Assembly: GCA_964020085.1 (NCBI GenBank)
Contig: OZ026601.1
Location: forward strand, 28,930,618-28,994,617
From: Micromussa lordhowensis
Taxonomy: Eukaryota > Cnidaria > Anthozoa > Scleractinia > Lobophylliidae
Reading direction: 5' to 3'
Length of the DNA: 64,000 nucleotides
Part shown: positions 1 through 64,000 of the stretch, one piece after another
How positions within the stretch are numbered: the stretch's first letter is position 1
How the letters are laid out: every line of letters starts with the position of its first letter
Position numbers and translations under genes: made by a program
The notes under the pieces: generated by a model
Seen by the model: the letters and a program-made list of their open reading frames with translations, nothing else
What the model was told of the DNA's origin: nothing
The model's database searches: none

Positions 1-3000
1 CTATACGGACACTTATGGAGCCGCAGTTTGCAGCAAAATGTTGTCCTATGTTTGGACTTCAAGTGCATACTAATTAGGAGATGATGCCATTTGCGCCAGG
101 ATGTTTTTGAAGCCCCTATAGTCGGCCTACTTTTTTGAGCATTTTCCCTTGGTCCCCCCTTGGCAAAATCTCAGAAAATGGCCGATTTAGGTGTCCTTGC
201 CAAATTCGGCTATACGGACACTTATGGAGCCGCAGTTTGCAGCAAAATGTTGTCCTATCTTAGCACTTTAAGTGCATACTAATTAGGAGATGATGCCATT
301 TGTGCCAGGATGTTTTTGAAGCCCCTATAGTCGGCCTACTTTTTTGAGCATTTTCCCTTGGTCCCCCCTTGGCAAAATCTCAGAAAATGGCCGATTTAGG
401 TGTCCTTGCCAAATTTGTCATAACTCGGCTATACGGACACTTATGGAGCCGCAGTTTGCAGCAAAATGTTGTCCTATGTTTGCACGTCAAGTGCATACTA
501 ATTAGGAGATGATGCCATTTTGCGCCAGGATGTTTTTGAAGCCCCTATAGTCGGCCTAATTTTTTGAGCATTTTCCCTTGGTCCCCCCTTGGCAAAATCT
601 CAGAAAATGGCCGATTTAGGTGTCCTTGCCAAATTTGTCATAACGCGGCTCTACGGACACTTATGGAGCCGCAGTTTGCAGAAAAATGTTGTCCTATGTT
701 TGCACTTCAAGTGCATACTAATAAGGAGATGATGCCATTTGCGCCAGGGTGTTTTTGAAGCCCCTATAGTCGGCCTACTTTTTTGAGCATTTTCCCTTGG
801 TCCCCCCTTGGCAAAATCTCAGAAAATGGCCGATTTAGGTGTCCCTGCCAAATTTGTCATAACTCGGCTATACGGACACTTATGGAGCCGAAGTTTGCAG
901 TAAAATGTTGTCCTATGTTTGCACTTCAAGTGCATACTAATAAGGAGATGATGCCATTTGCGCCAGGATGTTTTTGAAGCCCCTATAGTCGGCCTACTTT
1001 TTTGAGCATTTTCCCTTGGTCCCCCCTTGGCAAAATCTCAGAAAATGGCCGATTTAGGTGTCCTTGCCAAATTTGTCATAACGCGGCTCTACGGACACTT
1101 ATGGAGCCGCAGTTTGCAGAAAAATGTTGTCCTATGTTTGCACTTCAAGTGCATACTAATTAGGAGATGATGCCATTTGCGCCAGGGTGTTTTTGAAGCC
1201 CCTATAGTCGGCCTACTTTTTTGAGCATTTTCCCTTGGTCCCCCCTTGGCAAAATCTCAGAAAATGGCCGATTTAGGTGTCCTTGCCAAATTTGTCATAA
1301 CTCGGCTATACGGACACTTATGGAGCCGAAGTTTGCAGTAAAATGTTGTCCTATGTTTGGACTTCAAGTGCATACTAATAAGGAGATGATGCCATTTGCG
1401 CCAGGATGTTTTTGAAGCCCCTATAGTCGGCCTACTTTTTTGAGCATTTTCCCTTGGTCCCCCCTTGCCAAAATCTTAGAAAATGGCCGATTTAGGTGTC
1501 CTTGCCAAATTTGTCATAACGTGGCTGTACGGACACTTATGGAGCCGCAGTTTGCAGAAAAATGTTGTCCTATGTTTGCACTTCAAGTGCATACTAATTA
1601 GGAGATGATGCCATTTGCGCCAGGGTGTTTTTGAAGCCCCTATAGTCGGCCTACTTTTTTGAGCATTTTCCCTTGGTCCCCGCTTGGCAAAATCTCAGAA
1701 AAGGGCCGATTTAAGTAACCTTGCCAAATTTGTCATAACTCGGCTATACGGACACTTATGGAGCCGCAGTTTGCAGCAAAATGTTGTCCTATGTTTGCAC
1801 TTCAAGTGAATACTAATTAGGAGATGATGCCATTTGCGCCAGGGTGTTTTTGAAGCCTCTATAGTCGGCCTACTTTTTTTAGCATTTTCCCTTGGTCCCC
1901 CCTTGGCAAAATCTCAGAAAATGGCCGATTTAGGTGTCCTTGCCAAATTTGTCATAACTCGGCTATACGGACACTTATGGAGCCGCAGTTTGCAGCAAAA
2001 TGTTGTCCTATCTTTGCACTTTAAGTGCATACTAATTAGGAGATGATGCCATTTGTGCCAGGATGTTTTTGAAGCCCCTATAGTCGGCCTACTTTTTTGA
2101 GCATTTTCCCTTGGTCCCCCCTTGGCAAAATCTCAGAAAATGGCCGATTTAGGTGTCCTTGCCAAATTTGTCATAACTCGGCTATACGGACACTTATGGA
2201 GCCGCAGTTTGCAGCAAAATGTTGTCCTATGTTTGCACGTCAAGTGCATACTAATAAGGAGATGATGCCATTTGCGCCAGGATGTTTTTGAAGCCCCTAT
2301 AGTCGGCCTACTTTTTTGAGCATTTTCCGTTGGTCCCCCCTTGGCAAAATCTCAGAAAATGGCCGATTTAGGTGTCCTTGCCAAATTTGTCATAACTCGG
2401 CTATACGGACACTTATGGAGCCGCAGTTTGCAGGAAAATGTTGTCCTATGTTTGCACTTCCAGTGCATACTAATTAGGAGATGATGCCATTTGCGCCAGG
2501 ATGTTTTTGAAGCCCCTATAGTCGGCCTACTTTTTTGAGCATTTTCCCTTGGTCCCCCCTTGGCAAAATCTCAGAAAATGGCCGATTTAGGTGTCCTTGC
2601 CAAATTTGTCATAACGTGGCTGTACGGACACTTATGGAGCCGCAGTTTGCAGAAAAATGTTGTCCTATGTTTGCACTTCAAGTGTATACTAATTAGGAGA
2701 TGATGCCATTTGCGCCAGGTGTTTTTGAAGCCCCTATAGTCGGCCTACTTTTTTGACCATTTTCCCTTGGTCCCCCCTTGGCAAAATCTCAGAAAAGGGC
2801 CGATTTAAGTAACCTTGCCAAATTTGTCATAACTCGGCTATACGGACACTTATGGAGCCGCAGTTTGCAGCAAAATGTTGTCCTATGTTTGCACTTCCAG
2901 TGCATACTAATTAGGAGATGATGCCATTTGCGCCAGGGTGTTTTTGAAGCCCCTATAGTCGGCCTACTTTTTTGAGCATTTTCCCTTGGTCCCCCCTTGG

Positions 3001-6000
3001 CAAAATCTCAGAAAATGGCCGATTTAGGTGTCCTTGCCAAATTTGTCATAACTCGGCTTTACCGACACTTATGGAGCCGCAGTTTGCAGCAAAATGTTGT
3101 CCTATGTTTGCACTTCAAGTGCATACTAATTAGGAGATGATGCCATTTGCGCCAGGGTGTTTTTGAAGCCCCTATAGTCGGCCTACTTTTTTGAGCATTT
3201 TCCCTTGGTCCCCCCTTGGCAAAATCTCAGAAAATGGCCGATTTAGGTGTCCTTGCCAAATTTGTCATAACGCGGCTCTACGGACACTTATGGAGCCGCA
3301 GTTTGCAGAAAAATGTTGTCCTATGTTTGCACTTCAAGTGTATACTAATTAGGAGATGATGCCATTTGCGCCAGGTGTTTTTGAAGCCCCTATAGTCGGC
3401 CTACTTTTTTGACCATTTTCCCTTGGTCCCCCCTTGGCAAAATCTCAGAAAAGGGCCGATTTAAGTAACCTTGCCAAATTTGTCATAACTCGGCTATACG
3501 GACACTTATGGAGCCGCAGTTTGCAGCAAAATGTTGTCCTATGTTTGCACTTCCAGTGCATACTAATTAGGAGATGATGCCATTTGCGCCAGGGTGTTTT
3601 TGAAGCCCCTATAGTCGGCCTACTTTTTTGAGCATTTTCCCTTGGTCCCCCCTTGGCAAAATCTCAGAAAATGGCCGATTTAGGTGTCCTTGCCAAATTT
3701 GTCATAACTCGGCTTTACCGACACTTATGGAGCCGCAGTTTGCAGCAAAATGTTGTCCTATGTTTGCACTTCAAGTGCATACTAATTAGGAGATGATGCC
3801 ATTTGCGCCAGGGTGTTTTTGAAGCCCCTATAGTCGGCCTACTTTTTTGAGCATTTTCCCTTGGTCCCCCCTTGGCAAAATCTCAGAAAATGGCCGATTT
3901 AGGTGCGCTTGCCAAATTTGTCATAACTCGGCTATACGGACACTTATGGAGCCGAAGTTTGCAGTAAAATGTTGTCCTATGTTTGGACTTCAAGTGCATA
4001 CTAATAAGGAGATGATGCCATTTGCGCCAGGATGTTTTTGAAGCCCCTATAGTCGGCCTACTTTTTTGAGGATTTTCCCTTGGTCCCCCCTTGGCAAAAT
4101 CTCAGAAAATGGCCGATTTAGGTGTCCTTGCCAAATTTGTCATAACGTGGCTGTACGGACACTTATGGAGCCGCAGTTTGCAGAAAAATGTTGTCCTATA
4201 TTTGCACTTCAAGTGCATACTAATTAGGAGATGATGCCATTTGCGCCAGGGTGTTTTTGAAGCCCCTATAGTCGGCCTACTTTTTTGAGCATTTTCCCTT
4301 GGTCCCCCCTTGGCAAAATCTCAGAAAAGGGCCGATTTAAGTAACCTTGCCAAATTTGTAATAACTCGGCTATACGGACACTTATGGAGCCGCAGTTTGC
4401 AGCAAAATGTTGTCCTATGTTTGCACTTCAAGTGAATACTAATTAGGAGATGATGCCATTTGCGCCAGGGTGTTTTTGAAGCCTCTATATTCGGCCTACT
4501 TTTTTGAGCATTTTCCCTTGGTCCCCCCTTGGCAAAATCTCAGAAAATGGCCGATTTAGGTGTCCTTGCCAAATTTGTCATAACTCGGCTATACGGACAC
4601 TTATGGAGCCGCAGTTTGCAGCAAAATGTTGTCCTATCTTTGCACTTTAAGTGCATACTAATTAGGAGATGATGCCATTTGTGCCAGGATGTTTTTGAAG
4701 CCCCTATAGTCGGCCTACTTTTTTGAGCATTTTCCCTTGGTCCCCCCTTGGCAAAATCTCAGAAAATGGCCGATTTAGGTGTCCTTGCCAAATTCGGCTA
4801 TACGGACACTTATGGAGCCGCAGTTTGCAGCAAAATGTTGTCCTATCTTAGCACTTTAAGTGCATACTAATTAGGAGATGATGCCATGTGTGCCAGGATG
4901 TTTTTGAAGCCCCTATAGTCGGCCTACTTTTTTGAGCATTTTCGCTTGGTCCCCCCTTGGCAAAATCTCAGAAAATGGCCGATTTAGGTGTCCTTGCCAA
5001 ATTTGTCATAACTCGGCTATACGGACACTTATGGAGCCGCAGTTTGCAGCAAAATGTTGTCCTATGTTTGCACGTCAAGTGCATACTAATTAGGAGATGA
5101 TGCCATTTTGCGCCAGGGTGTTTTTGAAGCCCCTATAGTCGGCCTACTTTTTTGAGCATTTTCCCTTGGTCCCCCCTTGGCAAAATCTCAGAAAATGGCC
5201 GATTTAGGTGTCCTTGCCAAATTTGTCATAACTCGGCTATACGGACACTTATGGAGCCGAAGTTTGCAGTAAAATGTTGTCCTATGTTTCACTTCAAGTG
5301 CATACTAATAAGGAGATGATGCCATTTGCGCCAGGATGTTTTTGAAGCCCCTATAATCGGCCTACTTTTTTGAGCATTTTCCCTTGGTCCCCCCTTTGCA
5401 AAATCTCAGAAAATGGCCGATTTAGGTGTCCTTGCCAAATTTGTCATAACTCGGCTATACGGACACTTATGGAGCCGAAGTTTGCAGTAAAATGTTGTCC
5501 TATGTTTGCACTTCAAGTGCATACTAATAAGGAGATGATGCCATTTGCGCCAGGATGTTTTTGAAGCCCCTATAGTCGGCCTACTTTTTTGAGCATTTTC
5601 CCTTGGTCCCCCCTTGGCAAAATCTCAGAAAATGGCCGATTTAGGTGTCCTTGCCAAATTTGTCATAACGCGGCTCTACGGACACTTATGGAGCCGCAGT
5701 TTGCAGCAAAATGTTGTCCTATGTTTGCACTTCAAGTGCATACTAATTAGGAGATGATGCCATTTGCGCCAGGGTGTTTTTGAAGCCCCTATAGTCGGCC
5801 TACTTTTTTGAGCATTTTCCCTTGGTCCCCCCTTGGCAAAATCTCAGAAAATGGCCGATTTAGGTGTCCTTGCCAAATTTGTCATAACTCGGCTATACGG
5901 ACACTTATGGAGCCGAAGTTTGCAGTAAAATGTTGTCCTATGTTTGGACTTCAAGTGCATACTAATAAGGAGATGATGCCATTTGCGCCAGGATGTTTTT

Positions 6001-6880
6001 GAAGCCCCTATAGTCGGCCTACTTTTTTGAGCATTTTCCCTTGGTCCCCCCTTGCCAAAATCTTAGAAAATGGCCGATTTAGGTGTCCTTGCCAAATTTG
6101 TCATAACGTGGCTGTACGGACACTTATGGAGCCGCAGTTTGCAGAAAAATGTTGTCCTATGTTTGCACTTCAAGTGCATACTAATTAGGAGATGATGCCA
6201 TTTGCGCCAGGGTGTTTTTGAAGCCCCTATAGTCGGCCTACTTTTTTGAGCATTTTCCCTTGGTCCCCGCTTGGCAAAATCTCAGAAAAGGGCCGATTTA
6301 AGTAACCTTGCCAAATTTGTCATAACTCGGCTATACGGACACTTATGGAGCCGCAGTTTGCAGCAAAATGTTGTCCTATGTTTGCACTTTAAGTGAATAC
6401 TAATTAGGAGATGATGCCATTTGCGCCAGGGTGTTTTTGAAGCCTCTATAGTCGGCCTACTTTTTTGAGCATTTTCCCTTGTTCCCCCCTTGGCAAAATC
6501 TCAGAAAATGGCCGATTTAGGTGTCCTTGCCAAATTTGTCATAACTCGGCTATACGGACACTTATGGAGCCGCAGTTTGCAGCAAAATGTTGTCCTATCT
6601 TTGCACTTTAAGTGCATACTAATTAGGAGATGATGCCATTTGTGCCAGGATGTTTTTGAAGCCCCTATAGTCGGCCTACTTTTTTGAGCATTTTCCCTTG
6701 GTCCCCCCTTGGCAAAATCTCAGAAAATGGCCGATTTAGGTGTCCTTGCCAAATTTGTCATAACTCGGCTATACGGACACTTATGGAGCCGCAGTTTGCA
6801 GCAAAATGTTGTCCTATGTTTGCACGTCAAGTGCATACTAATAAGGAGATGATGCCATTTGCGCCAGGATGTTTTTGAAG
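1..6880. repeat. Direct segmental duplication in the satellite, period 4,587 bp
   Basis: Monomer variants in about 1-2300 reappear in the same order at about 4588-6880. Examples are the 10-bp-deleted monomer (199 and 4788), the GAAGTTTGCAGT monomer (783 and 5370), the TTTGGACTT monomer (1221 and 5808) and the CACGTCAAG monomer (2097 and 6684), all 4,587 bp apart. The same offset occurs again at 11263-12500 versus 15850-17100. Blocks of about 21 monomers have therefore been copied as units. Boundaries are approximate because they were read from landmark variants and not from an alignment. Confidence 0.75.
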
Positions 6881-6902
6881 CCCCTATAGTCGGCCTACTT
6901 TT
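6684..6902 (+). repeat. Representative 219-bp satellite monomer
   Basis: One monomer, phased from TTGAGCATTTTCCC to the same point in the next copy. It contains a C-rich block (GGTCCCCCCTTGG), a 7-bp inverted pair TTGGCAA/TTGCCAA separated by about 30 bp, and near its end GCAC(T/G)TCAAGTGC, which in most copies is a perfect 13-bp palindrome (GCACTT-C-AAGTGC); this copy carries the CACGTCAAG variant. The phase is arbitrary, and the strand only states the orientation used here. No CENP-B-box-like sequence was recognised by eye. Confidence 0.9.
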
Positions 6903-9725
6903 TTGAGCATTTTCCCTTGGTCCCCCCTTGGCAAAATCTCAGAAAATGGCCGATTTAGGTGTCCTTGCCAAATTTGTCATAACTCGGCTATACGGACACT
7001 TATGGAGCCGAAGTTTGCAGTAAAATGTTGTCCTATGTTTGCACTTCAAGTGCATACTAATAAGGAGATGATGCCATTTGCGCCAGGATGTTTTTGAAGC
7101 CCCTATAGTCGGCCTACTTTTTTGAGCATTTTCCCTTGGTCCCCCCTTGGCAAAATCTCAGAAAATGGCCGATTTAGGTGTCCTTGCCAAATTTGTCATA
7201 ACTCGGCTATACGGACACTTATGGAGCCGCAGTTTGCAGAAAAATGTTGTCCTATGTTTGCACTTTAAGTGCATACAAATTAGGAGATGATGCCATTTGC
7301 GCCAGGATGTTTTTGAAGCCCCTATAGTCGGCCTACTTTTTTGAGCATTTTCCCTTGGTCCCCCCTTGGCAAAATCTCAGAAAATGGCCGATTTAGGTGT
7401 CCTTGCCAAATTTGTCATAACGTGGCTATACGGACACTTATGGAGCCGCAGTTTGCAGAAAAATGTTGTCCTATGTTTGCACTTCAAGTGCATACTAATT
7501 AGGAGATGATGCCATTTGCGCCAGGGTGTTTTTGAAGCCCCTATAGTCGGCCTACTTTTTTGAGCATTTTCCCTTGGTCCCCCCTTGGCAAAATCTCAGA
7601 AAAGGGCCGATTTAAGTAACCTTGCCAAATTTGTCATAACTCGGCTATACGGACACTTATGGAGCCGCAGTTTGCAGCAAAATGTTGTCCTATGTTTGCA
7701 CTTCAAGTGAATACTAATTAGGAGATGATGCCATTTGCGCCAGGGTGTTTTTGAGGCCTCTATAGTCGGCCTACCTTTTTGAGCATTTTCCCTTGGTCCC
7801 CCCTTGGCAAAATCTCAGAAAATGGCCGATTTAGGTGTCCTTGCCAAATTTGTCATAACTCGGCTATACGGACACTTATGGAGCCGCAGTTTGCAGCAAA
7901 ATGTTGTCCTATCTTTGCACTTTAAGTGCATACTAATTAGGAGATGATGCCATTTGTGCCAGGATGTTTTTGAAGCCCCTATAGTCGGCCTACTTTTTTG
8001 AGCATTTTCCCTTGGTCCCCCCTTGGCAAAATCTCAGAAAATGGCCGATTTAGGTGTCCTTGCCAAATTCGGCTATACGGACACTTATGGAGCCGCAGTT
8101 TGCAGCAAAATGTTGTCCTATGTTTGCACGTCAAGTGCATACCAATAAGGAGATGATGCCATTTGCGCCAGGATGTTTTTGAAGCCCCTATAGTCGGCCT
8201 ACTTTTTTGAGCATTTTCCCTTGGTCCCCCCTTGGCAAAATCTCAGAAAATGGCCGATTTAGGTGTCCTTGCCAAATTTGTCATAACTCGGCTATACGGA
8301 CACTTATGGAGCCGCAGTTTGCAGCAAAATGTTGTCCTATGTTTGCACGTCAAGTGCATACTAATAAGGAGATGATGCCATTTGCGCCAGGATGTTTTTG
8401 AAGCCCCTATAGTCGGCCTACTTTTTTGAGCATTTTCCCTTGGTCCCCCCTTGGCAAAATCTCAGAAAATGGCCGATTTAGGTGTCCTTGCCAAATTTGT
8501 CATAACTCGGCTATACGGACACTTATGGAGCCGAAGTTTGCAGTAAAATGTTGTCCTATGTTTGCACTTCAAGTGCATACTAATAAGGAGATGATGCCAT
8601 TTGCGCCAGGATGTTTTTGAAGCCCCTATAGTCGGCCTACTTTTTTGAGCATTTTCCCTTGGTCCCCCCTTGGCAAAATCTCAGAAAATGGCCGATTTAG
8701 GTGTCCTTGCCAAATTTGTCATAACTCGGCTCTACGGACACTTATGGAGCCGCAGTTTGCAGAAAAATGTTGTCCTATGTTTGCACTTTAAGTGCATACA
8801 AATTAGGAGATGATGCCATTTGCGCCAGGATGTTTTTGAAGCCCCTATAGTCGGCCTACTTTTTTGAGCATTTTCCCTTGGTCCCCCCTTGGCAAAATCT
8901 CAGAAAATGGCCGATTTAGGTGTCCTTGCCAAATTTGTCATAACGTGGCTATACGGACACTTATGGAGCCGCAGTTTGCAGAAAAATGTTGTCCTATGTT
9001 TGCACTTCAAGTGCATACTAATTAGGAGATGATGCCATTTGCGCCAGGGTGTTTTTGAAGCCCCTATAGTCGGCCTACTTTTTTGAGCATTTTCCCTTGG
9101 TCCCCCCTTGGCAAAATCTCAGAAAAGGGCCGATTTAAGTAACCTTGCCAAATTTGTCATAACTCGGCTATACGGACACTTATGGAGCCGCAGTTTGCAG
9201 CAAAATGTTGTCCTATGTTTGCACTTCAAGTGAATACTAATTAGGAGATGATGCCATTTGCGCCAGGGTGTTTTTGAGGCCTCTATAGTCGGCCTACCTT
9301 TTTGAGCATTTTCCCTTGGTCCCCCCTTGGCAAAATCTCAGAAAATGGCCGATTTAGGTGTCCTTGCCAAATTTGTCATAACTCGGCTATACGGACACTT
9401 ATGGAGCCGCAGTTTGCAGCAAAATGTTGTCCTATCTTTGCACTTTAAGTGCATACTAATTAGGAGATGATGCCATTTGTGCCAGGATGTTTTTGAAGCC
9501 CCTATAGTCGGCCTACTTTTTTGAGCATTTTCCCTTGGTCCCTCCTTGGCAAAATCTCAGAAAATGGCCGATTTAGGTGTCCTTGCCAAATTCGGCTATA
9601 CGGACACTTATGGAGCCGCAGTTTGCAGCAAAATGTTGTCCTATGTTTGCACGTCAAGTGCATACCAATAAGGAGATGATGCCATTTGCGCCAGGATGTT
9701 TTTGAAGCCCCTATAGTCGGCCTAC
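6684..9725. repeat. Direct segmental duplication, period 1,523 bp
   Basis: A seven-monomer block starting near 6684 is repeated from 8207 at an offset of 1,523 bp (7 x 219 minus the 10-bp deletion in one monomer). Shared private variants include GCATACAAATTAGG (7271 and 8794) and TTTTTGAGGCCTC (7750 and 9273). These rare shared changes show recent copying of the block and argue against independent mutation. Confidence 0.75.
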
Positions 9726-12700
9726 TTTTTTGAGCATTTTCCCTTGGTCCCCCCTTGGCAAAATCTCAGAAAATGGCCGATTTAGGTGTCCTTGCCAAAT
9801 TTGTCATAACTCGGCTATACGGACACTTATGGAGCCGAAGTTTGCAGTAAAATGTTGTCCTATGTTTGCACTTCAAGTGCATACTAATAAGGAGATGATG
9901 CCATTTGCGCCAGGATGTTTTTGAAGCCCCTATAGTCGGCCTACTTTTTTGAGCATTTTCCCTTGGTCCCCCCTTGGCAAAATCTCAGAAAATGGCCGAT
10001 TTAGGTGTCCTTGCCAAATTTGTCATAACTCGGCTCTACGGACACTTATGGAGCCGCAGTTTGCAGAAAAATGTTGTCCTATGTTTGCACTTTAAGTGCA
10101 TACTAATTAGGAGATGATGCCATTTGCGCCAGGATGTTTTTGAAGCCCCTATAGTCGGCCTACTTTTTTGAGCATTTTCCCTTGGTCCCCCCTTGGCAAA
10201 ATCTCAGAAAATGGCCGATTTAGGTGTCCTTGCCAAATTTGTCATAACGTGGCTGTACGGACACTTATGGAGCCGCAGTTTGCAGAAAAATGTTGTCCTA
10301 TGTTTGCACTTCAAGTGCATACTAATTAGGAGATGATGCCATTTGCGCCAGGGTGTTTTTGAAGCCCCTATAGTCGGCCTACTTTTTTGAGCATTTTCCC
10401 TTGGTCCCCCCTTGGCAAAATCTCAGAAAAGGGCCGATTTAAGTAACCTTGCCAAATTTGTCATAACTCGGCTATACGGACACTTATGGAGCCGCAGTTT
10501 GCAGCAAAATGTTGTCCTATGTTTGCACTTCAAGTGAATACTAATTAGGAGATGATGCCATTTGCGCCAGGGTGTTTTTGAAGCCTCTATAGTCGGCCTA
10601 CCTTTTTGAGCATTTTCCCTTGGTCCCCCCTTGGCAAAATCTCAGAAAATGGCCGATTTAGGTGTCCTTGCCAAATTTGTCATAACTCGGCTATACGGAC
10701 ACTTATGGAGCCGCAGTTTGCAGAAAAATGTTGTCCTATGTTTGCACTTCAAGTGCATACTACCTAGGAGATGATGCCATTTGCGCCAGGGTGTTTTTGA
10801 AGCCCCTATAGTCGGCCTACTTTTTTGAGCATTTTCCCTTGGTCCCCCCTTGGCAAAATCTCAGAAAAGGGCCGATTTAAGTAACCTTGCCAAATTTGTC
10901 ATAACTCGGCTATACGGACACTTATGGAGCCGCAGTTTGCAGCAAAATGTTGTCCTATGTTTGCACTTCAAGTGAATACTAATTAGGAGATGATGCCATT
11001 TGCGCCAGGGTGTTTTTGAAGCCTCTATAGTCGGCCTACCTTTTTGAGCATTTTCCCTTGGTCCCCCCTTGGCAAAATCTCAGAAAATGGCCGATTTAGG
11101 TGTCCTTGCCAAATTTGTCATAACTCGGCTATACGGACACTTATGGAGCCGCAGTTTGCAGCAAAATGTTGTCCTATCTTTGCACTTTAAGTGCATACTA
11201 ATTAGGAGATGATGCCATTTGTGCCAGGATGTTTTTGAAGCCCCTATAGTCGGCCTACTTTTTTGAGCATTTTCCCTTGGTCCCCCCTTGGCAAAATCTC
11301 AGAAAATGGCCGATTTAGGTGTCCTTGCCAAATTTGTCATAACTCGGCTATACGGACACTTATGGAGCCGCAGTTTGCAGCAAAATGTTGTCCTATGTTT
11401 GCACGTCAAGTGCATACTAATAAGGAGATGATGCCATTTGCGCCAGGATGTTTTTGAAGCCCCTATAGTCGGCCTACTTTTTTGAGCATTTTCCCTTGGT
11501 CCCCCCTTGGCAAAATCTCAGAAAATGGCCGATTTAGGTGTCCTTGCCAAATTTGTCATAACGCGGCTATACGGACACTTATGGAGCCGAAGTTTGCAGT
11601 AAAATGTTGTCCTATGTTTGCACTTCAAGTGCATACTAATAAGGAGATGATGCCATTTGCGCCAGGATGTTTTTGAAGCCCCTATAGTCGGCCTACTCTT
11701 TTGAGCATTTTCCCTTGGTCCCCCCTTGGCAAAATCTCAGAAAATGGCCGATTTAGGTGTCCTTGCCAAATTTGTCATAACGCGGCTCTACGGACACTTA
11801 TGGAGCCGCAGTTTGCAGAAAAATGTTGTCCTATGTTTGCACTTCAAGTGCATACTAATTAGGAGATGATGCCATTTGCGCCAGGGTGTTTTTGAAGCCC
11901 CTATAGTCGGCCTACTTTTTTGAGCATTTTCCCTTGGTCCCCCCTTGGCAAAATCTCAGAAAATGGCCGATTTAGGTGTCCCTGCCAAATTTGTCATAAC
12001 TCGGCTATACGGACACTTATGGAGCCGAAGTTTGCAGTAAAATGTTGTCCTATGTTTGGACTTCAAGTGCATACTAATAAGGAGATGATGCCATTTGCGC
12101 CAGGATGTTTTTGAAGCCCCTATAGTCGGCCTACTTTTTTGAGCATTTTCCCTTGGTCCCCCCTTGGCAAAATCTCAGAAAATGGCCGATTTAGGTGTCC
12201 TTGCCAAATTTGTCATAACGCGGCTCTACGGACACTTATGGAGCCGCAGTTTGCAGAAAAATGTTGTCCTATGTTTGCACTTCAAGTGCATACTAATTAG
12301 GAGATGATGCCATTTGCGCCAGGTGTTTTTGAAGCCCCTATAGTCGGCCTACTTTTTTGAGCATTTTCCCTTGGTCCCCCCTTGGCAAAATCTCAGAAAA
12401 GGGCCGATTTAAGTAACCTTGCCAAATTTGTCATAACTCGGCTATACGGACACTTATGGAGCCGCAGTTTGCAGCAAAATGTTGTCCTATGTTTGCACTT
12501 CAAGTGAATACTAATTAGGAGATGATGCCATTTGCGCCAGGGTGTTTTTGAAGCCCCTATAGTCGGCCTACTTTTTTTAGCATTTTCCCTTGGTCCCCCC
12601 TTGGCAAAATCTCAGAAAATGGCCGATTTAGGTGTCCTTGCCAAATTTGTCATAACTCGGCTATACGGACACTTATGGAGCCGCAGTTTGCAGCAAAATG

Positions 12701-15700
12701 TTGTCCTATCTTTGCACTTTAAGTGCATACTAATTAGGAGATGATGCCATTTGTGCCAGGATGTTTTTGAAGCCCCTATAGTCGGCCTACTTTTTTGAGC
12801 ATTTTCCCTTGGTCCCCCCTTGGCAAAATCTCAGAAAATGGCCGATTTAGGTGTCCTTGCCAAATTTGTCATAACTCGGCTATACGGACAGTTATGGAGC
12901 CGCAGTTTGCAGCAAAATGTTGTCCTATGTTTGCACGTCAAGTGCATACTAATAAGGAGATGATGCCATTTGCGCCAGGATGTTTTTGAAGCCCCTATAG
13001 TCGGCCTACTTTTTTGAGCATTTTCCCTTGGTCCCCCCTTGGCAAAATCTCAGAAAATGGCCGATTTAGGTGTCCTTGCCAAATTTGTCATAACTCGGCT
13101 ATACGGACACTTATGGAGCCGAAGTTTGCAGTAAAATGTTGTCCTATGTTTGCACTTCAAGTGCATACTAATAAGGAGATGATGCCATTTGCGCCAGGAT
13201 GTTTTTGAAGCCCCTATAGTCGGCCTACTTTTTTGAGCATTTTCCCTTGGTCCCCCCTTGGCAAAATCTCAGAAAATGGCCGATTTAGGTGTCCTTGCCA
13301 AATTTGTCATAACGCGGCTCTACGGACACTTATGGAGCCGCAGTTTGCATAAAAATGTTGTCCTATGTTTGCACTTCAAGTGTATACTAATTAGGAGATG
13401 ATGCCATTTGCGCCAGGTGTTTTTGAAGCCCCTATAGTCGGCCTACTTTTTTGACCATTTTCCCTTGGTCCCCCCTTGGCAAAATCTCAGAAAAGGGCCG
13501 ATTTAAGTAACCTTGCCAAATTTGTCATAACTCGGCTATACGGACACTTATGGAGCCGCAGTTTGCAGCAAAATGTTGTCCTATGTTTGCACTTCCAGTG
13601 CATACTAATTAGGAGATGATGCCATTTGCGCCAGGGTGTTTTTGAAGCCCCTATAGTCGGCCTACTTTTTTGAGCATTTTCCCTTGGTCCCCCCTTGGCA
13701 AAATCTCAGAAAATGGCCGATTTAGGTGTCCTTGCCAAATTTGTCATAACTCGGCTTTACCGACACTTATGGAGCCGCAGTTTGCAGCAAAATGTTGTCC
13801 TATGTTTGCACTTCAAGTGCATACTAATTAGGAGATGATGCCATTTGCGCCAGGGTGTTTTTGAAGCCCCTATAGTCGGCCTACTTTTTTGAGCATTTTC
13901 CCTTGGTCCCCCCTTGGCAAAATCTCAGAAAATGGCCGATTTAGGTGCGCTTGCCAAATTTGTCATAACTCGGCTATACGGACACTTATGGAGCCGAAGT
14001 TTGCAGTAAAATGTTGTCCTATGTTTGGACTTCAAGTGCATACTAATAAGGAGATGATGCCATTTGCGCCAGGATGTTTTTGAAGCCCCTATAGTCGGCC
14101 TACTTTTTTGAGGATTTTCCCTTGGTCCCCCCTTGGCAAAATCTCAGAAAATGGCCGATTTAGGTGTCCTTGCCAAATTTGTCATAACGTGGCTGTACGG
14201 ACACTTATGGAGCCGCAGTTTGCAGAAAAATGTTGTCCTATATTTGCACTTCAAGTGCATACTAATTAGGAGATGATGCCATTTGCGCCAGGGTGTTTTT
14301 GAAGCCCCTATAGTCGGCCTACTTTTTTGAGCATTTTCCCTTGGTCCCCCCTTGGCAAAATCTCAGAAAAGGGCCGATTTAAGTAACCTTGCCAAATTTG
14401 TCATAACTCGGCTATACGGACACTTATGGAGCCGCAGTTTGCAGCAAAATGTTGTCCTATGTTTGCACTTCAAGTGAATACTAATTAGGAGATGATGCCA
14501 TTTGCGCCAGGGTGTTTTTGAAGCCTCTATAGTCGGCCTACCTTTTTGAGCATTTTCCCTTGGTCCCCCCTTGGCAAAATCTCAGAAAATGGCCGATTTA
14601 GGTGTCCTTGCCAAATTTGTCATAACTCGGCTATACGGACACTTATGGAGCCGCAGTTTGCAGCAAAATGTTGTCCTATCTTTGCACTTTAAGTGCATAC
14701 TAATTAGGAGATGATGCCATTTGTGCCAGGATGTTTTTGAAGCCCCTATAGTCGGCCTACTTTTTTGAGCATTTTCCCTTGGTCCCCCCTTGGCAAAATC
14801 TCAGAAAATGGCCGATTTAGGTGTCCTTGCCAAATTCGGCTATACGGACACTTATGGAGCCGCAGTTTGCAGCAAAATGTTGTCCTATGTTTGCACGTCA
14901 AGTGCATACCAATAAGGAGATGATGCCATTTGCGCCAGGATGTTTTTGAAGCCCCTATAGTCGGCCTACTTTTTTGAGCATTTTCCCTTGGTCCCCCCTT
15001 GGCAAAATCTCAGAAAATGGCCGATTTAGGTGTCCTTGCCAAATTTGTCATAACTCGGCTATACGGACACTTATGGAGCCGAAGTTTGCAGTAAAATGTT
15101 GTCCTATGTTTGCACTTCAAGTGCATACTAATAAGGAGATGATGCCATTTGCACCAGGATGTTTTTGAAGCCCCTATAGTCGGCCTACTTTTTTGAGCAT
15201 TTTCCCTTGGTCCCCCCTTGGCAAAATCTCAGAAAATGGCCGATTTAGGTGTCCTTGCCAAATTTGTCATAACTCGGCTCTACGGACACTTATGGAGCCG
15301 CAGTTTGCAGAAAAATGTTGTCCTATGTTTGCACTTTAAGTGCATACTAATTAGGAGATGATGCCATTTGCGCCAGGATGTTTTTGAAGCCCCTATAGTC
15401 GGCCTACTTTTTTGAGCATTTTCCCTTGGTCCCCCCTTGGCAAAATCTCAGAAAATGGCCGATTTAGGTGTCCTTGCCAAATTTGTCATAACGTGGCTGT
15501 ACGGACACTTATGGAGCCGCAGTTTGCAGAAAAATGTTGTCCTATGTTTGCACTTCAAGTGCATACTAATTAGGAGATGATGCCATTTGCGCCAGGGTGT
15601 TTTTGAAGCCCCTATAGTCGGCCTACTTTTTTGAGCATTTTCCCTTGGTCCCCCCTTGGCAAAATCTCAGAAAAGGGCCGATTTAAGTAACCTTGCCAAA

Positions 15701-18700
15701 TTTGTCATAACTCGGCTATACGGACACTTATGGAGCCGCAGTTTGCAGCAAAATGTTGTCCTATGTTTGCACTTCAAGTGAATACTAATTAGGAGATGAT
15801 GCCATTTGTGCCAGGATGTTTTTGAAGCCCCTATAGTCGGCCTACTTTTTTGAGCATTTTCCCTTGGTCCCCCCTTGGCAAAATCTCAGAAAATGGCCGA
15901 TTTAGGTGTCCTTGCCAAATTTGTCATAACTCGGCTATACGGACACTTATGGAGCCGCAGTTTGCAGCAAAATGTTGTCCTATGTTTGCACGTCAAGTGC
16001 ATACTAATAAGGAGATGATGCCATTTGCGCCAGGATGTTTTTGAAGCCCCTATAGTCGGCCTACTTTTTTGAGCATTTTCCCTTGGTCCCCCCTTGGCAA
16101 AATCTCAGAAAATGGCCGATTTAGGTGTCCTTGCCAAATTTGTCATAACGCGGCTATACGGACACTTATGGAGCCGAAGTTTGCAGTAAAATGTTGTCCT
16201 ATGTTTGCACTTCAAGTGCATACTAATAAGGAGATGATGCCATTTGCGCCAGGATGTTTTTGAAGCCCCTATAGTCGGCCTACTCTTTTGAGCATTTTCC
16301 CTTGGTCCCCCCTTGGCAAAATCTCAGAAAATGGCCGATTTAGGTGTCCTTGCCAAATTTGTCATAACGCGGCTCTACGGACACTTATGGAGCCGCAGTT
16401 TGCAGAAAAATGTTGTCCTATGTTTGCACTTCAAGTGCATACTAATTAGGAGATGATGCCATTTGCGCCAGGGTGTTTTTGAAGCCCCTATAGTCGGCCT
16501 ACTTTTTTGAGCATTTTTCCTTGGTCCCCCCTTGGCAAAATCTCAGAAAATGGCCGATTTAGGTGTCCCTGCCAAATTTGTCATAACTCGGCTATACGGA
16601 CACTTATGGAGCCGAAGTTTGCAGTAAAATGTTGTCCTATGTTTGGACTTCAAGTGCATACTAATAAGGAGATGATGCCATTTGCGCCAGGATGTTTTTG
16701 AAGCCCCTATAGTCGGCCTACTTTTTTGAGCATTTTCCCTTGGTCCCCCCTTGGCAAAATCTCAGAAAATGGCCGATTTAGGTGTCCTTGCCAAATTTGT
16801 CATAACGCGGCTCTACGGACACTTATGGAGCCGCAGTTTGCAGAAAAATGTTGTCCTATGTTTGCACTTCAAGTGCATACTAATTAGGAGATGATGCCAT
16901 TTTGCGCCAGGTGTTTTTGAAGCCCCTATAGTCGGCCTACTTTTTTGAGCATTTTCCCTTGGTCCCCCCTTGGCAAAATCTCAGAAAAGGGCCGATTTAA
17001 GTAACCTTGCCAAATTTGTCATAACTCGGCTATACGGACACTTATGGAGCCGCAGTTTGCAGCAAAATGTTGTCCTATGTTTGCACTTCAAGTGAATACT
17101 AATTAGGAGATGATGCCATTTGCGCCAGGGTGTTTTTGAAGCCTCTATAGTCGGCCTACTTTTTTTAGCATTTTCCCTTGGTCCCCCCTTGGCAAAATCT
17201 CAGAAAATGGCCGATTTAGGTGTCCTTGCCAAATTTGTCATAACGCGGCTCTACGGACACTTATGGAGCCGCAGTTTGCAGAAAAATGTTGTCCTATGTT
17301 TGCACTTCAAGTGTATACTAATTAGGAGATGATGCCATTTGCGCCAGGTGTTTTTGAAGCCCCTATAGTCGGCCTACTTTTTTGACCATTTTCCCTTGGT
17401 CCCCCCTTGGCAAAATCTCAGAAAAGGGCCGATTTAAGTAACCTTGCCAAATTTGTCATAACTCGGCTATACGGACACTTATGGAGCCGCAGTTTGCAGC
17501 AAAATGTTGTCCTATGTTTGCACTTCCAGTGCATACAAATTAGGAGATGATGCCATTTGCGCCAGGGTTTTTTTGAAGCCCCTATAGTCGGCCTACTTTT
17601 TTGAGCATTTTCCCTTGGTCCCCCCTTGGCAAAATCTCAGAAAATGGCCGATTTAGGTGTCCTTGCCAAATTTGTCATAACTCGGCTTTACCGACACTTA
17701 TGGAGCCGCAGTTTGCAGCAAAATCTTGTCCTATGTTTGCACTTCAAGTGCATACTAATTAGGAGATGATGCCATTTGCGCCAGGGTGTTTTTGAAGCCC
17801 CTATAGTCTTCCTACTTTTTTGAGCATTTTCCCTTGGTCCCCCCTTGGCAAAATCTCAGAAAATGGCCGATTTAGGTGTGCTTGCCAAATTTGTCAAAAC
17901 TCGGCTATACGGACACTTATGGAGCCGAAGTTTGCAGTAAAATGTTGTCCTATGTTTGGACTTCAAGTGCATACTAATAAGGAGATGATGCCATTTGCGC
18001 CAGGGTGTTTTTGAAGCCCCTATAGTCGGCCTACTTTTTTGAGCATTTTCCCTTGGTCCCCCCTTGGCAAAATCTCAGAAAAGGGCCGATTTAAGTAACC
18101 TTGCCAAATTTGTAATAACTCAGCTATACGGACACTTATGGAGCCGCAGTTTGCAGCAAAATGTTGTCCTATGTTTGCACTTCAAGTGAATACTAATTAG
18201 GAGATGATGCCATTTGCGCCAGGGTGTTTTTGAAGCCTCTATATTCGGCCTACTTTTTTGAGCATTTTCCCTTGGTCCCCCCTTGGCAAAATCTCAGAAA
18301 ATGGCCGATTTAGGTGTCCTTGCCAAATTTGTCATAACTCGGCTATACGGACACTTATGGAGTCGCAGTTTGCAGCAAAATGTTGTCCTATCTTTGCACT
18401 TTAAGTGCATACTAATTAGGAGATGATGCCATTTGTGCCAGGATGTTTTTGAAGCCCCTATAGTCGGCCTACTTTTTTGAGCATTTTCCCTTGGTCCCCC
18501 CTTGGCAAAATCTCAGAAAATGGCCGATTTAGGTGTCCTTGCCAAATTCGGCTATACGGACACTTATGGAGCCGCAGTTTGCAGCAAAATGTTGTCCTAT
18601 GTTTGCACGTCAAGTGCATACCAATAAGGAGATGATGCCATTTGCGCCAGGATGTTTTTGAAGCCCCCATAGTCGGGCTACTTTTTTGAGCATTTTCCCT

Positions 18701-20099
18701 TGGTCCCCCCTTGGCAAAATCTCAGAAAATGGCCGATTTAGGTGTCCTTGCCAAATTTGTCATAACTCGGCTATACGGACACTTATGGAGCCGAAGTTTG
18801 CAGTAAAATGTTGTCCTATGTTTGCACTTCAAGTGCATACTAATAAGGAGATGATGCCATTTGCGCCAGGATGTTTTTGAAGCCCCTATAGTCGGCCTAC
18901 TTTTTTGAGCATTTTCCCTTGGTCCCCCCTTGGCAAAATCTCAGAAAATGGCCGATTTAGGTGTCCTTGCCAAATTTGTCATAACTCGGCTCTACGGACA
19001 CTTATGGAGCCGCAGTTTGCAGAAAAATGTTGTCCTATGTTTGCACTTTAAGTGCATACTAATTAGGAGATGATGCCATTTGCGCCAGGATGTTTTTGAA
19101 GCCCCTATAGTCGGCCTACTTTTTTGAGCATTTTCCCTTGGTCCCCCCTTGGCAAAATCTCAGAAAATGGCCGATTTAGGTGTCCTTGCCAAATTTGTCA
19201 TAACGTGGCTGTACGGACACTTATGGAGCCGCAGTTTGCAGAAAAATGTTGTCCTATGTTTGCACTTCAAGTGCATACTAATTAGGAGATGATGCCATTT
19301 GCGCCAGGGTGTTTTTGAAGCCCCTATAGTCGGCCTACTTTTTTGAGCATTTTCCCTTGGTCCCCCCTTGGCAAAATCTCAGAAAAGGGCCGATTTAAGT
19401 AACCTTGCCAAATTTGTCATAACTCGGCTATACGGACACTTATGGAGCCGCAGTTTGCAGCAAAATGTTGTCCTATGTTTGCACTTCAAGTGAATACTAA
19501 TTAGGAGATGATGCCATTTGCGCCAGGGTGTTTTTGAAGCCTCTATAGTCGGCCTACCTTTTTGAGCATTTTCCCTTGGTCCCCCCTTGGCAAAATCTCA
19601 GAAAATGGCCGATTTAGGTGTCCTTGCCAAATTTCTCATAACTCGGCTATACGGACACTTATGGAGCCGCAGTTTGCAGCAAAATGTTGTCCTATCTTTG
19701 CACTTTAAGTGCATACTAATTAGGAGATGATGCCATTTGTGCCAGGATGTTTTTGAAGCCCCTATAGTCGGCCTACTTTTTTGAGCATTTTCCCTTGGTC
19801 CCCCCTTGGCAAAATCTCAGAAAAGGGCCGATTTAAGTAACCTTGCCAAATTTGTCCTAACTCGGCTATACGGACACTTATGGAGCCGCAGTTTGCAGCA
19901 AAATGTTGTCCTATGTTTGCACTTCAAGTGAATACTAATTAGGAGATGATGCCATTTGCGCCAGGGTGTTTTTGAAGCCTCTATAGTCGGCCTACCTTTT
20001 TGAGCATTTTCCCTTGGTCCCCCCTTGGCAAAATCTCAGAAAATGGCCGATTTAGGTGTCCTTGCCAAATTTGTCATAACTCGGCTATACGGACACTTA

Positions 20100-23000
20100 T
20101 GGAGCCGCAGTTTGCAGCAAAATGTTGTCCTATCTTTGCACTTTAAGTGCATACTAATTAGGAGATGATGCCATTTGTGCCAGGATGTTTTTGAAGCCCC
20201 TATAGTCGGCCTACTTTTTTGAGCATTTTCCCTTGGTCCCCCCTTGGCAAAATCTCAGAAAATGGCCGATTTAGGTGTCCTTGCCAAATTCGGCTATACG
20301 GACACTTATGGAGCCGCAGTTTGCAGCAAAATGTTGTCCTATGTTTGCACGTCAAGTGCATACCAATAAGGAGATGATGCCATTTGCGCCAGGATGTTTT
20401 TGAAGCCCCTATAGTCGGCCTACTTTTTTGAGCATTTTCCCTTGGTCCCCCCTTGGCAAAATCTCAGAAAATGGCCGATTTAGGTGTCCTTGCCAAATTT
20501 GTCATAACTCGGCTATACGGACACTTATGGAGCCGAAGTTTGCAGTAAAATGTTGTCCTATGTTTGCACTTCAAGTGCATACTAATAAGGAGATGATGCC
20601 ATTTGCGCCAGGATGTTTTTGAAGCCCCTATAGTCGGCCTACTTTTTTGAGCATTTTCCCTTGGTCCCCCCTTGGCAAAATCTCAGAAAATGGCCGATTT
20701 AGGTGTCCTTGCCAAATTTGTCATAACTCGGCTCTACGGACACTAATGGAGCCGCAGTTTGCAGAAAAATGTTGTCCTATGTTTGCACTTTAAGTGCATA
20801 CTAATTAGGAGATGATGCCATTTGCGCCAGGATGTTTTTGAAGCCCCTATAGTCGGCCTACTTTTTTGAGCATTTTCCCTTGGTCCCCCCTTGGCAAAAT
20901 CTCAGAAAATGGCCGATTTAGGTGTCCTTGCCAAATTTGTCATAACGTGGCTGTACGGACACTTATGGAGCCGCAGTTTGCAGAAAAATGTTGTCCTATG
21001 TTTGCACTTCAAGTGCATACTAATTAGGAGATGATGCCATTTGCGCCAGGGTGTTTTTGAAGCCCCTATAGTCGGCCTACTTTTTTGAGCATTTTCCCTT
21101 GGTCCCCCCTTGGCAAAATCTCAGAAAAGGGCCGATTTAAGTAACCTTGCCAAATTTGTCATAACTCGGCTATACGGACACTTATGGAGCCGCAGTTTGC
21201 AGCAAAATGTTGTCGTATGTTTGCACTTCAAGTGAATACTAATTAGGAGATGATGCCATTTGCGCCAGGGTGTTTTTGAAGCCTCTATAGTCGGCCTACC
21301 TTTTTGAGCATTTTCCCTTGGTCCCCCCTTGGCAAAATCTCAGAAAATGGCCGATTTAGGTGTCCTTGCCAAATTTGTCATAACTCGGCTATACGGACAC
21401 TTATGGAGCCGCAGTTTGCAGCAAAATGTTGTCCTATCTTTGCACTTTAAGTGCATACTAATTAGGAGATGATGCCATTTGTGCCAGGATGTTTTTGAAG
21501 CCCCTATAGTCGGCCTACTTTTTTGAGCATTTTCCCTTGGTCCCCCCTTGGCAAAATCTCAGAAAATGGCCGATTTAGGTGTCCTTGCCAAATTTGTCAT
21601 AACTCGGCTATACGGACACTTATGGAGCCGCAGTTTGCAGCAAAATGTTGTCCTATGTTTGCACCTCAAGTGCATACTAATAAGGAGATGATGCCATTTG
21701 CGCCAGGATGTTTTTGAAGCCCCTATAGTCGGCCTACTTTTTTGAGCATTTTCCCTTGGTCCCCCCTTGGCAAAATCTCAGAAAATGGCCGATTTAGGTG
21801 TCCTTGCCAAATTTGTCATAACGCGGCTATACGGACACTTATGGAGCCGAAGTTTGCAGTAAAATGTTGTCCTATGTTTGCACTTCAAGTGCATACTAAT
21901 AAGGAGATGATGCCATTTGCGCCAGGATGTTTTTGAAGCCCCTATAGTCGGCCTACTCTTTTGAGCATTTTCCCTTGGTCCCCCCTTGGCAAAATCTCAG
22001 AAAATGGCCGATTTAGGTGTCCTTGCCAAATTTGTCATAACGCGGCTATACGGACACTTATGGAGCCGAAGTTTGCAGTAAAATGTTGTCCTATGTTTGC
22101 ACTTCAAGTGCATACTAATAAGGAGATGATGCCATTTGCGCCAGGATGTTTTTGAAGCCCCTATAGTCGGCCTACTCTTTTGAGCATTTTCCCTTGGTCC
22201 CCCCTTGGCAAAATCTCAGAAAATGGCCGATTTAGGTGTCCTTGCCAAATTTGTCATAACGCGGCTCTACGGACACTTATGGAGCCGCAGTTTGCAGAAA
22301 AATGTTGTCCTATGTTTGCACTTCAAGTGCATACTAATTAGGAGATGATGCCATTTGCGCCAGGGTGTTTTTGAAGCCCCTATAGTCGGCCTACTTTTTT
22401 GAGCATTTTCCCTTGGTCCCCCCTTGGCAAAATCTCAGAAAATGGCCGATTTAGGTGTCCCTGCCAAATTTGTCATAACTCGGCTATACGGACACTTATG
22501 GAGCCGAAGTTTGCAGTAAAATGTTGTCCTATGTTTGGACTTCAAGTGCATACTAATAAGGAGATGATGCCATTTGCGCCAGGATGTTTTTGAAGCCCCT
22601 ATAGTCGGCCTACTTTTTTGAGCATTTTCCCTTGGTCCCCCCTTGGCAAAATCTCAGAAAATGGCCGATTTAGGTGTCCTTGCCAAATTTGTCATAACGC
22701 GGCTCTACGGACACTTATGGAGCCGCAGTTTGCAGAAAAATGTTGTCCTATGTTTGCACTTCAAGTGCATACTAATTAGGAGATGATGCCATTTGCGCCA
22801 GGTGTTTTTGAAGCCCCTATAGTCGGCCTACTTTTTTGAGCATTTTCCCTTGGTCCCCCCTTGGCAAAATCTCAGAAAAGGGCCGATTTAAGTAACCTTG
22901 CCAAATTTGTCATAACTCGGCTATACGGACACTTATGGAGCCGCAGTTTGCAGCAAAATGTTGTCCTATGTTTGCACTTCAAGTGAATACTAATTAGGAG

Positions 23001-26000
23001 ATGATGCCATTTGCGCCAGGGTGTTTTTGAAGCCTCTATAGTCGGCCTACGTTTTTTAGCATTTTCCCTTGGTCCCCCCTTGGCAAAATCTCAGAAAATG
23101 GCCGATTTAGGTGTCCTTGCCAAATTTGTCATAACTCGGCTATACGGAAACTTATGGAGCCGCAGTTTGCAGCAAAATGTTGTCCTATCTTTGCACTTTA
23201 AGTGCATACTAATTAGGAGATGATGCCATTTGTGCCAGGATGTTTTTGAAGCCCCTATAGTCGGCCTACTTTTTTGAGCATTTTCCCTTGGTCCCCCCTT
23301 GGCAAAATCTCAGAAAATGGCCGATTTAGGTGTCCTTGCCAAATTTGTCATAACTCGGCTATACGGACACTTATGGAGCCGCAGTTTGCAGCAAAATGTT
23401 GTCCTATGTTTGCACTTCAAGTGCATACTAATAAGGAGATGATGCCATTTGCGCCAGGATGTTTTTGAAGCCCCTATAGTCGGCCTACTTTTTTGAGCAT
23501 TTTCCCTTGGTCCCCCCTTGGCAAAATCTCAGAAAATGGCCGATTTAGGTGTCCTTGCCAAATTTGTCATAACGCGGCTCTACGGACACTTATGGAGCCG
23601 CAGTTTACAGAAAAATGTTGTCCTATGTTTGCACTTCAAGTGTATACTAATTAGGAGATGATGCCATTTGCGCCAGGTGTTTTTGAAGCCCCTATAGTCG
23701 GCCTACTTTTTTGACCATTTTCCCTTGGTCCCCCCTTGGCAAAATCTCAGAAAAGGGCCGATTTAAGTAACCTTGCCAAATTTGTCATAACTCGGCTATA
23801 CGGACACTTATGGAGCCGCAGTTTGCAGCAAAATGTTGTCCTATGTTTGCACTTCCAGTGCATACTAATTAGGAGATGATGCCATTTGCGCCAGGGTGTT
23901 TTTGAAGCCCCTATAGTCGGCCTACTTTTTTGAGCATTTTCCCTTGGTCCCCCCTTGGCAAAATCTCAGAAAATGGCCGATTTAGGTGTCCTTGCCAAAT
24001 TTGTCATAACTCGGCTTTACCGACACTTATGGAGCCGCAGTTTGCAGCAAAATGTTGTCCTATGTTTGCACTTCAAGTGCATACTAATTAGGAGATGATG
24101 CCATTTGCGCCAGGGTGTTTTTGAAGCCCCTATAGTCGGCCTACTTTTTTGAGCATTTTCCCTTGGCATTTTTCCCTTGGCAAAATCTCAGAAAATGGCC
24201 GATTTAGGTGTCCTTGCCAAATTCGGCTATACGGACACTTATGGAGCCGCAGTTTGCAGCAAAATGTTGTCCTATGTTTGCACGTCAAGTGCATACCAAT
24301 AAGGAGATGATGCCATTTGCGCCAGGATGTTTTTGAAGCCCCTATAGTCGGCCTACTTTTTTGAGCATTTTCCCTTGGTCCCCCCTTGGCAAAATCTCAG
24401 AAAATGGCCGATTTAGGTGTCCTTGCCAAATTTGTCATAACTCGGCTATACGGACACTTATGGAGCCGAAGTTTGCAGTAAAATGTTGTCCTATGTTTGC
24501 ACTTCAAGTGCATACTAATAAGGAGATGATGCCATTTGCGCCAGGATGTTTTTGAAGCCCCTATAGTCGGCCTACTTTTTTGAGCATTTTCCCTTGGTCC
24601 CCCCTTGGCAAAATCTCAGAAAATGGCCGATTTAGGTGTCCTTGCCAAATTTGTCATAACTCGGCTCTACGGACACTTATGGAGCCGCAGTTTGCAGAAA
24701 AATGTTGTCCTATGTTTGCACTTTAAGTGCATACTAATTAGGAGATGATGCCATTTGCGCCAGGATGTTTTTGAAGCCCCTATAGTCGGCCTACTTTTTT
24801 GAGCATTTTCCCTTGGTCCCCCCTTGGCAAAATCTCAGAAAATGGCCGATTTAGGTGTCCTTGCCAAATTTGTCATAACGTGGCTATACGGACACTTATG
24901 GAGCCGAAGTTTGCAGTAAAATGTTGTCCTATGTTTGGACTTCAAGTGCATACTAATAAGGAGATGATGCCATTTGCGCCAGGATGTTTTTGAAGCCCCT
25001 ATAGTCGGCCTACTTTTTTTAGCATTTTCCCTTGGTCCCCCCTTGGCAAAATCTCAGAAAATGGCCGATTTAGGTGTCCTTGCCAAATTTGTCATAACGT
25101 GGCTGTACGGACACTTATGGAGCCGCAGTTTGCAGAAAAATGTTGTCCTATGTTTGCACTTCAAGTGCATACTAATTAGGAGATTATGCCATTTGCGCCA
25201 GGGTGTTTTTGAAGCCCCTATAGTCGGCCTACTTTTTTGAGCATTTTCCCTTGGTCCCCGCTTGGCAAAATCTCAGAAAAGGGCCGATTTAAGTAACCTT
25301 GCCAAATTTGTCATAACTCGGCTATACGGACACTTATGGAGCCGCAGTTTGCAGCAAAATGTTGTCCTATGTTTGCACTTTAAGTGAATACTAATTAGGA
25401 GATGATGCCATTTGCGCCAGGGTGTTTTTGAAGCCTCTATAGTCGGCCTACTTTTTTGAGCATTTTCCCTTGTTCCCCCCTTGGCAAAATCTCAGAAAAT
25501 GGCCGATTTAGGTGTCCTTGCCAAATTTGTCATAACTCGGCTATACGGACACTTATGGAGCCGCAGTTTGCAGCAAAATGTTGTCCTATCTTTGCACTTT
25601 AAGTGCATACTAATTAGGAGATGATGCCATTTGTGCCAGGATGTTTTTGAAGCCCCTATAGTCGGCCTACTTTTTTGAGCATTTTCCCTTGGTCCCCCCT
25701 TGGCAAAATCTCAGAAAATGGCCGATTTAGGTGTCCTTGCCAAATTCGGCTATACGGACACTTATGGAGCCGCAGTTTGCAGCAAAATGTTGTCCTATGT
25801 TTGCACGTCAAGTGCATACCAATAAGGAGATGATGCCATTTGCGCCAGGATGTTTTTGAAGCCCCTATAGTCGGCCTACTTTTTTGAGCATTTTCCCTTG
25901 GTCCCCCCTTGGCAAAATCTCAGAAAATGGCCGATTTAGGTGTCCTTGCCAAATTTGTCATAACTCGGCTATACGGACACTTATGGAGCCGAAGTTTGCA

Positions 26001-29000
26001 GTAAAATGTTGTCCTATGTTTGCACTTCAAGTGCATACTAATAAGGAGATGATGCCATTTGCGCCAGGATGTTTTTGAAGCCCCTATAGTCGGCCTACTT
26101 TTTTGAGCATTTTCCCTTGGTCCCCCCTTGGCAAAATCTCAGAAAATGGCCGATTTAGGTGTCCTTGCCAAATTTGTCATAACTCGGCTCTACGGACACT
26201 TATGGAGCCGCAGTTTGCAGAAAAATGTTGTCCTATGTTTGCACTTTAAGTGCATACTAATTAGGAGATGATGCCATTTGCGCCAGGATGTTTTTGAAGC
26301 CCCTATAGTCGGCCTACTTTTTTGAGCATTTTCCCTTGGTCCCCCCTTGGCAAAATCTCAGAAAATGGCCGATTTAGGTGTCCTTGCCAAATTTGTCATA
26401 ACGTGGCTGTACGGACACTTATGGAGCCGCAGTTTGCAGAAAAATGTTGTCCTATGTTTGCACTTCAAGTGCATACTAATTAGGAGATGATGCCATTTGC
26501 GCCAGGGTGTTTTTGAAGCCCCTATAGTCGGCCTACTTTTTTGAGCATTTTCCCTTGGTCCCCCCTTGGCAAAATCTCAGAAAAGGGCCGATTTAAGTAA
26601 CCTTGCCAAATTTGTCATAACTCGGCTATACGGACACTTATGGAGCCGCAGTTTGCAGCAAAATGTTGTCGTATGTTTGCACTTCAAGTGAATACTAATT
26701 AGGAGATGATGCCATTTGCGCCAGGGTGTTTTTGAAGCCTCTATAGTCGGCCTACCTTTTTGAGCATTTTCCCTTGGTCCCCCCTTGGCAAAATCTCAGA
26801 AAATGGCCGATTTAGGTGTCCTTGCCAAATTTGTCATAACTCGGCTATACGGACACTTATGGAGCCGCAGTTTGCAGCAAAATGTTGTCCTATCTTTGCA
26901 CTTTAAGTGCATACTAATTAGGAGATGATGCCATTTGTGCCAGGATGTTTTTGAAGCCCCTATAGTCGGCCTACTTTTTTGAGCATTTTCCCTTGGTCCC
27001 CCCTTGGCAAAATCTCAGAAAATGGCCGATTTAGGTGTCCTTGCCAAATTTGTCATAACTCGGCTATACGGACACTTATGGAGCCGCAGTTTGCAGCAAA
27101 ATGTTGTCCTATGTTTGCACCTCAAGTGCATACTAATAAGGAGATGATGCCATTTGCGCCAGGATGTTTTTGAAGCCCCTATAGTCGGCCTACTTTTTTG
27201 AGCATTTTCCCTTGGTCCCCCCTTGGCAAAATCTCAGAAAATGGCCGATTTAGGTGTCCTTGCCAAATTTGTCATAACGCGGCTATACGGACACTTATGG
27301 AGCCGAAGTTTGCAGTAAAATGTTGTCCTATGTTTGCACTTCAAGTGCATACTAATAAGGAGATGATGCCATTTGCGCCAGGATGTTTTTGAAGCCCCTA
27401 TAGTCGGCCTACTCTTTTGAGCATTTTCCCTTGGTCCCCCCTTGGCAAAATCTCAGAAAATGGCCGATTTAGGTGTCCTTGCCAAATTTGTCATAACGCG
27501 GCTATACGGACACTTATGGAGCCGAAGTTTGCAGTAAAATGTTGTCCTATGTTTGCACTTCAAGTGCATACTAATAAGGAGATGATGCCATTTGCGCCAG
27601 GATGTTTTTGAAGCCCCTATAGTCGGCCTACTCTTTTGAGCATTTTCCCTTGGTCCCCCCTTGGCAAAATCTCAGAAAATGGCCGATTTAGGTGTCCTTG
27701 CCAAATTTGTCATAACGCGGCTCTACGGACACTTATGGAGCCGCAGTTTGCAGAAAAATGTTGTCCTATGTTTGCACTTCAAGTGCATACTAATTAGGAG
27801 ATGATGCCATTTGCGCCAGGGTGTTTTTGAAGCCCCTATAGTCGGCCTACTTTTTTGAGCATTTTCCCTTGGTCCCCCCTTGGCAAAATCTCAGAAAATG
27901 GCCGATTTAGGTGTCCCTGCCAAATTTGTCATAACTCGGCTATACGGACACTTATGGAGCCGAAGTTTGCAGTAAAATGTTGTCCTATGTTTGGACTTCA
28001 AGTGCATACTAATAAGGAGATGATGCCATTTGCGCCAGGATGTTTTTGAAGCCCCTATAGTCGGCCTACTTTTTTGAGCATTTTCCCTTGGTCCCCCCTT
28101 GGCAAAATCTCAGAAAATGGCCGATTTAGGTGTCCTTGCCAAATTTGTCATAACGCGGCTCTACGGACACTTATGGAGCCGCAGTTTGCAGAAAAATGTT
28201 GTCCTATGTTTGCACTTCAAGTGCATACTAATTAGGAGATGATGCCATTTGCGCCAGGTGTTTTTGAAGCCCCTATAGTCGGCCTACTTTTTTGAGCATT
28301 TTCCCTTGGTCCCCCCTTGGCAAAATCTCAGAAAAGGGCCGATTTAAGTAACCTTGCCAAATTTGTCATAACTCGGCTATACGGACACTTATGGAGCCGC
28401 AGTTTGCAGCAAAATGTTGTCCTATGTTTGCACTTCAAGTGAATACTAATTAGGAGATGATGCCATTTGCGCCAGGGTGTTTTTGAAGCCTCTATAGTCG
28501 GCCTACTTTTTTTAGCATTTTCCCTTGGTCCCCCCTTGGCAAAATCTCAGAAAATGGCCGATTTAGGTGTCCTTGCCAAATTTGTCATAACTCGGCTATA
28601 CGGAAACTTATGGAGCCGCAGTTTGCAGCAAAATGTTGTCCTATCTTTGCACTTTAAGTGCATACTAATTAGGAGATGATGCCATTTGTGCCAGGATGTT
28701 TTTGAAGCCCCTATAGTCGGCCTACTTTTTTGAGCATTTTCCCTTGGTCCCCCCTTGGCAAAATCTCAGAAAATGGCCGATTTAGGTGTCCTTGCCAAAT
28801 TTGTCATAACTCGGCTATACGGACACTTATGGAGCCGCAGTTTGCAGCAAAATGTTGTCCTATGTTTGCACTTCAAGTGCATACTAATAAGGAGATGATG
28901 CCATTTGCGCCAGGATGTTTTTGAAGCCCCTATAGTCGGCCTACTTTTTTGAGCATTTTCCCTTGGTCCCCCCTTGGCAAAATCTCAGAAAATGGCCGAT

Positions 29001-31140
29001 TTAGGTGTCCTTGCCAAATTTGTCATAACGCGGCTCTACGGACACTTATGGAGCCGCAGTTTACAGAAAAATGTTGTCCTATGTTTGCACTTCAAGTGTA
29101 TACTAATTAGGAGATGATGCCATTTGCGCCAGGTGTTTTTGAAGCCCCTATAGTCGGCCTACTTTTTTGACCATTTTCCCTTGGTCCCCCCTTGGCAAAA
29201 TCTCAGAAAAGGGCCGATTTAAGTAACCTTGCCAAATTTGTCATAACTCGGCTATACGGACACTTATGGAGCCGCAGTTTGCAGCAAAATGTTGTCCTAT
29301 GTTTGCACTTCCAGTGCATACTAATTAGGAGATGATGCCATTTGCGCCAGGGTGTTTTTGAAGCCCCTATAGTCGGCCTACTTTTTTGAGCATTTTCCCT
29401 TGGTCCCCCCTTGGCAAAATCTCAGAAAATGGCCGATTTAGGTGTCCTTGCCAAATTTGTCATAACTCGGCTTTACCGACACTTATGGAGCCGCAGTTTG
29501 CAGCAAAATATTGTCCTATGTTTGCACTTCAAGTGCATACTAATTAGGAGATGATGCCATTTGCGCCAGGGTGTTTTTGAAGCCCCTATAGTCGGCCTAC
29601 TTTTTTGAGCATTTTCCCTTGGTCCCCCCTTGGCAAAATCTCAGAAAATGGCCGATTTAGGTGTCCTTGCCAAATTCGGCTATACGGACACTTATGGAGC
29701 CGCAGTTTGCAGCAAAATGTTGTCCTATGTTTGCACGTCAAGTGCATACCAATAAGGAGATGATGCCATTTGCGCCAGGATGTTTTTGAAGCCCCTATAG
29801 TCGGCCTACTTTTTTGAGCATTTTCCCTTGGTCCCCCCTTGGCAAAATCTCAGAAAATGGCCGATTTAGGTGTCCTTGCCAAATTTGTCATAACTCGGCT
29901 ATACGGACACTTATGGAGCCGAAGTTTGCAGTAAAATGTTGTCCTATGTTTGCACTTCAAGTGCATACTAATAAGGAGATGATGCCATTTGCGCCAGGAT
30001 GTTTTTGAAGCCCCTATAGTCGGCCTACTTTTTTGAGCATTTTCCCTTGGTCCCCCCTTGGCAAAATCTCAGAAAATGGCCGATTTAGGTGTCCTTGCCA
30101 AATTTGTCATAACTCGGCTCTACGGACACTTATGGAGCCGCAGTTTGCAGAAAAATGTTGTCCTATGTTTGCACTTTAAGTGCATACTAATTAGGAGATG
30201 ATGCCATTTGCGCCAGGATGTTTTTGAAGCCCCTATAGTCGGCCTACTTTTTTGAGCATTTTCCCTTGGTCCCCCCTTGGCAAAATCTCAGAAAATGGCC
30301 GATTTAGGTGTCCTTGCCAAATTTGTCATAACGTGGCTATACGGACACTTATGGAGCCGAAGTTTGCAGTAAAATGTTGTCCTATGTTTGGACTTCAAGT
30401 GCATACTAATAAGGAGATGATGCCATTTGCGCCAGGATGTTTTTGAAGCCCCTATAGTCGGCCTACTTTTTTGAGCATTTTCCCTTGGTCCCCCCTTGGC
30501 AAAATCTCAGAAAATGGCCGATTTAGGTGTCCTTGCCAAATTTGTCATAACGTGGCTGTACGGACACTTATGGAGCCGCAGTTTGCAGAAAAATGTTGTC
30601 CTATGTTTGCACTTCAAGTGCATACTAATTAGGAGATGATGCCATTTGCGCCAGGGTGTTTTTGAAGCCCCTATAGTCGGCCTACTTTTTTGAGCATTTT
30701 CCCTTGGTCCCCGCTTGGCAAAATCTCAGAAAAGGGCCGATTTAAGTAACCTTGCCAAATTTGTCATAACTCGGCTATACGGACACTTATGGAGCCGCAG
30801 TTTGCAGCAAAATGTTGTCCTATGTTTGCACTTTAAGTGAATACTAATTAGGAGATGATGCCATTTGCGCCAGGGTGTTTTTGAAGCCTCTATAGTCGGC
30901 CTACTTTTTTGAGCATTTTCCCTTGTTCCCCCCTTGGCAAAATCTCAGAAAATGGCCGATTTAGGTGTCCTTGCCAAATTTGTCATAACTCGGCTATACG
31001 GACACTTATGGAGCCGCAGTTTGCAGCAAAATGTTGTCCTATCTTTGCACTTTAAGTGCATACTAATTAGGAGATGATGCCATTTGTGCCAGGATGTTTT
31101 TGAAGCCCCTATAGTCGGCCTACTTTTTTGAGCATTTTCC
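20100..31140. repeat. Direct segmental duplication, period 5,456 bp
   Basis: The order of monomer variants from about 20.1 to 25.7 kb recurs at about 25.5 to 31.1 kb. Landmarks 20428/25884, 21523/26979, 21742/27198, 21961/27417, 22399/27855 and 23274/28730 are each exactly 5,456 bp apart. After 24160 the offset becomes 5,453 because the first copy carries a 3-bp-longer local rewrite (see the small feature there). The ends of the duplicated tract are estimates. Confidence 0.8.
24155..24182. repeat. Local template-switch rewrite inside one monomer
   Basis: Where almost every other monomer has CCCTTGGTCCCCCCTTGGC, this one has CCCTTGGCATTTTTCCCTTGG followed by the usual CAAAATCTC. The C-run is replaced by a second copy of the CATTTTCCCTTGG block that lies just upstream, with a net gain of 3 bp. 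This fits a slippage or template switch between two CCTTGG boxes. The related copy 5.45 kb downstream lacks it, so it arose after, or was lost around, that duplication. Confidence 0.7.
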
Positions 31141-34100
31141 CTGGGTCCCCCCTTGGCAAAATCTCAGAAAATGGCCGATTTAGGTGTCCTTGCCAAATTT
31201 GTCATAACGCGGCTCTACGGACACTTATGGAGCCGCAGTTTGCAGAAAAATGTTGTCCTATGTTTGCACTTCAAGTGCATACTAATTAGGAGATGATGCC
31301 ATTTGCGCCAGGTGTTTTTGAAGCCCCTATAGTCGGCCTACTTTTTTGAGCATTTTCCCTTGGTCCCCCCTTGGCAAAATCTCAGAAAAGGGCCGATTTA
31401 AGTAACCTTGCCAAATTTGTCATAACTCGGCTATACGGACACTTATGGAGCCGCAGTTTGCAGCAAAATGTTGTCCTATCTTAGCACTTTAAGTGCATAC
31501 TAATTAGGAGATGATGCCATTTGTGCCAGGATGTTTTTGAAGCCCCTATAGTCGGCCTACTTTTTTGAGCATTTTCCCTTGGTCCCCCCTTGGCAAAATC
31601 TCAGAAAATGGCCGATTTAGGTGTCCTTGCCAAATTTGTCATAACGCGGCTATACGGACACTTATGGAGCCGAAGTTTGCAGTAAAATGTTGTCCTATGT
31701 TTGCACTTCAAGTGCATACTAATAAGGAGATGATGCCATTTGCGCCAGGATGTTTTTGAAGCCCCTATAGTCGGCCTACTCTTTTGAGCATTTTCCCTTG
31801 GTCCCCCCTTGGCAAAATCTCAGAAAATGGCCGATTTAGGTGTCCTTGCCAAATTTGTCATAACGCGGCTATACGGACACTTATGGAGCCGAAGTTTGCA
31901 GTAAAATGTTGTCCTATGTTTGCACTTCAAGTGCATACTAATAAGGAGATGATGCCATTTGCGCCAGGATGTTTTTGAAGCCCCTATAGTCGGCCTACTC
32001 TTTTGAGCATTTTCCCTTGGTCCCCCCTTGGCAAAATCTCAGAAAATGGCCGATTTAGGTGTCCTTGCCAAATTTGTCATAACGCGGCTCTACGGACACT
32101 TATGGAGCCGCAGTTTGCAGAAAAATGTTGTCCTATGTTTGCACTTCAAGTGCATACTAATTAGGAGATGATGCCATTTGCGCCAGGGTGTTTTTGAAGC
32201 CCCTATAGTCGGCCTACTTTTTTGAGCATTTTCCCTTGGTCCCCCCTTGGCAAAATCTCAGAAAATGGCCGATTTAGGTGTCCCTGCCAAATTTGTCATA
32301 ACTCGGCTATACGGACACTTATGGAGCCGAAGTTTGCAGTAAAATGTTGTCCTATGTTTGGACTTCAAGTGCATACTAATAAGGAGATGATGCCATTTGC
32401 GCCAGGATGTTTTTGAAGCCCCTATAGTCGGCCTACTTTTTTGAGCATTTTCCCTTGGTCCCCCCTTGGCAAAATCTCAGAAAATGGCCGATTTAGGTGT
32501 CCTTGCCAAATTTGTCATAACGCGGCTCTACGGACACTTATGGAGCCGCAGTTTGCAGAAAAATGTTGTCCTATGTTTGCACTTCAAGTGCATACTAATT
32601 AGGAGATGATGCCATTTGCGCCAGGTGTTTTTGAAGCCCCTATAGTCGGCCTACTTTTTTGAGCATTTTCCCTTGGTCCCCCCTTGGCAAAATCTCAGAA
32701 AAGGGCCGATTTAAGTAACCTTGCCAAATTTGTCATAACTCGGCTATACGGACACTTATGGAGCCGCAGTTTGCAGCAAAATGTTGTCCTATGTTTGCAC
32801 TTCAAGTGAATACTAATTAGGAGATGATGCCATTTGCGCCAGGGTGTTTTTGAAGCCTCTATAGTCGGCCTACTTTTTTTAGCATTTTCCCTTGGTCCCC
32901 CCTTGGCAAAATCTCAGAAAATGGCCGATTTAGGTGTCCTTGCCAAATTTGTCATAACTCGGCTATACGGAAACTTATGGAGCCGCAGTTTGCAGCAAAA
33001 TGTTGTCCTATCTTTGCACTTTAAGTGCATACTAATTAGGAGATGATGCCATTTGTGCCAGGATGTTTTTGAAGCCCCTATAGTCGGCCTACTTTTTTGA
33101 GCATTTTCCCTTGGTCCCCCCTTGGCAAAATCTCAGAAAATGGCCGATTTAGGTGTCCTTGCCAAATTTGTCATAACTCGGCTATACGGACACTTATGGA
33201 GCCGCAGTTTGCAGCAAAATGTTGTCCTATGTTTGCACTTCAAGTGCATACTAATAAGGAGATGATGCCATTTGCGCCAGGATGTTTTTGAAGCCCCTAT
33301 AGTCGGCCTACTTTTTTGAGCATTTTCCCTTGGTCCCCCCTTGGCAAAATCTCAGAAAATGGCCGATTTAGGTGTCCTTGCCAAATTTGTCATAACGCGG
33401 CTCTACGGACACTTATGGAGCCGCAGTTTACAGAAAAATGTTGTCCTATGTTTGCACTTCAAGTGTATACTAATTAGGAGATGATGCCATTTGCGCCAGG
33501 TGTTTTTGAAGCCCCTATAGTCGGCCTACTTTTTTGACCATTTTCCCTTGGTCCCCCCTTGGCAAAATCTCAGAAAAGGGCCGATTTAAGTAACCTTGCC
33601 AAATTTGTCATAACTCGGCTATACGGACACTTATGGAGCCGCAGTTTGCAGCAAAATGTTGTCCTATGTTTGCACTTCCAGTGCATACTAATTAGGAGAT
33701 GATGCCATTTGCGCCAGGGTGTTTTTGAAGCCCCTATAGTCGGCCTACTTTTTTGAGCATTTTCCCTTGGTCCCCCCTTGGCAAAATCTCAGAAAATGGC
33801 CGATTTAGGTGTCCTTGCCAAATTTGTCATAACTCGGCTTTACCGACACTTATGGAGCCGCAGTTTGCAGCAAAATATTGTCCTATGTTTGCACTTCAAG
33901 TGCATACTAATTAGGAGATGATGCCATTTGCGCCAGGGTGTTTTTGAAGCCCCTATAGTCGGCCTACTTTTTTGAGCATTTTCCCTTGGTCCCCCCTTGG
34001 CAAAATCTCAGAAAATGGCCGATTTAGGTGTCCTTGCCAAATTCGGCTATACGGACACTTATGGAGCCGCAGTTTGCAGCAAAATGTTGTCCTATGTTTG

Positions 34101-35931
34101 CACGTCAAGTGCATACCAATAAGGAGATGATGCCATTTGCGCCAGGATGTTTTTGAAGCCCCTATAGTCGGCCTACTTTTTTGAGCATTTTCCCTTGGTC
34201 CCCCCTTGGCAAAATCTCAGAAAATGGCCGATTTAGGTGTCCTTGCCAAATTTGTCATAACTCGGCTATACGGACACTTATGGAGCCGAAGTTTGCAGTA
34301 AAATGTTGTCCTATGTTTGCACTTCAAGTTCATACTAATAAGGAGATGATGCCATTTGCGCCAGGATGTTTTTGAAGCCCCTATAGTCGGCCTACTTTTT
34401 TGAGCATTTTCCCTTGGTCCCCCCTTGGCAAAATCTCAGAAAATGGCCGATTTAGGTGTCCTTGCCAAATTTGTCATAACTCGGCTCTACGGACACTTAT
34501 GGAGCCGCAGTTTGCAGAAAAATGTTGTCCTATGTTTGCACTTTAAGTGCATACTAATTAGGAGATGATGCCATTTGCGCCAGGATGTTTTTGAAGCCCC
34601 TATAGTCGGCCTACTTTTTTGAGCATTTTCCCTTGGTCCCCCCTTGGCAAAATCTCAGAAAATGGCCGATTTAGGTGTCCTTGCCAAATTTGTCATAACG
34701 TGGCTATACGGACACTTATGGAGCCGAAGTTTGCAGTAAAATGTTGTCCTATGTTTGGACTTCAAGTGCATACTAATAAGGAGATGATGCCATTTGCGCC
34801 AGGATGTTTTTGAAGCCCCTATAGTCGGCCTACTTTTTTTAGCATTTTCCCTTGGTCCCCCCTTGGCAAAATCTCAGAAAATGGCCGATTTAGGTGTCCT
34901 TGCCAAATTTGTCATAACGTGGCTGTACGGACACTTATGGAGCCGCAGTTTGCAGAAAAATGTTGTCCTATGTTTGCACTTCAAGTGCATACTAATTAGG
35001 AGATGATGCCATTTGCGCCAGGGTGTTTTTGAAGCCCCTATAGTCGGCCTACTTTTTTGAGCATTTTCCCTTGGTCCCCGCTTGGCAAAATCTCAGAAAA
35101 GGGCCGATTTAAGTAACCTTGCCAAATTTGTCATAACTCGGCTATACGGACACTTATGGAGCCGCAGTTTGCAGCAAAATGTTGTCCTATGTTTGCACTT
35201 TAAGTGAATACTAATTAGGAGATGATGCCATTTGCGCCAGGGTGTTTTTGAAGCCTCTATAGTCGGCCTACTTTTTTGAGCATTTTCCCTTGTTCCCCCC
35301 TTGGCAAAATCTCAGAAAATGGCCGATTTAGGTGTCCTTGCCAAATTTGTCATAACTCGGCTATACGGACACTTATGGAGCCGCAGTTTGCAGCAAAATG
35401 TTGTCCTATCTTTGCACTTTAAGTGCATACTAATTAGGAGATGATGCCATTTGTGCCAGGATGTTTTTGAAGCCCCTATAGTCGGCCTACTTTTTTGAGC
35501 ATTTTCCCTGGGTCCCCCCTTGGCAAAATCTCAGAAAATGGCCGATTTAGGTGTCCTTGCCAAATTTGTCATAACGCGGCTCTACGGACACTTATGGAGC
35601 CGCAGTTTGCAGAAAAATGTTGTCCTATGTTTGCACTTCAAGTGCATACTAATTAGGAGATGATGCCATTTGCGCCAGGTGTTTTTGAAGCCCCTATAGT
35701 CGGCCTACTTTTTTGAGCATTTTCCCTTGGTCCCCCCTTGGCAAAATCTCAGAAAAGGGCCGATTTAAGTAACCTTGCCAAATTTGTCATAACTCGGCTA
35801 TACGGACACTTATGGAGCCGCAGTTTGCAGCAAAATGTTGTCCTATCTTAGCACTTTAAGTGCATACTAATTAGGAGATGATGCCATTTGTGCCAGGATG
35901 TTTTTGAAGCCCCTATAGTCGGCCTACTTTT
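27198..35931. repeat. Two-copy higher-order unit, period 4,367 bp
   Basis: Bases 27198-31564 and 31565-35931 carry the same series of about 20 monomers. Landmarks 27855/32222, 28467/32834, 28730/33097, 29814/34181 and 30252/34619 are all 4,367 bp apart, and the rare CCCTGGGTCC variant appears at about 31138 and 35505. The unit overlaps the 5,456-bp duplication, so one tract exists in three related copies (from about 21742, 27198 and 31565). The two copies here look nearly identical, which implies a recent event. Confidence 0.8.
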
Positions 35932-38900
35932 TTGAGCATTTTCCCTTGGTCCCCCCTTGGCAAAATCTCAGAAAATGGCCGATTTAGGTGTCCTTGCCAA
36001 ATTTGTCATAACTCGGCTATATGGACACTTATGGAGCCGCAGTTTGCAGCAAAATGTTGTCCTATGTTTGCACGTCAAGTGCATACTAATTAGGAGATGA
36101 TGCCATTTTGCGCCAGGGTGTTTTTGAAGCCCCTATAGTCGGCCTACTTTTTTGAGCATTTTCCCTTGGTCCCCCCTTGGCAAAATCTCAGAAAATGGCC
36201 GATTTAGGTGTCCTTGCCAAATTTGTCATAACTCGGCTATACGGACACTTATGGAGCCGAAGTTTGCAGTAAAATGTTGTCCTATGTTTCACTTCAAGTG
36301 CATACTAATAAGGAGATGATGCCATTTGCGCCAGGATGTTTTTGAAGCCCCTATAGTCGGCCTACTTTTTTGAGCATTTTCCCTTGGTCCCCCCTTGGCA
36401 AAATCTCAGAAAATGGCCGATTTAGGTGTCCTTGCCAAATTTGTCATAACGCGGCTATACGGACACTTATGGAGCCGAAGTTTGCAGTAAAATGTTGTCC
36501 TATGTTTGCACTTCAAGTGCATACTAATAAGGAGATGATGCCATTTGCGCCAGGATGTTTTTGAAGCCCCTATAGTCGGCCTACTTTTTTGAGCATTTTC
36601 CCTTGGTCCCCCCTTGGCAAAATCTCAGAAAATGGCCGATTTAGGTGTCCTTGCCAAATTTGTCATAACGCGGCTCTACGGACACTTATGGAGCCGCAGT
36701 TTGCAGAAAAATGTTGTCCTATGTTTGCACTTCAAGTGCATACTAATTAGGAGATGATGCCATTTGCGCCAGGGTGTTTTTGAAGCCCCTATAGTCGGCC
36801 TACTTTTTTGAGCATTTTCCCTTGGTCCCCCCTTGGCAAAATCTCAGAAAATGGCCGATTTAGGTGTCCTTGCCAAATTTGTCATAACTCGGCTATACGG
36901 ACACTTATGGAGCCGAAGTTTGCAGTAAAATGTTGTCCTATGTTTCACTTCAAGTGCATACTAATAAGGAGATGATGCCATTTGCGCCAGGATGTTTTTG
37001 AAGCCCCTATAGTCGGCCTACTTTTTTGAGCATTTTCCCTTGGTCCCCCCTTGGCAAAATCTCAGAAAATGGCCGATTTAGGTGTCCTTGCCAAATTTGT
37101 CATAACTCGGCTATACGGACACTTATGGAGCCGAAGTTTGCAGTAAAATGTTGTCCTATGTTTGGACTTCAAGTGCATACTAATAAGGAGATGATGCCAT
37201 TTGCGCCAGGATGTTTTTGAAGCCCCTATAGTCGGCCTACTTTTTTGAGCATTTTCCCTTGGTCCCCCCTTGCCAAAATCTTAGAAAATGGCCGATTTAG
37301 GTGTCCTTGCCAAATTTGTCATAACGTGGCTGTACGGACACTTATGGAGCCGCAGTTTGCAGAAAAATGTTGTCCTATGTTTGCACTTCAAGTGCATACT
37401 AATTAGGAGATGATGCCATTTGCGCCAGGGTGTTTTTGAAGCCCCTATAGTCGGCCTACTTTTTTGAGCATTTTCCCTTGGTCCCCGCTTGGCAAAATCT
37501 CAGAAAAGGGCCGATTTAAGTAACCTTGCCAAATTTGTCATAACTCGGCTATACGGACACTTATGGAGCCGCAGTTTGCAGCAAAATGTTGTCCTATGTT
37601 TGCACTTTAAGTGAATACTAATTAGGAGATGATGCCATTTGCGCCAGGGTGTTTTTGAAGCCTCTATAGTCGGCCTACTTTTTTGAGCATTTTCCCTTGT
37701 TCCCCCCTTGGCAAAATCTCAGAAAATGGCCGATTTAGGTGTCCTTGCCAAATTTGTCATAACTCGGCTATACGGACACTTATGGAGCCGCAGTTTGCAG
37801 CAAAATGTTGTCCTATCTTTGCACTTTAAGTGCATACTAATTAGGAGATGATGCCATTTGTGCCAGGATGTTTTTGAAGCCCCTATAGTCGGCCTACTTT
37901 TTTGAGCATTTTCCCTTGGTCCCCCCTTGGCAAAATCTCAGAAAATGGCCGATTTAGGTGTCCTTGCCAAATTTGTCATAACTCGGCTATACGGACACTT
38001 ATGGAGCCGCAGTTTGCAGCAAAATGTTGTCCTATGTTTGCACGTCAAGTGCATACTAATAAGGAGATGATGCCATTTGCGCCAGGATGTTTTTGAAGCC
38101 CCTATAGTCGGCCTACTTTTTTGAGCATTTTCCCTTGGTCCCCCCTTGGCAAAATCTCAGAAAATGGCCGATTTAGGTGTCCTTGCCAAATTTGTCATAA
38201 CGCGGCTATACGGACACTTATGGAGCCGAAGTTTGCAGTAAAATGTTGTCCTATGTTTGCACTTCAAGTGCATACTAATAAGGAGATGATGCCATTTGCG
38301 CCAGGATGTTTTTGAAGCCCCTATAGTCGGCCTACTTTTTTGAGCATTTTCCCTTGGTCCCCCCTTGGCAAAATCTCAGAAAATGGCCGATTTAGGTGTC
38401 CTTGCCAAATTTGTCATAACGCGGCTCTACGGACACTTATGGAGCCGCAGTTTGCAGAAAAATGTTGTCCTATGTTTGCACTTCAAGTGCATACTAATTA
38501 GGAGATGATGCCATTTGCGCCAGGGTGTTTTTGAAGCCCCTATAGTCGGCCTACTTTTTTGAGCATTTTCCCTTGGTCCCCCCTTGGCAAAATCTCAGAA
38601 AATGGCCGATTTAGGTGTCCTTGCCAAATTTGTCATAACTCGGCTATACGGACACTTATGGAGCCGAAGTTTGCAGTAAAATGTTGTCCTATGTTTCACT
38701 TCAAGTGCATACTAATAAGGAGATGATGCCATTTGCGCCAGGATGTTTTTGAAGCCCCTATAGTCGGCCTACTTTTTTGAGCATTTTCCCTTGGTCCCCC
38801 CTTGGCAAAATCTCAGAAAATGGCCGATTTAGGTGTCCTTGCCAAATTTGTCATAACTCGGCTATACGGACACTTATGGAGCCGAAGTTTGCAGTAAAAT

Positions 38901-41900
38901 GTTGTCCTATGTTTGCACTTCAAGTGCATACTAATAAGGAGATGATGCCATTTGCGCCAGGATGTTTTTGAAGCCCCTATAGTCGGCCTACTTTTTTGAG
39001 CATTTTCCCTTGGTCCCCCCTTGGCAAAATCTCAGAAAATGGCCGATTTAGGTGTCCTTGCCAAATTTGTCATAACGCGGCTCTACGGACACTTATGGAG
39101 CCGCAGTTTGCAGCAAAATGTTGTCCTATGTTTGCACTTCAAGTGCATACTAATTAGGAGATGATGCCATTTGCGCCAGGGTGTTTTTGAAGCCCCTATA
39201 GTCGGCCTACTTTTTTGAGCATTTTCCCTTGGTCCCCCCTTGGCAAAATCTCAGAAAATGGCCGATTTAGGTGTCCTTGCCAAATTTGTCATAACTCGGC
39301 TATACGGACACTTATGGAGCCGAAGTTTGCAGTAAAATGTTGTCCTATGTTTGGACTTCAAGTGCATACTAATAAGGAGATGATGCCATTTGCGCCAGGA
39401 TGTTTTTGAAGCCCCTATAGTCGGCCTACTTTTTTGAGCATTTTCCCTTGGTCCCCCCTTGGCAAAATCTCAGAAAATGGCCGATTTAGGTGTCCTTGCC
39501 AAATTTGTCATAACGTGGCTGTACGGACACTTATGGAGCCGCAGTTTGCAGAAAAATGTTGTCCTATGTTTGCACTTCAAGTGCATACTAATTAGGAGAT
39601 GATGCCATTTGCGCCAGGGTGTTTTTGAAGCCCCTATAGTCGGCCTACTTTTTTGAGCATTTTCCCTTGGACCCCGCTTGGCAAAATCTCAGAAAAGGGC
39701 CGATTTAAGTAACCTTGCCAAATTTGTCATAACTCGGCTATACGGACACTTATGGAGCCGCAGTTTGCAGCAAAATGTTGTCCTATGTTTGCACTTTAAG
39801 TGAATACTAATTAGGAGATGATGCCATTTGCGCCAGGGTGTTTTTGAAGCCTCTATAGTCGGCCTACTTTTTTGAGCATTTTCCCTTGTTCCCCCCTTGG
39901 CAAAATCTCAGAAAATGGCCGATTTAGGTGTCCTTGCCAAATTTGTCATAACTCGGCTATACGGACACTTATGGAGCCGCAGTTTGCAGCAAAATGTTGT
40001 CCTATGTTTGCACGTCAAGTGCATACTAATAAGGAGATGATGCCATTTGCGCCAGGATGTTTTTGAAGCCCCTATAGTCGGCCTACTTTTTTGAGCATTT
40101 TCCCTTGGTCCCCCCTTGGCAAAATCTCAGAAAATGGCCGATTTAGGTGTCCTTGCCAAATTTGTCATAACTCGGCTATACGGACACTTATGGAGCCGCA
40201 GTTTGCAGCAAAATGTTGTCCTATGTTTGCACGTCAAGTGCATACTAATAAGGAGATGATGCCATTTGCGCCAGGATGTTTTTGAAGCCCCTATAGTCGG
40301 CCTACTTTTTTGAGCATTTTCCCTTGGTCCCCCCTTGGCAAAATCTCAGAAAATGGCCGATTTAGGTGTCCTTGCCAAATTTGTCATAACGCGGCTATAC
40401 GGACACTTATGGAGCCGAAGTTTGCAGTAAAATGTTGTCCTATGTTTGCACTTCAAGTGCATACTAATAAGGAGATGATGCCATTTGCGCCAGGATGTTT
40501 TTGAAGCCCCTATAGTCGGCCTACTTTTTTGAGCATTTTCCCTTGGTCCCCCCTTGGCAAAATCTCAGAAAATGGCCGATTTAGGTGTCCTTGCCAAATT
40601 TGTCATAACGTGGCTGTACGGACACTTATGGAGCCGCAGTTTGCAGAAAAATGTTGTCCTATGTTTGCACTTCAAGTGCATACTAATTAGGAGATGATGC
40701 CATTTGCGCCAGGGTGTTTTTGAAGCCCCTATAGTCGGCCTACTTTTTTGAGCATTTTCCCTTGGTCCCCGCTTGGCAAAATCTCAGAAAAGGGCCGATT
40801 TAAGTAACCTTGCCAAATTTGTCATAACTCGGCTATACGGACACTTATGGAGCCGCAGTTTGCAGCAAAATGTTGTCCTATGTTTGCGCTTTAAGTGAAT
40901 ACTAATTAGGAGATGATGCCATTTGTGCCAGGGTGTTTTTGAAGCCTCTATAGTCGGCCTACTTTTTTGAGCATTTTCCCTTGTTCCCCCCTTGGCAAAA
41001 TCTCAGAAAATGGCCGATTTAGGTGTCCTTGCCAAATTTGTCATAACTCGGCTATACGGACACTTATGGAGCCGCAGTTTGCAGCAAAATGTTGTCCTAT
41101 CTTTGCACTTTAAGTGCATACTAATTAGGAGATGATGCCATTTGTGCCAGGATGTTTTTGAAGCCCCTATAGTCGGCCTACTTTTTTGAGCATTTTCCCT
41201 GGGTCCCCCCTTGGCAAAATCTCAGAAAATGGCCGATTTAAGTAACCTTGCCAAATTTGTCATAACTCGGCTATACGGACACTTATGGAGCCGCAGTTTG
41301 CAGCAAAATGTTGTCCTATCTTAGCACTTTAAGTGCATACTAATTAGGAGATGATGCCATTTGTTCCAGGATGTTTTTGAAGCCCCTATAGTCGGCCTAC
41401 TTTTTTGAGCATTTTCCCTTGGTCCCCCCTTGGCAAAATCTCAGAAAATGGCCGATTTAGGTGTCCTTGCCAAATTTGTCATAACTCGGCTTTACCGACA
41501 CTTATGGAGCCGCAGTTTGCAGCAAAATGTTGTCCTATGTTTGCACGTCAAGTGCATACTAATTAGGAGATGATGCCATTTTGCGCCAGGGTGTTTTTGA
41601 AGCCCCTATAGTCGGCCTACTTTTTTGAGCATTTTCCCTTGGTCCCCCCTTGGCAAAATCTCAGAAAATGGCCGATTTAGGTGTCCTTGCCAAATTTGTC
41701 ATAACTCGGCTATACGGACACTTATGGAGCCGAAGTTTGCAGTAAAATGTTGTCCTATGTTTCACTTCAAGTGCATACTAATAAGGAGATGATGCCATTT
41801 GCGCCAGGATGTTTTTGAAGCCCCTATAGTCGGCCTACTTTTTTGAGCATTTTCCCTTGGTCCCCCCTTGGCAAAATCTCAGAAAATGGCCGATTTAGGT

Positions 41901-41922
41901 GTCCTTGCCAAATTTGTCATAA

Positions 41923-41928
41923 CGCGGC
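41923..41928. other. Candidate 6-bp target site duplication (left copy)
   Basis: CGCGGC directly precedes the 5'-AG start of the element, and the satellite monomer is interrupted here: other monomers continue CGCGGCTCTACGG or CGCGGCTATACGG. Polintons generate 6-bp duplications. The matching right copy lies outside the window, so this is a prediction. Confidence 0.6.
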
Positions 41929-42173
41929 AGTAGTGTAGGAAATGGGGGAACTAGGACATTTCTGGATTTTACGCATCTCAGCGTAGTTAGTGTAAAAATC
42001 TGAGTCTAAAATATATGATATAATACACTAAAACAGCGTAGTTATGCGTAGGTAGTGTAAGTAGCGTAGATATCGTAAAAATTAGACATACTATTTTACG
42101 CACAAAAATGCCTAAAATGCGTAGGTTAGTGTAGGATATAGTAAAATTTAGATTGTTCTCACAATGCTGATTT
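41929..42173. repeat. Left terminal region (probable terminal inverted repeat) with GCGTAG/TAGTGTA motifs
   Basis: The first 245 bp contain no credible gene. The tip begins AGTAGTGTAGG. Related motifs recur in direct orientation: GCGTAGTTAGTGTA at 41981, GCGTAGGTAGTGTA at 42046 and GCGTAGGTTAGTGTA at 42119, with extra GCGTAG or GTAGCGTAG pieces at 42036 and 42061. Polintons have long terminal inverted repeats starting 5'-AG, often with subterminal motifs that could bind the terminal protein or integrase. The inverted partner is not in the window, so repeat length cannot be measured. Confidence 0.7.
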
Positions 42174-43109
42174 TTAAGACATGATAAATTTCCAACCAGC
42201 GTTCTCACCACCTAGATGTTCACATATTTTTTTCCAAATTTTATCATGTTCATAGAGTTTTAAACGATCTTTATACAATTTTAGCTTTGGTAAAAATTCA
42301 TTATATCCAAGTATTTGGCAAAATTTATAGATGATATATGAATAGGAAAAGAAATTTCTTCTATTTTTACCTTTAAATAATTCAAATGGCTCCTGAATTT
42401 GTAAAAACCTCATTTTCATTTTTTCTTCCATTATAGAAGTCATTTGTAATGGAGGTATTTTTGTTATTCGATACAAAATTTGTGTGGCATGATTATAATA
42501 ACGTAATTTACGATGTTTTTTAAGATATCTTTTAATATCTGCTTCTGTTAACTTTTCCAAAGAATTTTCCATCCTTTCACGAATGATTTCTTTGAAAATA
42601 TTATTAATAACATCTTCTGAGACTTTAAAACTTTCTTTGCCTTGGATATTGGCTAGATGATTTTTCTGGATTTGTTGAGACATTTATGCTTATTCCACAA
42701 CTTAGACAAGTACTTATCCCTTCATCGACGTTCAATACTCGAAATTTTTCACATGTATAACAATAATTATCTTCATTTATATTATTTTCACTGTATTGTA
42801 GTTCATCAGGGAAGATATTATATTTATACCTTTTATAATAAGAATTATCAACAACAAAATGTTTTGCTCTATTTTCTGTATGTAAAAAAAGTAAAATAGC
42901 ATTCTTTAATAAATAACTAGTACGAAGATTTTTGATATCATTTATTTCATTTTGTAACCTTATTTGTTCAATTTGATCAATTCTAGAATAATCTTTTTTG
43001 ATGGATAAATTTAGAATTTTTTTTTTTAAATCTGGTATTTTTTTTCTTTGAGAACAATTTCTGAAAGTTTTTGACGATGTAGATTGCCAATGGTCTCTTT
43101 GTTCATCAT
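42174..43109 (-). pseudogene. VLTF3-like late transcription factor (zinc ribbon + core), reading frame interrupted twice
   Basis: The 169-codon C-terminal frame (42174-42683) matches the poxvirus/NCLDV late transcription factor VLTF3 core: the NHLANIQGKE start, an Ile/Leu-rich helical body, KLRYYNHATQI, NFFSYSYIIYKFCQILG and a final DKIWKKICEHL block. Directly upstream, in a different frame (about 42628-43045), lies a zinc ribbon of form C-x2-C-x14-C-x2-C, with cysteine codons at 42697-42708 and 42751-42762, as in the N-terminus of VLTF3 proteins. The middle frame has no ATG; the likely start (43109, after a TATATT box) is in the same frame as the core. The gene thus shows two compensating shifts, near an A8 run (43038-43045) and an A5 run (42661-42665). 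Known VLTF3 proteins drive late viral transcription. Real decay, or homopolymer sequencing errors in an intact gene of about 310 codons, are both possible. The family call is firm; functionality is unknown. Confidence 0.78.
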
Positions 43110-43141
43110 AATAATTAATATACTTTATTCTTTAAAGTAGA

Positions 43142-43300
43142 TTAATCTTCACTCTCACTGCTCGTTGATTCCTCACTGCTCGTTGATTCCTCACTGCTCG
43201 TCGATTCCTCATCTGAATCAGGATTATAATCACTGTCACTACTATCAGTATCATGAAGTGGGTCTTCAGTTAAAAATTTTTTAAAATTAGGGACAGGCAT
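43142..43300 (-). CDS. Small acidic Ser/Glu-rich peptide (52 aa)
   Basis: A short ORF starts at the ATG at 43298-43300, which abuts a TATATATG motif, and stops at 43142-43144. The product begins MPVPNFKKFLTEDPLHD and becomes almost purely acidic and serine-rich, ending in three SSEEST-type hexapeptides encoded by 18-bp tandem repeats. It lies between the VLTF3-like gene and the polymerase, six bases beyond the second polymerase stop codon, on the same strand. Such acidic Ser tails suggest a phosphorylated or basic-protein-binding peptide, but I recognise no family. The start context and spacing support it being a gene; the low complexity argues for caution. Confidence 0.45.
   Translation of the reverse strand: MPVPNFKKFLTEDPLHDTDSSDSDYNPDSDEESTSSEESTSSEESTSSESED
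43155..43209. repeat. 18-bp tandem repeat (3 copies)
   Basis: ACTGCTCGTTGATTCCTC is repeated three times head to tail, the third copy with one T-to-C change. Because 18 is a multiple of three, it encodes repeating SSEEST on the minus strand inside the small acidic ORF. Confidence 0.85.
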
Positions 43301-43305
43301 ATATA

Positions 43306-46300
43306 TTATGAAATATTAAAATTTCCATATGCATAACTACTGATACCATCATCTAAAATATATCTTTTATCATCAAAAGGTGATAATGATACTTTATTAA
43401 TTTGGTAACTAGATATCTGATGATACTCTGACCGGATAGTTCGCATCTTATGCCTCATAGTATTACATTTTTGTAAGGTATCACGATAATCAGAGAGAGA
43501 TTATTCACTCTTAATGACATTCTTCTTGACACCTTTAGCAGTCTTGTTTTCCTTGTTTTCTGTCTTGTAACTATACATTTTACTTTTTAGACCAACAAAT
43601 TCAGTGATTGGATCACCAGCTGCTTCATCTTTGAATTTACCAATTACTTTTTTATTTTCTGCAAAAAAGAACTCTGACGATTTGGGATAATCACTATTGT
43701 CAAACCTTTCTTTATCTTTATATAAATCACTATAAAGATCTTCTGCTTTTATATGGTAAAATAAAGAATCAGTATCAGTAAAAAGTAACTTTGCATCAGG
43801 GTATTTTTTTCTGATATAGTTGTAATGGAAGTCATACATTAATGTTTTACTTAGATCTAGAATAGAGAATCCAACATAAGAGGGTTTATCTAAGACTAGT
43901 CTAGCCTTTTTCATTTGTACCCCAACTAAATTTTCATCAAATATTTTACTAGAAACATACATTGGTTGCCTTGTCAATTTCAATAAATGATCCGGATCAG
44001 TTTCTAATTTGATATTAGATCTTTTTCTTAGGTTTTCCATAGTTTTGCCAAAAACTGAATTATTCATTAGTTTAAAGAAGTCTTTTTCAAAACTATTCTT
44101 AGCATTTGTTCTTTTTTTTGTGTTAAAATCAATATAAGGTTTCATCCAAGGTTTCTGAGTAAATTCTAAGACTCTGTGAACCTTTTTCAACTTCATACCA
44201 AGAGATAAATAAAGCTGTAAATTTTTGTAATGTAATACATACTTTTCTTTATTCTTTAGATTAGGAACCAACTTGTGAACTCTACCACTGCTAATATTTT
44301 CTTTTTCTTTTAAATCTTTGCAATACTTTGATAACATATTATCAGTGATTAAAATCTTTTCTGGTGCTAATGGATAATCATTATGCAAATCGTGTAGCTC
44401 TTCTGGATATTCTAAATCTACTTCTAAAATGGCACCTTTTTTTGTATTATTTTTGTAATTTTCTAAGATGAAATCTTCAGAGTTAATCCATTTAAAATCT
44501 TTAGTTGGAAGTGACTGTGACATAGCCCATCCATAAAGATTATTTGCATCTAAATACATTAAATAACTACTTTCATCTTCTGGATTATAACACTTCATAT
44601 ACTTGTTGTTTGCAACAGCATGTCTATGAGTAATATTACTAATACCACCTCTCATTCCCTTTTCAATGAATAGTTGTTGATCTAAATCTGAAATTAAGTC
44701 TAGATTTATTTTTGTCATTCGGAGTAATGCATCCCATGATAACCCAGGTGCAGAGTAATAATGACAGGGATCTAGCCCATAGTCCTTCAAACATATAGTT
44801 CTGAAATTTTCAAATACATCTGCTAATAGTAGAACATCTGTACGCAAATATAAATCATGATAATAACCTAAGTCTTTAATTTGGAATTCACTCCATACTT
44901 GTTTTGCGTGCTCATAGTCACTCTCTGAAATATTTGTATCATTCAAAATACTATAAAAATCTTCTCTTGCTGGTAAAGACTTCTCACTGAATCGCTGGAA
45001 TGAGTCCATGTAATCATAAGGGTAAACACCTTTTCGCTTTATTAATCTAAATTGATCATCATTTGGAAAAGCTTTCTTTGAATAAAAGAATGCATTATCA
45101 CTTAAATTACTGCTTAGTCGATCTAAACTCTGACTCATAAATGAAAAACTGTCAATGAAAGTCAAATAATTACCTAGTCTAAAGCCAATATATTTCTCAA
45201 AATTACTTGCTATAACATCAACATTAATATTAAAATCTTGTCTTATTAAATGACCAATATTTTGCATGATAAAATGGCAGTCATAACCTTTAAGATTATG
45301 AAATATTACTGGAATTTTTAAATTTTCTGCACTAATAGACCATTTAAGATTACAATTACTATGAGCAGCACCACGATATTTACCTGTAATATGGCAGTGA
45401 TCTCTAACTTTTTGTTTTGAAGGTTTATCTTTATCTTTTTCTTCATTAAATTTTCTCTCACAAATATGACATATAGTAGAATTTTGGAAATGTGTTTCAT
45501 TTTTATCAGTCATAACTAATGGTTTCTGGAAATGTTCTATAACTATTTTTATACAATCTTTTACTTCACTCAACATTTTCATGATAAATTTTTCGATACA
45601 ATCTTCTCCACGGTATATTTCTACTGGTTTGGAATAACTATTATCATATCTACAGACTAATTTATATCCGTAACTACAAGCCTTATGACTTTGATAAGTA
45701 CTAGTGTAAGATTTATCATCACTAGGTAGGCAACCGTCTATTTTTTCTGTGATTGATTCAAAATCAGCGTAAATTACGAAAGGTGCAGGTAACATTTTTT
45801 TGTGATTTTTAAAATAAATTTTTGATCCTGCCTCGGGCATCTTTATCGCTTGAGCTCCATTAAGGAGCATGCAATCTTGCTTGTGATCTTCTAGGACACT
45901 AGCAGAACTACAACAATGTAGACAACGCAAACAAAAATATTTCTTTTCTTTGTGATCATTGAATGAAAACATAAATCGATCTAAATCCTTGATGAGCACA
46001 TAGTGGCTCTTGTCTCCTTCTTCAATCCATAGTAATTCCAAGTGGTCTGTAAAATTAGTTTCTGATATTCTGATAGGATAAGCTTCTCCATCATAACCAA
46101 ATACACAGATATTAATCTTATTTTGCTTTTCAATCTTATAAATATCTTTTACAGTGACTGGAAAAGTGATACCAGTGTAATCTAACCGTTTGACAGATTC
46201 TCGATCTGCCTTGGTTATTCTTTCCGGATGAACTATAAGTGGATTTAAATGCCTATTATGACACCATAGGAAACATTTATTGTCTGTATTTTTGGGATTG

Positions 46301-47340
46301 ATTAAACCCTTCATAGGGTTACGTAGTTCCTCAGGTAGTTCAATATATGATGATCCTCTTAATGGAAAGTAAGAGACAATATTAATGATATGTGAAAGTA
46401 CCGATTGGAATACCCAACCAGAACCTTCAGAGAGCCAAACAGCTATTAACTCTAAAATTCTTTCAATACCTTCATCGATACTCACTTCTATATCTATTCT
46501 ATTGGTAACCGTAAAAGGGCCAGCGTTAAAATAGGGTTCTCGGTAAATGACACCATCCTCAGTACTCTTTGATAATCGAACCCTTAGTGTAGTATTGTAT
46601 TTAAAACCCCTTCTATCTGATAATGATCGCATTAAAAGATCAAATATTTCTCGTTTAGTGCTACTTAACTGTATTGATGGGTCATTTCTATTGACAATTT
46701 GTACATCATAAGATTGAACATTACCTCTTAATGCATTGGATCGCTCAGTAATAGTGATGTCTTTAGGGATAAATTTCAAATTTCTTCTGAATTCTCTTAT
46801 AGTTTCAGGTCTATAATATGGAGCGATTTGATCAATCACATTTTTAACCTTTCTTTGAAGTCTTGTAGGTACAGGTTTTATAGGTCTTATTATTTTTAGC
46901 CTCGGTAAAGGCACTGGAGCTGCTGGTGGTTTTGTACGGGGTTTTGGTACTGGTGGGGGTGGTCTATATTCAGTAGGTCTTAATGGTTCTGGTAAATTGA
47001 CTGAGGGACTTATCGGATCATCTATTAAAGTACCTCCAAGGTATGAGTCTCTTAGTCTCCTAGCTGCAATCGAACGGATTAGTCGATTTTCAACATAATC
47101 TTCATGTTTCTTAGATCTTCGTGGTTGTGGGTTGGCAGGTGTGGCTGGTATTGGCTGACCTTGCGGACCTTTTTTTGCTTCATTAAGCTTACGAAAATCT
47201 GTCTTTAAATGCTGATATTTTCCCCCTTTTGAATATTTTTTCTTGCATATATTACAATACCAATCAGATGGTTTTGGTAATGTGTCTGCAGATATCTTTT
47301 TGTATTTAATTTTGGGTTTAATTTTAACTTTAAAATCCAT
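43306..47340 (-). CDS. polB: Protein-primed family B DNA polymerase, in-frame stop near the C-terminus
   Basis: This replicates the element. The main frame has 1,279 codons from the ATG at 47340, preceded by TATATATAG, to a TAA at 43501-43503. Motifs are intact: Exo I YADFES (D526), Exo II FHNLKGYD, Exo III YLRTDVLLLAD, Pol A YLDANNLYG (D931), Pol B NSVFG (1094-1098), Pol C DTDS (1189-1192), and KSKMYSY after it. A zinc finger lies at residues 29-44 (WYCNIC...GKYQHLKT), a CLRC...H...C finger further in, and an endonuclease VII-like DHCHITGKYRGAAHSNC segment near residue 650. After the TAA, the same frame stays open for 64 more codons to 43306 and resembles the normal end of Polinton polymerases, with a FDDKRYILDDG segment. 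The TAA is therefore probably a nonsense mutation or a sequencing error, not the natural end. Readthrough is a less likely alternative. Confidence 0.93.
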
Positions 47341-47414
47341 CTATATATAATAATATATGTCTAATTTTTTTTTTAAATTCTTAATTTTTTATTTATTATT
47401 GTAAAGTTCCTTTA

Positions 47415-47624
47415 TTATAAATCAATTAGTGTACCAGTAACTGGATTAGTGTATTTTAGAATGTTACGCTCATGTTTCTTTGTCTTTAGATGCATATATT
47501 TTCCTCTATAAGTGTAATTTTTTCCATTTCCACATACATCACAGTACCATTCAGTATTTTTCAGTCTTTCATTGGTAATTTTGTTCCATTTTTCTCGTTT
47601 CAATTGTTCTTCTGTTTTTTCCAT
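47415..47624 (-). CDS. Small C2H2 zinc-finger protein (69 aa), related to the polymerase N-terminus
   Basis: The ORF starts at 47624 directly after ATTATATAA and ends at 47415, 74 bp upstream of the polymerase gene. Its centre, WYCDVCGNG with GKYMHLKTKKHE, forms one C2H2-type finger (C-x2-C, then H-x5-H) with a basic, charged N-terminus. The same WYC-x2-C and GKY-x-HLKT pattern is found at residues 28-47 of the adjacent polymerase, so the two look like a duplicated module. A nucleic-acid-binding accessory role in replication is possible by position. No named family was recognised. Confidence 0.7.
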   Translation of the reverse strand: MEKTEEQLKREKWNKITNERLKNTEWYCDVCGNGKNYTYRGKYMHLKTKKHERNILKYTNPVTGTLIDL

Positions 47625-47655
47625 TTATATAATTATTTATAATATTCTAATTTTT

Positions 47656-48614
47656 TTAAATAATTTTTTTTAAATCCCCAGCTGGCACCCAACTGTTAAA
47701 TTCGTCTGGGTAACCTTTCCATTTGACTAATGCTTTTCCTTTAGACTTTCTGATAATTTTCTCTATTCTATAGACCTCTTGATCTGTCTTTTGTAACTCT
47801 TCTCTGTAGAAAGTACCCTTAATCACTTCACCATTTAAGTCTTTTATCTTATAAGTAATGGGATTAGTGAATCTAATTTCGTCTATGATGAAAACTTCTT
47901 CAGTCCAATTAGGAGTATAGCCTTTATCAAAGGTCACTCTTTTGTATTTGCTTATTCGGACTCTATCACCTATCACAAATGCTGGTTTATCATTCTTTTT
48001 ATTGTCTCTCGCTAAATCACCATATAAATTAAAATAAACTTTTCCATAGTTTTCAGGTTTTCTAGCTTGGATAGGCGTCATTCCTATTGATCTATGTCGG
48101 CTGTTGTTGTAAGATGCGAGTATTTTCGGAAGTATGTCAACGTAGACTGTATTGTTTTGCATAGTGAATCTCTTATACATTTTATCTTTGATAGTTCTAT
48201 TCCATCTCTCACAAACTGCTGATTTCTCTTCGTTTTCAGTGGAATAGACCTTTATCTTATCCTTAGCTAAGAGATCCAACACATTTTTGTTATAATATTC
48301 TTTTCCTTTGTCTACCCATAAAATTTAGGCTTATTTTTCACTAATAAGCTTTCAAACGCTTTAGCAACTTCTAAACCTGTTTTTGTCTTTAGAGGTACTA
48401 TCCAACCATATTTACTGAAAAGGTCTAAGACCATTAGTAGATATTTATAACCTCGATTCCATTTGCTAAGCTTTTGCATATCAACTAAGTCTGAACACCA
48501 GATATCATCAACATTATGTGCAATGACTCTTCGCTTGGTAAAATTTCGTTTTATAGGTTTGTGTAACTCATTAGCTAGCGCTTCCCATGTGTCTAAATTT
48601 TTAGCGTTTTTTTT
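47656..48614 (-). pseudogene. Retroviral-type (rve) integrase with C-terminal chromodomain, frameshifted and lacking its N-terminus
   Basis: The integrase inserts the element into host DNA. Two overlapping minus-strand frames are needed to cover it. The upstream frame (48312-48614) holds the first catalytic Asp in CSDLVDM and the YLLMVLDLFSKYGWIVPL core strand. The downstream frame (47656-48324) holds the second Asp in WVDKGKE and the catalytic Glu in CERWNRTIK, an SH3-like DNA-binding part (GDRVRISKYKR), and a chromodomain at the end (YRIEKIIRKSKGKALVKWKGY...SWVPAGDL). The break lies in a T-run near 48320-48323 (A-run in mRNA sense) and amounts to one base. The usual N-terminal zinc-binding domain is absent: the frame opens abruptly at an A10 tract that also ends the phospholipase-like gene, and has no ATG before the catalytic core. 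So the gene is broken in this copy or joined by an error. Confidence 0.85.
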
Positions 48615-49350
48615 TTACTCCTAAACCAAGTTTTTGTTTTGTATTAATAGTGTTTCTAGCCAGCCAATGACCCCACTGTCTCTCATTCCAGGGAATTGCA
48701 TCTAAAGCTTGGACCATTTTCTTGTCAGCCACATTTTTACATGATTTTACATTTACTCCCTTATCAGCACATACTGAGTAATCAACATCGTGTTGCATGG
48801 CTATAGCATCTGTCTTACCTGTTGGCTGATCATAGATTTCATAGATTTGGCCAGTATCACGATCGCATTTTACTTGTTTTTCTAAATCATTGTAAGGACC
48901 AGTATATTTGTGTCCTGGAAGAGTCCAACCAGCTTTCGGTTTAGGTAACTTACCTATTGCTTTATGAATATCGAGACCCCTTCCCCTTCCCCTTCCCCTT
49001 CCACTGATTTTTTTAGAAATATCATCAGCCAGAGAGTCAATTGCTCTATTCAAATACCTTTTACCAATGCCTTTAACTTTGTCTTTTACATAGTCAGATT
49101 TTATTGCTCGACTAGCTCCCCTTTTACCTAGGTTGTACAATCCTTTTGCACCAGCAGCCAACCCTTTGACAATTAGTTCATCAAAACCGCTTCCTTGCAT
49201 TTCCGCTTTAGATATAAAACGAAATTTTGTAATTCCACATTCAGCACAAATGCATCGCATTGCATTTCTACCATTTTTTGTAATTACAAAAGTTTCAGAA
49301 TTAGGTACACATTCTGTCCTTTTTCTTTGTCGAACGCAATAAGATAACAT
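48601..49350 (-). CDS. Phospholipase A2-like virion protein with N-terminal zinc ribbon (249 aa)
   Basis: The start at 49350 follows AATTAATAT. Residues 1-46 are a zinc-ribbon-like domain (YCVRQRK, Cys5, Cys14, Cys33, Cys35, Cys38, with NGRNAMRC), similar to small viral DUF5679-type domains. A basic amphipathic middle and a GRGRGRGRG stretch (117-125, from a GGAAGG-type hexamer repeat) follow. Residues 149-218 look like a parvovirus-type phospholipase A2: the Ca-loop-like YTGPYN (149-154), catalytic HD in MQHDVDYS (187-188), then Cys and an ADKKMVQALDAI helix. Parvoviral PLA2 acts in the virion to breach endosomal membranes during entry; a similar role here is inference. The reading frame is intact and ends in KKKR at an A10 run next to the broken integrase. 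Confidence 0.72.
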   Translation of the reverse strand: MLSYCVRQRKRTECVPNSETFVITKNGRNAMRCICAECGITKFRFISKAEMQGSGFDELIVKGLAAGAKGLYNLGKRGASRAIKSDYVKDKVKGIGKRYLNRAIDSLADDISKKISGRGRGRGRGLDIHKAIGKLPKPKAGWTLPGHKYTGPYNDLEKQVKCDRDTGQIYEIYDQPTGKTDAIAMQHDVDYSVCADKGVNVKSCKNVADKKMVQALDAIPWNERQWGHWLARNTINTKQKLGLGVKKKR

Positions 49351-49407
49351 ATATTAATTAATATTATAATAAATATATGTTAATCTATTGTTAACAAAGT
49401 TCCTTTA

Positions 49408-49644
49408 CTATAATATAGCTCCTATGAGGGGAATTCCCTTAAATGGACTGTTTTTACCCAGTAATAGCCCTTTTCCTTTTCTACCTCTTCCTACCGTACC
49501 TGACTTAACAAATTTAGTTTTTGTTATCCCACATTCTGCGCATTTACATTTCATCATGGCACGACCATTTCTTGTCTGTACAACCCTTTCTGAACCATGA
49601 ACGCACTCTGTCTGTTTTCGTTGTTTTACACAATAGCTTTTCAT
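49408..49644 (-). CDS. Small zinc-ribbon protein with hydrophobic C-terminus (78 aa)
   Basis: The first 46 residues copy the N-terminal ribbon of the neighbouring phospholipase-like protein: YCVKQRKQTEC, then NGRAMMKCKCAECGITK, with cysteines at the same positions (5, 14, 33, 35, 38). After a GRGRKGKG linker it ends in a short hydrophobic tail, LLLGKNSPFKGIPLIGAIL, quite unlike the enzyme domain of its neighbour. As I recall, a very similar tail ends a glycine-rich virion protein in related invertebrate Polintons, so the tail may be a transferable virion or membrane-interaction signal. The gene starts 35 bp from the divergent plus-strand ORF at 49680 and has AATATAG directly before its ATG. 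Confidence 0.7.
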   Translation of the reverse strand: MKSYCVKQRKQTECVHGSERVVQTRNGRAMMKCKCAECGITKTKFVKSGTVGRGRKGKGLLLGKNSPFKGIPLIGAIL

Positions 49645-49679
49645 CTATATTATAATTATTTTTTTTTTATTATTATATA
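49645..49679. promoter_or_regulatory. Divergent 35-bp AT-only intergenic promoter
   Basis: Between two start codons on opposite strands lie only 35 bp, nearly all A/T, with TATATAATGG at the plus-strand start and AATATAGATG at the minus-strand start. There is no room for separate conventional promoters plus leaders, so transcripts must begin near the start codons or inside the opposing gene. Confidence 0.5.
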
Positions 49680-49913
49680 ATGGAAGAAATTGAAATTGAC
49701 AATGAAATACGTAGAATAGAAGCGATGTATAAACATTACAAACTTCTTTATAGAAAAATTGCCTTTTTATGTTGTTCTGGAGAAACTAAAAGAGTGAGAA
49801 ATCTGAGAAATAGTTTGAAAAAAGATTTAAAAAAAATCCGACAAATCAAACAAATCCAACAAAATATAACTCCTTTCGCGCACCTGACGTTGCAGAAGTC
49901 CTCAAAGCAATAG
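49680..49913 (+). CDS. Small charged helical protein on the opposite strand (77 aa)
   Basis: This is the only plus-strand ORF within the minus-strand block that looks like a gene. It starts with ATG right after TATATA. It encodes MEEIEIDNEIRRIEAMYKHY and continues as a strongly charged, Lys/Arg/Gln-rich helix, perhaps a coiled coil, with a CCSG segment in the middle. Its last 12 bases overlap the 3' end of the protease gene tail to tail. No homologous family is recognised. The promoter-like motif, and the lack of any other gene in the span, favour a real gene. Confidence 0.5.
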   Translation: MEEIEIDNEIRRIEAMYKHYKLLYRKIAFLCCSGETKRVRNLRNSLKKDLKKIRQIKQIQQNITPFAHLTLQKSSKQ

Positions 49914-50333
49914 TTTAAAATAGTTTTCTATGAATTTTTCATTCTCTTCTGTGTCAAAGCTAAAAACTTGCAATAAATCGAAATAATCTACTCCTTTATG
50001 CATTTCATTCAAGAAATACAAGCAAAAATAGCCACAGGTTGTAGTATTGAGATTCTGTATTTGATCGTTTTGGTGTACTAAATTTAAGTTTTTCTCTTTT
50101 GCATGGTTTACCAACTCTTGAAAAGGTGGCATACCAAAAGAGTCAAAGTAATTTATTGTATCATCACGAACATAGGTTGTAACCCAATGACTACCACTCA
50201 TATAATGAGGTTCTAAATTATAAATAAAAAGCGCTAACTTATGATTATGAGGTACAGTCTGATCTCTGCTTAGGACATTTTTGATAGGTATCTTCAAGTA
50301 TTTACACCAATCTAAAAGATCAAAATTACTCAT
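49902..50333 (-). CDS. Adenain-like cysteine protease (maturation protease)
   Basis: The domain matches the adenovirus/Ulp1-like proteases that process capsid precursors in adenoviruses and Polintons. Counting from the ATG at 50333 (143 aa), the catalytic His lies in SGSHWVTTYV (H49), Asp in INYFDSFG (D64), the oxyanion Gln near 93 and the nucleophile Cys in TTTCGYFCLYFL (C100). I prefer this start because MSNFDLLDW is where the domain begins. The frame is open further upstream, to an ATG at 50456, but that part overlaps the preceding gene across an A16 run and reads as an out-of-frame copy of it. This is the only gene in the block without a TATATA box at its ATG, which would fit expression from the upstream gene's transcript. 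Confidence 0.85.
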   Translation of the reverse strand: MSNFDLLDWCKYLKIPIKNVLSRDQTVPHNHKLALFIYNLEPHYMSGSHWVTTYVRDDTINYFDSFGMPPFQELVNHAKEKNLNLVHQNDQIQNLNTTTCGYFCLYFLNEMHKGVDYFDLLQVFSFDTEENEKFIENYFKLLL

Positions 50334-50352
50334 TGGGATATCTTTATGGAAT

Positions 50353-51075
50353 TTAGGCTTTTTTACCTTTTTTTTTTTTTTTTCCTCCCCTGCCCCATGT
50401 CCCAATAAAAGGTGGTGGAGCCATAGGCATTCCCATACGAGGACCTCCTCCTCCATCCGATTTCCCCATTCTAGGACCCCCTCTTCCTTTTATACTTCCT
50501 CCTTTTAATGCATCAATAAGCATTGGAATACCAATACTAGCTATTAACGTTCCAATACCATTACCTACTTGTCGTTGTGTCAGTCGGAAAAGTAAGTCTT
50601 CTCCACCTTTATGAGCTCGGGCTAAATCTCCTATTTGTCCTTTAGTCAGTAGATTACCCAATTGAGCTAACATAAATAGTTTATTATTTGGTACTTGATA
50701 CATTTGTCCGCCACTAATTTTCTTAACTATTTGACTAGCACCTTCAGAAGCTAACCCTGCTAGAGCAGACAATCCTAGTGTTTTACCGATAGTTGGTGCT
50801 ACATTCTTTAATACTGGCAATATTGAGCTAAAGATACCAGACCCAGATTGACGCCTGATATTATACTTTGATATAGTAATTACCATTCCTCGATTAGCTG
50901 TTTTGGCCTTAGCGAGTCTCTTAACAGTATTCATTGGCACCATAAGAACATCGGAACCACTTAACGCATTTTTACTAAAGCGTAAACTTATTTCTTCTCT
51001 GTGTCTGTAAGCCTTAGTTAGTTTTCGTTTTTGCCCTTCAGAAAGTTTGACAGAAATTTGATGTAGTTCAGTCAT
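50353..51075 (-). CDS. Conserved Polinton virion-associated protein, glycine-rich C-terminus (240 aa)
   Basis: The product begins with a short conserved N-terminal region (VKLSEGQKRKLTKAYRHRE, then ISKYNIRRQSGSG), followed by a hydrophobic, small-residue segment at about 80-120 (SILPVLKNVAPTIGKTLGL...) and a second one near 170-190 (GTLIASIGIPMLIDALKGG). The tail is Gly/Pro-rich with PPPFIGTWG and ends in a lysine run encoded by A16. I recognise this layout as a common structural or membrane-interacting protein of invertebrate Polintons; its exact function is not established. The start abuts TATATA. The A16 tract (50368-50383) makes the true C-terminus uncertain, since one base of slippage would continue into the protease frame. 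Confidence 0.7.
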   Translation of the reverse strand: MTELHQISVKLSEGQKRKLTKAYRHREEISLRFSKNALSGSDVLMVPMNTVKRLAKAKTANRGMVITISKYNIRRQSGSGIFSSILPVLKNVAPTIGKTLGLSALAGLASEGASQIVKKISGGQMYQVPNNKLFMLAQLGNLLTKGQIGDLARAHKGGEDLLFRLTQRQVGNGIGTLIASIGIPMLIDALKGGSIKGRGGPRMGKSDGGGGPRMGMPMAPPPFIGTWGRGGKKKKKGKKA

Positions 51076-51141
51076 TATATATTATTTAGGGACTTTTTTA
51101 AATTCCTAAATAATATTTATTCTATGACTTTGGAATAGTTC

Positions 51142-51864
51142 TTATAAATCAGATCCAATAGATAGAACATCTTCTTCTTCATCATCTAAGATGAAGTTAT
51201 CGAAAATATCTTCTACTTCTCGATATGATACTTGCATTAATTTTGGTTTTAGAGTAGCTCCAAAAGTTCCTGTTGTAATTGAAAACCAGGAAGCAATAAA
51301 TTTCACTTTACTTTTTGGACCAATTTTTACTGAATCATATCCTAAATTTTCCCCATCCCATGTAAAAAATTTTGTAGCTATTCGATCATTTCTAAAAAAT
51401 AGTGAAAACTCCATCTTTGATGGGTAATCTTGATATACTCTTTCTTCATCAACAATTTTATACGGTTTTTTACAGATTCTTTTCCAAGAACCACCTTGAC
51501 CGTGTTCATCATATCCCGCTACAGCTTCTCTATGTATTTTTTTATTGTTCTTTAAAGAATATAAATAATCAATAAAAAATTCGTCTAATTCTTTGGCTTT
51601 TTCTAGATATTCCCCATCACAATTAATTTGCATGCTAGTACCTTGGTAATTACCATCTTTATCATAGTTTTCTTTTAAACCGAACGGAGTATATCCTTTA
51701 TATTTAACAAATAATGTCCTTCCATTGTATAATATTCCAATCTGTGTTCCATTGTGCTTATTTGGCTTTGGTTTTCGAAAAGTTATCTTTGAAGTGTCAA
51801 TATGGAGAAAATCGACTATTTCTTCTTTGTTCTGACTTTCGTTCTGACTCTCTTTAACTCTCAT
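51142..51864 (-). CDS. Conserved 240-aa protein, possibly ssDNA-binding or DUF5871-like
   Basis: A soluble, mixed alpha/beta sequence with no membrane segment. It has a charged N-terminus, a beta-rich first half (GTQIGILYNGRTLFVKYKGY), a central HREAVAGYDEHGQGGSW segment, and a conserved-looking end, KFIASWFSITTGTFGATLKPK, followed by an acidic tail (DDEEEDVLSIGSDL). The W-x-TFGxxxKPxxMQV pattern recalls DUF5871-type proteins of large DNA viruses. An acidic tail after a beta-rich body is also typical of single-stranded DNA-binding proteins, so a replication role is a reasonable guess only. It sits between the glycine-rich protein and the major capsid protein, with TATATATG at the start. Confidence 0.55.
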   Translation of the reverse strand: MRVKESQNESQNKEEIVDFLHIDTSKITFRKPKPNKHNGTQIGILYNGRTLFVKYKGYTPFGLKENYDKDGNYQGTSMQINCDGEYLEKAKELDEFFIDYLYSLKNNKKIHREAVAGYDEHGQGGSWKRICKKPYKIVDEERVYQDYPSKMEFSLFFRNDRIATKFFTWDGENLGYDSVKIGPKSKVKFIASWFSITTGTFGATLKPKLMQVSYREVEDIFDNFILDDEEEDVLSIGSDL

Positions 51865-51902
51865 ATATATTATATTAAAATATTTTTTCTAAGTATTTTT
51901 TT

Positions 51903-53147
51903 TTAGACAATAACTAATTGATCTCCCACTTTATCAACAACAACATCTTCTTCATAGAGAACAATTGCATGCACTCGGAAATCAGCAGCTGCTGCTTGTG
52001 AGAGGCGAAATCTTACGTTAAGTTGCTTTGGATCTCTGCTTACCTGTTCTGTTTGATAAGTCAGGTCAAAATATAACATTGGGTAAAGACTCGAAAAATT
52101 AGTGATATTGAGCTGAGTACCTGTATTATAATCATTCTTTTTCCATGAATAATTCATTAAATCATAATAGATTCTTGTTTTACTTTCTGAATCATATTCA
52201 AGTTCTGGATAGAAGACACCATTACCATATTCAAGACGACATGTGCTAAGATGACTATTATTATTGGCTGCGTTCAGTTTAAAAGTATCAAAAATATAAG
52301 GATTTGCTGACATATCATTGGTCTTAAGTCTCTGGAAGTAGAGGAAAACATGCTGTACTTTATCAATACTAGCTGAGATTCTGAAATCACCACTGTTTCT
52401 AGTAGTATCTGAACTTTGGTACATTTCTTTGAGGTATTTCCATTTACTGGGTTTTTGGTATTCACTGATGAATTTAGACATAAGAGCATCTTTTGGTTCT
52501 AGTCGGGGTACCCATAGATAAAAACGATCAATTACTAATCTCAATGTATCAACTGCCCCATATAATAGTTCAGCGTCCGGCGTCAGTTCTATTTCAAATT
52601 GGAGATCCATTGGAGGTAACAATCGTCCTTCTAATTCTTCGAAAAAAGAATACCTATTTAATGGAATACTTGTATTAACATGAGCTCTGTTAGCTGTTAA
52701 TAAACGCCTACTTTCCAAACCTGTGTTTGTATCATCTGAAGTGGCATCTGTATCTAAATACCATAAACTATTTTTGGCTGTACTACGCCCAAAATCATCT
52801 GAATATTCTAAAAGATTTTTTGCAAAAGTTACAAGATGAAGATTATCAGTGTCATAGACGATTTTTCCTGCACTCTTTATTACCATATGCTTAATTAATG
52901 AATGCGATCCATTAATAATTGTTGTTCTGGCGTCTGCATTGTCTCCACCATTTGCTCGAAGGTCTAATCTGAATCGCACTTCAAAAAAGGCGTTAAACCA
53001 ATCAAGCATAATACCCCGATCAGTAACATGAAATTTGTATCCTTTCTTATTTTGCTCTTGAGTATTGGCAGGAGCTCTTATAGCATCTTGAAGACGAAAT
53101 TGCACTAGTTCGTTTCTCTGTACGTACTCTGGTGATCTAAATGCCAT
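51903..53147 (-). CDS. Double jelly-roll major capsid protein (hexon-like)
   Basis: At 414 residues this forms the icosahedral capsid shell. It is beta-rich throughout, with the layout I know from Polinton capsid proteins: an N-terminal arm (MAFRSPEYVQRNELVQF), a first jelly-roll with DWFNAFFEVRFRL and a LLPPMDLQFEIEL strand at the end of a loop, RLVIDRFYLWVPRL, then a second jelly-roll (VQHVFLYFQ, FDTFKLN, YGNGVFYPELEY, LYPMLYFDLTYQ) and a final VHAIVLYEEDVVVD strand. It is somewhat shorter than many double jelly-roll proteins but shows no internal break. The ATG follows AAATATATA. It lies next to the small basic protein and the penton-like gene, as expected of a late morphogenesis cluster. 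Confidence 0.85.
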   Translation of the reverse strand: MAFRSPEYVQRNELVQFRLQDAIRAPANTQEQNKKGYKFHVTDRGIMLDWFNAFFEVRFRLDLRANGGDNADARTTIINGSHSLIKHMVIKSAGKIVYDTDNLHLVTFAKNLLEYSDDFGRSTAKNSLWYLDTDATSDDTNTGLESRRLLTANRAHVNTSIPLNRYSFFEELEGRLLPPMDLQFEIELTPDAELLYGAVDTLRLVIDRFYLWVPRLEPKDALMSKFISEYQKPSKWKYLKEMYQSSDTTRNSGDFRISASIDKVQHVFLYFQRLKTNDMSANPYIFDTFKLNAANNNSHLSTCRLEYGNGVFYPELEYDSESKTRIYYDLMNYSWKKNDYNTGTQLNITNFSSLYPMLYFDLTYQTEQVSRDPKQLNVRFRLSQAAAADFRVHAIVLYEEDVVVDKVGDQLVIV

Positions 53148-53179
53148 TATATATTTTTTATCAGATTTTTTTTTTTTCT

Positions 53180-53560
53180 TTAAGAGCGTGCTATTAGATT
53201 ATTAATCAGTGTATAAACTTCCTCCTGCGTTTTTGGTTTTGCTCTACCTGGCTTTGACTTTGTTGACTTTGTTGACTTTGTCGCTTTTTTAGACCCTGAG
53301 GATAGCCTTTTTCGGATAAGCTCACCAGATCGCTCTATAACTTTATCAGCAGCCTTTTTACCAACTCGTTCTCCCGCATGAGCGACACCAGCTTGTATTG
53401 CTTTTTTAGCAAATGGTTTTAAAACCTGTCCAGTTAAAGCACTAGCTACCTTTTTTAGTGGTTTCATAAGATTATCCACTATAATTCCATTGCCACGGTG
53501 TTTGTAGACATATCGTCCCATTCTTGGGTGATAAATCTTTTTGAACTCTCTTGACTTCAT
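53180..53560 (-). CDS. Small basic virion/core-like protein (126 aa)
   Basis: Strongly basic (Lys/Arg-rich), with an Ala/Gly/Val-rich amphipathic middle (GERVGKKAADKVIERSGELI) and a Ser/Thr/Lys tail containing TKSTKSTKSK from a short internal repeat (GACTTTGTT on the plus strand). It lies between the major and minor capsid genes. It could condense DNA in the virion, like adenovirus core proteins, or act as a membrane-active capsid-associated peptide. Members with this profile are common in Polintons, but the name varies and the function is unproven. The ATG overlaps TATATATG. Confidence 0.65.
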   Translation of the reverse strand: MKSREFKKIYHPRMGRYVYKHRGNGIIVDNLMKPLKKVASALTGQVLKPFAKKAIQAGVAHAGERVGKKAADKVIERSGELIRKRLSSGSKKATKSTKSTKSKPGRAKPKTQEEVYTLINNLIARS

Positions 53561-53566
53561 ATATAA

Positions 53567-54334
53567 TTAAAATGGAACTTTTTTTAAGATTAATGAAAAT
53601 GCAGTGTCAGCATGATTTAAATAGACTGGTCTTCTTAAGCCATCAGTTACATAGATTCGAACGCTTGAAACTCTTGTTTTATTGATAGGATTGTATATAA
53701 CACGACGCGGTTCAAGGGTAAAATTGTAAGAAGGTCTCAGCGTTCCTGTACCAAAACTAAAAACAATATCTGATTCTCTCCCATCTACTAATGAATCAGA
53801 GACTAAATCACAATGAATATTTAAGACATCTGTATCTTCTGATAGGTTAGGTACTTTGGGGCTAACGTTTCTCTCATCTCTTAAGATCACCTTATCGAAT
53901 CCTATTAGTTTACCAAAATTAGATTTACGCAGGTCAAGCTGATAGTTAGCGTCTAAAGTCACTAAGACTCTAAAAGTTGGTTCATCAAAAGTCACCGTAA
54001 TTGGAAATTCTTCATCACCATCACCGCGGACTGTTTTAGTCTTTTCCTTAATGTAATTATCAATATCAGTGTAATCCCAAACTCCTTTTGGAAAATCAAT
54101 ATCTGTAAATGTTTTCCCACCGTCTTTACTGTAAGCTTTCTTTTGATTGCTATAACCAGAATTTATATTTGTCCATGTAAAAGCCATTGAAATAATTTTA
54201 TTAAAACCAATATACCAAATCCCATCACTGTGTTCATAGTCCAGCGTTCTAGAAAACCTTGTAGTAAAATCACCAGGTCGATTACCAGGTTCATCTTTAA
54301 CTGCAAAACTGCTTAATGAGATTTCTCTCTCCAT
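53567..54334 (-). CDS. Penton-like minor capsid protein (single jelly-roll)
   Basis: This 255-residue, beta-rich protein fits the Polinton minor capsid (penton) protein that closes the fivefold vertices. Visible features are the start MEREISLSSF, an FTTRFSRTLDY strand, DGIWYIGFNKI followed by MAFTWTNINSGYSN, a VWDYTDIDNYIKEK segment, then KLIGFDKVI and a late NFTLEPRRVIYNPIN strand before a SSVRIYVTDGLRRPVYLN ending. It starts after TTAGTATATGG and is immediately followed by the basic protein gene, only 6 bp away. No break was found. Confidence 0.8.
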   Translation of the reverse strand: MEREISLSSFAVKDEPGNRPGDFTTRFSRTLDYEHSDGIWYIGFNKIISMAFTWTNINSGYSNQKKAYSKDGGKTFTDIDFPKGVWDYTDIDNYIKEKTKTVRGDGDEEFPITVTFDEPTFRVLVTLDANYQLDLRKSNFGKLIGFDKVILRDERNVSPKVPNLSEDTDVLNIHCDLVSDSLVDGRESDIVFSFGTGTLRPSYNFTLEPRRVIYNPINKTRVSSVRIYVTDGLRRPVYLNHADTAFSLILKKVPF

Positions 54335-54384
54335 ATACTAATGTAAATAATATTTACTAAACCCCGAAATATTTTTTGATAATG

Positions 54385-55425
54385 CTAAATAGCAAAATAT
54401 TTTTTGACTAACTTTTGATATTGCGACTTATTGATTGATTTTGTTCTTAATAGAGTGTCTAAGATAGTTTGACCCATATTTCTCATCTTGACACTTGTAT
54501 TGCCTGCTTCCATTTCGCCAATAATTAGTGTTAATTTCTTTAGTAATTCTTGAGCATCATTATAGAAATAGACACCACTTCCCCTCTTGACACCACTTCC
54601 CTTTGTACTTTTCTTTTTCTGTACTTTTAGATAGTCTCTATATTCTTGAATAGGTTTTAGTCTACTATCTGCAAATTTATGAGCCATATCCTTTTCTCGC
54701 TCTAGCTTTTCTATTACATCTTTTGGCAATCCTTTTTTTATGGCTTGTTTTAGTCTATTAGTTGTATTTGTCTTAAATTTACTTGTAATACTGCTTATTT
54801 CAGAATTTCCTCTTTTTATGTTACTCTCGAGATATTTACTACGTTTAACTGGTGTCATTTCTGTTTGGGATAATCTCATTTCAACATCATCATAATTAGG
54901 AAGATTTGCACTATCTAAAATCCTATTAATATCTCCTCTATCTAAATCTTCATCATCATCATCATCATCAGGTGGTGCTTCAATTGCTAAAGGTCCTTCT
55001 TCCACAAAAGAATATTCTGGTGGTAAAGATTCATCTCCTCCTAGATTCCAAAAACTAGGATCCATTTCATATTTTGGTGGCGCGCCTTTAGGTATTATTT
55101 GTTTTTCTGCCTGGGGCGCTACGTAATCTTGGAGATCTAATAATCCTTCTACATCCATATCTTCATATGGATCTACTTCTGGTGCATAATCAATTTCATC
55201 TGGTTTACCCGCTGGGGCAGGACGTATTCTCATTTGCGGTCTATTCTTAGGCTTTTGTGCCTTTAACCCATCTATGATTTCATCTAGTCTAAATGATTTT
55301 GTTATCCGCTGGTCTGAAGTCTTACTCTTTATCTTCTCTTCAGTGATCTCATCATAAAGCTGATTCTTCATCCTTCCAGTCTCAGTCCGTTTCTGAGCTA
55401 ATCGTTTCCAATTTGAGAGACTCAT
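54385..55425 (-). CDS. Conserved Polinton virion protein with two PPxY motifs (346 aa)
   Basis: An N-terminal basic helix (SNWKRLAQKRTETGRMKNQL) is followed by a long disordered, proline- and acid-rich middle with PPKY (116-119), PPEY (135-138) and a D6 run (153-158). A charged coiled-coil-like region (210-275) and a compact conserved end (GSGVYFYND...LLKKLTLIIGEMEAGN, then ILDTLLR) complete it. The C-terminal block is one I associate with a recurrent Polinton virion protein of unknown role. PPxY motifs recruit Nedd4-type WW-domain ubiquitin ligases in several animal viruses, including adenovirus protein VI, so a host-trafficking role is plausible. It begins after AAATATTATATG and is divergent from the ATPase. 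Confidence 0.7.
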   Translation of the reverse strand: MSLSNWKRLAQKRTETGRMKNQLYDEITEEKIKSKTSDQRITKSFRLDEIIDGLKAQKPKNRPQMRIRPAPAGKPDEIDYAPEVDPYEDMDVEGLLDLQDYVAPQAEKQIIPKGAPPKYEMDPSFWNLGGDESLPPEYSFVEEGPLAIEAPPDDDDDDEDLDRGDINRILDSANLPNYDDVEMRLSQTEMTPVKRSKYLESNIKRGNSEISSITSKFKTNTTNRLKQAIKKGLPKDVIEKLEREKDMAHKFADSRLKPIQEYRDYLKVQKKKSTKGSGVKRGSGVYFYNDAQELLKKLTLIIGEMEAGNTSVKMRNMGQTILDTLLRTKSINKSQYQKLVKKYFAI

Positions 55426-55495
55426 ATAATATTTATATTTTTTATATTATGCGAAATAATATGCGATATTTATTTAAAAAATATTAATTATATAG
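55426..55495. promoter_or_regulatory. Divergent AT-rich promoter region between virion protein and ATPase genes
   Basis: These 70 bp separate two start codons that point away from each other and mark the strand switch of the element. Both ATGs abut TATA-like boxes (AATATTATATG on the minus strand; AATTATATAGATG on the plus strand). No other landmark is seen. Confidence 0.5.
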
Positions 55496-56131
55496 ATGAA
55501 AATTCCTAATTATGATTCAGCTTCTAATAATGACCGCAATTTCAAACGACTGCTACCTTATATGCCTTCAGACACTTTTCGAATGTTAATTTGTGGACCA
55601 AGCGGTTGTGGTAAAACTAACGTTCTTATGCATATGCTTTATAATCTACTCTACTATGATAAGATTTACTTGTTTTCTAAAAATCTCGAGCAACCGAAGT
55701 ACAGACAACTATTAGAAACATTTCGACCCATTTCAGAAGAGGTTGGTTATGATGTCATAGAAGAGAGTAATGGTGATGTCATTCCTCTGGAAAGCCTAGA
55801 CCACGATAATCAAAAAATAGTTATCTTTGATGACTTTGCTTGTGAACGAAACCAAAAACCTCTCATTGAATATTTTATTGGTGGCCGTCATAAAAATTGC
55901 AGTGTAATCTATTTAAGTCAATCTTATTATCTCACTCCCAAAGACATCAGGTTGAATTGCTCTCATTTTTGTATTTTTGACTCTCCAAGTAATGCAGAGA
56001 CAGCAAGAATGTGTAAAGAAGTCAATGTACCTAAGAAGCGATTCGAGAGTGCGACTAGTGAGCCTTATAGTTTTGCGTACATTGATAAGACTAAAAAGAC
56101 AATTAGAAAAAATTTCAATGAAAATATATAG
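55496..56131 (+). CDS. A32/FtsK-HerA-type genome packaging ATPase
   Basis: This motor drives DNA into the preformed capsid. The 211-residue protein has Walker A GPSGCGKT (34-41), Walker B IVIFDD (107-112) followed by FACERNQ, and a VIYLSQSYYLTPKDIR sensor segment around residues 137-152, all typical of the A32-like packaging ATPases shared by Polintons, virophages and nucleocytoplasmic large DNA viruses. The length is normal for the Polinton form and the frame is intact. It opens the plus-strand gene block, with TATATAG directly before its ATG, and the next small ORF begins one base after its stop codon. Confidence 0.93.
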   Translation: MKIPNYDSASNNDRNFKRLLPYMPSDTFRMLICGPSGCGKTNVLMHMLYNLLYYDKIYLFSKNLEQPKYRQLLETFRPISEEVGYDVIEESNGDVIPLESLDHDNQKIVIFDDFACERNQKPLIEYFIGGRHKNCSVIYLSQSYYLTPKDIRLNCSHFCIFDSPSNAETARMCKEVNVPKKRFESATSEPYSFAYIDKTKKTIRKNFNENI

Positions 56132-56132
56132 G

Positions 56133-56357
56133 ATGGATAGAATTAGTTTGCCGAGAAGATTAACACACGAAATATTTAATGTGTTTAATGAGATAAATTT
56201 TTTATTAGAGAATCTTACTAGTAAAATAGAATGTTTAAAAGAAGTTGAAAAAAAATACAACGAATCTATTTCTGATGAAATATTATTATTAATTAAAAAT
56301 CTCAAAATGTTAGATTCTGATTACTTAAGAGATAAAGAAGAAGAAGAAGAAATTTAA
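56133..56357 (+). CDS. Small coiled-coil protein downstream of the ATPase (74 aa)
   Basis: The frame starts with ATG one base after the ATPase stop, with ATATATAGG before it; an in-frame ATG at 56118 would overlap the ATPase by 14 bp. The product (MDRISLPRRLTHEIFNVFNE...) is a leucine- and glutamate-rich helix ending in EEEEE and could form a coiled coil. No family was recognised. Tight spacing to the ATPase suggests co-expression, perhaps as an assembly partner. Confidence 0.5.
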   Translation: MDRISLPRRLTHEIFNVFNEINFLLENLTSKIECLKEVEKKYNESISDEILLLIKNLKMLDSDYLRDKEEEEEI

Positions 56358-56372
56358 TTTAGTATATTATAT

Positions 56373-59300
56373 ATGGGTTTTAGCAATGGACAACTTGAAT
56401 CAACATCAGCAACTGGAAGAGGTGAAAAAGGTGATCCTGGTTTACCTGGAATTGGATTTAGTCTAACTGATGATGGTAATTTTGATATTGATAGTAAGCG
56501 ATTAACTGAAGTAGCCCTTCCTATCGATAATAATGATGCAGCAACAAAAGAGTATGTAGATAATAACCTACCAGCTATTGATTTGTCACCTTATCTGAAA
56601 AGAGATGGAACAACTTCAATGACTGGTCATTTAAATATGAATAATCATAAGATTAGTGATTTAGAAGATGCTACTAATGATAATGATGCTGTACCTCTAA
56701 AACAATTAAAGGAGATGACAACAGATCATAGGACAAATTATCATTTGCAACCTAGTTTTACTTTTTATAAAGATTTTGGTGATAAAGCAGAATTAACTAA
56801 AGTCTCTATACCTATTCCTGGGCACACTGATCATTTTGAACTATTAGAAGCGCCTCGAGAAGGGACGCAATCTGGTTATGCTTATTCTACTGTTCGACTA
56901 GTGAACAATTTAGAAATAGATCCTAATTATTCTATCGTTTTTGAAATATTTGGATATGATGGAACAAATATAGTTACAGATGGTGATTCAGATAGGCTAT
57001 TATTTACAAATGTCACTGGTAATGCAAACATAATTGATTTTAGTCATGATTGGTTTAGCAATTACGCAAAAGCTTACATAATATTTAATAGTTCTAAAAG
57101 AGATGTGAACATCCGTTTACAATTTCGATATTATGGTTCCAGTAGCTCTAATTTTAAATTTCTATTTTTTAGTAGATGTGTCAAAGGAATACAAAGGACT
57201 AGTTTTGATCATAGATTATTTAATGTTAAAAGTACTGATTTTTCAGGAACAATATTAAATTTTGAACCGATAAATATGAATAATGAAAAGATAATCAATA
57301 TTGGTAATCCTACAGACCCTAAAGATGCAACAACCAAAGAATATGTTGACGATGAAGACGCTAAACAGGATATTGCTATTAATGATTTATCTTCTAGAAA
57401 AGCAGATAGGTCAGAAGTATTACTCCTAAACGGAAGCCAAAACATGACTGGTAATCTTTCTATGAATGGAAATAGGATTCTTAGCTTGCCTATTCCAACT
57501 GGGCCGCAGCAACCTGTGACAAAGACTTATTTAGAAAGTCAAATTGCTTCCATACCACAGCCTGATTTAAGTCTTTATCTCAAAGTAGATGGTTCACGCG
57601 CTATGACAGGAGATCTCAATATTGGTAGTAAAAAAATAACAGATTTAGAGACTCAAGATGATGTCCCAATCATTGATTACCCTAATGCTTTAAAAGATTC
57701 TAAAATGGCTGTTAATAAACTTTATGTCAATGAAAACTTTTTAAAATTAAAAGGTGATGACTATGACTTAAAAGGTAAACGGATAAAAAATACTGAACCA
57801 TATGGTGTAAATACTTTTGATACAAATGATTTAGTCTCCAAGGCATATGTCCAAGCAGAAATAAGTAAGCTACCTACAGATGTATTAAAATTGGATGGTT
57901 CACGCGCTATGACTGGAAGTCTCCAAATGGGTGATAATGCTATCACTGGAATTAGGAGTAGTTCAGCAGATAATGCAGCCCTAACAGTTGGTGGCGCAAA
58001 ATCTACTTATCTACCACTTTTAGGAGATAGAGGTATGGAAGGAGATCTCAATATGGGGGGTAATGCAATTATAAATATAAAACCTTTTGTTGAAGATGAT
58101 TCAAGTCAAGCTGCACAAAATGCTCAATCTAATTATGTTATTAACTTTGGATATTTTCACGGACAAAGAGGAGATTTAAAAAGAGAAATAAATGATGTCT
58201 CTGCAGCAGCGCTTAATAGAAAAAATCCTGATCCGATGGAAGACTCCATTGATATGGCTAATCATAGCATTATCCGCTTGAAAGATCCAAAGTCATCAGA
58301 TAGCTTTCACGCTTCCACTGTTAACTATGTTAATAGGACAATTACTGATAATAACGCTGTAATTAACACTTTGATTACAGATAAAGTCAATGAATCTGAA
58401 GCACTTAATATAAAAGCAAACCGACAAGAGAATGAATTCTCTTTTGTCATGGATGATGACCTATTTAAAGAAGATGATGATGATATTACTAAAGCTGGAA
58501 AAAAAGATAGAGATTTTTATCAAATTAAACGAGAGACTTATCGATTTAAAATTAAGTATGATGATTCCATCCATTATTATAGTACACGATTAACTATTGA
58601 TTTAAAATCGTTAGATTTAGGTGAGTATACATTAGCATTTGAAATGTATTATGGTAATAAAGTGGATAAAGATGAAGTGGTTGTTAACGCTGTTAGTGAT
58701 ACTTTGAATGTATCACGTAATAATACAAATACTTTTTCCGATCACAGTAGAACAATTATCAATTTTCGTAAATATGGAAACATTGGGATTATTGTTTTAG
58801 ATATTGATTTAACTTTAAAGTATAAGAGTGGTGAAACTTATGATTTTTTCACAAACATCTTTGTAGTCGTTTATGGAGTAAGTGGTCATCAGAATGACGT
58901 TGACTCGCGAATTTGGGATAGATTCTATACCATCAGAAACAAAATCATCTATTATGAAGCACCTATTAATATGGGTAATCGACAAATAAAAGGATTAATT
59001 GATGGAAATGAAAACAGTGATGCTGTTAATGTGAAACAACTGAATGAAACAGAAGATAATATGGTAAAATATGTTAATGGAGAAATTGTAAAAGTAAATA
59101 CTGAAATAGCAAAAGAAAATCCTACTATTAATGAAAATAAAAATTTTATAGAAATAATAGTAAAATATATATTAAGTAATAATTCAAAGATTTCTTTAAT
59201 AAAAGATTTGTATTTTTCTGATAGTAATGAAGGTAGAACACCAAATACATATGCGTTTGTAACTACTGGTGATAACACAGGTGATTTAACTTTTTATTAT

Positions 59301-62300
59301 GTCTTCCAGCATAGTGCAATTACTAATAATGTAATGGCTGTACATTTTGATATTAAGAATAAAAAAGGTGTATTTATTTTTGTTGATAAAAGCAAAGTAG
59401 TAATTTCAGAAAATCCTACAATAGATGAACCATCTTTAAGATCATTTAATATTCCAAATAATTCTTTAGGAAAGCAAGTCCTATTTTGGATTTGGGTAAA
59501 AGGCACAGTTATGAATATAATTTTTAGTGGAATTAGTGCTCCAATTAATGTGGGTAATTCTTTTGTAGATACTACTATAAGAAGATCTATCGTTTTTGAA
59601 ATATTTGGATATGATGGAACAAATATAGTTACAGATGGTGATTCAGATAGGCTATTATTTACAAATGTCACTGGTAATGCAAACATAATTGATTTTAGTC
59701 ATGATTGGTTTAGCAATTACGCAAAAGCTTACATAATATTTAATAGTTCTAAAAGAGATGTGAACATCCGTTTACAATTTCGATATTATGGTTCCAGTAG
59801 CTCTAATTTTAAATTTCTATTTTTTAGTAGATGTGTCAAAGGAATACAAAGGACTAGTTTTGATCATAGATTATTTAATGTTAAAAGTACTGATTTTTCA
59901 GGAACAATATTAAATTTTGAACCGATAAATATGAATAATGAAAAGATAATCAATATTGGTAATCCTACAGACCCTAAAGATGCAACAACCAAAGAATATG
60001 TTGACGATGAAGACGCTAAACAGGATATTGCTATTAATGATTTATCTTCTAGAAAAGCAGATAGGTCAGAAGTATTACTCCTAAACGGAAGCCAAAACAT
60101 GACTGGTAATCTTTCTATGAATGGAAATAGGATTCTTAGCTTGCCTATTCCAACTGGGCCGCAGCAACCTGTGACAAAGACTTATTTAGAAAGTCAAATT
60201 GCTTCCATACCACAGCCTGATTTAAGTCTTTATCTCAAAGTAGATGGTTCACGCGCTATGACAGGAGATCTCAATATTGGTAGTAAAAAAATAACAGATT
60301 TAGAGACTCAAGATGATGTCCCAATCATTGATTACCCTAATGCTTTAAAAGATTCTAAAATGGCTGTTAATAAACTTTATGTCAATGAAAACTTTTTAAA
60401 ATTAAAAGGTGATGACTATGACTTAAAAGGTAAACGGATAAAAAATACTGAACCATATGGTGTAAATACTTTTGATACAAATGATTTAGTCTCCAAGGCA
60501 TATGTCCAAGCAGAAATAAGTAAGCTACCTACAGATGTATTAAAATTGGATGGTTCACGCGCTATGACTGGAAGTCTCCAAATGGGTGATAATGCTATCA
60601 CTGGAATTAGGAGTAGTTCAGCAGATAATGCAGCCCTAACAGTTGGTGGCGCAAAATCTACTTATCTACCACTTTTAGGAGATAGAGGTATGGAAGGAGA
60701 TCTCAATATGGGGGGTAATGCAATTATAAATATAAAACCTTTTGTTGAAGATGATTCAAGTCAAGCTGCACAAAATGCTCAATCTAATTATGTTATTAAC
60801 TTTGGATATTTTCACGGACAAAGAGGAGATTTAAAAAGAGAAATAAATGATGTCTCTGCAGCAGCGCTTAATAGAAAAAATCCTGATCCGATGGAAGACT
60901 CCATTGATATGGCTAATCATAGCATTATCCGCTTGAAAGATCCAAAGTCATCAGATAGCTTTCACGCTTCCACTGTTAACTATGTTAATAGGACAATTAC
61001 TGATAATAACGCTGTAATTAACACTTTGATTACAGATAAAGTCAATGAATCTGAAGCACTTAATATAAAAGCAAACCGACAAGAGAATGAATTCTCTTTT
61101 GTCATGGATGATGACCTATTTAAAGAAGATGATGATGATATTACTAAAGCTGGAAAAAAAGATAGAGATTTTTATCAAATTAAACGAGAGACTTATCGAT
61201 TTAAAATTAAGTATGATGATTCCATCCATTATTATAGTACACGATTAACTATTGATTTAAAATCGTTAGATTTAGGTGAGTATACATTAGCATTTGAAAT
61301 GTATTATGGTAATAAAGTGGATAAAGATGAAGTGGTTGTTAACGCTGTTAGTGATACTTTGAATGTATCACGTAATAATACAAATACTTTTTCCGATCAC
61401 AGTAGAACAATTATCAATTTTCGTAAATATGGAAACATTGGGATTATTGTTTTAGATATTGATTTAACTTTAAAGTATAAGAGTGGTGAAACTTATGATT
61501 TTTTCACAAACATCTTTGTAGTCGTTTATGGAGTAAGTGGTCATCAGAATGACGTTGACTCGCGAATTTGGGATAGATTCTATACCATCAGAAACAAAAT
61601 CATCTATTATGAAGCACCTATTAATATGGGTAATCGACAAATAAAAGGATTAATTGATGGAAATGAAAACAGTGATGCTGTTAATGTGAAACAACTGAAT
61701 GAAACAGAAGATAATATGGTAAAATATGTTAATGGAGAAATTGTAAAAGTAAATACTGAAATAGCAAAAGAAAATCCTACTATTAATGAAAATAAAAATT
61801 TTATAGAAATAATAGTAAAATATATATTAAGTAATAATTCAAAGATTTCTTTAATAAAAGATTTGTATTTTTCTGATAGTAATGAAGGTAGAACACCAAA
61901 TACATATGCGTTTGTAACTACTGGTGATAACACAGGTGATTTAACTTTTTATTATGTCTTCCAGCATAGTGCAATTACTAATAATGTAATGGCTGTACAT
62001 TTTGATATTAAGAATAAAAAAGGTGTATTTATTTTTGTTGATAAAAGCAAAGTAGTAATTTCAGAAAATCCTACAATAGATGAACCATCTTTAAGATCAT
62101 TTAATATTCCAAATAATTCTTTAGGAAAGCAAGTCCTATTTTGGATTTGGGTAAAAGGCACAGTTATGAATATAATTTTTAGTGGAATTAGTGCTCCAAT
62201 TAATGTGGGTAATTCTTTTGTAGATACTACTATAAGAAGATCTATCGTTTTTGAAATATTTGGATATGATGGAACAAATATAGTTACAGATGGTGATTCA

Positions 62301-64000
62301 GATAGGCTATTATTTACAAATGTCACTGGTAATGCAAACATAATTGATTTTAGTCATGATTGGTTTAGCAATTACGCAAAAGCTTACATAATATTTAATA
62401 GTTCTAAAAGAGATGTGAACATCCGTTTACAATTTCGATATTATGGTTCCAGTAGCTCTAATTTTAAATTTCTATTTTTTAGTAGATGTGTCAAAGGAAT
62501 ACAAAGGACTAGTTTTGATCATAGATTATTTAATGTTAAAAGTACTGATTTTTCAGGAACAATATTAAATTTTGAACCGATAAATATGAATAATGAAAAG
62601 ATAATCAATATTGGTAATCCTACAGACCCTAAAGATGCAACAACCAAAGAATATGTTGACGATGAAGACGCTAAACAGGATATTGCTATTAATGATTTAT
62701 CTTCTAGAAAAGCAGATAGGTCAGAAGTATTACTCCTAAACGGAAGCCAAAACATGACTGGTAATCTTTCTATGAATGGAAATAGGATTCTTAGCTTGCC
62801 TATTCCAACTGGGCCGCAGCAACCTGTGACAAAGACTTATTTAGAAAGTCAAATTGCTTCCATACCACAGCCTGATTTAAGTCTTTATCTCAAAGTAGAT
62901 GGTTCACGCGCTATGACAGGAGATCTCAATATTGGTAGTAAAAAAATAACAGATTTAGAGACTCAAGATGATGTCCCAATCATTGATTACCCTAATGCTT
63001 TAAAAGATTCTAAAATGGCTGTTAATAAACTTTATGTCAATGAAAACTTTTTAAAATTAAAAGGTGATGACTATGACTTAAAAGGTAAACGGATAAAAAA
63101 TACTGAACCATATGGTGTAAATACTTTTGATACAAATGATTTAGTCTCCAAGGCATATGTCCAAGCAGAAATAAGTAAGCTACCTACAGATGTATTAAAA
63201 TTGGATGGTTCACGCGCTATGACTGGAAGTCTCCAAATGGGTGATAATGCTATCACTGGAATTAGGAGTAGTTCAGCAGATAATGCAGCCCTAACAGTTG
63301 GTGGCGCAAAATCTACTTATCTACCACTTTTAGGAGATAGAGGTATGGAAGGAGATCTCAATATGGGGGGTAATGCAATTATAAATATAAAACCTTTTGT
63401 TGAAGATGATTCAAGTCAAGCTGCACAAAATGCTCAATCTAATTATGTTATTAACTTTGGATATTTTCACGGACAAAGAGGAGATTTAAAAAGAGAAATA
63501 AATGATGTCTCTGCAGCAGCGCTTAATAGAAAAAATCCTGATCCGATGGAAGACTCCATTGATATGGCTAATCATAGCATTATCCGCTTGAAAGATCCAA
63601 AGTCATCAGATAGCTTTCACGCTTCCACTGTTAACTATGTTAATAGGACAATTACTGATAATAACGCTGTAATTAACACTTTGATTACAGATAAAGTCAA
63701 TGAATCTGAAGCACTTAATATAAAAGCAAACCGACAAGAGAATGAATTCTCTTTTGTCATGGATGATGACCTATTTAAAGAAGATGATGATGATATTACT
63801 AAAGCTGGAAAAAAAGATAGAGATTTTTATCAAATTAAACGAGAGACTTATCGATTTAAAATTAAGTATGATGATTCCATCCATTATTATAGTACACGAT
63901 TAACTATTGATTTAAAATCGTTAGATTTAGGTGAGTATACATTAGCATTTGAAATGTATTATGGTAATAAAGTGGATAAAGATGAAGTGGTTGTTAACGC
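56373..64000 (+). CDS. Giant phage-tail-fibre-like protein, runs off the window (at least 2,542 aa)
   Basis: From the ATG at 56373 (after ATTATAT) the frame stays open to the last base of the window. It begins with four collagen-like triplets (GEKGDPGLPGIG), then alternates tail-fibre shaft repeats of the form MTGxLxMxxxxIxxL (SMTGHLNMNNHKISDL, NMTGNLSMNGNRILSL, AMTGDLNIGSKKITDL, AMTGSLQMGDNAITGI) and DAxTKEYVD segments with larger beta-rich blocks that could be globular binding domains (such as YSIVFEIFGYDG). Such shaft motifs occur in phage long tail fibres and form trimeric rods; in this setting a vertex spike or receptor-binding fibre is the natural inference. A 2,655-bp (885-codon) unit is repeated in frame. 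No signal peptide or membrane segment is seen. The C-terminus is outside the window. Confidence 0.8.
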   Translation, partial: MGFSNGQLESTSATGRGEKGDPGLPGIGFSLTDDGNFDIDSKRLTEVALPIDNNDAATKEYVDNNLPAIDLSPYLKRDGTTSMTGHLNMNNHKISDLEDATNDNDAVPLKQLKEMTTDHRTNYHLQPSFTFYKDFGDKAELTKVSIPIPGHTDHFELLEAPREGTQSGYAYSTVRLVNNLEIDPNYSIVFEIFGYDGTNIVTDGDSDRLLFTNVTGNANIIDFSHDWFSNYAKAYIIFNSSKRDVNIRLQFRYYGSSSSNFKFLFFSRCVKGIQRTSFDHRLFNVKSTDFSGTILNFEPINMNNEKIINIGNPTDPKDATTKEYVDDEDAKQDIAINDLSSRKADRSEVLLLNGSQNMTGNLSMNGNRILSLPIPTGPQQPVTKTYLESQIASIPQPDLSLYLKVDGSRAMTGDLNIGSKKITDLETQDDVPIIDYPNALKDSKMAVNKLYVNENFLKLKGDDYDLKGKRIKNTEPYGVNTFDTNDLVSKAYVQAEISKLPTDVLKLDGSRAMTGSLQMGDNAITGIRSSSADNAALTVGGAKSTYLPLLGDRGMEGDLNMGGNAIINIKPFVEDDSSQAAQNAQSNYVINFGYFHGQRGDLKREINDVSAAALNRKNPDPMEDSIDMANHSIIRLKDPKSSDSFHASTVNYVNRTITDNNAVINTLITDKVNESEALNIKANRQENEFSFVMDDDLFKEDDDDITKAGKKDRDFYQIKRETYRFKIKYDDSIHYYSTRLTIDLKSLDLGEYTLAFEMYYGNKVDKDEVVVNAVSDTLNVSRNNTNTFSDHSRTIINFRKYGNIGIIVLDIDLTLKYKSGETYDFFTNIFVVVYGVSGHQNDVDSRIWDRFYTIRNKIIYYEAPINMGNRQIKGLIDGNENSDAVNVKQLNETEDNMVKYVNGEIVKVNTEIAKENPTINENKNFIEIIVKYILSNNSKISLIKDLYFSDSNEGRTPNTYAFVTTGDNTGDLTFYYVFQHSAITNNVMAVHFDIKNKKGVFIFVDKSKVVISENPTIDEPSLRSFNIPNNSLGKQVLFWIWVKGTVMNIIFSGISAPINVGNSFVDTTIRRSIVFEIFGYDGTNIVTDGDSDRLLFTNVTGNANIIDFSHDWFSNYAKAYIIFNSSKRDVNIRLQFRYYGSSSSNFKFLFFSRCVKGIQRTSFDHRLFNVKSTDFSGTILNFEPINMNNEKIINIGNPTDPKDATTKEYVDDEDAKQDIAINDLSSRKADRSEVLLLNGSQNMTGNLSMNGNRILSLPIPTGPQQPVTKTYLESQIASIPQPDLSLYLKVDGSRAMTGDLNIGSKKITDLETQDDVPIIDYPNALKDSKMAVNKLYVNENFLKLKGDDYDLKGKRIKNTEPYGVNTFDTNDLVSKAYVQAEISKLPTDVLKLDGSRAMTGSLQMGDNAITGIRSSSADNAALTVGGAKSTYLPLLGDRGMEGDLNMGGNAIINIKPFVEDDSSQAAQNAQSNYVINFGYFHGQRGDLKREINDVSAAALNRKNPDPMEDSIDMANHSIIRLKDPKSSDSFHASTVNYVNRTITDNNAVINTLITDKVNESEALNIKANRQENEFSFVMDDDLFKEDDDDITKAGKKDRDFYQIKRETYRFKIKYDDSIHYYSTRLTIDLKSLDLGEYTLAFEMYYGNKVDKDEVVVNAVSDTLNVSRNNTNTFSDHSRTIINFRKYGNIGIIVLDIDLTLKYKSGETYDFFTNIFVVVYGVSGHQNDVDSRIWDRFYTIRNKIIYYEAPINMGNRQIKGLIDGNENSDAVNVKQLNETEDNMVKYVNGEIVKVNTEIAKENPTINENKNFIEIIVKYILSNNSKISLIKDLYFSDSNEGRTPNTYAFVTTGDNTGDLTFYYVFQHSAITNNVMAVHFDIKNKKGVFIFVDKSKVVISENPTIDEPSLRSFNIPNNSLGKQVLFWIWVKGTVMNIIFSGISAPINVGNSFVDTTIRRSIVFEIFGYDGTNIVTDGDSDRLLFTNVTGNANIIDFSHDWFSNYAKAYIIFNSSKRDVNIRLQFRYYGSSSSNFKFLFFSRCVKGIQRTSFDHRLFNVKSTDFSGTILNFEPINMNNEKIINIGNPTDPKDATTKEYVDDEDAKQDIAINDLSSRKADRSEVLLLNGSQNMTGNLSMNGNRILSLPIPTGPQQPVTKTYLESQIASIPQPDLSLYLKVDGSRAMTGDLNIGSKKITDLETQDDVPIIDYPNALKDSKMAVNKLYVNENFLKLKGDDYDLKGKRIKNTEPYGVNTFDTNDLVSKAYVQAEISKLPTDVLKLDGSRAMTGSLQMGDNAITGIRSSSADNAALTVGGAKSTYLPLLGDRGMEGDLNMGGNAIINIKPFVEDDSSQAAQNAQSNYVINFGYFHGQRGDLKREINDVSAAALNRKNPDPMEDSIDMANHSIIRLKDPKSSDSFHASTVNYVNRTITDNNAVINTLITDKVNESEALNIKANRQENEFSFVMDDDLFKEDDDDITKAGKKDRDFYQIKRETYRFKIKYDDSIHYYSTRLTIDLKSLDLGEYTLAFEMYYGNKVDKDEVVVN
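56931..59585 (+). repeat. 2,655-bp in-frame tandem unit, copy 1
   Basis: This unit begins TCTATCGTTTTTGAA and encodes 885 residues of the fibre-like protein, including five or more shaft motifs and two larger blocks. Copy 2 starts at 59586 with the same sequence. All compared stretches appear identical between copies. Confidence 0.9.
59586..62240 (+). repeat. 2,655-bp in-frame tandem unit, copy 2
   Basis: It follows copy 1 directly. Left flanks differ (AATTAT before copy 1, AGAAGA before copies 2 and 3), which sets the unit boundary at TCTATC. No base difference from copy 1 was noticed by eye. Confidence 0.9.
62241..64000 (+). repeat. 2,655-bp in-frame tandem unit, copy 3 (truncated by window end)
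   Basis: The third unit begins at 62241 and continues for 1,760 bp to the window end, in the same phase and apparently identical. How many more copies follow cannot be told. Confidence 0.88.

Follow-up and report, generated by a model that had tools for sequence, protein, structure and literature searches.

A gene of the VLTF3 late transcription factor family is a regular component of an amplified Polinton family in a stony coral

VLTF3 is a family of late transcription factors of poxviruses and giant viruses. It is used as a diagnostic gene of the Nucleocytoviricota, and the mriyaviruses were placed in that group partly because VLTF2 and VLTF3 were at the time not detectable outside it (PMC11253617; this and all other papers are cited here from excerpts of their text). 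Possession of VLTF3 does not imply possession of a viral RNA polymerase, which is absent from both medusavirus (PMC8557863) and the mriyaviruses (PMC11253617) even though both encode the factor. Several reports bring the gene, or poxvirus-like genes, closer to Polintons. In Amoebidium, VLTF3 occurs with capsid genes and an adintovirus-like family B DNA polymerase (PolB) in integrated elements (PMC11244446), and poxvirus-like virion genes are combined with an adintovirus-like PolB and integrase in an arrangement described in a preprint (PMC11071296). VLTF3 is also on record from the sea anemone Exaiptasia pallida, considered below. Given the Amoebidium precedent, VLTF3 in Polinton-related elements is not wholly new. 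The excerpt of PMC10120064 contains no passage with late-factor terms. The statement in the initial annotation of this DNA that VLTF3 lies outside the usual Polinton gene set agrees with PMC11253617 but needs qualification, the gene having once been reported in passing in Polinton-related elements (PMC11244446). Relative to the excerpts of PMC11244446 and of other open-licence PMC texts, what is added here is a regular place of the gene inside the ends of the element, its intactness over many copies, and promoter-like motifs.

The window analysed here, a stretch of 64,000 nucleotides from the genome of Micromussa lordhowensis, begins with a satellite (window 1-41928) in which a 219-bp unit is repeated about 192 times, with recurrent short open frames of 61-72 aa. 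A Polinton is inserted inside this satellite and is flanked on both sides by the 6-bp target duplication CGCGGC. Its left end (AGTAGTGTAGG) is at window 41929 and its right end lies outside the window at position 28997787 of the contig (C7); the copy is 25,242 bp long, with 22,072 bp inside the window and the remainder continuing beyond the right window edge. On the minus strand, the genes from the left end are VLTF3, a small acidic ORF, the predicted PolB, a small finger-like ORF, the integrase, and a DUF5679/PLA2 protein, followed by a DUF5679 ORF, the predicted protease, two ORFs with no assigned function, the predicted capsid protein, a 128-aa ORF, a penton candidate and a 353-aa ORF; beyond the 353-aa ORF, the plus strand encodes a packaging ATPase, a 133-aa ORF and a giant fibre-like protein (Table 1).

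Table 1. Features of the Polinton in the window, with coordinates, strand and the basis of each assignment.
Feature	Coordinates	Strand	Basis
Polinton left terminus	41929..42173	.	AGTAGTGTAGG end with sub-repeats, bordered externally by the 6-bp target duplication CGCGGC
VLTF3 core domain, C-terminal part of gene	42174..42683	-	PF04947, E=4.1e-37
VLTF3 middle frame with C-x2-C-x14-C-x2-C zinc ribbon	42625..43131	-	Sequence, shuffles, coding-frame switch, four Cys in 30/33 places
Predicted VLTF3 start	43026..43109	-	ATG at 43109, in the phase of the core, stop after 27 codons in this copy
Small acidic ORF, 52 aa, between PolB and VLTF3	43142..43300	-	ORF
Predicted family B DNA polymerase	43306..47340	-	Exo and pol motifs in order
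Small zinc-finger-like ORF	47415..47624	-	Visual inspection; no family match of significance
RVE integrase with C-terminal chromodomain, in two separate frames in this copy	47656..48614	-	PF00665, PF00385
DUF5679 + phospholipase A2-like protein	48601..49353	-	PF08398, 2.5e-11; PF18930, 2.4e-6
Predicted adenovirus-type cysteine protease	49902..50489	-	PF00770, 0.0013, below curated cut-off
Predicted major capsid protein, double jelly-roll type	51903..53198	-	PF21738, 7.2e-4, below curated cut-off
Penton / minor capsid candidate	53567..54337	-	Inferred from position and size; no significant Pfam family
A32-type packaging ATPase	55496..56131	+	PF04665, 1.4e-14, above cut-off
Giant fibre-like protein, past window edge	56358..63998	+	T7 tail fibre and YadA stalk matches; repeats

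The left terminus (window 41929-42150) is built of the sub-repeats AGTGTA (four times) and GCGTAG (five times), the latter being absent from the rest of the element inside the window. Its 23-nt end is found in the genome in 87 forward and 89 reverse copies (control, 0), and the first 100 of the 176 ends listed include 46 inward-facing pairs with a median length of 20,154 bp. The pairs identify an amplified family of elements, each about 20 kb long, and in all ten pairs checked, including that of the window's copy, the element is bounded by 6-bp target duplications. A target-site duplication of 6 bp is a feature of Polintons/Mavericks. Set against the defining gene set (in part after PMC8715426), the Polinton features found are terminal inverted repeats, the 6-bp duplication, an RVE integrase, a double jelly-roll capsid protein, an A32-type ATPase and an adenovirus-type protease. 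Because the ends and target duplications are combined with PolB motifs and with sub-threshold matches to capsid, protease and integrase, the element fits a Polinton, and its identity as a Polinton, proposed in the initial annotation, is supported by ends, duplications and gene content.

VLTF3 belongs to this Polinton, lying between the terminus and the predicted PolB inside the terminal repeats. A VLTF3 match is situated no more than 300 nt from an end in all 46 pairs among the first 100 of the 176 ends listed, and the end of the PolB gene adjoins VLTF3 on the same strand in 31 of the 33 distinct VLTF3 places fetched from the genome. At 13 of these 33, the window's included, the same terminus starts exactly at the position equivalent to window 41929 with flanks that differ by eye, and at the remaining 20 the alignment to the terminus begins further inside. 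A predicted capsid gene is present at the expected distance on the strand of VLTF3 in nine of 13 stretches, with two others largely masked and two lacking it. The two places without a PolB end in the fetched stretch, L049 and L042, are possibly recombined; the capsid gene at the expected distance is present for L042 and absent for L049.

The remaining genes are assigned with varying confidence. Polintons encode a protein-primed family B polymerase. The predicted PolB contains, in order, what we take to be the Exo I-III and Pol A-B-C motifs; it has no Pfam polymerase match, and the single-sequence structure model of a PolB piece (pLDDT 32.7) is of no use. An in-frame stop at 43501 removes its last 64 codons in the window's copy and is private to that copy (one of 30 readable copies). 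The integrase matches PF00665 at 1.2e-4, below the curated cut-off, and its chromodomain matches PF00385 at 3.1e-7, above it. The DUF5679 zinc module opens two adjoining ORFs (window 48601-49644), one of them fused to the PLA2 domain. In the fibre-like protein, a 1281-aa piece matches T7 tail fibre (1.2e-10) and YadA stalk (1.6e-8), and the gene contains a 2655-bp unit (window 56931-64000) that is present twice in full and a third time as far as the window edge, the repeats being identical where compared; four of the 46 element pairs are 23.8-25.8 kb long as opposed to about 20 kb, as if fibre units had been gained or lost. No RNA polymerase subunit, D5 helicase or VLTF2 was found by Pfam among the 19 ORFs and ORF pieces of the part read, which stops short of the last 3.2 kb of the copy. 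A sequence search of the PDB with the VLTF3 core, the predicted capsid, an integrase piece and PolB returned nothing below E 0.6.

The initial annotation saw a C-terminal core resembling VLTF3 and proposed a profile search as the check, and the search bears it out: the core frame matches PF04947 (Pox_VLTF3, Pfam) with 127.9 bits against a cut-off of 25, with core residues 7-165 aligned to positions 15-167 of the 168-position profile. A chance profile match is ruled out by this score, by the E value of 7.7e-31 that is retained when the first 41 codons of the core are omitted, and by the lack of any match (0/14) in control genomes. A single-sequence structure model of the core has a pLDDT of 48.8. 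VLTF3 proteins carry a zinc ribbon N-terminal to the core. Directly upstream of the core, in another frame, is the ribbon CYTCEKFRVLNVDEGISTCLSC, also as initially proposed; the pattern C-x2-C-x10-25-C-x2-C arises in only eight of 20,000 shuffles of this frame, and ribbon and core share one frame in 18 of the 33 places. No Pfam zinc-ribbon family reaches its cut-off, the best E values being 0.11 for the ribbon frame and 0.008 for a 36-residue piece. Judged by a codon-usage model that was trained on seven genes of the element other than VLTF3, the coding frame switches at about 42690. The predicted start at 43109 corresponds to one that opens a 329-aa frame in another copy (L018), and because it is in the phase of the core and not of the ribbon, and runs into a stop after 27 codons, the window's VLTF3 has at least two frame breaks. 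It is a broken gene that yields no full-length protein from one frame.

Searches of other collections were negative. No relative of the core, PolB, ATPase, capsid or PLA2 protein was found in IMG/VR, and none of the core in GTDB contigs or phage records, results that say little because those collections may not cover eukaryotic viruses; at 16 IMG/VR loci selected by a pattern derived from the window, tblastn matches are at chance level (E 0.56 or worse), and PHROGs and NCBIfam give no useful match for VLTF3.

Within the coral genome (580.8 Mb, 1383 contigs) the gene is abundant. A search with the core found 319 candidate places, the best 150 of which were scored and are 95-100% identical, and stop-free frames of at least 300 aa are present in 146 of these 150. 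A Pfam-family search found 392 candidates, and all 150 that were scored are above the cut-off, four of them with an internal stop; the same PF04947 search of the 14 control genomes gave no matches. From these searches 36 stretches were fetched, comprising the best eight per search and 20 from the Pfam-search list chosen mostly for differing frame lengths, and 33 are distinct, the window's own included. The four ribbon cysteines are present in 30 of the 33 and a stop falls inside the core in three. An ATG-started frame of more than 320 aa is present in 18, giving single-frame proteins of 329-346 aa, all of which hold ribbon and core together, and two intact natural copies match PF04947 with E=2.4e-41 and 5.5e-43. 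At two other places (L019 and L020) a 336-aa open VLTF3 frame has its first ATG inside the core, which could reflect decay, assembly error or slippage. Protein identity of the core to that of the window extends down to 82.5% among the fetched copies, and the median dN/dS, calculated from 25 stop-free distinct sequences of 28 over 156 core codons and 203 pairs with dS>0.05, is 0.42 (range 0.16-0.90), a moderate constraint such as might be expected for copies partly decaying after insertion. The open frames in the scored matches and the constant position in the 46 listed pairs thus answer to the expectation of intact homologues at the same place in other elements of this genome, and the suggestion that this lineage may bring its own late-gene factor gains support, as neither of the adverse outcomes named beforehand, a failed profile match or a lack of intact homologues, occurred.

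A second feature of the element is an A/T motif at its gene starts. At window 42000-56400, all 14 genes with clear starts have a TATATA-type hexamer in the last 25 nt before the ATG, touching or closely preceding it; the protease, integrase and one ORF have unclear starts and are left out of the count. The motif is any of eight hexamers, a set picked after the sequences had been viewed. The same hexamers are found in the next three upstream 25-nt blocks of four, five and one of the 14 genes, precede 52 of 542 other ATGs, and reach 14/14 in none of 5000 composition-matched shuffles. For six of the genes, 25 distinct upstream sequences from other copies of the element were compared, and 20 of them keep the motif: 4/4 for the capsid, 5/5 for a 242-aa ORF, 3/3 for a 248-aa ORF and 2/2 for the 353-aa ORF, with lower values for the penton candidate (4/6) and the 128-aa ORF (2/5). 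Ahead of VLTF3 itself it is present in 13 of 18 copies. A Pol II TATA box precedes the RNA start by about 30 nt, and a motif touching the ATG therefore fits an initiator better. The motifs at the ATG resemble the late promoters of asfarvirus, which require TATATA across positions -1 to +5 relative to the RNA start (PMC5294985), and most TATATA motifs in kaumoebavirus and asfarvirus fall between 0 and -20 bp relative to the ATG (PMC5974111). An 'early' motif common to the upstream regions of PolB and the next ORF was also considered, and was dropped because it is present at many other places of the element.

We propose that the Polinton's own VLTF3 is likely a late-gene switch that would guide an RNA polymerase encoded elsewhere, probably RNA polymerase II of the host, to the ATG-abutting A/T motifs of the predicted capsid genes. 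The motifs would then be promoters read by VLTF3, which may recruit host RNA polymerase II, perhaps via TBP, to the A/T initiators; if recruitment were to follow DNA replication, the capsid genes would be read late. Use of the host enzyme is proposed by analogy with medusavirus and the mriyaviruses, which have VLTF3 without RNA polymerase genes. Several observations count against this explanation. In Amoebidium, demethylation reactivated 144 adintovirus genes, but capsid genes were not seen to be reactivated (PMC11244446). The motif is missing from some copies of VLTF3, the penton candidate and the 128-aa ORF, and the hexamer set was chosen post hoc. The dN/dS is only moderate, and a long ATG-started frame is found in little more than half of the fetched places (18/33).

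The main rival to host RNA polymerase II is the polymerase of a helper virus. The element would then be the satellite of some large DNA virus that shares its host, and VLTF3 and the promoters of the element would let the helper's RNA polymerase read the capsid genes. Virophages use giant-virus promoters. Moreover, virophages and at least some Polinton-like viruses parasitize giant viruses (PMC11071308), and poxvirus late factors act with the viral RNA polymerase (PMC8400408); medusavirus and the mriyaviruses nevertheless have VLTF3 without an RNA polymerase of their own, and we consider the satellite explanation fairly unlikely. Quite improbable, in our view, is that VLTF3 came from a giant virus by capture and is copied with the element as a passenger that plays no part in its cycle. 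The stops within the core (3/33 fetched places and 4/150 scored matches), the 15 of 33 places lacking an ATG-started frame of more than 320 aa, and a dN/dS that is not strong would all be consistent with a passenger, although such a gene would not be expected to keep the same place in all 46 terminal-repeat pairs that occur among the first 100 of the 176 ends, long open frames in 146/150 scored matches (the best 150 of 319), or its four zinc cysteines in 30/33 places when the cores have diverged from that of the window to as little as 82.5% protein identity.

There are two further alternatives. One is that the element by design translates VLTF3 from separate frames or by slippage, for which the long open frames of L019 and L020, with their first ATG inside the core, could be cited; however, a single ATG-started frame is present at 18 of the 33 places, and the window's copy also has its private PolB stop, which makes programmed assembly of the protein very improbable. 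The other, for which the broken frames of the window's copy could speak, is that the window contains a giant-virus insertion, or an assembly join, beside a Polinton as opposed to one element. This reading is rejected because the Polinton terminus (41929) and the target duplication CGCGGC lie outside VLTF3, and as the same layout also recurs at many chromosomal places we regard it as practically untenable. A decayed copy of an element that carries its own probable late switch remains our preferred reading of the window.

In this amplified Polinton family VLTF3 is a regular feature, situated beside PolB and inside the terminal repeats. VLTF3 therefore cannot alone mark an insert or contig as derived from a giant virus, and single VLTF3 matches in animal genomes may be Polinton-borne. 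The many natural copies offer material on the origin of the late switch and on its use without a viral RNA polymerase. A more far-reaching proposal, which we regard as unlikely, is that this Polinton lineage runs a giant-virus-type late switch, composed of VLTF3 and asfarvirus-like TATATA initiators, on host RNA polymerase II, and that VLTF3 predates the Nucleocytoviricota in a Polinton-like ancestor; if true, a supposed giant-virus signature gene would be older than the giant viruses.

The VLTF3 of the Nucleocytoviricota (vaccinia A2L; NCVOG0262; PF04947) is matched here by a core over nearly the whole profile and by an N-terminal zinc ribbon (18/33 places), and differs in that the gene described here is carried by a Polinton that integrates, has a predicted PolB and an RVE integrase, and shows no RNA polymerase gene in the part read. 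The mriyaviruses are similarly small (35-45 kb) and have VLTF3 and no RNA polymerase, but unlike this Polinton they have no DNA polymerase and encode an HUH endonuclease (PMC11253617). In Exaiptasia pallida, VLTF3 is likewise in an animal nuclear genome (PMC5294986), where it is described as single-core-gene copies amid animal genes. The Amoebidium adintovirus-like elements, complete ones being about 30 kb with long terminal repeats (PMC11244446), have in common with this Polinton a Polinton-related PolB, capsid genes, VLTF3 and integration, a comparison made by description only; in that report a Dam methyltransferase is listed and VLTF3 is named in passing (PMC11244446). With canonical Polintons/Mavericks the element shares the terminal inverted repeats, the 6-bp duplication, a predicted PolB, an RVE integrase with a chromodomain, and the protease, capsid and ATPase genes, and it is distinguished from them by an extra gene, VLTF3, and perhaps by the A/T motifs that abut its ATGs.
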